From a virus, in IMG/VR virus record IMGVR_UViG_3300031758_000442, positions 1-28,049 of that record: 28,049 nt of DNA. One strand, given 5' to 3'. Both the position numbers and the translations under genes were made by a program. Positions 1-28,049 of this stretch are shown here, one piece after another (the first letter of the stretch is position 1; each line of letters opens with the position of its first letter). Below the pieces are notes generated by a model, which was given only the letters and a program-made list of their open reading frames with translations, made no database searches and was not told where the DNA came from.

Positions 1-2
1 TT

Positions 3-425
3 GCCATTGCTAGAGAAGGAGATGCTAAAGACTTCTTAAGAAGAGTAAACGATATCCTTAGCGAAAACGCAAAGGCAAAAGAAGACTGTGATTCCTTAAT
101 CGAAGAAGTATTAGAAGACCTAGAACAAGAGGCTCTTTATCAAAGAGGTGAAACAGAAAATGGACCGGCATATAGAGGACCTGATGGATATGATGATGCA
201 TCTGACAGCTACATAGACGATGACCCTGAGATGGAGATTCCTAAAGCCTCTCCTAGAACAGGGGTTGAGGGAATGTCTAAGGACGAGATTGCTAATGCGA
301 TCATCGACGCATATCAAAGAGGAGACACGGAAGAGGCTGACCGCCTTAGAGGAATGTTACCGGAATCCTATCGTTTTCCTAGATTTGAAGAATATCAAAA
401 ACTTTTAGAAGACAGAAGATGTTAA
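3..425 (+). CDS. Unrecognised acidic protein, 5' end outside window
   Basis: The reading frame is open from the left edge and ends at TAA 423-425, giving about 140 C-terminal residues. The visible part is rich in Asp and Glu, with an acidic middle (DGYDDASDSYIDDDPEMEI) and a predicted helical C-terminus (SKDEIANAIIDAYQRGDTEE). I do not recognise a family. The ATG of the next gene (419) overlaps the end of this one, which suggests a co-transcribed and translationally coupled pair. An acidic helical protein near virion genes could be a scaffold or core component, but that is only a guess. Confidence 0.75.
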   Translation, partial: AIAREGDAKDFLRRVNDILSENAKAKEDCDSLIEEVLEDLEQEALYQRGETENGPAYRGPDGYDDASDSYIDDDPEMEIPKASPRTGVEGMSKDEIANAIIDAYQRGDTEEADRLRGMLPESYRFPRFEEYQKLLEDRRC

Positions 426-1342
426 ACGAAGCCTTAGGATTTTTTGAATGGGTTAAGCTGAATGAGGAAGTTGAGGCTAATGTAGAGGTGTATACTATGT
501 TTAAGAGCACCGCTAGCAGGAACCCAAACCTAATTCTTAGCTATAAGAAAACAGCGCCAGCGTTTCAAAACATGATGCGTAGCGTCAAGCCTAGGCTTGA
601 GAGAGTCTTCAAGAAATATCTTCCTGAGTTCGATATACAACATGTCGGCAATAATCAATACTCCCTAAAATACGTAGTCACTAATTCTGAGTTTAAGGAC
701 GATGAAGGAAACGACTTGGAATTAGACTTTGACTCAGCTAGAATATTGAGCAGTGAGAATGACTTGGATCTGTATTCAGCAATACGTTCAATTTCAAAAA
801 ATGAAATTAGTAGCGGACCTGATTTTGTTGAAGTATCGCTTAAACCTGAGTTTAAGAATGTTCCTGAAGAAAAACTTGAGAGCTTTGTGTTTGAAAGGTT
901 TAAGAAGACGTGGTTAGGTTCAATAGACCCAAATGAATTTTCACAAGAGCTTTCATCAATCGTTTTTTCAAAGTCAGTCGGAGGTTCTTTCTTTAATGAA
1001 AATGAATTAACGTCGTTTATGAGTAACTTACTCTTTTATGAACTACTTGAAATGTACATAGAAGCGTTATCTGAAGAATTTACGGTGACACGAGAAGAGA
1101 TAGACGTAAATCGACTTAATTCTGAACTAGACGAAACCTTTGGAAGATTCGTTGAAAAGATCAGAAACAATGATCTTACTGATGATGATGCTATAGAGTT
1201 AATTACGTTCATCAAACGGCTGACCTTTAAATTAAGAACTAAGGGCTCCGAAATAAGAGAGAAAGCAGAAACAATCATTGCTGAAATCATGACTGAGATA
1301 AACAAGGCAGGACTTACTAGGAAACTAATGGACGTACTTTAA
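419..1342 (+). CDS. Unrecognised 307-residue protein, possible capsid-targeting N-terminus
   Basis: This gene starts inside the last codons of the upstream gene and stops one base before the ATG of the next, so it is the middle member of a three-gene plus-strand operon. The N-terminus, MLNEALGFFEWVKLNE, resembles the aromatic-x-x-[FW]...NE peptides found on other genes here that look like T4 capsid-targeting sequences. The rest is mixed alpha/beta and then helical and charged, with no motif I recognise. If the N-terminal reading is right, it would be an internal head protein trimmed near residue 16; this member fits the pattern less well than the others. Confidence 0.8.
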   Translation: MLNEALGFFEWVKLNEEVEANVEVYTMFKSTASRNPNLILSYKKTAPAFQNMMRSVKPRLERVFKKYLPEFDIQHVGNNQYSLKYVVTNSEFKDDEGNDLELDFDSARILSSENDLDLYSAIRSISKNEISSGPDFVEVSLKPEFKNVPEEKLESFVFERFKKTWLGSIDPNEFSQELSSIVFSKSVGGSFFNENELTSFMSNLLFYELLEMYIEALSEEFTVTREEIDVNRLNSELDETFGRFVEKIRNNDLTDDDAIELITFIKRLTFKLRTKGSEIREKAETIIAEIMTEINKAGLTRKLMDVL

Positions 1343-1343
1343 G

Positions 1344-1904
1344 ATGGCAGATTTTAAACAGTTTTCAAACGACTTAGTTGTAGACATAATAAAGTCTGCT
1401 TTTTATGGAGAAAAGATTCTTCCCATAATAAGCATGGACTTTCCAAACACCTCAATCGCCGATCAGGTCTTACAAGACAGTGATACTTCTGAAGGCAGTG
1501 ATACCATAGATTCAACTGTGCCATGGGAGTTTGGAATAGAGGTCATGCTGGTAGGTGAGAAGTATAGAAGATACGTTAAAGATCTTGAGCTACCGTCAGT
1601 AACAACAGTGTATTTTCCAGTAGAGACTGACATCTCTGTGCATTATTCATATTCTTCAGGTAGCTACAACGAGCCGCCTGAGGAGGAAATGGATATAACT
1701 TCAGTTGAAAACAAATTCAGCATTGATGAGATTTGGGTTGAAGGAGAATCATTAGACTTTACAGAAGAAACAGCATCCATCTTTAAAAAGTTTTCGGATG
1801 AGCATGAGGGTGAAACTGACGACGACTTATCAGACATAGTTAGAAAGAATCAGGAACAATATCCCCTAATCTCACTCATTACTAGAACCCGCCGAGCTTA
1901 CTAA
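1344..1904 (+). CDS. Unrecognised 186-residue acidic protein
   Basis: The gene starts one base after the stop of the 307-residue gene and is the last gene of the plus-strand operon. It is rich in acidic and Ser/Thr residues, starts MADFKQFSNDLVVDIIKSAF and has a predicted beta-rich centre. I recognise no family. Its 3' end overlaps the convergent gene at 1882 by 23 bases, and no intrinsic terminator is visible at the junction. A structural role is plausible from position only. Confidence 0.8.
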   Translation: MADFKQFSNDLVVDIIKSAFYGEKILPIISMDFPNTSIADQVLQDSDTSEGSDTIDSTVPWEFGIEVMLVGEKYRRYVKDLELPSVTTVYFPVETDISVHYSYSSGSYNEPPEEEMDITSVENKFSIDEIWVEGESLDFTEETASIFKKFSDEHEGETDDDLSDIVRKNQEQYPLISLITRTRRAY

Positions 1905-2331
1905 GAAAATCTATTGATTCGTCAGAAAGGTCCATTCCTTCAAACTCTTCAAGGTCAAAAAACTTTTTTGCAAAGGGTTTAAGCACATAATTCTTTCCGA
2001 CCTTATCACAGTATGTAGATAACAGGCCTCCTCCCGACTTTAACGAAGGGCCATATGGTCCATAACCCCTACCGTATACTAATAGGTTTGTTGCCCAATA
2101 TCCCCTATCTTCTTTCCAATTATATTCCTTTCCCTTCAGTCCGACTATGAACTTAACGATGTCAGTATAGCTTCTACCTTTTTCACCGGATTTATAGATA
2201 AACTCCAATACCTGGTATGCAATCTTATCTTTAGAACGATTTATGAAAGCTCTACTTGCTCCTACTCTAAGGTCACCTTTAAAGATTCCTTCTCTTTCCT
2301 CATTTACGAATTGACTAAAAGACTTTAACAT
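1882..2331 (-). CDS. Putative internal head protein with winged-helix-like body
   Basis: A 149-residue protein beginning MLKSFSQFVNEEREG. The peptide SFSQFVNE is close in pattern to the T4 internal-protein capsid-targeting sequence (KTYQEFIAE) and predicts cleavage after Glu-11. The body (about residues 35-130) reads like a winged helix: a helix with AYQVLEFIY, a second with YTDIVKFIV, then a Gly/Tyr-rich hairpin and YVLKPFAKKFF. That would suit a nucleic-acid-binding or regulatory protein delivered with the genome, but the fold assignment is an inference. It starts 13 bases after the stop of the 444-residue gene, so the two are probably co-transcribed. Confidence 0.8.
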   Translation of the reverse strand: MLKSFSQFVNEEREGIFKGDLRVGASRAFINRSKDKIAYQVLEFIYKSGEKGRSYTDIVKFIVGLKGKEYNWKEDRGYWATNLLVYGRGYGPYGPSLKSGGGLLSTYCDKVGKNYVLKPFAKKFFDLEEFEGMDLSDESIDFLSKLGGF

Positions 2332-2344
2332 TAATCTTTATTTT

Positions 2345-3679
2345 TTAGAGAGTCCATTCCTCAAAATCAGGAAGACCTTCTAGGTCTGGAGAGTTAGGAT
2401 CGATTCCCAATAGGGCAAGAACGTTTACTGCAGGTGCGTCGATTCTTCCTGTCATGATGTAGAACGCAAACTTGTGTAAAACGTTGTCTAGAGTGTGAGT
2501 CTTGATCATGCTAGAAACGTCTGCATATTCTCCTGCTGCTGGAATCTGACGTTTTACTTTTTCGTTGTCTAGTCTTCTGGCTCTACGATCGTATTGAGAA
2601 ACTCGAGTGTCCTTAGGGTCGTCGATGTATGCAAGAGTATAACCGCCTCTCCAAAGTCCTAGCTTGCTTCCTATCTGATTTTCGTCAGCTAAGTCATAAC
2701 CTACAGTCTTTTGATATGCTCCTCCTCCTTCTTTATAGAGTTTTTCTCTAAACTCTTTCATCTTAGTGAAGAGATATTGTAGAGCGGCTTGTGGGTTTGC
2801 TCCTAGTTCGGTTGCGAACTTTCTTACTTCTGCTGGAACAGGAACGTCCTCGTTGTTGTATGGATTGCTTGCGTCACTGATCTCAGCCAAGACTTTGCTT
2901 TTTACTTGAGGTTTAGCTGATCCCATTATTCTAGCATACTTGTCGGCGAAGACTCTAATAAGGTCTAGCGACATTGAAGTCTTAACGTTTCTTCTTTCTT
3001 CTGCCTTTTCTCTAGGCGAAGCTACTACTTCAAGCTCATAGGCAAGAACCTTCTTCTTAAGGCTAGGTGCTCCTCCAGTTAGGGAACCAATGTATTCCTG
3101 TACCTTACCGTTTGTGTTACCTCCTTTTGTTCGGTGAACTGATCTAACTAAAGTCTTTTCAACGCCTTCAGTCGTAAGTCCAACAAAACCAAAATCTACA
3201 GCTTCTTTAGCCTCACGGTCCCAAACTAGGATCGCATACTGCTGGCCGCCTGCGTTAGGTCCTCCTCCCCATTTCTTCTTGTAATATAGGTAAAGGTATA
3301 CTTCGTCTTCTGGAACAGCTAATAGGACTGCAATAGGCCCGTTAGGTAGATCCTGCAAGTACTGAGCGAAGTCAGTGTACCATGCAGTTCTTTCAACACC
3401 TTCAGGTGGAGCCACTCTTCTACCTCTAAAAGTAAGAGGAGCAGGAAGCTCAATGTCATGTGAAGGTCTAAAGTACTTGTACTCTAGTGTCACCGGAGAT
3501 CCTCCTTGGTGAACGTATCCTAAGTTCTTGTATTTTTCGCTGCGATGTTCTTCCTTTTGGTGAATGGCACCAATCATTTTCTTAGGAAGTCCCTCAACCT
3601 TAGCAAGCGTTGAGGCTTCGAATAATTGCGTTGAGTTCTTAAAGTAATCATCAAAGGAAAGGAGTTCAAAAAGTTCCAT
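2345..3679 (-). CDS. Putative internal head protein, 444 residues
   Basis: The N-terminus is MELFELLSFDDYFKNSTQLFE followed by AS; the pattern aromatic-D-D-[YF] and then F-E matches the capsid-targeting/prohead-protease peptide of the other late genes. The body has no family I know. It includes a stretch with YLYLYYKKKW (around residue 128), a basic middle, and a C-terminus with conserved-looking aliphatic segments. An AATAAATAA box at 3703-3711 lies 23 bases before the ATG, matching the late-promoter motif seen elsewhere. The 149-residue gene follows on the same strand. Confidence 0.85.
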   Translation of the reverse strand: MELFELLSFDDYFKNSTQLFEASTLAKVEGLPKKMIGAIHQKEEHRSEKYKNLGYVHQGGSPVTLEYKYFRPSHDIELPAPLTFRGRRVAPPEGVERTAWYTDFAQYLQDLPNGPIAVLLAVPEDEVYLYLYYKKKWGGGPNAGGQQYAILVWDREAKEAVDFGFVGLTTEGVEKTLVRSVHRTKGGNTNGKVQEYIGSLTGGAPSLKKKVLAYELEVVASPREKAEERRNVKTSMSLDLIRVFADKYARIMGSAKPQVKSKVLAEISDASNPYNNEDVPVPAEVRKFATELGANPQAALQYLFTKMKEFREKLYKEGGGAYQKTVGYDLADENQIGSKLGLWRGGYTLAYIDDPKDTRVSQYDRRARRLDNEKVKRQIPAAGEYADVSSMIKTHTLDNVLHKFAFYIMTGRIDAPAVNVLALLGIDPNSPDLEGLPDFEEWTL

Positions 3680-3702
3680 TAGTTTTTCAGTTATTTCTAA
3701 TG

Positions 3703-3711
3703 TTATTTATT
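3703..3711 (-). promoter_or_regulatory. Late-promoter-like box (AATAAATAA)
   Basis: The minus strand reads AATAAATAA 23 bases upstream of the 3679 start codon. It is one mismatch from the T4 late -10 element TATAAATA extended by A, and belongs to the recurring set in this window. No separate -35 element is apparent. Confidence 0.5.
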
Positions 3712-3738
3712 TTGAACTCCCAACCGTTTTTGTTCGAT

Positions 3739-4635
3739 TTAGATATCAAACATTGCGAATTCCTCTCGATTCCTTTTAGATCGTAAGATTCTAGACTTTG
3801 CGACCTTTATTCCTTTATTAAAGATCTGGCGTGCGCACTCTGGGGTACGTTCCAATTTACGACCTATTTCTGAAAAGGAGTGGTTGTGGCCGTCTACTAG
3901 TCCTAGCCTCATGCTGATGACAAACCTTTGTGTCTGAGTCAGTGATTCTAGGATTATGTTGACCATTTCAGCTCGATCAGACCTTTCGACTAGGGCAGAA
4001 GTGCTTTCGCTGTTGCTTAGCCAATTGATCGGGCTGTATGAGTCCTCGTCACTGGTGTCTTCCAACGCAGTCGATCTCGAGTCAAGCTCTAGTGTCTTTT
4101 GTACCTTGTCAGCAGACATCTCACGAGGAGTTCCAGCAAGAGCCTCTTCGATCTCAAGCGGGGTAGGGTATCGCCCTTCTCGTTGGATGAACGAGGATTC
4201 TATCCTACGTATCGCAGCCAGATCGGTGACGATGTTTTGAGGAAGCTTAACTGTCCTCATGTTTTGGTTAAGGTGCAGAAGGATCTCCTTACGGATGTGC
4301 CATACTGCATAAGAAATAAACTTGAAGCCTCGAGTTGGATCAAAGGTGCGTGCAGCATACACAAGGCCAATGTTGCCTTGTGAAATCATTTCAGCTAGCG
4401 GTTGCGAGTTGCCTGAGTACTGTTTGGCAACTGACACCACAAACCTAAGGTTAGCATTGACCAATTTAGTTATGGCCTTCTCATCACCAGCTTGCGCTTC
4501 CATTCCGACTCGAAATTCTTCTTCCATCGTCAACATCGGTTGACGTTCCACATCATGGAAATAACGATTGATGTTATCATCACGCATCGTTATTCTGTCC
4601 TGTGCGATTTTTAATTGTCTTAGATTCTTCTTCAT
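3739..4635 (-). CDS. RNA polymerase sigma-70 factor, RpoD-like
   Basis: With the start at 4635 the protein has 298 residues and begins MKKNLRQLKI, the typical start of Bacteroidota RpoD proteins; the frame extends upstream to 4695, but those residues are AT-rich and unlike the family. Region 2 (about 57-121) is clear: NLRFVVSVAKQY, then QGNIGLVYAARTFD and GFKFISYAVWHIRKEIL, the part that melts and reads the -10 element. Region 3 follows (about 125-190), and region 4 (about 222-285) has a helix-turn-helix at FSEIGRKLERTPECARQIF. It should redirect host RNA polymerase to phage promoters, perhaps the GATAAATAA boxes. It is far closer to host primary sigma than T4 gp55 is. It is monocistronic and divergent from the 4808 gene. 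Confidence 0.95.
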   Translation of the reverse strand: MKKNLRQLKIAQDRITMRDDNINRYFHDVERQPMLTMEEEFRVGMEAQAGDEKAITKLVNANLRFVVSVAKQYSGNSQPLAEMISQGNIGLVYAARTFDPTRGFKFISYAVWHIRKEILLHLNQNMRTVKLPQNIVTDLAAIRRIESSFIQREGRYPTPLEIEEALAGTPREMSADKVQKTLELDSRSTALEDTSDEDSYSPINWLSNSESTSALVERSDRAEMVNIILESLTQTQRFVISMRLGLVDGHNHSFSEIGRKLERTPECARQIFNKGIKVAKSRILRSKRNREEFAMFDI

Positions 4636-4807
4636 ATCTGTGTTAATTGTACTACTAAAAAACAAAAGTTTTAAACAATTTGGGTTTATTTTCACCCCAG
4701 GGTAATTTTTTTAATTAAATTTTTGCGAAATTTCCAAACAACACTAAAAATTTTCAAAATAAAAAAAAATTCTAGTTTCGCTGATAAATAATAAAAAAAG
4801 TAAAATT
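4636..4807. promoter_or_regulatory. Divergent intergenic region between sigma factor and 550-residue protein
   Basis: About 170 bases of very AT-rich DNA between two divergent starts. The rightward side carries the GATAAATAA box at 4783-4791. On the leftward side AACTTTTG (minus strand, about 4664-4671) is one base from the Bacteroidota -7 consensus TAnnTTTG and could drive the sigma gene early; this is weak evidence. Confidence 0.4.
4783..4791 (+). promoter_or_regulatory. Late-promoter-like box (GATAAATAA)
   Basis: GATAAATAA ends 16 bases before the ATG at 4808. The same box stands 18 and 17 bases before the starts at 7104 and 8822, so spacing is nearly fixed. By analogy with T4 late promoters the transcript would begin a few bases downstream and have a leader of roughly ten bases with no Shine-Dalgarno. 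Confidence 0.65.
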
Positions 4808-6460
4808 ATGTCATACTTATTAAATTACAAACAATGGAGATCGATTCATGAATCGATGTTGTTTGAAGCAAAAGACTCAAGTCTAACACAGACCGGCATT
4901 GGCTCAGGATTAGTTGCAGTCCAAAAAGGAAATCAGATTTATGATATCTCAGACGCTGGCGTTACCCCTGCTTGGGGATGGTTAGATCCGGCGAATTCTG
5001 CACTTTTCTCAGAGACCTTAAATAAGACAATAGGATTTGGTGGAATCCCACAACTTTACATATATGCAGGACTCGGTTATGCAGGAGGTTCAAGAGCTAG
5101 TAAAACAAAGGATGTAGACTCTTTAATGGACATATTTAAGTTGTTAATATGCGGAATAGGTAGATATCACAAAATCGAAAATTTTGGAGACCAGATGGTC
5201 GAAGGAACTGACGGTAAGACTGCTCAGGTGAGAGTCGAAGAATTGGGACTTACTGTGACTCAAGACGGCGAGATACAAATGTTTGGACCAGACGCCAATA
5301 GAATTAACACTAGCGCAAAAGTAACAGATAACGGTAGTCTATTAGATTCAACAAAACCTGTGAATGCTAGTAACAAGGCAGACGTGCTTAACTATATAAA
5401 CACGTTTAACCTTATCAACTTTGCGGAAGGTAACAGTCAACAATACTCCGATATTGCTGCATGTCTTGACGATAAGAAGGTTCTTCAACTTGGACTAGGA
5501 GCCAAAGGAGTAAGTGTTAGTGAAACTGTTCTTTATCTTTATTCTCCAAAAACAGCATCAGTTACTGCAGCAGGCCGAGAAGAACAAGTTACCACTACTC
5601 AAGGTAAGGCAGGTTTAAATGACGCGGTCAACTTAGCATTTACTCCAAACGAGTTTGCTACTGCTACTACTGATAAAGGAGAAAAACTCCCAGTAAACGG
5701 TTCACACCCAATGATTCAAGACGTTGCTAACAAGATATTGGCTGCCCTTGGTGAAGATCAACAGATCACAAAAATGACCTTAGTTTCTGGTGCAAGCCCG
5801 GACTGGCAAGGTAAACCTGTTCCTGAATCAAACGGTTCTGGTGACCCAAGTGGAGGAAAACTTAGCGACGCTACTTTCAAGACAGAGAAGACTGCTCTTG
5901 GAAACCAATGGCTAGCTTGGAGAAGAGGAAAACAGTTTTCTGATGCTTTGATCGAATTACTAGGAGAGAAAAGAATCGCAGCGAACGCACTAACGATCGA
6001 ATGGAAAGTAAGCGCAACTGGTGCAGAGGGAGGAAGAAACTTATCTTACGTAGTTGGTTCTACTGGAGTAGCACCTAAAGATAAGACTGAAACTGTATTC
6101 GCAGGGGCAAGTTACAAAGTAGGAGGCGGAGTAAATACTTACTATCGCTATAAGTTTACTTGGAACTATGCAAACATCGCTCAGTCTGAAGGTGGATGGC
6201 TTAAAAAAATATTCGGAAAACAGACTAAATCTAGTGGTGATGTTGAAGTCGGAAACACTATCATTTATAGAGAAATGGTTTCTGATGGACAAGGCGGATT
6301 CGAAATTAGCAAAAAGAAAACTAGAGAGGCAGAAGTAATTAGACTACAGGATGGAGTTCCAGTAGTATTGTCAGCGACTGGAAAAGAATTAATAATTAAA
6401 TCAGATCGCTTCGTTTCTGGAGGGACTCAAGTAAAGGCCGGAACAACTAAGATAGAATAA
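4808..6460 (+). CDS. Putative internal head protein with OmpA-like segment (paralog A)
   Basis: A 550-residue protein starting MSYLLNYKQWRSIHE, a capsid-targeting-like peptide followed by a second possible cleavage site, MLFE|A. It is a paralog of the gene at 7104, of the same length: both share a central block from about residue 355 (LSDATFKTEKTALGNQWLAW) and a C-terminal block ending in SGG-KAGT. The central block, preceded by a strand ending in a Ser/Gly-rich loop with DW, looks like the OmpA C-terminal pattern (strand, loop, N..LS..RA..V...L), which binds peptidoglycan; this is tentative. A late-type box lies 16 bases upstream and a bidirectional terminator follows. It is probably packaged in the head. 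Confidence 0.85.
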   Translation: MSYLLNYKQWRSIHESMLFEAKDSSLTQTGIGSGLVAVQKGNQIYDISDAGVTPAWGWLDPANSALFSETLNKTIGFGGIPQLYIYAGLGYAGGSRASKTKDVDSLMDIFKLLICGIGRYHKIENFGDQMVEGTDGKTAQVRVEELGLTVTQDGEIQMFGPDANRINTSAKVTDNGSLLDSTKPVNASNKADVLNYINTFNLINFAEGNSQQYSDIAACLDDKKVLQLGLGAKGVSVSETVLYLYSPKTASVTAAGREEQVTTTQGKAGLNDAVNLAFTPNEFATATTDKGEKLPVNGSHPMIQDVANKILAALGEDQQITKMTLVSGASPDWQGKPVPESNGSGDPSGGKLSDATFKTEKTALGNQWLAWRRGKQFSDALIELLGEKRIAANALTIEWKVSATGAEGGRNLSYVVGSTGVAPKDKTETVFAGASYKVGGGVNTYYRYKFTWNYANIAQSEGGWLKKIFGKQTKSSGDVEVGNTIIYREMVSDGQGGFEISKKKTREAEVIRLQDGVPVVLSATGKELIIKSDRFVSGGTQVKAGTTKIE

Positions 6461-6480
6461 AACTGAGACTTATCTAAATT

Positions 6481-6512
6481 AAAAAGGGAAGATTTATTTC
6501 TTCCCTTTTTTT
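6481..6512. terminator. Bidirectional intrinsic terminator
   Basis: AAAAAGGGAAGA and TTCTTCCCTTTTT form a 12-pair hairpin around a short loop, with an A-run before and a T-run after it. It can stop the plus-strand transcript of the 550-residue gene and the minus-strand CAP gene, whose last codons (KKGKK and stop) lie inside the hairpin. Confidence 0.9.
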
Positions 6513-7021
6513 GTGATATTAGAGTCGTCAAGTTTACAGTGATATGAACAGTCGAATCGTAAAGTAGTCTTGTCTTCTGATATTACTACTTTAGACGTAA
6601 CTGTCGACTGTGTCCAAGTGGGATAAGATATTATCGCTTCATGAGAGCTCGAATTGATCCAGCTATTTACTGCCTGTTCTGCTAGATATTCAAAGTTTTC
6701 AGAAAGAGCATCTTCTGCTTTTTTCTTTACTCCTGGTGAATCTCCTCTTGTGACTAATTGAAACAAACATTCTCCGTTACATGTGATGCCTACGCTATCT
6801 GAATGAAATCCTGTTTTGACTAGAGAGTTTCTTTCAGTTATCCTTTTACTATATTTTCGCATAGTCGATGATTCGAAGGAAACACAGGGCTTCTCGCCTA
6901 GTGACGTTCGATACTCGTTTATTTTAATCCAGATTAATGAATCTAACTTTTGAGATCGAATTGTGTCCTGACCCAGTGTTGAAAAGCTAAGTGTGATGAA
7001 AATTAAGATTAGAGATTTCAT
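6494..7021 (-). CDS. Secreted CAP/SCP-domain protein
   Basis: A 175-residue protein with a signal peptide (MKSLILIFITLSFSTLG, cleavage expected near residue 18) and a CAP (SCP/PR-1-like) domain. Visible family features are the opening helix (IWIKINEYRTSLGEKP), a His/Ser strand (KTGFHSD), a GE motif (NGECLF) and the helix AVNSWINSSSHEAIISYPT, corresponding to the family's W..S..H...I pattern. Four Cys residues fit an exported, disulfide-containing protein. CAP proteins act outside the cytoplasm; their activity in bacteria is poorly defined. It is transcribed against the flanking plus-strand genes and ends in the shared terminator. A secreted phage protein of this kind could alter the infected cell's envelope. 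Confidence 0.8.
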   Translation of the reverse strand: MKSLILIFITLSFSTLGQDTIRSQKLDSLIWIKINEYRTSLGEKPCVSFESSTMRKYSKRITERNSLVKTGFHSDSVGITCNGECLFQLVTRGDSPGVKKKAEDALSENFEYLAEQAVNSWINSSSHEAIISYPTWTQSTVTSKVVISEDKTTLRFDCSYHCKLDDSNITKKGKK

Positions 7022-7076
7022 GTTTAACGAGTTTAATTTTTTACAATTATACTATAATTTCTTTTGCTTTTATTCT

Positions 7077-7085
7077 GATAAATAA
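7077..7085 (+). promoter_or_regulatory. Late-promoter-like box (GATAAATAA)
   Basis: An exact repeat of the box at 4783, including flanking CT before and TAA after it. It ends 18 bases before the ATG at 7104. Confidence 0.65.
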
Positions 7086-7103
7086 TAAAAATAAAAAGTA
7101 TTT

Positions 7104-8756
7104 ATGAAGAACTTAAAATTAGTCTCTTATCAAGAGTGGTCTAACATATATGAATCGTTAAATAAAGACTCTAAAGCGACTCAAAGGGTCCTCGAATCTA
7201 AGTTAACTGGAATATATGAAGCAGTTCTCACTCAAACTAACGTCACTTTTCCTGAAGGTCTAGTTACAGATAAGCATACTAGAAAGACGTTTGACGGTCT
7301 CGATTCTTTCGGCAATGACTTGGAAATTACAATGGCCGATAATCAAACTGTTTATGAGACTGCAATACGAACAGTTGATTCAGTCCCAGGCGCTACTTTC
7401 TTGTATGCAGGTGCAATCACAAACGCTGCTAAGAACGTAGCACTAAAGCTCAACGTATTTAAGTTGATTATAGCTGGGATAGGAAATTCAGTAGGAATTG
7501 AGAAATTAGCTGATGAACTTATAAAGGACCCAACGCTAATGGAGAATCTAAAATTGAAAGCTACTTTAGATAAGACCTTCAAGACATTTGGTAAAGACGG
7601 CCTGATGTATACTGACGCTAAACTCAGTCCAGCAGGAGTAGCATCGTCTACTGGAACTGACAAAAATTTAACTAAACCCTCAATTGTTTGTGGAATACTT
7701 AATACTCAAAACTTGGTGAATTGGGTAAACGGGTCGTTTAGTCAAGTAATAGACTTATCACCAAAAATCGGTGGAAGCGGAGTAGGTGAATCGTTTTATG
7801 GCTTTGGTTCGTCAGTAGCGGACGACTCTCCTGAAGTAGACAGTGCAACTCTTTACTTATTCACATCAGCTAGCTCAGGTGAAGGGTCTGCCGAGCCAGT
7901 TGCTCAACCGACATCTGCTCCTTCTAGAGGAGTATCCATACCTTGGGCACAGCTCGATTTCACTTATGATGAGGATGGAACATTGATAGACGAGCGCTAT
8001 TCTGAAATAAAGGAACTCATTAAACAGATAGTTAGCGAATTAGCGCCTAACGAAGTTATCACTAAGTTACAATTGACATCTGTTGTGAATCCTATGTGGA
8101 ATGGACAGACTACTTCAGGAAACGGTACAGGCGAGCCTGTTGGCCAAAACAGTGTTAAGTTGACTGACGCTACTTTCAAAACAGATAAGACTGCTTTAGG
8201 AAATCAATGGTTGGCTTGGAAAAGAGGTAGCGAAATTGCAACTGAATTATATGAGTCATTAGGAGGTAAAATACAAAAGAATGCCATAGAAGTAATGTGG
8301 AAGATAGGTCAAACTTCTGCAACTATTCCAAACATAACTTATTCAATTGTCGCTAAAACAACTTCTCCATCAAACATAGCAAACACTCCAGCCATCGATA
8401 ACGCTCTAGGCACACAGGCAGTTAGCGCAAACGCAAATATTCCTATTTCTAGATATAAGATAACGTTCGACGGTAGCGTGATAGCTAAGGCACTTCCAGG
8501 TAAATTGAAGAAAGTCATAGGAATAGGTGCATCGACAATCGCTTATGAAGATTTATCTGCTGGTGATTCCATAAAATATAAAGGGATGACTGATGGTAAA
8601 ATAGATGATAAATCAGTCAAAAAAGGTAAAGTACTAAGCATAAGTGACGGTAAAGTAACTTTAGAATCAGAGACTGGAAACAAGCTCACAATATCTAAAA
8701 ACAGATTCATATCCGGTGGCAAAGAAACTAAAGCAGGTACAGTAATGCAAGAATAA
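7104..8756 (+). CDS. Putative internal head protein with OmpA-like segment (paralog B)
   Basis: A 550-residue paralog of the 4808 product. It begins MKNLKLVSYQEWSNIYE; VSYQEW...YE is the closest match in the window to the T4 sequence KTYQEFIAE, and a second site (GIYE|A) occurs near residue 39. The paralogs share the block SDATFKT/LTDATFKT followed by TALGNQWLAW (residue 363 here, 362 in the other), a strand reading TLVSGASPDW or QLTSVVNPMW before it, and a C-terminal module ending in RFISGG-KAGT. Middle regions have diverged. The central block resembles an OmpA-like peptidoglycan-binding domain (tentative). Tandem duplication with a divergent CAP gene between the copies suggests an old event. 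It is probably a late virion protein. Confidence 0.85.
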   Translation: MKNLKLVSYQEWSNIYESLNKDSKATQRVLESKLTGIYEAVLTQTNVTFPEGLVTDKHTRKTFDGLDSFGNDLEITMADNQTVYETAIRTVDSVPGATFLYAGAITNAAKNVALKLNVFKLIIAGIGNSVGIEKLADELIKDPTLMENLKLKATLDKTFKTFGKDGLMYTDAKLSPAGVASSTGTDKNLTKPSIVCGILNTQNLVNWVNGSFSQVIDLSPKIGGSGVGESFYGFGSSVADDSPEVDSATLYLFTSASSGEGSAEPVAQPTSAPSRGVSIPWAQLDFTYDEDGTLIDERYSEIKELIKQIVSELAPNEVITKLQLTSVVNPMWNGQTTSGNGTGEPVGQNSVKLTDATFKTDKTALGNQWLAWKRGSEIATELYESLGGKIQKNAIEVMWKIGQTSATIPNITYSIVAKTTSPSNIANTPAIDNALGTQAVSANANIPISRYKITFDGSVIAKALPGKLKKVIGIGASTIAYEDLSAGDSIKYKGMTDGKIDDKSVKKGKVLSISDGKVTLESETGNKLTISKNRFISGGKETKAGTVMQE

Positions 8757-8795
8757 CTAAGAACTTTGTACTTTTTAAAAGTAAAAGAATAAGAA

Positions 8796-8804
8796 GATAA
8801 ATAA
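8796..8804 (+). promoter_or_regulatory. Late-promoter-like box (GATAAATAA)
   Basis: GATAAATAA ends 17 bases before the ATG at 8822, matching the spacing of the two preceding plus-strand boxes. Its position supports ATG 8822 over the in-frame TTG at 8816. Confidence 0.65.
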
Positions 8805-8821
8805 CAAAAAAAGACTTGACT

Positions 8822-10954
8822 ATGAGTTTCGATAAGATCTTTTCTCTTTCAAATAGATTAAACGAGAATCGCTTTGGCCCAGGTAAAGCCAAAGTAGTAT
8901 CAGACGGCAATAAAGTTGTCGCAACACCAATTGACCGTAATTCATTTAAGGTGAAGGCTGTCGGTTACCAGGACATGATCGTTCAAGGTAGGCTTACTGC
9001 TGCTGGCTTTAATGGAATACTTAACTGGTTAAAACAACAACCAGACATCATCGATTATTACTATAAACTAAATGATCTTAAGACTCACTTCTTAGTGTAT
9101 CAGATAATGAAGGACAATGATCTTTTTGAAAAACAGTCCTTTCAATTCACAATAGTTGAAAGAAGCACAGTTCCTAATTTAAGTCCTGCGGTAAATCACG
9201 TTTCTCTTGAAGAGCTTGAAAGCATTCAAAAGGGAGTTGGACCTAAGGACCTAGTGGTAAGCCCATCGCAACAGATATTAGGTAAGCCTGGAGTCGATCC
9301 AGTAAAGGCGACTGGCCTTACTTTCCCGATCGTAGCAACATCAATTCCAGGAAACAAGAACACTAGTTTAGTTAACTTTGTTAGGGACGCATACCTTAAG
9401 GTAAAACAAGATCCTAACGTTTCTAGTTATGCGGGTTTAGCTGCAGTAAAGGCTGAGGTTAATAAAGGTGAGCTTGGTAAGAGCTCTCAAGCCTTCATAT
9501 ATGCCTTAAACTCTGCATTCGGAATCAAGGACTGGTCTGGAGAAGAGGTTGAGTCTAACTTGACCGCTGCTCTTGCCACTAAATTATACGCAACACCGGC
9601 TGCTACTACTGAAAGCGCTAAGTACTTCTTACACCCTAACGGTCGTCAATTGATAAAAGAAGACATTGATGCTCTTCCTGGATTCAGCTCTAATGCGTTT
9701 ATCGCAGGTTTCGACCAAGCCATTAAGGGACTTGGTGGAGGTCCTACTAACACTGGAGGAATCGCGGTTCCTGCTGAAGGATTCAAATATGACGCCAGTT
9801 TTAAGTTAAAGAACGCAGAGCTTCAAAAGTTCCAAGAGATCTTATTGAAGAACTTACCTACTTATGCGGGTGGAGCTCTTAAAACTAGACCAGCAGTCGC
9901 TGCATTCTTAAGAACTAAGGCGGACGGTATTTATGGAAACAGGACAAGAGATTTAATTGGTTATCTTAAGGTCGGTCTTACTGATCCTAAGTATCCAGAC
10001 AATGATAACTCTACAATCAAGGCGGACTTTGTTAACCGTATGTTGAAGGAATTTAAGGTAGTACAAGAGAATAAGACGTATCTTGGACTAGACGGTTATT
10101 CTATCATCATTGAGGGTTTCGATACTGGTGCGGCTGACGTTGCGACTGGCGGCGGAGGCGGCGGAGGCGGTGGAGGCGGTGGTCGAGTAGTTAAGAAAGA
10201 CAGCACAGTTTCCTCCAATCTTTCTTCGTCCAGTCAATTTAGAACAATCGAAGGACTGTCATACGAATACAAGGTTCAAAACGGATTTTGGGTATATCGA
10301 ACTAAGGGTTCTAAAGGTAATTGGGCAAAGGCTTTAACTCCTAAAAACATTGCAATACTTCAAAAGAACTTTCCAGCTGACAAAGGTAGTTATATTAGAC
10401 CAAGTCAGCCTGAGTACATGTATAAAGTAGAGGGTGGAGTATGGAAGACGTATCAGGGTGGTACATGGGTAGAAGCAAATGATGCTTCTCAATTAGACTT
10501 AAAGAACCTATATGGTATGGGCACAGGCGCACCCAAGTCTACGGCAAAGGCACTTCCTATAAAAGACATAGACCGTATGCATAGGGAAATAGCATCAACT
10601 GTTGCTAGTTGGTTTCCAGCAGACGGTTGGAGTGGTCCTTTTAAAGACTATAAAGGAAACGTTGATGACGATGAAGTAAATGCCTGGAAAGAACTTGTTA
10701 GAAAGTGGTCGACTGGTTCTAGTAGTTGTTCTGCAAAGCTAGCTAAGACTAAAGAGGCAATTGCTCTTCTCCCTGCAGATGCTGAGAAAACTAGAGTCCA
10801 AGGGAATTATAACACTTTGGCTAACCTAGTTGCAGGCGGCGGAGCATTTAAGAAGAAGTTCTTAGGTTTAGACTCATGGGATGATACTTACGTCATAAAA
10901 CTATATCAGAGCAACGGTGATGTCTTTAGAAGAGAAATATACACTGACTTCTAA
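8822..10954 (+). CDS. Putative virion protein with peptidoglycan-binding-like motif and polyglycine linker
   Basis: From ATG 8822 the product has 710 residues; an upstream TTG at 8816 would add two. The N-terminus MSFDKIFSLSNRLNE|N is a looser version of the capsid-targeting peptide. Residues 366-382 (KADGIYGNRTRDLIGYL) match the core of peptidoglycan-binding domain 1 (DGIfG..T...i...). A run of 12 glycines (443-454, bases 10148-10183) links it to a C-terminal part with two Tyr/Trp-rich segments (KVQNGFWVYRTKG and KVEGGVWKTYQGG) that look like a repeat. No catalytic domain is recognised. The stop codon shares one base with the next ATG, so translation is coupled. It may be delivered to the periplasm or be a tail component. 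Confidence 0.85.
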   Translation: MSFDKIFSLSNRLNENRFGPGKAKVVSDGNKVVATPIDRNSFKVKAVGYQDMIVQGRLTAAGFNGILNWLKQQPDIIDYYYKLNDLKTHFLVYQIMKDNDLFEKQSFQFTIVERSTVPNLSPAVNHVSLEELESIQKGVGPKDLVVSPSQQILGKPGVDPVKATGLTFPIVATSIPGNKNTSLVNFVRDAYLKVKQDPNVSSYAGLAAVKAEVNKGELGKSSQAFIYALNSAFGIKDWSGEEVESNLTAALATKLYATPAATTESAKYFLHPNGRQLIKEDIDALPGFSSNAFIAGFDQAIKGLGGGPTNTGGIAVPAEGFKYDASFKLKNAELQKFQEILLKNLPTYAGGALKTRPAVAAFLRTKADGIYGNRTRDLIGYLKVGLTDPKYPDNDNSTIKADFVNRMLKEFKVVQENKTYLGLDGYSIIIEGFDTGAADVATGGGGGGGGGGGGRVVKKDSTVSSNLSSSSQFRTIEGLSYEYKVQNGFWVYRTKGSKGNWAKALTPKNIAILQKNFPADKGSYIRPSQPEYMYKVEGGVWKTYQGGTWVEANDASQLDLKNLYGMGTGAPKSTAKALPIKDIDRMHREIASTVASWFPADGWSGPFKDYKGNVDDDEVNAWKELVRKWSTGSSSCSAKLAKTKEAIALLPADAEKTRVQGNYNTLANLVAGGGAFKKKFLGLDSWDDTYVIKLYQSNGDVFRREIYTDF
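10148..10183 (+). repeat. Glycine-codon run encoding 12 Gly
   Basis: Twelve consecutive GGN codons (GGC, GGA, GGT mixed) encode a polyglycine linker. The trinucleotide-like repeat and high GC stand out from the AT-rich surroundings, so length may vary between isolates. Confidence 0.9.
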
Positions 10955-11325
10955 TGAACGAACACGTAAAAGGCTTCAATGATTTCTTAAATGAGGCTGC
11001 CTACATAGACCAGCAAGGAGAACTTCAAGGTCTAAACATGGGAGACGTTAGAGTGATGGAAGAGGCAGATACCTTAAGAACCTTTTTAGAGGATGAAGGT
11101 GCACGTCGAGTGACGATTGAGGCTGATGAAGACATAGTTAAATTGCGATTTGAATACGCAATGAGACCTTTGGCCATTGAGCTTGATCTACAACAAGACA
11201 TCACGACCCTATTTGAAGAAAGAGGAGAGAGGGAACCCCTTATCATGTTACAGCTCGCTTCTGATGAATTCTTCGATTTACTGGCAGCAAAGGGCTTACG
11301 TGGAATAGTCGACGGTAGACTTTAA
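10954..11325 (+). CDS. Putative small internal head protein
   Basis: A 123-residue acidic protein beginning MNEHVKGFNDFLNEAAYID. GFNDFLNE|A is a good match to the T4 capsid-targeting pattern and predicts cleavage after Glu-14. The remainder is a compact alpha/beta protein without a recognised family. Its ATG shares a base with the stop of the 710-residue gene (TAATG), so the two are co-expressed. Its 3' end overlaps the convergent 11322 gene by four bases. Confidence 0.8.
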   Translation: MNEHVKGFNDFLNEAAYIDQQGELQGLNMGDVRVMEEADTLRTFLEDEGARRVTIEADEDIVKLRFEYAMRPLAIELDLQQDITTLFEERGEREPLIMLQLASDEFFDLLAAKGLRGIVDGRL

Positions 11326-11555
11326 TCCTTACTTAAGAACCTTTTCATTAGCTTCAGCATCTTAAAGGAGATCTCTCCGCTTATCTGCATGCATTCCCTT
11401 TCGTCGTATGTCTGGCCAGAGTTACCCAGGATGATTCTCTTCATCACCTTGACTCTATTTGAAAAATCATATACGATCTTCTCACGAACCTCCTTGACAC
11501 TATCCCTGGTAGTACCAGTCTTAGCGTAATGTATGAACTCGTCTCCAGGTTTCAT
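11322..11555 (-). CDS. Unrecognised 77-residue basic protein
   Basis: Starts MKPGDEFIHYAKTGTTRDSV, is helical and rich in Lys/Arg toward the C-terminus (KMLKLMKRFLSKD). No family is recognised. A TATAAATAA box ends 17 bases upstream of the ATG, which supports the gene as real and late-expressed. It lies directly downstream of the tRNA-array terminator. Confidence 0.7.
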   Translation of the reverse strand: MKPGDEFIHYAKTGTTRDSVKEVREKIVYDFSNRVKVMKRIILGNSGQTYDERECMQISGEISFKMLKLMKRFLSKD

Positions 11556-11572
11556 GCTAGCCCGATTTTTTG

Positions 11573-11581
11573 TTATTTATA
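11573..11581 (-). promoter_or_regulatory. Late-promoter-like box (TATAAATAA)
   Basis: The minus strand reads TATAAATAA, containing the exact T4 late -10 octamer TATAAATA, 17 bases before the 11555 start. Confidence 0.65.
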
Positions 11582-11585
11582 GCCC

Positions 11586-11633
11586 TAAAAAAGGAAAACC
11601 CCCAGTCCAATTTTAATCATTCGACTAGGGGTT
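11586..11633 (-). terminator. Intrinsic terminator at the end of the tRNA array
   Basis: On the minus strand AACCCCTAGTC pairs with GACTGGGGGTT (11 pairs including one G-U that would be a mismatch on the plus strand) and is followed by TTCCTTTTTT. It ends the leftward tRNA transcript just after the first-listed tRNA. Confidence 0.85.
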
Positions 11634-11689
11634 TGTCTAGACCTCTTCTAATTTGAAAACCAATTAAAACCAGACGAAGAATCTAGATC

Positions 11690-11766
11690 TGGTGGTCCCT
11701 CACGGGCTCGAACCGTGGACCTACTGATTATGAGTCAGTTGCTCTAACCTGCTGAGCTAAGGGACC
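11690..11766 (-). tRNA. tRNA with CAT anticodon, probably tRNA-Ile2
   Basis: Full cloverleaf with acceptor GGTCCCT/AGGGACC, discriminator A and an encoded CCA. The loop reads CTCATAA. The body (GGTCCCTTAGCTCAG...) is closer to minor isoleucine tRNA (lysidine-modified CAT, reading ATA) than to elongator Met. Two other CAT tRNAs in the array look like initiator and elongator Met. It is the promoter-distal end of the array. Confidence 0.9.
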
Positions 11767-11989
11767 GTGGGGTCTATTGACGACCCAATGGGGTGACCAA
11801 GGGAGGAAGTTAAGTTTTCGCTGAAATAGTCTTAAGTCTTAAGTCTTCCGTCAATTAAATTTTGAAATCTTAAGTAGTAAGGCGCTTAATCGGCTTCAAA
11901 ATCGAATCATCATGAATATAGGTCTTAGAATGTAAGTTGAGTGGGAAAGTTTCCCATCAATGCTACTCACTCTTCTTCGCTCCGCCCGG
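11767..11989. other. Spacer with no gene recognised
   Basis: There is no open frame longer than about ten codons and no tRNA. A short tandem repeat of CTTAAGT occurs around 11830-11850. I see no clear promoter or terminator. Confidence 0.5.
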
Positions 11990-12424
11990 TCAGATCTTTG
12001 TTATTGCATTGAACGCCTCGATCTCTTCCTGTAAAGCTTCGATCTCAGCCTCCCACTGCTTGACTTGCTTGTCCTTTGCCACGAGGTTCATGAAGGCAAC
12101 GTATTCTATTTGTGTGCCATCATTTGTGTAACGATCGCGGTGCATGCCTTCTTTCACATCAACGTTTCTCATTCGACTTGATAGATTCTTCAGCTCTCCG
12201 AGTCTAAAGATCTTTTCAGCGATCGGTGCATTTGCAAGCTGGATCTTTGTCTTTAGATCGATTAACTGTTTTGTCAGGTCAAGCCACGCATTAAATGCCT
12301 CTTCCGCGTTGTAAGGTGTTGACATACCGGCCTCGTGTGAGTTAAACGCTAGGAAGCGAGTATACGCCTCATCTACCTGCTTAACTAACTTTTTCTTTGT
12401 TTTTAGAGCTTTTGTTAAGTTCAT
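11990..12424 (-). CDS. DIP1984-like coiled-coil protein
   Basis: A 144-residue, mostly helical protein. The pattern MNLTKALKTKKKLVKQVDEAY, then a helix with LTKQLIDLKTKIQLANAP, then RLGELKNLSSRMRNV, resembles the DIP1984 family (once called septicolysin), in which a leading A.....R..L motif is followed by a long helical hairpin; function is unknown. It lies within the tRNA array, between the CAT and Arg tRNAs, with no promoter box of the late type. Family assignment is by eye. Confidence 0.75.
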   Translation of the reverse strand: MNLTKALKTKKKLVKQVDEAYTRFLAFNSHEAGMSTPYNAEEAFNAWLDLTKQLIDLKTKIQLANAPIAEKIFRLGELKNLSSRMRNVDVKEGMHRDRYTNDGTQIEYVAFMNLVAKDKQVKQWEAEIEALQEEIEAFNAITKI

Positions 12425-12438
12425 CTTTTTTTGTTTTT

Positions 12439-12515
<77 letters not shown>

Positions 12516-12545
12516 GATTTAGATTCTAGTATGTTAAAGAATATT

Positions 12546-13190
12546 TTACTTAGAGTCAGAATTTAATTTTCTTCCTCTATTCCATCCAATGTCAATATAC
12601 TCAATTAACTTGTCATTTTTAATTTTTATGGAATTTTTTCCATCATTTATCCAACATGTCCCATATTGAGAATTTTTTTCTCCAGATTGAGAGATCGAAT
12701 TTGCTTTACTTATCTTTCGCTTTGTTTCAAGAGAGTGTTTCTTATTTAACCACGGTTGCTTACCTTTTACTGATTTACTGACTGCTTCACAAAACTTTTT
12801 TCTATAATCTACGTCATTTTGTAACCTATCATGTAATATTTTATTAGTAGCAAGCCGACCTGCTGTATGAAATTTCTTAGCATGTTCTTCTCCACTAAGA
12901 CCTCCTCCTCCACCGAGTTGCAAGTTCATACACATTTCATCTTTAAGCAAATTTTCATTTACTATCTCTTTTTCTCTCAATTTCAAAGAACTTCGGTCAG
13001 GCAACCATTCCAATATTTCGATTGTGTGATGTACTTTTCCGTATTTGTTTAAGGATCTTTTTAGAACCTTTCCACTTCCGAAATACCCATCCTCTAAATT
13101 AGAAGTCGAATGCATTCCGATGTAGTATTTTTCACTTATCAAACAAGTTACTTTGTAGATATAGTGGTACCTATATTCTTTTCTTGGCAT
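12546..13190 (-). CDS. GIY-YIG homing endonuclease (copy 1)
   Basis: A 214-residue protein with an N-terminal GIY-YIG nuclease domain: YHYIYKVT and KYYIGMHST (residues 8-28) are the two core strands, followed by GYFGSG and the helix LREKEIVNE with the metal-binding Glu. The C-terminal part (residues ~140-214) has KHSLETKRKISKAN, a NUMOD3-like DNA-binding repeat, and a terminal SQYGTCWI module common in phage homing enzymes. It is inserted between the Arg and initiator tRNAs and is a close paralog of the gene at 17169. Its leader forms a hairpin containing a late-type box, the arrangement used in T4 to silence such genes early. Confidence 0.93.
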   Translation of the reverse strand: MPRKEYRYHYIYKVTCLISEKYYIGMHSTSNLEDGYFGSGKVLKRSLNKYGKVHHTIEILEWLPDRSSLKLREKEIVNENLLKDEMCMNLQLGGGGGLSGEEHAKKFHTAGRLATNKILHDRLQNDVDYRKKFCEAVSKSVKGKQPWLNKKHSLETKRKISKANSISQSGEKNSQYGTCWINDGKNSIKIKNDKLIEYIDIGWNRGRKLNSDSK

Positions 13191-13193
13191 AAT

Positions 13194-13230
13194 GTACCTT
13201 CGTTTTGATTATTTATCTCGACGAAGGTAC
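13194..13230 (-). promoter_or_regulatory. Leader hairpin with internal late box, homing endonuclease copy 1
   Basis: Arms 13194-13203 and 13221-13230 pair over ten bases; the loop holds GATAAATAA (13209-13217, minus strand), 18 bases before the ATG. The stem ends three bases from the start codon. Read-through transcripts would hide the translation start, while a transcript begun from the loop would lack the 5' arm. The second copy at 17808-17844 has a compensatory G-C to A-T change. Confidence 0.8.
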
Positions 13231-13244
13231 AAAAATACCTGGGG

Positions 13245-13318
13245 TAGCGGGGGCCGGACTCGAACCGACGACCTCAAGGTTATGAGCCTTGCGAGCTACC
13301 AACTGCTACCACCCCGCA
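13245..13318 (-). tRNA. Initiator tRNA-fMet(CAT)
   Basis: The sequence is strikingly like bacterial initiator tRNA (GCGGGGTGG...GTAGCTCG...GGTCGTCGGTTC...CCGGCCCCCGC). Position 1 (T) and position 72 (T) cannot pair, the hallmark that marks initiators for formylation. The anticodon stem has two rather than the usual three G-C pairs next to the loop. CCA is not encoded. Confidence 0.92.
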
Positions 13319-13325
13319 CTGTTTG

Positions 13326-13398
13326 TATTCCGTACGGGAATCGAACCCGTGCCTCTGCCGTGAAAGGGCAGCGTGTTAGACCGCTTCACTAACGGAAC
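13326..13398 (-). tRNA. tRNA-Glu(TTC)
   Basis: Acceptor GTTCCGT/ACGGAAT, loop CTTTCAC, T-arm CGGGTTCGATTCCCG. Discriminator A; CCA not encoded. Confidence 0.95.
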
Positions 13399-13405
13399 GT
13401 ATGAG

Positions 13406-13479
13406 CGGTCCTGAAGGGATTTGAACCCTCGATCTCCGCCGTGACAGGGCGGCGTCCACTCCAACTGGACCGCAGGACC
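13406..13479 (-). tRNA. tRNA-Asp(GTC)
   Basis: Acceptor GGTCCTG/CAGGACC, anticodon GTC, discriminator G as expected for Asp. CCA not encoded. Confidence 0.95.
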
Positions 13480-13746
13480 AAAATTCGTCTAACGAGACTT
13501 GTTAGACTGGATTTTAACGGGTTTCTCTGACTGTTTCGAGAACCATTTCTCTATGGCGACAATACCCCATTAGATACTTTTCATTAGTGTCTTACCACAT
13601 AAAAACCTGTCAACTCACTACGTCGGTGGGGCAGAGCGTCGCTCCCATTAATCCGCCACGATACCCCATTAAGGTCGAGGATTTTTTTACCACCATCGCT
13701 TTTTTACAGAATGCGACCAATCTTTCCGAGCGTCTCTTTCTCGTAG
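13480..13746. other. Structured spacer without a gene
   Basis: No supported coding sequence. A 7-pair hairpin with a 7-base loop (GTCTAAC at 13487, GTTAGAC at 13501) lies immediately upstream of tRNA-Asp on the transcribed strand, and a second imperfect hairpin (GGTTTCTC/GAGAACC) follows. The 11-mer ATACCCCATTA occurs twice, near 13563 and 13661. Confidence 0.5.
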
Positions 13747-13843
13747 TAGTCAGGACAGGACTCGAACCTGTATGAGCCACTTCAATTACCTTGTAGGCTC
13801 TCCACTACGGTGCTTGTAGCGTCTACCATTCCGCCACCTGACT
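13747..13843 (-). tRNA. Aberrant Leu-like tRNA (anticodon unclear)
   Basis: Acceptor AGTCAGG/CCTGACT is perfect and the T-arm is normal. The D-arm (TGGCGGAAT-GGTAGACGC) is of the leucine type, and an extra arm with a 5-pair stem (GAGCC/GGCTC) and a 17-base loop is present. The anticodon arm is odd: stem GCTAC/GTAGT encloses AAGCACC, which lacks the universal T33 and would place GCA (Cys) as the anticodon. It may be a decaying tRNA, an intermediate in tRNA remodelling, or a tRNA-like RNA with another role. Confidence 0.55.
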
Positions 13844-13848
13844 ATTTG

Positions 13849-13928
13849 GGTAGGTTAATGAGTGATTTCCCCTACCTCTTTTTACTCTGTATCAGACTTC
13901 ATTACTGAAACATCAACCTAAGTCACTC
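13849..13928. other. Inter-tRNA spacer with possible pseudoknot
   Basis: GGTAGG (13849) pairs with CCTACC (13871); within that loop GAGTGATTT (13860) can pair over nine bases with AAGTCACTC (13920). The two helices interlock like an H-type pseudoknot. The single wobble favours the plus-strand RNA, opposite to the tRNAs. Chance is not excluded. Confidence 0.35.
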
Positions 13929-13936
13929 TGTGTTTG

Positions 13937-14010
13937 TAGTCAAGACAGGACTCGAACCTGCAATCTCACCCACATACTGTAAGCACGCGTTACCAATTAG
14001 CCACCTGACT
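13937..14010 (-). tRNA. Aberrant tRNA, apparent anticodon TAC (Val) but weak structure
   Basis: It shares acceptor AGTCAGG and the T-arm with the aberrant tRNA at 13747, so the two are duplicates. The loop CTTACAG gives TAC, but the stem GCGTG/TATGT contains three G-T pairs, the D-arm is short (TGGCTAATTGGTAAC), and the variable region is about ten bases. A regular tRNA-Val(TAC) exists at 16944, so this one may be redundant or degenerating. Confidence 0.6.
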
Positions 14011-14111
14011 ATTTGAGGTTAAGAACTCCTCTGTGTTGTAAGCATATTGTTACTTTTAACAGCTTCATTTTTTATCAATATTTCCTTTCTCAAGGGAACA
14101 ACACAATGTTG

Positions 14112-14250
14112 TTGATAGTGTTGGAGTACCCATCTCGCTCCAATCTTAACTGCTTAATCGTAGTTTTACGAGGCCCCGGCAGAAAGGGTGCTGAATTCCT
14201 GATCCACTCTGGATTGTCGACATCCATTGAGTGGGGAAAACCACTATCAA
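14112..14250. ncRNA. Candidate structured RNA, cloverleaf-like, between tRNAs
   Basis: A perfect 9-pair closing stem (14112-14120 with 14242-14250) surrounds three hairpins: 14121-14126/14138-14143, 14159-14162/14167-14170, and a long one, 14204-14214/14222-14234, with an 11-pair stem and 7-base loop. The resulting four-way layout recalls an enlarged tRNA. No tRNA T-loop or anticodon is present. Strand cannot be decided from perfect pairs; transcription from the array would be leftward. This is inference from base pairing alone. Confidence 0.4.
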
Positions 14251-14253
14251 TCG

Positions 14254-14326
14254 TGGAGTAGAAGGGACTCGAACCCATATCCTCTTCCTTGCAAAGGAAG
14301 CGCTCAACCAATTGAGCTACGACCCC
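14254..14326 (-). tRNA. tRNA-Ala(TGC)
   Basis: Acceptor GGGGTCG/CTACTCC with the G3-T70 wobble that identifies alanine tRNA and one mismatch at pair 6-67. Loop TTTGCAA. CCA not encoded. Confidence 0.93.
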
Positions 14327-14331
14327 AAAAT

Positions 14332-14541
14332 AAAACAAAATTAAGTCTACCAAGCGCATTAACTTGGTCAACGATTTGATCAATGGTTTGTTCCCCATTG
14401 CCTGATACGTGGCCACGCAGAGCAGGGTCTCCTACATGACATTCCGGGGCATTATTACTCTCAGTAAAGGTTGCGATCCTGTGAGAGCCGGAATCTCTTT
14501 CAACGGTGCTAGTCCGTCCTATGTTAGACTAATTTTGTTTT
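14332..14541. ncRNA. Candidate structured RNA closed by a 17-pair stem
   Basis: Bases 14332-14349 pair with 14525-14541 (17 pairs, one bulged A). Inside are hairpins 14350-14354/14363-14367, 14381-14386/14395-14400, a nested element 14441-14447/14488-14494 with 14458-14463/14482-14487, and 14503-14506/14514-14517. A 10-base palindrome lies at 14408-14417. It fills the whole gap between Ala and Gly tRNAs, and no open frame explains it. Function is unknown; it could be a non-coding RNA, a processing scaffold, or the remains of a mobile element. Confidence 0.45.
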
Positions 14542-14542
14542 G

Positions 14543-14615
14543 AGCGGGAGAAGGGACTCGAACCCTCAACAACCAGCTTGGAAGGCTGGAGCTCTACCAA
14601 TTGAGCTACTCCCGC
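14543..14615 (-). tRNA. tRNA-Gly(TCC)
   Basis: Acceptor GCGGGAG/CTCCCGC, loop CTTCCAA, discriminator T as usual for glycine. Confidence 0.95.
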
Positions 14616-14834
14616 AGTTGTGACTACTCCCTGGGAAGTTTCGTCACGTTTACGTGAATGGGGTGATCAGACCCACTAACATCACGAGCATAGGTTTTTA
14701 ACGCCAAAACCAGTACTAAGAAACGTTAGTTTTTATCGCCCAAAACTAAATAAACGGCTTGACGTCTTGTGGACTCTCCTTTAAGTGTGCTCCACATCAA
14801 TTCTCAAGCTGAACCCTACTGCTTACACTCCCAG
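14616..14834. other. Structured spacer without a gene
   Basis: No coding sequence is supported. Several hairpins are visible: TCACG/CGTGA near 14644, AGTTTT/AAAACT near 14727, and a nested pair GCTTGA/TCAAGC enclosing TGTGGA/TCCACA between about 14756 and 14810. Confidence 0.4.
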
Positions 14835-14908
14835 TACTTCCAGTAGGACTCGAACCTACAAGATCATGATCCTAAGTCATGCGCGTATACCAATTCCGCC
14901 ATGGAAGC
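14835..14908 (-). tRNA. tRNA-Leu(TAG) with short variable loop
   Basis: Acceptor GCTTCCA/TGGAAGT, leucine-type D-arm (TGGCGGAATTGGTATACGCG), anticodon stem CATGA/TCATG and loop CTTAGGA. The variable region is only five bases (ATCTT), whereas bacterial tRNA-Leu normally has a long variable arm. Confidence 0.9.
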
Positions 14909-14995
14909 ATTTTTTTTTTGCCAGTATGTCAAAGAACTACCTAACTAATATACTCAGTTTTTAGCTAGGTTTTAAACTTTTTTCACATTTTTTTG

Positions 14996-15067
14996 AGGTT
15001 AGGGCGAGATTCGAACTCGCATACCAAGGTTTTGCAGACCCGGACCTTACCTATCGGACACCCAACC
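14996..15067 (-). tRNA. tRNA-Cys(GCA)
   Basis: Acceptor GGTTGGG/CCTAACC, loop CTGCAAA, discriminator T as expected for cysteine. The anticodon stem has one mismatch. Confidence 0.92.
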
Positions 15068-15069
15068 CT

Positions 15070-15522
15070 CTAACGACAGTGGTGATCGGCAGCCTTTGTC
15101 GCAACCTGGTTATCGGGTTTGATGTTAACCTTATAACCTAGGCTTTGAGCCCAACCGACGCTTGCCTGAACCAGAGCATTGCTGTAATGCTTTTCGCTAG
15201 GATTCAAGTCAAAGTCTATTTCTAGCTTTACCTTTATCTTAGCAGTTAGCGCTTCAGCAACCTCCATGGAGTTTTCAGTCTCCTTCCACAGACGAGTCCA
15301 CCTGTCCTTTATCTTTGTCACCTTAGTCGTGCTGTGCACGTAGTGGACTCCTCTATTGCCGTATCTATAGGCAATCACCGTGCTGTAGACAGTATGCCTA
15401 CGATGGTTTTGTGAGTCCGTCCCGACGTGTATCTCAACATAAGGGCATTCCTTTAAGATCGACAGAGTGTGTTTTACAACGTCGATCGATTGGCCGTCAA
15501 CTTTTCTAAACACTCTGTTCAT
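15070..15522 (-). CDS. RNase H-like protein of the DUF458/YkuK type
   Basis: The chosen ATG at 15522 (MNRVFRKVDG) gives 150 residues; a longer frame to 15564 would run into tRNA-Phe. The motif VEIHVGTDSQNHR is the signature first strand of the DUF458 (YkuK) family, an RNase H-like fold with an acidic active site. It is followed by the strands of STVIAYRYGNRGVHYVHST and a helix with ETENSMEVAEAL. Family members lack a settled function; some are near sporulation or nucleic-acid genes. It is embedded in the tRNA array, three bases from tRNA-Cys, so a role in RNA handling is an attractive but unproven idea. Confidence 0.85.
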   Translation of the reverse strand: MNRVFRKVDGQSIDVVKHTLSILKECPYVEIHVGTDSQNHRRHTVYSTVIAYRYGNRGVHYVHSTTKVTKIKDRWTRLWKETENSMEVAEALTAKIKVKLEIDFDLNPSEKHYSNALVQASVGWAQSLGYKVNIKPDNQVATKAADHHCR

Positions 15523-15539
15523 GATCTTTAATTTTTTTG

Positions 15540-15612
15540 TGGAGCCGATGGGTATCGAACCCATTCCTCTGGATTTTCAGTCCAGCGCAATCACCTGATC
15601 TGCCACAGCTCC
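15540..15612 (-). tRNA. tRNA-Phe(GAA)
   Basis: Acceptor GGAGCTG/CGGCTCC, anticodon stem CTGGA/TCCAG, loop CTGAAAA, discriminator A. Confidence 0.95.
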
Positions 15613-15617
15613 TTTAG

Positions 15618-15688
15618 CGCGCCCCCAAGGTTTCGAACCCTGACCGATGGGTTTGGAATCCATCATGCTACCGTTACACCAGCGACGC
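15618..15688 (-). tRNA. tRNA-Trp(CCA)
   Basis: Acceptor GCGTCGC/GGGGCGC with one G-G mismatch, loop TTCCAAA, discriminator G as in bacterial Trp tRNA. It is slightly short, with a mismatch at the base of the loop. Confidence 0.9.
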
Positions 15689-15734
15689 AATTGTGTCCGA
15701 CCTAGCTCGGAACCGACATCGGATTTTTTAATGG

Positions 15735-15807
15735 TACCCTCAAAGCGATTCGAACGCATATCTCCTGATTCGTAGTCAAGTGTTCTATCCAATTGAACTA
15801 TGTGGGC
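15735..15807 (-). tRNA. tRNA-Arg(ACG)
   Basis: Acceptor GCCCACA/TGAGGGT with one mismatch, loop CTACGAA, and CCA encoded just beyond. The anticodon A34 would need host TadA editing to inosine to read CGT, CGC and CGA. Confidence 0.92.
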
Positions 15808-15818
15808 AAGTTTTTAAG

Positions 15819-15892
15819 TATCCCTGAAGGGAGTCGAACCCTTAGCGTACGGAGCTTAAATCCGTTGTGTTTACCAATTTCACCACAGGGAC
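15819..15892 (-). tRNA. tRNA-Leu(TAA) with short variable loop
   Basis: Acceptor GTCCCTG/CAGGGAT, D-arm TGGTGAAATTGGTAAACAC, anticodon stem ACGGA/TCCGT, loop TTTAAGC. The variable loop has five bases (ACGCT), like the TAG isoacceptor and unlike normal bacterial tRNA-Leu. Confidence 0.9.
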
Positions 15893-15898
15893 TTGTTG

Positions 15899-15972
15899 GG
15901 TAACTAATGGGAATCGAACCCATGGCACAAGGAACCACAATCCTTTGCTCTACCTACTGAGCTATAGCTACC
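15899..15972 (-). tRNA. tRNA-His(GTG)
   Basis: Eight-pair acceptor including the extra G(-1)-C73 pair that identifies histidine tRNA. Loop TTGTGGT. Confidence 0.95.
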
Positions 15973-15977
15973 ATTTA

Positions 15978-16124
15978 TCACTTAGAGTTTATGAGCTTAA
16001 TCAAACGTCTGATCGTCCTCTTAAACTTTATTCTAGCGATGAGCTCGTCTAGCCCCATCTCATTGGAGGGCCGAGGAATCTTAGAGCTTTTCAGTCTTCC
16101 TTCTATTATGATCTTTTCATTCAT
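15978..16124 (-). CDS. Small basic protein, 48 residues, between tRNAs
   Basis: The frame starts MNEKIIIEGRLKSSKIPRPS and ends KLINSK, with 14 Lys/Arg and a predicted amphipathic C-terminal helix (RIKFKRTIRRLIKLI). It fills the gap between the His and Met tRNAs almost exactly. I know no family. Evidence is the intact frame, sensible composition and placement; there is no late-type box. Confidence 0.55.
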   Translation of the reverse strand: MNEKIIIEGRLKSSKIPRPSNEMGLDELIARIKFKRTIRRLIKLINSK

Positions 16125-16140
16125 TCTTCTGTTTTTTTAG

Positions 16141-16210
16141 TACCGTCGACAGGGTTCGAACCTGTTTAAGCTGCCTTATGAGAGCTGCTTCTTTTCCACT
16201 AAGCAACGGC
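16141..16210 (-). tRNA. tRNA-Met(CAT), elongator
   Basis: Acceptor GCCGTTG/CGACGGT, loop CTCATAA, stem CAGCT/GGCAG with one A-A mismatch, short D-arm. With the initiator and the Ile2-like CAT tRNAs placed elsewhere, elongator Met is the likeliest identity. Confidence 0.85.
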
Positions 16211-16214
16211 GTGT

Positions 16215-16282
16215 GTTCCATGCTCACCACGTTAAGGCTGGCCGTGAGCGATGCTACCTACGATCGACTTTCGTCATGGAAC
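16215..16282. other. Structured spacer, GTTCCATG/CATGGAAC stem
   Basis: An 8-pair closing stem (16215-16222 with 16275-16282) encloses a CTCAC/GTGAG hairpin (16223, 16244) and a small GAC/GTC hairpin. It fills the gap between Met and Ser tRNAs. Confidence 0.4.
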
Positions 16283-16285
16283 TAG

Positions 16286-16369
16286 CGGAAAACAGAGGAG
16301 TCGAACCTCATACCCTAAAGTACATCTCGCTTAGCAGGCGGACCCTCTCACCGTCGAGGATTGCTTTCC
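16286..16369 (-). tRNA. tRNA-Ser(GCT)
   Basis: Acceptor GGAAAGC/GTTTTCC, loop CTGCTAA, a variable arm of about 15 bases with its own stem (TACT/GGTA), discriminator G. So serine tRNAs here keep the long arm that the Leu tRNAs lack. Confidence 0.93.
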
Positions 16370-16374
16370 ATAGA

Positions 16375-16410
16375 GCGTAGTGGGACTGCAGTTCCCCGAG
16401 GCTCCTACGC
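16375..16410. other. Hairpin in tRNA spacer
   Basis: GCGTAG pairs with CTACGC around an inner GGGA...TCCC helix, between the Ser and Ile tRNAs. Confidence 0.4.
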
Positions 16411-16424
16411 AAGTTACTCCTCTT

Positions 16425-16501
16425 TGGTGCTTATGGCAGGTATCGAACCTACTACCTCCGACGTATCAGGTCGGCGCTCTGACCAATTGAGCTACATAAG
16501 C
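16425..16501 (-). tRNA. tRNA-Ile(GAT)
   Basis: Acceptor GCTTATG/CATAAGC, stem CCGAC/GTCGG, loop CTGATAC, discriminator A, encoded CCA. Confidence 0.95.
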
Positions 16502-16557
16502 TGGTTACAGGACCCGCACCCTGCACTGAACTTGTACTTCGTTCTATTAAGCGTTTG

Positions 16558-16631
16558 CGGATCAGATAGGGCTCGAACCTACTATCTTCCGCTTAACAGG
16601 CGGTAGCTTATACCACTTAAGCTTCTGATCC
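16558..16631 (-). tRNA. tRNA-Asn(GTT)
   Basis: Acceptor GGATCAG/CTGATCC, stem CCGC/GCGG, loop CTGTTAA, discriminator G. Confidence 0.95.
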
Positions 16632-16640
16632 ATTCTTTAG

Positions 16641-16713
16641 TACAGACGACGAGACTCGAACTCGTAACCTCGATCGTATAAGGATCTTGCTCTCACCATT
16701 GAGCTACGTCTGT
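16641..16713 (-). tRNA. tRNA-Ile(TAT)
   Basis: Acceptor ACAGACG/CGTCTGT, loop CTTATAC. The TAT anticodon reads ATA directly and is uncommon in bacteria, which normally use a lysidine-modified CAT tRNA. The array appears to carry both types. Confidence 0.9.
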
Positions 16714-16718
16714 GACTG

Positions 16719-16801
16719 TGGAAGCGATAGGACTCGAACCTACACGCCCTTACGGGAACAGATTTACAGTCTGCTGAGCCAACCAATTGCTCAACGCTTC
16801 C
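16719..16801 (-). tRNA. tRNA-Tyr(GTA)
   Basis: Acceptor GGAAGCG/CGCTTCC, stem CAGA/TCTG, loop CTGTAAA, long variable arm with hairpin CCCGTAAGGG, as in bacterial tRNA-Tyr. Confidence 0.95.
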
Positions 16802-16846
16802 AAATTAAGGAAAGAGGAAGATGGTTGCGTGGACATCCTCTTTTAC

Positions 16847-16935
16847 GATCGGCTTTACTTAGGTGTATGTCTCCCAACTCCGATGACACCAACCGACATA
16901 CACTCTCGTGTTATGGGTATCATCATTCCCCGATC
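16847..16935. other. Structured spacer, nested and possibly interlocked stems
   Basis: GATCGG/CCGATC (16847, 16930) encloses a 9-pair stem GTGTATGTC/GACATACAC (16863, 16895). The loop element GATGACACC (16882) can pair with GGTATCATC (16916), with a wobble allowed only on the minus strand, the tRNA strand. It lies between the Tyr and Val tRNAs. Confidence 0.4.
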
Positions 16936-16943
16936 AACCTTAG

Positions 16944-17017
16944 TGCACCCTGATGGATTCGAACCACCGACCAGTTGCATGTAAAACAACAGCTCTTCCT
17001 CTGAGCTAAAGGTGCGA
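16944..17017 (-). tRNA. tRNA-Val(TAC)
   Basis: Acceptor GCACCTT/AGGGTGC, stem GTTGT/GCAAC, loop TTTACAT, discriminator A. Confidence 0.93.
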
Positions 17018-17168
17018 GTTGCAGGATATCGCTTAACCTGCTGACGATGTGCACTGTTCGTCTTCGATGGCAACCATCACGATTTTTGTTACAATAAACT
17101 AATAGTGTTTATTGGATTGGTGAAGAACTGCAATAGAGTAAGATTTTTGCATTCTTCCCCATGTATCT

Positions 17169-17804
17169 TTATTTTATTTTTCTCCCAAGTCTCCATCCTT
17201 CTGGAATTAAAGAACCCTTATGAATTTTAATATTTTCTTTTTCATTGGTAATCCAACATGTTCCATATTGAGAATTGGAAGATCCCTTTTGTTTATTTTT
17301 AATTGAGTTCTTAATTTTTTCAATTGTTTCCAAACTATGTGAATGTCCAGTAAATCCACTCGAGTTTAAAATTGGAGTAAGGTGAATCTTTCGATATTCA
17401 TCATTTTCCCATAATTTTGAAACCGTTTCACTCATGGTTTTAGAAAACTTTGCAGTTTTCCTAGAAATACTCGCAGCATCCATAAATTTCTTTTTATGTT
17501 CATCTGATGAAAAACCTCCACCTCCGCCAAGGGTTAAATTCATACATAATGTATCATTCAATAACTCTTCATTCACTATCGCAGCTTCTCTCAATTTCAA
17601 AGAATTTCGATCAAGTAACCATTCAAGTATCTCTACTGAATGGTTTTCTTTTCCGTGTTTATTGATAGACAGCCATAGTCTTCTGCCGCTTCCAATATAT
17701 CCGTCTTCTAAATTAGAAGTCGAATGCATCCCGATATAATATCTCCCAGTAACATTACAAGTTGTCTTGTAAATGTAGTGATGGGTGTGTTGTTTTCTTG
17801 CCAT
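17169..17804 (-). CDS. GIY-YIG homing endonuclease (copy 2)
   Basis: A 211-residue paralog of the 12546 gene. The nuclease core reads HHYIYKTT and RYYIGMHST, then GYIGSG and LREAAIVNE. The linker and DNA-binding part has HSLETIEKIKNS (NUMOD3-like) and a terminal SQYGTCWI module. N-terminal halves are nearly the same in the two copies; the central DNA-recognition parts differ, which suggests different target sites. It sits between the Val and Lys tRNAs. Its leader duplicates that of copy 1, with a paired compensatory substitution. Confidence 0.93.
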   Translation of the reverse strand: MARKQHTHHYIYKTTCNVTGRYYIGMHSTSNLEDGYIGSGRRLWLSINKHGKENHSVEILEWLLDRNSLKLREAAIVNEELLNDTLCMNLTLGGGGGFSSDEHKKKFMDAASISRKTAKFSKTMSETVSKLWENDEYRKIHLTPILNSSGFTGHSHSLETIEKIKNSIKNKQKGSSNSQYGTCWITNEKENIKIHKGSLIPEGWRLGRKIK

Positions 17805-17807
17805 AAT

Positions 17808-17844
17808 GTACCTTCATTTTGATTATTTATCTCGATGAAGGTAC
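17808..17844 (-). promoter_or_regulatory. Leader hairpin with internal late box, homing endonuclease copy 2
   Basis: Arms 17808-17817 and 17835-17844 pair over ten bases; the loop carries GATAAATAA (17823-17831, minus strand), 18 bases before the ATG at 17804. Relative to copy 1, the pair 13202-13222 (G-C) is A-T here (17816-17836), so pairing is preserved. Confidence 0.8.
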
Positions 17845-17857
17845 AAAATAGTCATAG

Positions 17858-17929
17858 TGATCCCGCCGAGAGTCGAACTCGATTTCATAGATTAAAAGTC
17901 TATTACATCACCACCAATGTTTCGGGATC
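17858..17929 (-). tRNA. tRNA-Lys(TTT)
   Basis: Acceptor GATCCCG/CGGGATC, stem ATAGA/TCTAT, loop CTTTTAA, discriminator A. Confidence 0.94.
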
Positions 17930-18066
17930 TTTAGTTTGCGACTCTTGTCGCTCTTGTCACTTTCCATGGTCTTTGGAATTTTTTAATTGTGGATCACTTT
18001 GTTTTTAATTGTGGCTCATCTAGATTAGTATCTGATCCATAAGATACTGCTAAATGAGCCACATCG

Positions 18067-18139
18067 TCTAAGTGAGAGGGCTCGAACCTCCGGCCTGAGC
18101 ATCCCAAATGCCCCGCTCTACCAACTGAGCTACACCTAG
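18067..18139 (-). tRNA. tRNA-Pro(TGG)
   Basis: Acceptor CTAGGTG/CACTTAG begins with the C1-G72 pair typical of proline tRNA. Loop TTTGGGA. Confidence 0.94.
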
Positions 18140-18145
18140 TTATTG

Positions 18146-18231
18146 AGGAGAGAGCGGGATTCGAACCCGCGGATCCGTGAAGATCTCCGGTTTTCAAGAC
18201 CGGTGCAATAAGCCAACTCTACCATCTCTCC
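18146..18231 (-). tRNA. tRNA-Ser(TGA)
   Basis: Acceptor GGAGAGA/TCTCTCC, stem CCGGT/ACCGG, loop CTTGAAA, variable arm with GATC/GATC stem. The discriminator appears to be T instead of the usual G. Confidence 0.93.
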
Positions 18232-18238
18232 TTAATCG

Positions 18239-18309
18239 TTGTCTCGGCTGGAATCGAACCAACACACTCGGAGCCAAAATCCGATGCCCTGCCTTTAGGC
18301 TACGAGACA
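18239..18309 (-). tRNA. tRNA-Gln(TTG)
   Basis: Acceptor TGTCTCG/CGAGACA with the T1-A72 pair typical of glutamine tRNA. Stem TCGGA/TCCGA, loop TTTTGGC. Confidence 0.94.
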
Positions 18310-18342
18310 ATTAATGGCCAATATGTCAAAGAACTTCTTCAG

Positions 18343-18414
18343 AGCTCTGTGTAGGAATCGAACCCACTTATCTTGAGTACAAATCAAGTACATCACCTTT
18401 TATGTTTACAGAGC
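18343..18414 (-). tRNA. tRNA-Thr(TGT)
   Basis: Acceptor GCTCTGT/ACAGAGC, stem CTTGA/TCAAG, loop TTTGTAC. It is the first tRNA of the array in the direction of transcription. Confidence 0.93.
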
Positions 18415-18424
18415 CTATAAAAGC

Positions 18425-18453
18425 AAAAAACCCGAATCTTTTGGACTCGGGTT
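18425..18453 (-). terminator. Intrinsic terminator upstream of the tRNA array
   Basis: On the minus strand AACCCGAGTC and GATTCGGGTT pair with one G-U and are followed by TTTTTT. It would stop transcripts of the 19369-18482 genes about ten bases before tRNA-Thr, so the array needs its own promoter or read-through. Confidence 0.85.
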
Positions 18454-18481
18454 CAGTTATTTCTAGTTAAACGTTTTTAAT

Positions 18482-18625
18482 CTAGTTCATGATTCTCGAG
18501 TCGTTAGGTGATCGCGTCGGCTGCCCCTCATATCTAAAGTCGCACGCCATCTTGCTAATCGATTGCCAGCTGTGATTGCCAACCGATAAGAGCGCCAAAT
18601 TTGATATGTTAACTCGTGTTTTCAT
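18482..18625 (-). CDS. Small protein, 47 residues
   Basis: The frame begins MKTRVNISNLALLSVGNHSW and ends SRIMN before TAG. It lies between the CHAP-like gene and a good terminator, and TATAAATAA stands seven bases upstream of the ATG, which would give a nearly leaderless transcript. No family is recognised. It is supported by promoter-gene-terminator order rather than by homology. Confidence 0.5.
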   Translation of the reverse strand: MKTRVNISNLALLSVGNHSWQSISKMACDFRYEGQPTRSPNDSRIMN

Positions 18626-18632
18626 TTCTTGT

Positions 18633-18641
18633 TTATTTATA
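18633..18641 (-). promoter_or_regulatory. Late-promoter-like box (TATAAATAA)
   Basis: TATAAATAA on the minus strand, followed by ACAAGAA and the ATG of the 47-residue gene. The spacing of seven bases is shorter than the usual 16-18. Confidence 0.5.
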
Positions 18642-18754
18642 TCTTAAAAATGGTGTTTTTCTAAGATTAGTGGTGCAAATATACAAACTTTTTTAGAACT
18701 AGAAAAACCTTTTTAATTTTTTTTATGAAAATTTTCTAAGTATTTGGTTTTTAG

Positions 18755-19369
18755 TTAGACTTCCTTACCTCCGCCTAATGAAACGGTTGAAGTAGATACT
18801 AAAGAACTAGCAGCCGCTTGTAACGCTGCACTAAATTCAGGACTCTGTACGTAGTCTGCAAAACCCAATGTGCTTGCACCGTCTATCGTGTATTTGTTTA
18901 ACTTTACTTGATCTGATGAGTTTCCATCGACCGTTGTGAAGCTATTACCGTCTACTGAAATTACTATTCCAGTATGACCTCCGCCTTGTCTACTCTTATA
19001 GAATATCTGGCCAGCCTTTACTTTAGTCGGATCCTGTATCGCATCGGCTCTAGTTATCTTGGTGACTCCAGTAGGAATCTTTCTCCAGTGATCAACGACT
19101 CCTGCAGTTTTAGGTAGAGGGTGTGTACCTCCAGTAAACTCATCAAAGATTCCATAAACGAATGCCATGCACCAAGGATAGCCTGTGCCTAGTCCAACCT
19201 TATTTAAGAAACCTTTAACCATTTCACCGCCGTTCTTACCTTCCTCCTTCTTTCCCAAGTATTTTTTAATGATTGAGATGAACTGTGAAGCCTTTTGCTG
19301 AGCATTAGTAGGTTCTACCTGAATGGCACCTTCCGTTATGAACTGAGAAAATGATCTGACAGTTGTCAT
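18755..19369 (-). CDS. CHAP/NlpC-P60-like hydrolase with capsid-targeting N-terminus
   Basis: A 204-residue protein. MTTVRSFSQFITE|G closely matches the T4 capsid-targeting/prohead-protease pattern and the peptide of the 1882 product. The catalytic region shows GYPWCMAFVYGIF (Cys-67 at a helix start), then AGQIFYKS and GGHTGIVISVDG (His-132), then TVDGNSS, the Cys-His-polar order of CHAP-type papain-fold peptidoglycan hydrolases. A conserved-looking helix before Cys (QFISIIKKYLG) fits the family. An AATAAATAA box lies 12 bases upstream of the ATG. I infer an enzyme packed in the head and released into the host envelope on infection; a lysis or tail role is the alternative. Confidence 0.85.
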   Translation of the reverse strand: MTTVRSFSQFITEGAIQVEPTNAQQKASQFISIIKKYLGKKEEGKNGGEMVKGFLNKVGLGTGYPWCMAFVYGIFDEFTGGTHPLPKTAGVVDHWRKIPTGVTKITRADAIQDPTKVKAGQIFYKSRQGGGHTGIVISVDGNSFTTVDGNSSDQVKLNKYTIDGASTLGFADYVQSPEFSAALQAAASSLVSTSTVSLGGGKEV

Positions 19370-19381
19370 CTAGTTTTATTT

Positions 19382-19390
19382 TTATTTATT
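19382..19390 (-). promoter_or_regulatory. Late-promoter-like box (AATAAATAA)
   Basis: AATAAATAA on the minus strand, 12 bases before the CHAP-like gene's ATG. Confidence 0.5.
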
Positions 19391-19421
19391 CCTCAGAGCT
19401 GCCTACTCGATAAGGATGAGT

Positions 19422-19652
19422 CTATTTAGCTCTATGGATAGGGTTTGAACAGTTACCTTTGTGAGATCCCCATATGCTTTTACCAAAACCTACCTTGATG
19501 TATTCACACCCTTCGTATTCGTATTCAATTACTCGCTGATAATAGTTCTCAGTTTCTTTAGATAGTTCATTTGCACCCAAGTTTTTCTTTTCTTCGGGTT
19601 TGGCCTCACACGAAAGCAAAACCATTGATAAGATCAAGATAAGTTTATTCAT
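19422..19652 (-). CDS. Small lipoprotein
   Basis: With the start at 19652 the product has 76 residues. MNKLILILSMVLLSC is a signal peptide ending in a lipobox, with lipidation expected at Cys-15. The acidic/lysine stretch after the Cys (EAKPEEKK) resembles the surface-export signals of Bacteroidota lipoproteins. The C-terminal part (EYEGCEYIKVGF, then SHKGNCSNP) resembles small phage and Bacteroidota proteins with a GCEYI...HKGNC pattern. The frame extends 11 residues upstream, but the hydrophobic start fits 19652. A role in the infected cell envelope, such as exclusion of other phages, is possible. Confidence 0.7.
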   Translation of the reverse strand: MNKLILILSMVLLSCEAKPEEKKNLGANELSKETENYYQRVIEYEYEGCEYIKVGFGKSIWGSHKGNCSNPIHRAK

Positions 19653-19665
19653 AACGCTTTTGTTT

Positions 19666-19674
19666 TTATTTAGT
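19666..19674 (-). promoter_or_regulatory. Late-promoter-like box (ACTAAATAA)
   Basis: ACTAAATAA on the minus strand, 13 bases before the lipoprotein ATG; a weaker variant of the recurring box. Confidence 0.35.
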
Positions 19675-19716
19675 AGGTGTTTCATATAATCTAAAACAGC
19701 GGATCGTTAATTCTTT

Positions 19717-20526
19717 TTAATGTTGATAGTCTTCTAAAATTTTAATCACACGTTTATAAAAAAGATCATTCAAATGTCTACTTTCATATAGCATCCCGTC
19801 TGAACGTGAGGCGCAATCGATCAAGTCTTCAAAATTTGTTGTGTCACAAATTGGGACTCTATGTTTAAGGTTTATGATTTTGCTATTTACTTTTTTTGAT
19901 TCTGAAAAATAAATCACTTTTTTATTTAGTAACTGTGACCAGTATGTTCCATGATAGGTTGTCGATATTATGATTTCCTTAGAAGATATGAAGTCGATCA
20001 AGTTATCAATCGATTCGTCATTTTTTATTTTAGGAAAAACGTCGATGTTGACTGGCAGTCGAGTGTGTTCTATTATGCCCACTCTATCCGTCACCTCAAA
20101 GGGTTTATCAAATATCGAGTGTTTACAGGACACGCACGGTAGATATTCTGAATTTAATTCGTATGAAATGTCTCTAACTCCAGAGCATATTACATTTTTA
20201 TGATTTAAGATACTGAATGCTGGGACCTCGGTGGTGTTACTACCCACTCCCCAAAAAATAACTTTATTGTTTTCAACTAAGTATTCTGTAGTTTTTTGTA
20301 TTGAGTTATCATTAGTTGTTATTAGACCGCCTCCGCCTATGATGACTAACGAATCTGTAATGTTTGAGGATTCATAATCCTTATTTCCTTCAAGAAAAAA
20401 GTATACGTCCATGTAGTGAACTTGCCTTACCTTGAATTTTGAAAAGTCATAATATTTTAGAGGACTTGACCAAAAATCACCGGCATTACCTATGTAGTTT
20501 ACGTTTATAAAAACAATCTCCTTCAT
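19717..20526 (-). CDS. Polysaccharide pyruvyl transferase-like protein
   Basis: A 269-residue protein with the hallmarks of the polysaccharide pyruvyl transferase superfamily: an N-terminal NYIGNAGDFW motif, VIIGGGGLIT (around residue 62), FWGVGSNT, the SGVRD step, a PCVSC segment, and the C-terminal ISTTYHGTYWSQLL motif. Family members add pyruvate ketals, or sugars, to surface glycans. In a phage this could alter host capsule or decorate virion glycans. It lies four bases after the thioesterase stop, so it is co-transcribed with it. Confidence 0.85.
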   Translation of the reverse strand: MKEIVFINVNYIGNAGDFWSSPLKYYDFSKFKVRQVHYMDVYFFLEGNKDYESSNITDSLVIIGGGGLITTNDNSIQKTTEYLVENNKVIFWGVGSNTTEVPAFSILNHKNVICSGVRDISYELNSEYLPCVSCKHSIFDKPFEVTDRVGIIEHTRLPVNIDVFPKIKNDESIDNLIDFISSKEIIISTTYHGTYWSQLLNKKVIYFSESKKVNSKIINLKHRVPICDTTNFEDLIDCASRSDGMLYESRHLNDLFYKRVIKILEDYQH

Positions 20527-20530
20527 AGTT

Positions 20531-20947
20531 TTATTGTTGCGGTTGCAATCCTAAGATAGAGTTTATTCTATTCTTTCCCTTTTCTCCGATTGGGATAGGG
20601 TTTCCTTCCTCATCTATTTGTACAAACTTTATGTGAGTCTTTAATACTAAGACCTGTTTTCCAGTATAAACGTTGTGAGCTCTTGCCTCCATGTAAAGGG
20701 TGACTGAAGAGTTACCTACAGCAGTTGGAAAACCATAAATCTTTAAGAGTTGGCTCTCCCGAGCAGGCTTTTCAAAGTTACACTTATCTATCGACACGGT
20801 CACCATTCTAGGACTGTCACAAAGCTGCATTGCATAACCAGCAGCAGATGCATCTATCCATGCCAAAAGCTTTCCTCCAAAAAGGTTTCCATGAAAACCC
20901 AAGTCTGATTTTTTGATTGGGTGAGTGTTTAATAGTTCCATTGTCAT
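20531..20947 (-). CDS. Acyl-CoA thioesterase, hotdog fold (YciA/BACH type)
   Basis: A 138-residue single hotdog domain. HGNLFGGKLLAWIDASAAGYA (residues 19-39) holds the family's N..GG..L.W.D motif with catalytic Asp-32 at the start of the long helix; MVTVSIDKCNFEKPA and VGNSSVTLYMEARA are the matching strands. Such enzymes hydrolyse medium- and long-chain acyl-CoA. The start codon shares a base with the stop of the methyltransferase gene (TAATG), so translation is coupled. An acyl-CoA thioesterase is unusual in a phage; it may act on host lipid metabolism or on acyl donors for surface modification. Confidence 0.92.
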   Translation of the reverse strand: MTMELLNTHPIKKSDLGFHGNLFGGKLLAWIDASAAGYAMQLCDSPRMVTVSIDKCNFEKPARESQLLKIYGFPTAVGNSSVTLYMEARAHNVYTGKQVLVLKTHIKFVQIDEEGNPIPIGEKGKNRINSILGLQPQQ

Positions 20948-21651
20948 TAGTTTCTTTCGTAAGTCAACAGGTGAACGGTTGACACATGTAAAAAATCATC
21001 ATATCTTTTCCAACCTTCTTGTAAAAGAAAACAGTCGATTAGGGTCCCTTTTCCAAGAATCCTAGTATGGATCTCATATCGAGTACGATCGACTATTTCC
21101 CTGCTCTCGTTGAATGTGTGCCATTCTACCCAACTTTCAGGTAAAAAATTATCGTCAACTGAGAGGATCACATCAGGCGACAACCTTTTATAGACTGCTG
21201 CTAGTTCTCGATAGTGGTGTAGCTGAGAAGGAGTCGGGTCAGGAACGAAAAGGTCGTATGAGTCAAAATAGATGTAATCGATTGCAGCTACCTCATCATC
21301 GCTCAGAGATTCTAAATAGGCGACAGAATCTGAAGTAATGTATTCAATCACGTCTGCAAAGCCCTTAGTCGTTTCCTTACAGTTATCGATCGATCTTTCG
21401 GAAATATCGATGGTTATGAGCCTACCGCCTGTCCAGTTTTTGATTAGGTCGGCAAATACTAGCGTAAAAGCTCCCATGTTATCGTCAAGCCCACTCCACA
21501 TGGTACCAGTCTCGACTATAATTAGAGGCTTGTTTTTAGCTACTAGCTTCTTAATCACATACTCGTAATTGTAATACCTAGATGGTCCAGACTTAATGAT
21601 GTCTTCCTTATATGGAGCGATAAAGTCTTCAAAGTTAAATTCGTTCATCAT
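20947..21651 (-). CDS. SAM-dependent methyltransferase, family 24-like
   Basis: A 234-residue Rossmann methyltransferase. IIVETGTMWSG (about 44-54) is motif I of the SAM site, GRLITIDIS (about 76-84) carries the ribose-binding acid, IDYIYFDSYD (about 124-133) is motif IV, and ILSVDDNF follows, as in the Methyltransf_24/CmcI-like group. Substrates in that group are small molecules or sugars. Two adjacent Met codons start the protein (21651 or 21648), just after the ThyA stop. Its position next to glycan-type and acyl genes suggests a glycan or small-molecule substrate. Confidence 0.8.
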   Translation of the reverse strand: MMNEFNFEDFIAPYKEDIIKSGPSRYYNYEYVIKKLVAKNKPLIIVETGTMWSGLDDNMGAFTLVFADLIKNWTGGRLITIDISERSIDNCKETTKGFADVIEYITSDSVAYLESLSDDEVAAIDYIYFDSYDLFVPDPTPSQLHHYRELAAVYKRLSPDVILSVDDNFLPESWVEWHTFNESREIVDRTRYEIHTRILGKGTLIDCFLLQEGWKRYDDFLHVSTVHLLTYERN

Positions 21652-21653
21652 GT

Positions 21654-22802
21654 TTAGTTGTTTAAGGGAGCTTTGATTGCCGGATGTGATTCATAATTTT
21701 CAATGGAAAAATCGGACACTGAGTAAGTCGGTAGACAGTCTCCTTCTTTCCACTTAACTTCCGGTTCGATTTTTAGAGTAGGTAGAGGATATGGTTCTCT
21801 TGTACTTTTTTCTAAGGCAGCCGCTGCTTCAGTTATGTACAAGTTTTCCATTTCAACATCAGTATTTTTCATAACCCATTGAATCTTCTCTTCCCACGTA
21901 AGTTCTCTACCAATTTGTTCCTTCGCTTGTTCAATATGATTCAAATACAAATGAGTATCACCTAAATTACCTATCAATTCGTCAGGTACCATGTTTACTG
22001 CCTTAGCAATGATTTCAAGCAGTAGGCCATAAGAAGCAATGTTGAAAGGTAAACCTAAGAAAGTATCTACTGAGCGCTGGTTCCACATTAGAGAGATTGC
22101 TCTAGTTGGAATTTTCAATTCATCTAAAAACCAAGCATCAATCTCATTATGATACATTTTTTGTGGGTCATAATAGTCTAGTCTCTCTTGAAAACTCAAC
22201 TCTCTTGTATAAACTTGAAATCCATAGTGACAAGGTGGAAGTGTCATTTGGTCTAATTCCCCAACATTCCAAGCTGAAACCATTAATCGTCTTGAATCTG
22301 GATTTGATTTAAGGTCTTGGATTAGGTTTGCGATTTGGTCAATTGAGTTATTTTGGTATGTTACTTTAACATCATATTTACTATAATCACCCCCATCACG
22401 AATTAAATCCATAACCTTAACTTTGTCAGAACTTTTTACATTTTTTAAATCATAATTCACTACATTCTTTCTACCCCAACTTCTCCATTGCTTACCGTAA
22501 ATTGGCCCTAATTCACCATCCGTTCTGCCTGACTTGATGTAATCGCCATCCCATATATGACAATTATTATCATGCAAGTACTTGATATTGGTATCGCCAC
22601 GCAAGAACCAAAGCAACTCAGTTGCAATTACTCTGAATGGCATCTTCTTAGTAGTTAATAAAGGAAAGCCTTCTTGCATATTGTGTCTGATCTGTCGACC
22701 AAAGACGCTAATTGTCCCTGTCTCAGTACGGTCCTCTTTTTTTACTCCATTGGCTAATATGTCTTGGAGTAATGCTTGATATTGTTTGTCTAAGCTATTC
22801 AT
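21654..22802 (-). CDS. thyA: Thymidylate synthase
   Basis: A 382-residue protein that methylates dUMP to dTMP using methylene-tetrahydrofolate. RTGTISVFG-type N-terminal residues (RTETGTISVFGRQIRH), ELLWFLRGDTN, the active-site LPPCHYGFQVY (Cys-191), NQRSVDTFLGLPFNIASYG and GDTHLYLNH are all present, so it should be active. It is longer than the usual 264 residues because of inserts around residues 110-165 and 198-220 and a C-terminal region before the end. It supplies nucleotides for phage replication. Its ATG overlaps the end of the 32-residue gene upstream, in a tightly packed operon. Confidence 0.97.
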   Translation of the reverse strand: MNSLDKQYQALLQDILANGVKKEDRTETGTISVFGRQIRHNMQEGFPLLTTKKMPFRVIATELLWFLRGDTNIKYLHDNNCHIWDGDYIKSGRTDGELGPIYGKQWRSWGRKNVVNYDLKNVKSSDKVKVMDLIRDGGDYSKYDVKVTYQNNSIDQIANLIQDLKSNPDSRRLMVSAWNVGELDQMTLPPCHYGFQVYTRELSFQERLDYYDPQKMYHNEIDAWFLDELKIPTRAISLMWNQRSVDTFLGLPFNIASYGLLLEIIAKAVNMVPDELIGNLGDTHLYLNHIEQAKEQIGRELTWEEKIQWVMKNTDVEMENLYITEAAAALEKSTREPYPLPTLKIEPEVKWKEGDCLPTYSVSDFSIENYESHPAIKAPLNN

Positions 22803-22893
22803 CTTTATCCCTGTTTAAATAATGAATCACTGCTTGAGCAATCAGCCAAGTAACTGGTATGCACCACAGTAAGATTATTGTGTTAATTAACAT
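22795..22893 (-). CDS. Tiny membrane peptide, 32 residues
   Basis: MLINTIILLWCIPVTWLIAQ is a single transmembrane segment followed by a charged tail (NRDKDE). The start overlaps the preceding 40-residue gene and the stop overlaps the thyA ATG, the kind of overlap chain that supports real translation. Function is unknown. Confidence 0.55.
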   Translation of the reverse strand: MLINTIILLWCIPVTWLIAQAVIHYLNRDKDE

Positions 22894-23005
22894 CAGTGTT
22901 AGAATATTTTTTTCTTAAGTATTCTGCCCAAGCTGCTTGTTTTCTACCGTTTATGAAGAACCAACCCAAGTTGATCTCAAACCATCTAGTTAGCCTTTTT
23001 CTCAT
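22883..23005 (-). CDS. Small protein, 40 residues
   Basis: The frame begins MRKRLTRWFEINLGWFFING and continues through KQAAWAEYLRKKY. The pattern LGWFF.NG..Q..WA.Y..KKY is, to my recollection, shared by small phage proteins, but I cannot name the family. It overlaps both neighbours by 11-20 bases in the same direction. Confidence 0.6.
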   Translation of the reverse strand: MRKRLTRWFEINLGWFFINGRKQAAWAEYLRKKYSNTDVN

Positions 23006-23291
23006 GCTTAGTAAAGTTCGATAGCCCTGTGTTGATTATTGATAGGAAGTCAAGAACCTCCTTCTTTGTGTTAAACCTAATCGCAGGATCGGTGTCAAAA
23101 ACTTCAACAAACCACTCGCCGTCTAGTAGCCTATCGTTCTCGTTACTTATGAGCCCTAGACCGTTCGCTATGTGATAGTAATAGTAATAATAGTCTGGAT
23201 CCGATGCTACTGCTACTGCATCGTCAGACAAAGACAATCCGTCTTCTTGGCAGCATTCAAAGCCAAGGTCAATTAGTTCCTGTTCAGTCAT
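22986..23291 (-). CDS. Unrecognised 101-residue acidic protein
   Basis: Starts MTEQELIDLGFECCQEDG, has a run of six Tyr (around residue 34) and GLISNENDRLLDGEWFVEVF. This resembles small conserved phage proteins of unknown role with a 'LISNEND...WYVE.F' strand pair. Its start overlaps the previous gene by four bases (ATGA). Confidence 0.75.
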   Translation of the reverse strand: MTEQELIDLGFECCQEDGLSLSDDAVAVASDPDYYYYYYHIANGLGLISNENDRLLDGEWFVEVFDTDPAIRFNTKKEVLDFLSIINTGLSNFTKHEKKAN

Positions 23292-23716
23292 CTTTTTCTA
23301 GTTAAGTTTATTCTTTTTTCAGGCCTTACCTTTCTCTCTATCCTAAACCCACCAGTCAAGTAGCCTGATAATATTTTACTCGTAGTCTCGCTTCCAAGTA
23401 TTCCTTCCACCATCTTTCCATCAAAGCTTGGGTCGTGCATCGGGATTCCACCGGTCGTTTCAACCTGATCTAAATCCTTTGAATACTTGAATACTATCTG
23501 ATCTGGTCCGTTTGTTTCAATGAGTTCAAAACCAGAAAAACTCCACCCCTTATCATTGATAAAAGAGCGGAGTTCTTTTCCTAGCCTCCCAGAAAAAATT
23601 ATCTGGGAAGGGATAGTTTGATGCTCTATGGAAAGGTCTGATATGTGAGTGTCAATCAGACTAAAAAATTCCATTGCAAACTTTGAGTCCTTATCGATAG
23701 GTACTTCAAACTTCAT
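23288..23716 (-). CDS. Unrecognised 142-residue protein
   Basis: Begins MKFEVPIDKDSKFAMEFFSL. The first 95 residues look alpha/beta and the basic C-terminus ends RKVRPEKRINLTRKR. No motif is recognised. It overlaps both neighbouring genes, so it belongs to the same minus-strand operon. Confidence 0.75.
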   Translation of the reverse strand: MKFEVPIDKDSKFAMEFFSLIDTHISDLSIEHQTIPSQIIFSGRLGKELRSFINDKGWSFSGFELIETNGPDQIVFKYSKDLDQVETTGGIPMHDPSFDGKMVEGILGSETTSKILSGYLTGGFRIERKVRPEKRINLTRKR

Positions 23717-23984
23717 TCTTTTTGGCCTCTTCAGCTATTTTACGCAGGATTGCGTTAACCTTTCCTGCCTTGTTTCCATCCACCCAAAACTCTCCCTTAT
23801 CGTTGCAAATGAAGTGACGAACACCGTCATCCATGCAAGAAAGCTTGTATTTGTTTGAGGTTCCATGGACTACTCCAAAGTGATAAATGAAACTTTCCCT
23901 TTCGTAGTAATTGGGACTGGCTTCTGCAAACCTAGTCAAGACGTCATAGACCTTTTCAGAGGTCTGTGTTGCCATGTGCTTCAT
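23706..23984 (-). CDS. Unrecognised 92-residue protein
   Basis: Starts MKHMATQTSEKVYDVLTRFA; the ATG shares a base with the stop of the upstream gene, favouring the first Met over Met-4. Predicted helix, then antiparallel strands, then a basic helix (VNAILRKIAEEAKKNEV). No family is recognised. Confidence 0.75.
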   Translation of the reverse strand: MKHMATQTSEKVYDVLTRFAEASPNYYERESFIYHFGVVHGTSNKYKLSCMDDGVRHFICNDKGEFWVDGNKAGKVNAILRKIAEEAKKNEV

Positions 23985-24190
23985 TATCGTCTAGTAACTA
24001 GTCCTAGGATTTTTGATTCTTGTACGCTAGCGACAGCCGACTCTGCGATCGAGTCTTGGAAACGTTCATTAAGGATTTCTTCAACCTCAGCAACGCTGTC
24101 TGCGTCAACTAAATATTGTTCGTAAACCTTTTTGATTTTTCCTGTGTTGTCGTCAACTGTTTCGAATTTTACTTTTGCGATGTAATACAT
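23984..24190 (-). CDS. DUF4494-like protein
   Basis: A 68-residue protein. MYYIAKVKFETVD, then KKVYEQYLVDADSVAEVEEI, follows the start of DUF4494 proteins (strand, KK.TE.YLVDA.S..EAE..I), a family of Bacteroidota and their phages with no known function. It is shorter than typical members. The gene begins one base after the preceding gene ends. Confidence 0.75.
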   Translation of the reverse strand: MYYIAKVKFETVDDNTGKIKKVYEQYLVDADSVAEVEEILNERFQDSIAESAVASVQESKILGLVTRR

Positions 24191-24191
24191 G

Positions 24192-24482
24192 TTATTTGAT
24201 TTTGATTGTTAAATTTTTAATTATCTCGTTTAAATCCTTTGACTCTTTAATAAGACTGACCTCTGTCTCAAGCTGAGAAAGGGCAGTATTAAGCAATACT
24301 ATTGCTGCCGCCAAGTCTATTGTGAGTTTGGGTTTGAATATCTCGTCAATAAAGTCTGAGCTCTCCTTTGATCCTATCAAGGCATCGGCATTTTGGTATA
24401 TCTCTAAGCCGGCCTTTCCCTGTTCAGAGTAAGTCTTCTTGAGATCTTCTAGGCTAGGTAAGCGTCTTTTATGAAACGACAT
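24192..24482 (-). CDS. Unrecognised 96-residue helical protein
   Basis: Begins MSFHKRRLPSLEDLKKTYSE; the C-terminal 50 residues form a likely coiled coil (LNTALSQLETEVSLIKESK). No family is recognised. It begins a run of overlapping minus-strand genes after a gap of 50 bases. Confidence 0.7.
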   Translation of the reverse strand: MSFHKRRLPSLEDLKKTYSEQGKAGLEIYQNADALIGSKESSDFIDEIFKPKLTIDLAAAIVLLNTALSQLETEVSLIKESKDLNEIIKNLTIKIK

Positions 24483-24532
24483 CTTATTGAGTTAAATGAT
24501 TTAATCTTTATACTTTGGTTTTTGGTCTAGGT

Positions 24533-24736
24533 TTACCCAAATTTGGCAATTCCTTTATATTTTTTCTTGATGTCGTCTATTTCCTTGATTGCGTCATCGA
24601 ACTTCTTCTTGATCTCAGGATCAACTGTGAAATCTAGAACAGTTCGACAGTTTGGGCATACTGATATTGGGTGCTTTAGAATGAAGGTCAAGTCTATCCC
24701 AAGAGGAGTCCTACAGAAAGGGCAAGGTAGTGCCAT
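24533..24736 (-). CDS. Small zinc-ribbon protein
   Basis: A 67-residue protein. CPFC (residues 5-8) and CPNC (residues 32-35) make a zinc ribbon, followed by a helical tail (KKKFDDAIKEIDDIKKKYKG). Its ATG shares a base with the stop of the DUF2589-like gene before it, so the two are coupled. Function is unknown; a protein-interaction or nucleic-acid role is possible. Confidence 0.8.
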   Translation of the reverse strand: MALPCPFCRTPLGIDLTFILKHPISVCPNCRTVLDFTVDPEIKKKFDDAIKEIDDIKKKYKGIAKFG

Positions 24737-25212
24737 TACTGTTCTCCTTTTTGTTCTATGCTTTGGATATACGTATCCACAAGCCTAGAAACCATTTCAG
24801 GTTTAGTGTCTGACTTGAACTTAATTGTGATCTTTGCCATTCCGCTACCGTCTTCGTTCTTTCCAGAATCTACTGCTATTCCTTTTATGTTGTGAAGGTC
24901 ATCCTTGTCTCTTCTTTTAAAGATGCCTAATAACTCTCTCTTGAGGTCGGATGGTTTGTTGTCACCGACTATTAACCTTGCTGAGAACTCAACGTCAAGC
25001 TCTTCTAGTCCAATAGATGAGTGATCTGCTAAGATATAAAGAGGAACGTCGAGGTCCCTATCTCCTATCTTAAATGTTGTGGTTTTTGCATTACCGTCCT
25101 GGTCAAAGTAGTTTGCCAGGTTATTGATGTGCTGTTTTTCAGCAATCCTTTGAGCTACCATGGCGGCCTCTAATAGACCGCCAACTAGCTCTTCCATGTT
25201 TAATCTTGCCAT
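24736..25212 (-). CDS. DUF2589-like protein, shorter member
   Basis: A 158-residue protein. The helix MEELVGGLLEAAMVAQRIAE and later strands (VPLYILADHSS, then LEELDVEFSARLIVG) and the end MAKITIKFKSDTKPEMVSRL fit the DUF2589 plan: an N-terminal helix that begins 'l..lIggpl.A...aq', then a beta-sandwich. It is next to a clearer DUF2589 gene, suggesting a pair that works together. Family function is unknown. Confidence 0.7.
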   Translation of the reverse strand: MARLNMEELVGGLLEAAMVAQRIAEKQHINNLANYFDQDGNAKTTTFKIGDRDLDVPLYILADHSSIGLEELDVEFSARLIVGDNKPSDLKRELLGIFKRRDKDDLHNIKGIAVDSGKNEDGSGMAKITIKFKSDTKPEMVSRLVDTYIQSIEQKGEQ

Positions 25213-25237
25213 TTAGGTTTTCTTAATGGGTTTATGA

Positions 25238-25246
25238 TTATTTAGT
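25238..25246 (-). promoter_or_regulatory. Late-promoter-like box variant (ACTAAATAA)
   Basis: ACTAAATAA on the minus strand overlaps the stop codon of the DUF2589 gene and stands 25 bases before the 25212 ATG. It is a weak match and could be chance. Confidence 0.3.
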
Positions 25247-25849
25247 AGGGTCAACTGTCAATGGAATCAATGACGGTTCTAACATCTGTGTCAAGTAGTC
25301 AGAAAGCTTAAGCATTCCTTCGGTAGCTGGAAGCTGTTCTGCATGTACCTTAACGTTGTATTTTGCCGAGTTGTCTGTGCTACGTGTGTTTTCTTTGTGA
25401 GTAGCAACGCTTCCAGACATTGAAGCAGAGTACTTCATTCCCCAGAATCCACCGCTAACTGAAGCGCTGAAAGATCCTGAAGTGTCTGTGCTTGACTTGT
25501 CTACTTCAGACGACTTAACTTCCATTGTGAATTCGATATCAGCTGAAGTAATAGCTAATGAAGGAAGTGGAACCAATGGTAACATAGGAACCTTTGAATA
25601 AAGGGTCTCAAGAGATTGCTCTCCAGTGTCGCCGTTAGTCATCACTCGATTCATTTGAACGTCTAATGAACGTGCGCTAGTCACGTCTTTACCGTCCTTG
25701 TCTTTTTCGGTCACGAAAGCAACTTCACTGATGTACTTCCATGTGACTTCGTTTAGTTTCGCTTGTCCTTTCGCCATTCCAACGATTGGGCTCACGATTA
25801 GGTCTTCAATAGGAAGTCCTACAAATTGTTGAGCAACATTGTCTGCCAT
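25238..25849 (-). CDS. DUF2589 family protein
   Basis: A 203-residue protein. The N-terminal helix region (LPIEDLIVSPIVGMAKGQAKLNE), the strand pair MLPLVPLPSLAITSADIEF (about 90-108) and the C-terminal KYNVKVHAEQLPATEGMLKL are the defining parts of DUF2589, a beta-sandwich family of unknown function found in many bacteria. The Ser/Gly-rich insert (about 120-160) is also typical. A GATAAATAA box lies 56 bases upstream of the start, hinting at late expression and perhaps a virion or lysis-related role. Confidence 0.85.
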   Translation of the reverse strand: MADNVAQQFVGLPIEDLIVSPIVGMAKGQAKLNEVTWKYISEVAFVTEKDKDGKDVTSARSLDVQMNRVMTNGDTGEQSLETLYSKVPMLPLVPLPSLAITSADIEFTMEVKSSEVDKSSTDTSGSFSASVSGGFWGMKYSASMSGSVATHKENTRSTDNSAKYNVKVHAEQLPATEGMLKLSDYLTQMLEPSLIPLTVDPTK

Positions 25850-25905
25850 AATAATGGGTTTTTTTATCTAATACTAATTTTTCATAAAGAAGTTTAGTAT
25901 CTAAG

Positions 25906-25914
25906 TTATTTATC
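25906..25914 (-). promoter_or_regulatory. Late-promoter-like box (GATAAATAA)
   Basis: An exact match on the minus strand in the gap between ligase and DUF2589, 56 bases before the ATG; this leader is longer than at other genes. Confidence 0.5.
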
Positions 25915-25928
25915 CTCAATTATGAAGA

Positions 25929-27233
25929 CTATACTTCTCTAGTATTCCCATGGTTTACCTTAAATACTGGAAAACGTAGAGAGTGATTTCCATGTTGATC
26001 AGTAGTCTCCTCAAAGTATTGAACGGTAATTGTTGCACCCATGATCTCTCTTATGTTTCTATAGTAATGGCGACGTTGGTCGATCGTAAAACCGCTACCT
26101 ACTTGTACTTGGGATCCCTTGTGGTCGATTGTGACTGCACTTAGCATTTCTTCCTCGATCTCCTTGCCATTCACGATAACACGTTGTGGTCCCATGATCA
26201 GACCGGTCACAACATACTCTGCGTCAAAGAACTCCTTGATCTTTAGCATGTGCTTTGATCGACCCGAAGAATATTGAGTATCTTTGCGCGCAATGAGTCC
26301 CTCCCAATTAGAATCTTTAGACTGTGCCTTTAACTCTTCCAATGCGTCCTCATCCTTGATTCTTACTTGTGGAAGCATCTCTAAAACGGTAGATGATTTT
26401 AAGTCTCCCAACCAGTGTTCACGTACATCGATTCTGGTCGAAAATAAAGGAGACTCGTCTTCTCCAGCAAACTCACCAGCCTGTAAGATATCAAAAATCT
26501 GGTATCTTGGGTTATCGATGGTGTGATCCTTGCGCTGTATCTGTTTCAGGATTCCCTGGAAGTCATCTGAGCCATCTTCATTCATGAGACATAATTCACC
26601 GTCTAACACAAGATCAGTGATCCCTAAGCGTCTTATTTCATCTGCAACTTTTCCTAAGGTTAAAAACTCCTTACCGTTACGCGAAAAGAATCGTATGTCA
26701 TCACCATGAACAAAACAGATACATCGAACTCCATCTAGCTTTCTAGAAACAAACCAAGTACCATCAAATAGGTCTACTCCTTTTACTTTAGCTGCATCGT
26801 GCGCTAGTGCTACCTCAAAGGTTGGAATAAACTTAGGATTGACTCGATTTATTAGGGTGACAGTTGCTCTAGTCTCAAGGTTACGGTCAATTATTTGGTA
26901 GATGAGATCTGACCACTCTTCATAATCCTTGATGAAACGGTTCATCACCTCAATGGCAGCATGACCAGTCACATGACGTTCATTGAAATCGTCAAGCATC
27001 AGGAATAGATCGTCATACAATTCAGCCGGAGCGATCAGGTCTGATCTCTTTTTAAGGTTTGCTGAAGTCACACCAAAATTCCAATACGGATGATACGTAT
27101 AGAATAAGATCTTCTTAACGAAATCGTGATATTGATATTTAGTAAGAACTTCGACCTTGTGATTGGTTGAGTTTGATGAGTTCATCTCGTTCACAAACTC
27201 TCTAAGTTCCTTAAAATCTTCTTGATGTTGCAT
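25929..27233 (-). CDS. ATP-dependent DNA ligase
   Basis: A 434-residue ligase that seals nicks through an enzyme-AMP intermediate. Motif I is KLDGVR (Lys-165 is the adenylated residue), motif III is DGEL (211-214), motif IV is EGLIARK (311-317) and motif V is MLKIK (329-333); an OB-fold C-terminus follows. Size and layout match phage ligases such as T4 gp30. The N-terminal 140 residues are a helical DNA-binding region. It should serve replication and repair in the cytoplasm. A long hairpin stands just before the start codon. Confidence 0.96.
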   Translation of the reverse strand: MQHQEDFKELREFVNEMNSSNSTNHKVEVLTKYQYHDFVKKILFYTYHPYWNFGVTSANLKKRSDLIAPAELYDDLFLMLDDFNERHVTGHAAIEVMNRFIKDYEEWSDLIYQIIDRNLETRATVTLINRVNPKFIPTFEVALAHDAAKVKGVDLFDGTWFVSRKLDGVRCICFVHGDDIRFFSRNGKEFLTLGKVADEIRRLGITDLVLDGELCLMNEDGSDDFQGILKQIQRKDHTIDNPRYQIFDILQAGEFAGEDESPLFSTRIDVREHWLGDLKSSTVLEMLPQVRIKDEDALEELKAQSKDSNWEGLIARKDTQYSSGRSKHMLKIKEFFDAEYVVTGLIMGPQRVIVNGKEIEEEMLSAVTIDHKGSQVQVGSGFTIDQRRHYYRNIREIMGATITVQYFEETTDQHGNHSLRFPVFKVNHGNTREV

Positions 27234-27240
27234 GGTTTTT

Positions 27241-27271
27241 TCCTTTTAGTTAGAATACTAAATTAAAAGGA
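27241..27271 (-). promoter_or_regulatory. Hairpin before the ligase start
   Basis: On the minus strand TCCTTTTA pairs with TAAAAGGA and, inside it, TTAG pairs with CTAA. The hairpin covers the DUF192 stop codon and ends seven bases before the ligase ATG, followed by A rather than T residues, so it is more likely a translation-control or RNA-processing element than a terminator. Confidence 0.45.
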
Positions 27272-27703
27272 AAGTTTACAGTGACCGTTAATGTTTTTAT
27301 CACACCAACCTGCAGGTACCTCAACTGCGAATCTTGCAGGCTTTTTACTAGAATAGATCTTTTGCTCCTCGTCACTTAGGCCTTCACCAGGTTCCATGGT
27401 TTCATGACCTAAATAGTTCATGAAAGAATCAAAAAAGATCACATCTAATGGAAACTTAACGTTCTTCATCCAAAAGCCTAGAGGCTGGTCTGCGTCATAA
27501 ACGAATAGTAGACCTTCACCGTCCTTCGGTTCAGAATGTGAATTCATGTAGCCCTGAGCTTGACTCTCTGGAGTGCTAGCGACCTTGAGCATAAGAGGAA
27601 CGTTGGCTACTCTAGCCTCTATCTCAACTCCGTCTACTTCTTGTTTTTTACAATAGGACTCAAATAGGGGAATGCTTACTTTATTGAAAAATCGTTGACT
27701 CAT
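27263..27703 (-). CDS. DUF192 family protein
   Basis: A 146-residue protein. The core motifs of DUF192 are visible: ESQAQGYMNS, GEGLLFVYD, LGFWMKNVKFPLDVIFFD (about 75-92) and FAVEVPAGWCD. The family is a small beta-barrel of unknown function, often secreted in bacteria; no signal peptide is seen here. The first 25 residues are an extra leader. It is followed by DNA ligase and preceded by the LamG-domain gene. Confidence 0.9.
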   Translation of the reverse strand: MSQRFFNKVSIPLFESYCKKQEVDGVEIEARVANVPLMLKVASTPESQAQGYMNSHSEPKDGEGLLFVYDADQPLGFWMKNVKFPLDVIFFDSFMNYLGHETMEPGEGLSDEEQKIYSSKKPARFAVEVPAGWCDKNINGHCKLSF

Positions 27704-27715
27704 ATTCTGTATTTT

Positions 27716-27985
27716 TTAAAGTCCAAACCTAGACTTTGTCACGTCAAAGTTATTTAACACCTCTGTTCCGTTTAACGCAGTAGTATAGACGTGAAATCCG
27801 CCAAGTCCAAAGTCTCCAAAAGTACCGTCACCTAGATTGAAGTTAGGATCAGCTATTCCTATCATATAGTAATAGGGTAAGTTGGGTCCATTGTTGTATG
27901 CAAAGCCTCTAGTTAACATAAGCTGAATAAGTATTTGTGTAGATAGAAGACACTGTGCTAGCTGAAAGCTCGCCCTCATAAATAG
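27716..27985 (-). CDS. LamG-like C-terminal segment, probably frameshifted from the upstream frame
   Basis: This frame ends GGFHVYTTALNGTEVLNNFD and KSRFGL, the ending of LamG/concanavalin-like domains of phage appendages (.Y..AL...E...NF...K.R.g.). It is open only from 27985; upstream in the same frame is a TAG, and the first 20 residues (MRASFQLAQCLL) are unlike the family. The LamG signal upstream lies in another frame (27909-28049), so the real protein probably joins both by a +1 shift between 27985 and 27911. Confidence 0.6.
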   Translation of the reverse strand, partial: LFMRASFQLAQCLLSTQILIQLMLTRGFAYNNGPNLPYYYMIGIADPNFNLGDGTFGDFGLGGFHVYTTALNGTEVLNNFDVTKSRFGL

Positions 27986-28049
27986 CTACATAGTCTATTA
28001 AACCCTCAAAGAAGGAAACGTTGGATCCAACATAGTGAGAACCTATAAA
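27909..28049 (-). CDS. LamG-domain appendage protein, partial (frame A)
   Basis: This frame enters from the right edge and reads GSHYVGSNVSFFEGLIDYVA then IYEGELSASTVSSIYTNTYS before TAG at 27909-27911. F.G.ID.V.IY...LS...V..IY is the C-terminal signature of LamG domains, used in phage tail fibres and receptor- or glycan-binding proteins. The frame change into 27716-27985 is either a sequencing error, a recent mutation, or recoding. If no shift occurs the protein simply ends here. Confidence 0.6.
   Translation of the reverse strand, partial: FIGSHYVGSNVSFFEGLIDYVAIYEGELSASTVSSIYTNTYSAYVN

Follow-up and report, generated by a model that had tools for sequence, protein, structure and literature searches.

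In phage T4, the early and middle transcripts of the td intron endonuclease I-TevI carry a hairpin that blocks translation, and the transcript from the late promoter is too short to fold, as has been experimentally shown (PMC2988022). A late promoter and RNA structure have also been predicted for T4 segB (PMC2988022), and RNA structures that hide the start on long transcripts, where late promoters lie ahead of them or inside them, are described for mobE of Aeromonas phage Aeh1 and for gene e (lysozyme) of T4 (PMC2988022, PMC3014915). Here, two homing endonuclease genes were analysed in a 28,049-nt stretch of viral DNA (IMG/VR record IMGVR_UViG_3300031758_000442, positions 1 to 28,049; the window), and judging from sequence their leaders very probably form a late-only expression switch, the late transcript being predicted. 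The two genes and the tRNA genes next to them are as follows:

12546..13190, minus strand, GIY-YIG homing endonuclease gene copy 1 (214 aa, SegB-like, NUMOD3 motifs)
13243..13318, minus strand, tRNA-Met gene (ARAGORN), adjoining hairpin 1 on its upstream side
17169..17804, minus strand, GIY-YIG homing endonuclease gene copy 2 (211 aa)
17857..17929, minus strand, tRNA-Lys gene (ARAGORN), adjoining hairpin 2 on its upstream side

A total of 27 tRNA genes were found in the window, and each GIY-YIG gene lies directly behind one of them (ARAGORN). The copy 1 protein matches Pfam NUMOD3 (1.8e-9), GIY-YIG (5.7e-4, under the curated cut-off) and PHROG 314 (homing endonuclease, 9e-32), and has about 40% identity with the segB gene of phage PP01; copy 2 matches PHROG 314 at 1.8e-35 and is 40% identical to T4 SegB, and the two proteins are 53% identical to each other. 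By these matches, both genes are SegB-type GIY-YIG homing endonucleases in a tRNA cluster, with predicted cleavage activity. Ahead of their start codons, the following elements were found:

13193..13231, minus strand, leader hairpin of copy 1 (11 bp stem, 17-nt loop), from sequence, fold, covariation and shuffle test
13209..13217, minus strand, GATAAATAA, a late-promoter-type box inside the copy 1 loop, from which transcription is predicted to start near 13204
17807..17845, minus strand, leader hairpin of copy 2 (11 bp stem, 17-nt loop), from sequence, fold, covariation and shuffle test
17823..17831, minus strand, GATAAATAA, a late-promoter-type box inside the copy 2 loop, from which transcription is predicted to start near 17818

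On the minus strand, the copy 1 leader reads TGTACCTTCGT-CGAGATAAATAATCAAA-ACGAAGGTACA-TT-ATG (arms 13193-13203 and 13221-13231) and that of copy 2 reads TGTACCTTCAT ... ATGAAGGTACA-TT-ATG (arms 17807-17817 and 17835-17845). An earlier sequence-only reading had described a 10-pair hairpin ending three bases before the ATG; the hairpin stands, and an eleventh U-A pair lengthens it to 11 bp and brings its end to two bases before the ATG. The box was found in the loops of both genes, as had been claimed, and the reported G-C to A-T swap between the copies can be read directly (G13202-C13222 in copy 1, A17816-T17836 in copy 2), a single covarying pair between two related copies being, taken alone, weak evidence. 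The folded long leaders reach -22.7 kcal/mol in copy 1 (z -6.4) and -20.7 kcal/mol in copy 2 (z -5.5), values matched by 0 of 200 shuffles in either case, and in both the start codon is paired as well, by an outer helix. An intrinsic terminator was ruled out by the absence of a T run 3' of the stem on either strand.

Here it is proposed that RNA initiated upstream, for example by read-through of the tRNA array, would hold both arms, and the predicted stable hairpin would close the start region. The loop contains the phage's own late-type promoter box, presumably used by the phage late RNA polymerase, and a transcript begun about 5 nt past it would lack the whole 5' arm and have an open start region. 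The array would be read through early, with endonuclease synthesis blocked until late infection; the arms would be free to drift while pairing, and the box would follow the promoter class of the phage. The start distance after the box was inferred from the box-to-ATG spacing, which has a sharp short peak at 4-5 nt and so fits a putative transcription start some 5 nt beyond the box. Counted ahead of the window's ORFs, the box was observed 7 times for 0.2 expected, and the remaining boxes and a candidate promoter are:

4783..4791, plus strand, GATAAATAA box, 16 nt ahead of the ATG of ORF 4808-6460
7077..7085, plus strand, GATAAATAA box, 18 nt ahead of the ATG of ORF 7104-8756
8796..8804, plus strand, GATAAATAA box, 17 nt ahead of the ATG at 8822
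11573..11581, minus strand, TATAAATAA box, preceding ORF 11322-11555
18633..18641, minus strand, TATAAATAA late-type box, heading the tRNA/endonuclease array
18676..18683, minus strand, TATATTTG, intergenic and upstream of the tRNA/endonuclease array, a pattern match only to the Bacteroidota -7 promoter element (TAnnTTTG)

The TATATTTG element is a candidate source of the long early transcripts. The TTTTTG conserved behind the tRNA was considered as a host-type promoter and rejected, copy 1 having no matching upstream element.

The leaders were compared with those of 54 further distinct relatives from IMG/VR, in which the arms change almost freely and pairing is kept. These arms vary in sequence, length, bulges and position, with the 3' arm in the leader, at the AUG or in codons 2-6. 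A clear box is absent from six leaders; among the 50 boxed ones, the 5' arm closes the start better than dinucleotide-shuffled arms (p<=0.05) in 42, in per-leader tests that are not independent because the relatives share ancestry. The other eight (L024, L059, L035, L009, L015, L054, L069 and L073) include one arm that has clearly decayed (L024, p 0.98 in the shuffle test). Alignment of the leaders of related GIY-YIG genes, which that reading had put forward as a check for covariation, came out in its favour: in 8 class-A leaders, 4 pairs have changed on both sides, and the covariation score is 0.346, whereas shuffles give 0.089 and slid registers no more than 0.043. The cost of opening positions -12 to +6 falls from 14.6 kcal/mol in the long form to 2.0 kcal/mol in the predicted late form across the 50 endonuclease leaders, and from 4.6 to 2.2 kcal/mol in 358 other boxed genes (p 8e-26 for the contrast).

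The box is flanked by palindromic arms, and the inverted repeat could also be read as a DNA operator, in which a dimeric protein, perhaps the endonuclease itself, binds the arms to repress the late promoter that they enclose, as I-TevI represses its own late promoter via an overlapping operator (PMC2988022). This is unlikely, as the shifting sequence, length, bulges and position of the arms, with the 3' arm reaching codons 2-6, suit RNA folding over a fixed half-site, and GU mismatches outnumber AC mismatches 27:12 (p 0.012, pairing scored Watson-Crick only), which favours RNA pairing over DNA. Autorepression could nevertheless exist alongside the RNA switch. Less probable still is that the hairpin serves as an RNA-processing or stability element of the upstream tRNA (a 3' trailer or an RNase III/E site), with the box incidental. 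The tRNA 3' end does directly precede the hairpin in nearly all relatives, and RNase E processes the T4 segB mRNA (PMC2988022); however, the two other ORFs of the tRNA array that were checked, at 12424 and 15531, have neither box nor hairpin, several HNH endonucleases have the same arrangement with no tRNA immediately before them, the hairpin extends over the start codon, and the class of the box is that of the phage itself. A functionless structure, with the window copies just sharing a recently duplicated leader, is hardly credible: the leaders do differ at few positions despite the 53% identity of the proteins, which speaks for it, but paired double changes occur and the structure persists in more than 40 diverged leaders.

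The late-only switch also agrees with the promoter classes of the phages. The loop motif is of the class ATAAATA, ATATATA or TATTTAT, matching the phage's own late-type box, and in most of the 26 contigs tested the loop's class was also the one most enriched ahead of ORFs (observed/expected 18/0.6 in G001, 10/0.6 in G014 and 38/3.8 in G003), with G018 departing and G013 and G010 being ties. Because box class largely follows the endonuclease clades, this tracking rests on few independent switches. As for T4-like late promoters, a TATAAATA-like box lies upstream of genes, with classes A, B and C enriched and structural genes included in B and C. In the class B and C phages, whose boxes are ATATATA and TATTTAT, own-class boxes precede homologues of the portal, prohead protease and sheath, as well as terL in class C, and DNA-metabolism genes largely lack them; Flavobacterium phage immuto has a class C box ahead of its portal, terminase, sheath and tail fibre gene. 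The link of class A to late genes is weak, structural gene homologues being hardly found near the window's clade. In the records tested, gp23 had no box of its phage's class ahead of it, and it was dropped as a late-promoter marker in favour of portal, protease, sheath and terminase. Sigma-like (sigma-70-type) proteins were found in 7 of 27 records, and PHROG 351 sigma, present in only these 7, was ruled out as the common late sigma. TATTTAT is nearly the reverse complement of the T4 box, and among literature titles, with incomplete coverage, no clear precedent was found for a TATTTAT late promoter or a leaderless phage late mRNA.

The phage group has no Shine-Dalgarno signal, two phages excepted; in the window, GAAGG occurs within the 3' arm, and the Shine-Dalgarno value at the ORFs is 0.15, versus 0.12 in the control. 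This lack of signal suggests that the hidden part would be the start region, often the AUG, rather than a Shine-Dalgarno site. The clamp is predicted to act by structure on that region, and in many relatives it extends to the AUG or first codons. Together with the best thymidylate synthase match, to a T4-like Flavobacterium phage (52%), it also makes the earlier assignment to a Bacteroidota phage likely, though not proven.

The same box and hairpin arrangement occurs at some unrelated HNH endonucleases of the same phages, which suggests repeated evolution. There is roughly an even chance that, in T4-like phages without Shine-Dalgarno sites, unrelated GIY-YIG and HNH families repeatedly evolved a modular late gate, with the current late box looped between drifting arms and the start region clamped, the clamp falling, at about ten GIY-YIG loci, on the AUG or initial codons of a late mRNA predicted to be leaderless. 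The T4-style delay of homing endonucleases appears to be a wide design rule, not a T4 quirk, in a cleaner layout where promoter and lock are able to evolve separately. The leaders offer dozens of natural variants for testing a structure-only block of initiation without a Shine-Dalgarno site, and their pattern may be used for finding and annotating homing endonucleases. Three late-promoter box classes, including TATTTAT, also emerge from uncultured T4-like phages together with a cultured Flavobacterium phage.

Compared with T4 segB, the window genes encode a homologous protein (about 40% identity), also lie behind a tRNA gene, and have a late-type box along with a stem that closes the start region; however, the T4 box CATAAATA is located within the 5' arm, where it pairs with ATATTTATG, including the start codon, whereas in the window the box occupies the loop and the clamp is predicted to be formed by separate arms. 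I-TevI shares the hairpin on long transcripts and the late promoter giving a short open one, both predicted in the window phage, but is intron-encoded, and its box ATAAATA, a part of the 5' arm, pairs with GAGGTATTTAT. The host of T4 uses Shine-Dalgarno sites, whereas the window's phage has no such signal. Aeh1 mobE, an HNH endonuclease, and T4 gene e, a lysozyme, are likened here by description and, unlike the window genes, are outside a tRNA array. Across about 50 loci, covariation, the tracking of promoter classes, late-gene context and thermodynamics support the T4-like control logic that had been suggested for these leaders. The geometry is not that of T4, and the position of the box in the loop suggests that the device was rebuilt or evolved independently. 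The logic of I-TevI and SegB is already known; what sets these leaders apart is the box in the loop between dedicated arms and the predicted clamp on a start region in phages that, two excepted, have no Shine-Dalgarno signal.

Both GIY-YIG homing endonuclease genes (copy 1, 12546-13190, and copy 2, 17169-17804) share a minus-strand array with most of the 27 tRNA genes of the window, have PHROG 314 (homing endonuclease) hits (9e-32 and 1.8e-35) and encode proteins of 53% identity, with NUMOD3 motifs present in copy 1. Both leaders read TGTACCTTCRT-CGAGATAAATAATCAAA-AYGAAGGTACA-TT-ATG. The coordinates and the single covarying pair between the copies reported in the sequence-only reading match direct reading of the sequence; its hairpin is also found, with a stem one pair longer than the ten described. 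The long leaders, which carry both arms, fold at -22.7 and -20.7 kcal/mol (z -6.4 and -5.5), with an outer helix that also pairs the start codon in both copies, and in folding the hairpin is absent from both predicted late RNAs, which start after the loop box.

Features on the minus strand near the two copies
13243-13318, minus: tRNA-Met gene, directly upstream of copy 1
17857-17929, minus: tRNA-Lys gene, directly upstream of copy 2
13230-13237 and 17844-17850, minus: T-run followed by G, between tRNA and hairpin
18683-18676, minus: TATATTTG element (pattern match), just before the array
18641-18633, minus: TATAAATAA box, just before the array, same strand

The array also includes an RNase H-like protein gene (15070-15531, minus; Pfam RNaseH_like, 8.7e-23), with neither box nor hairpin in its leader, and is headed by a tRNA-like stretch (18343-18418, minus) with a T-loop-like ATCGAACCC and no ARAGORN call.

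Two IMG/VR scans gave 82 related loci, nearly all with a tRNA 3' end directly upstream and a hairpin-like leader. These were reduced to 56 distinct leaders, including the window copies and the related leader L001, and a box was recognisable in 50. In eight leaders with the class A box (ATAAATA), four pairs had changed on both sides (T-A/C-G, T-A/A-T/G-U, C-G/G-C and A-T/T-A/G-C). Their covariation score was 0.346; shuffles gave 0.089, and slid registers no more than 0.043. With shuffling confined to the 32 nt 5' of the box, the start was closed better than by shuffles (p<=0.05) in 42 of the 50 leaders, 31 of them at the floor; relatives with unpaired arms, which would speak against the sequence-only reading, are a minority (8/50 miss the threshold, among them L024, with a decayed 5' arm). 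Watson-Crick-only scoring gave a GU to AC mismatch ratio of 27:12 (p 0.012, a count inflated by kinship of the leaders), an excess that fits RNA pairing and would not be expected of a DNA palindrome. Pairing is kept while the arm sequence varies. In the window's clade the 3' arm lies within the leader, ahead of the ATG; it spans the AUG in most relatives with class B (ATATATA) and covers codons 2-6 in several with class C (TATTTAT), the AUG being paired in 46/55 enclosing helices. The clamp site drifts, with its predicted closing effect retained.

De novo, the loop motif was top or near the top of the 8-mers enriched upstream of ORFs in the contigs first examined. The three classes were then counted upstream of ORFs in 26 contigs and one cultured Flavobacterium phage, and the leader's own class was the most enriched in most of them (G018 is an exception; G010 and G013 are ties).

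Boxes upstream of ORFs, observed/expected
Class A: window 7/0.2, G001 18/0.6, G007 21/0.8
Class B: G009 13/0.5, G014 10/0.6, G015 18/0.8
Class C: G003 38/3.8, G005 33/2.3, G026 10/0.5

In phages of classes B and C, the portal, prohead protease and sheath homologues bear the box of their own phage; in class C, terL has it too. Genes for polymerase, ribonucleotide reductase, helicase, recA and thyA are mostly without it. Flavobacterium phage immuto has the class C box in front of its portal, terminase and sheath genes and of one tail-fibre gene. The motif in the loop is a predicted late-type promoter of the phage itself. Box class tracks the endonuclease tree clade by clade, class A having arisen twice, so independent class switches were few.

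The late-type box (G)TATTTAT(A), read along the sense strand, was seen in the T4-like phages G003, G005, G011, G020, G021 and G026 (slices L118-L125, L132-L137, L161-L164, L178-L182 and L187) and immuto (L194-L196); it comes close to being the reverse complement of the T4 late box TATAAATA, and a literature search gave no clear description of it. ATATATA is the late-type box of another related phage group. The window also encodes a sigma-70-type factor (3739-4665, minus; regions 1.2, 2 and 4; PHROG 351), a candidate phage sigma for which conservation across the related contigs was not found. Shine-Dalgarno enrichment was not found in the window ORFs (0.15; control stretch 0.12) or the related contigs tested, except G002 (0.54) and G012 (0.44), and the thymidylate synthase is closest to that of a Flavobacterium phage (52%); a Bacteroidota host is therefore likely.

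In the 50 endonuclease leaders, the predicted cost of opening positions -12..+6 is 14.6 kcal/mol for the long RNA and falls to 2.0 kcal/mol for the predicted late one; in 358 other boxed genes it goes from 4.6 to 2.2 kcal/mol (p 8e-26 for the difference). The late start was assumed about 5 nt past the box, after T4 late promoters, in which the box precedes the start by about one helical turn (PMC2988020). This is backed internally by bimodal box-to-ATG distances, with a sharp peak at 4 nt (B, C) or 5 nt (A) that a gap (about 8-13 nt) separates from the main mode (about 14-28 nt). The peak and gap suggest that many late mRNAs would be leaderless, including those of about ten endonuclease genes with the hairpin over the AUG or first codons (L007, L009, L015, L025, L038, L051, L053, L058, L072, L074). 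Early read-through of the array would make long RNAs, whose hairpin would block translation; the TATATTTG element, which is of the Bacteroidota -7 promoter type, and the TATAAATAA box make such read-through plausible as pattern matches.

Among the boxed controls with the largest hairpin effect, 8/10 scanned proteins had endonuclease-family matches, mostly HNH. Because this list had been chosen by effect size, the test was redone from domain searches: the effect had a median of 5.0 kcal/mol in 16 boxed HNH-domain genes (38% at >=6), against 1.3 kcal/mol (7% at >=6) in 338 background genes (p 1.3e-4), and 30 boxed GIY-YIG genes, some SegB-like, had a median of 7.5 kcal/mol. Around half of the HNH genes lack a box, and one match (G011:25289) falls within a very large protein, not a homing endonuclease, so the HNH pattern is a tendency, not a rule.

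Unrelated HNH endonucleases, in the same phages, with the same box-in-hairpin leader
L169:7751-8605
L169:9736-10680
L187:10534-11076
L187:6853-7599
L129:5211-5642, minus
L153:7514-8140

Strong box-in-hairpin leaders also precede genes without an endonuclease match (L117:5170-8172, minus, encoding a 1000-residue protein; L170:554-1684; L138:1973-2359, minus).

The same control logic is already known from I-TevI, T4 segB and Aeh1 mobE (PMC2988022), and the layout differs. In T4 segB (GAACATAAATACTC.../...GAGATATTTATGTTC) and I-TevI (ATAAATACTTC.../GAGGTATTTAT), the stem sequences place the T4 box itself as the 5' arm, pairing with the start, whereas window-type leaders keep the box in the loop and clamp with dedicated arms. 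T4 SegB has 40% identity to copy 2, and a tRNA cluster is home to both. The box-in-loop leader may descend from a SegB-like one or may have arisen again; the HNH cases favour repeated origin. A T-run then G (TTTTG/TTTTTG) is conserved between tRNA 3' end and hairpin in nearly all relatives and may be the edge of a mobile cassette; T4 segB has TATTTTGAG at the matching position.
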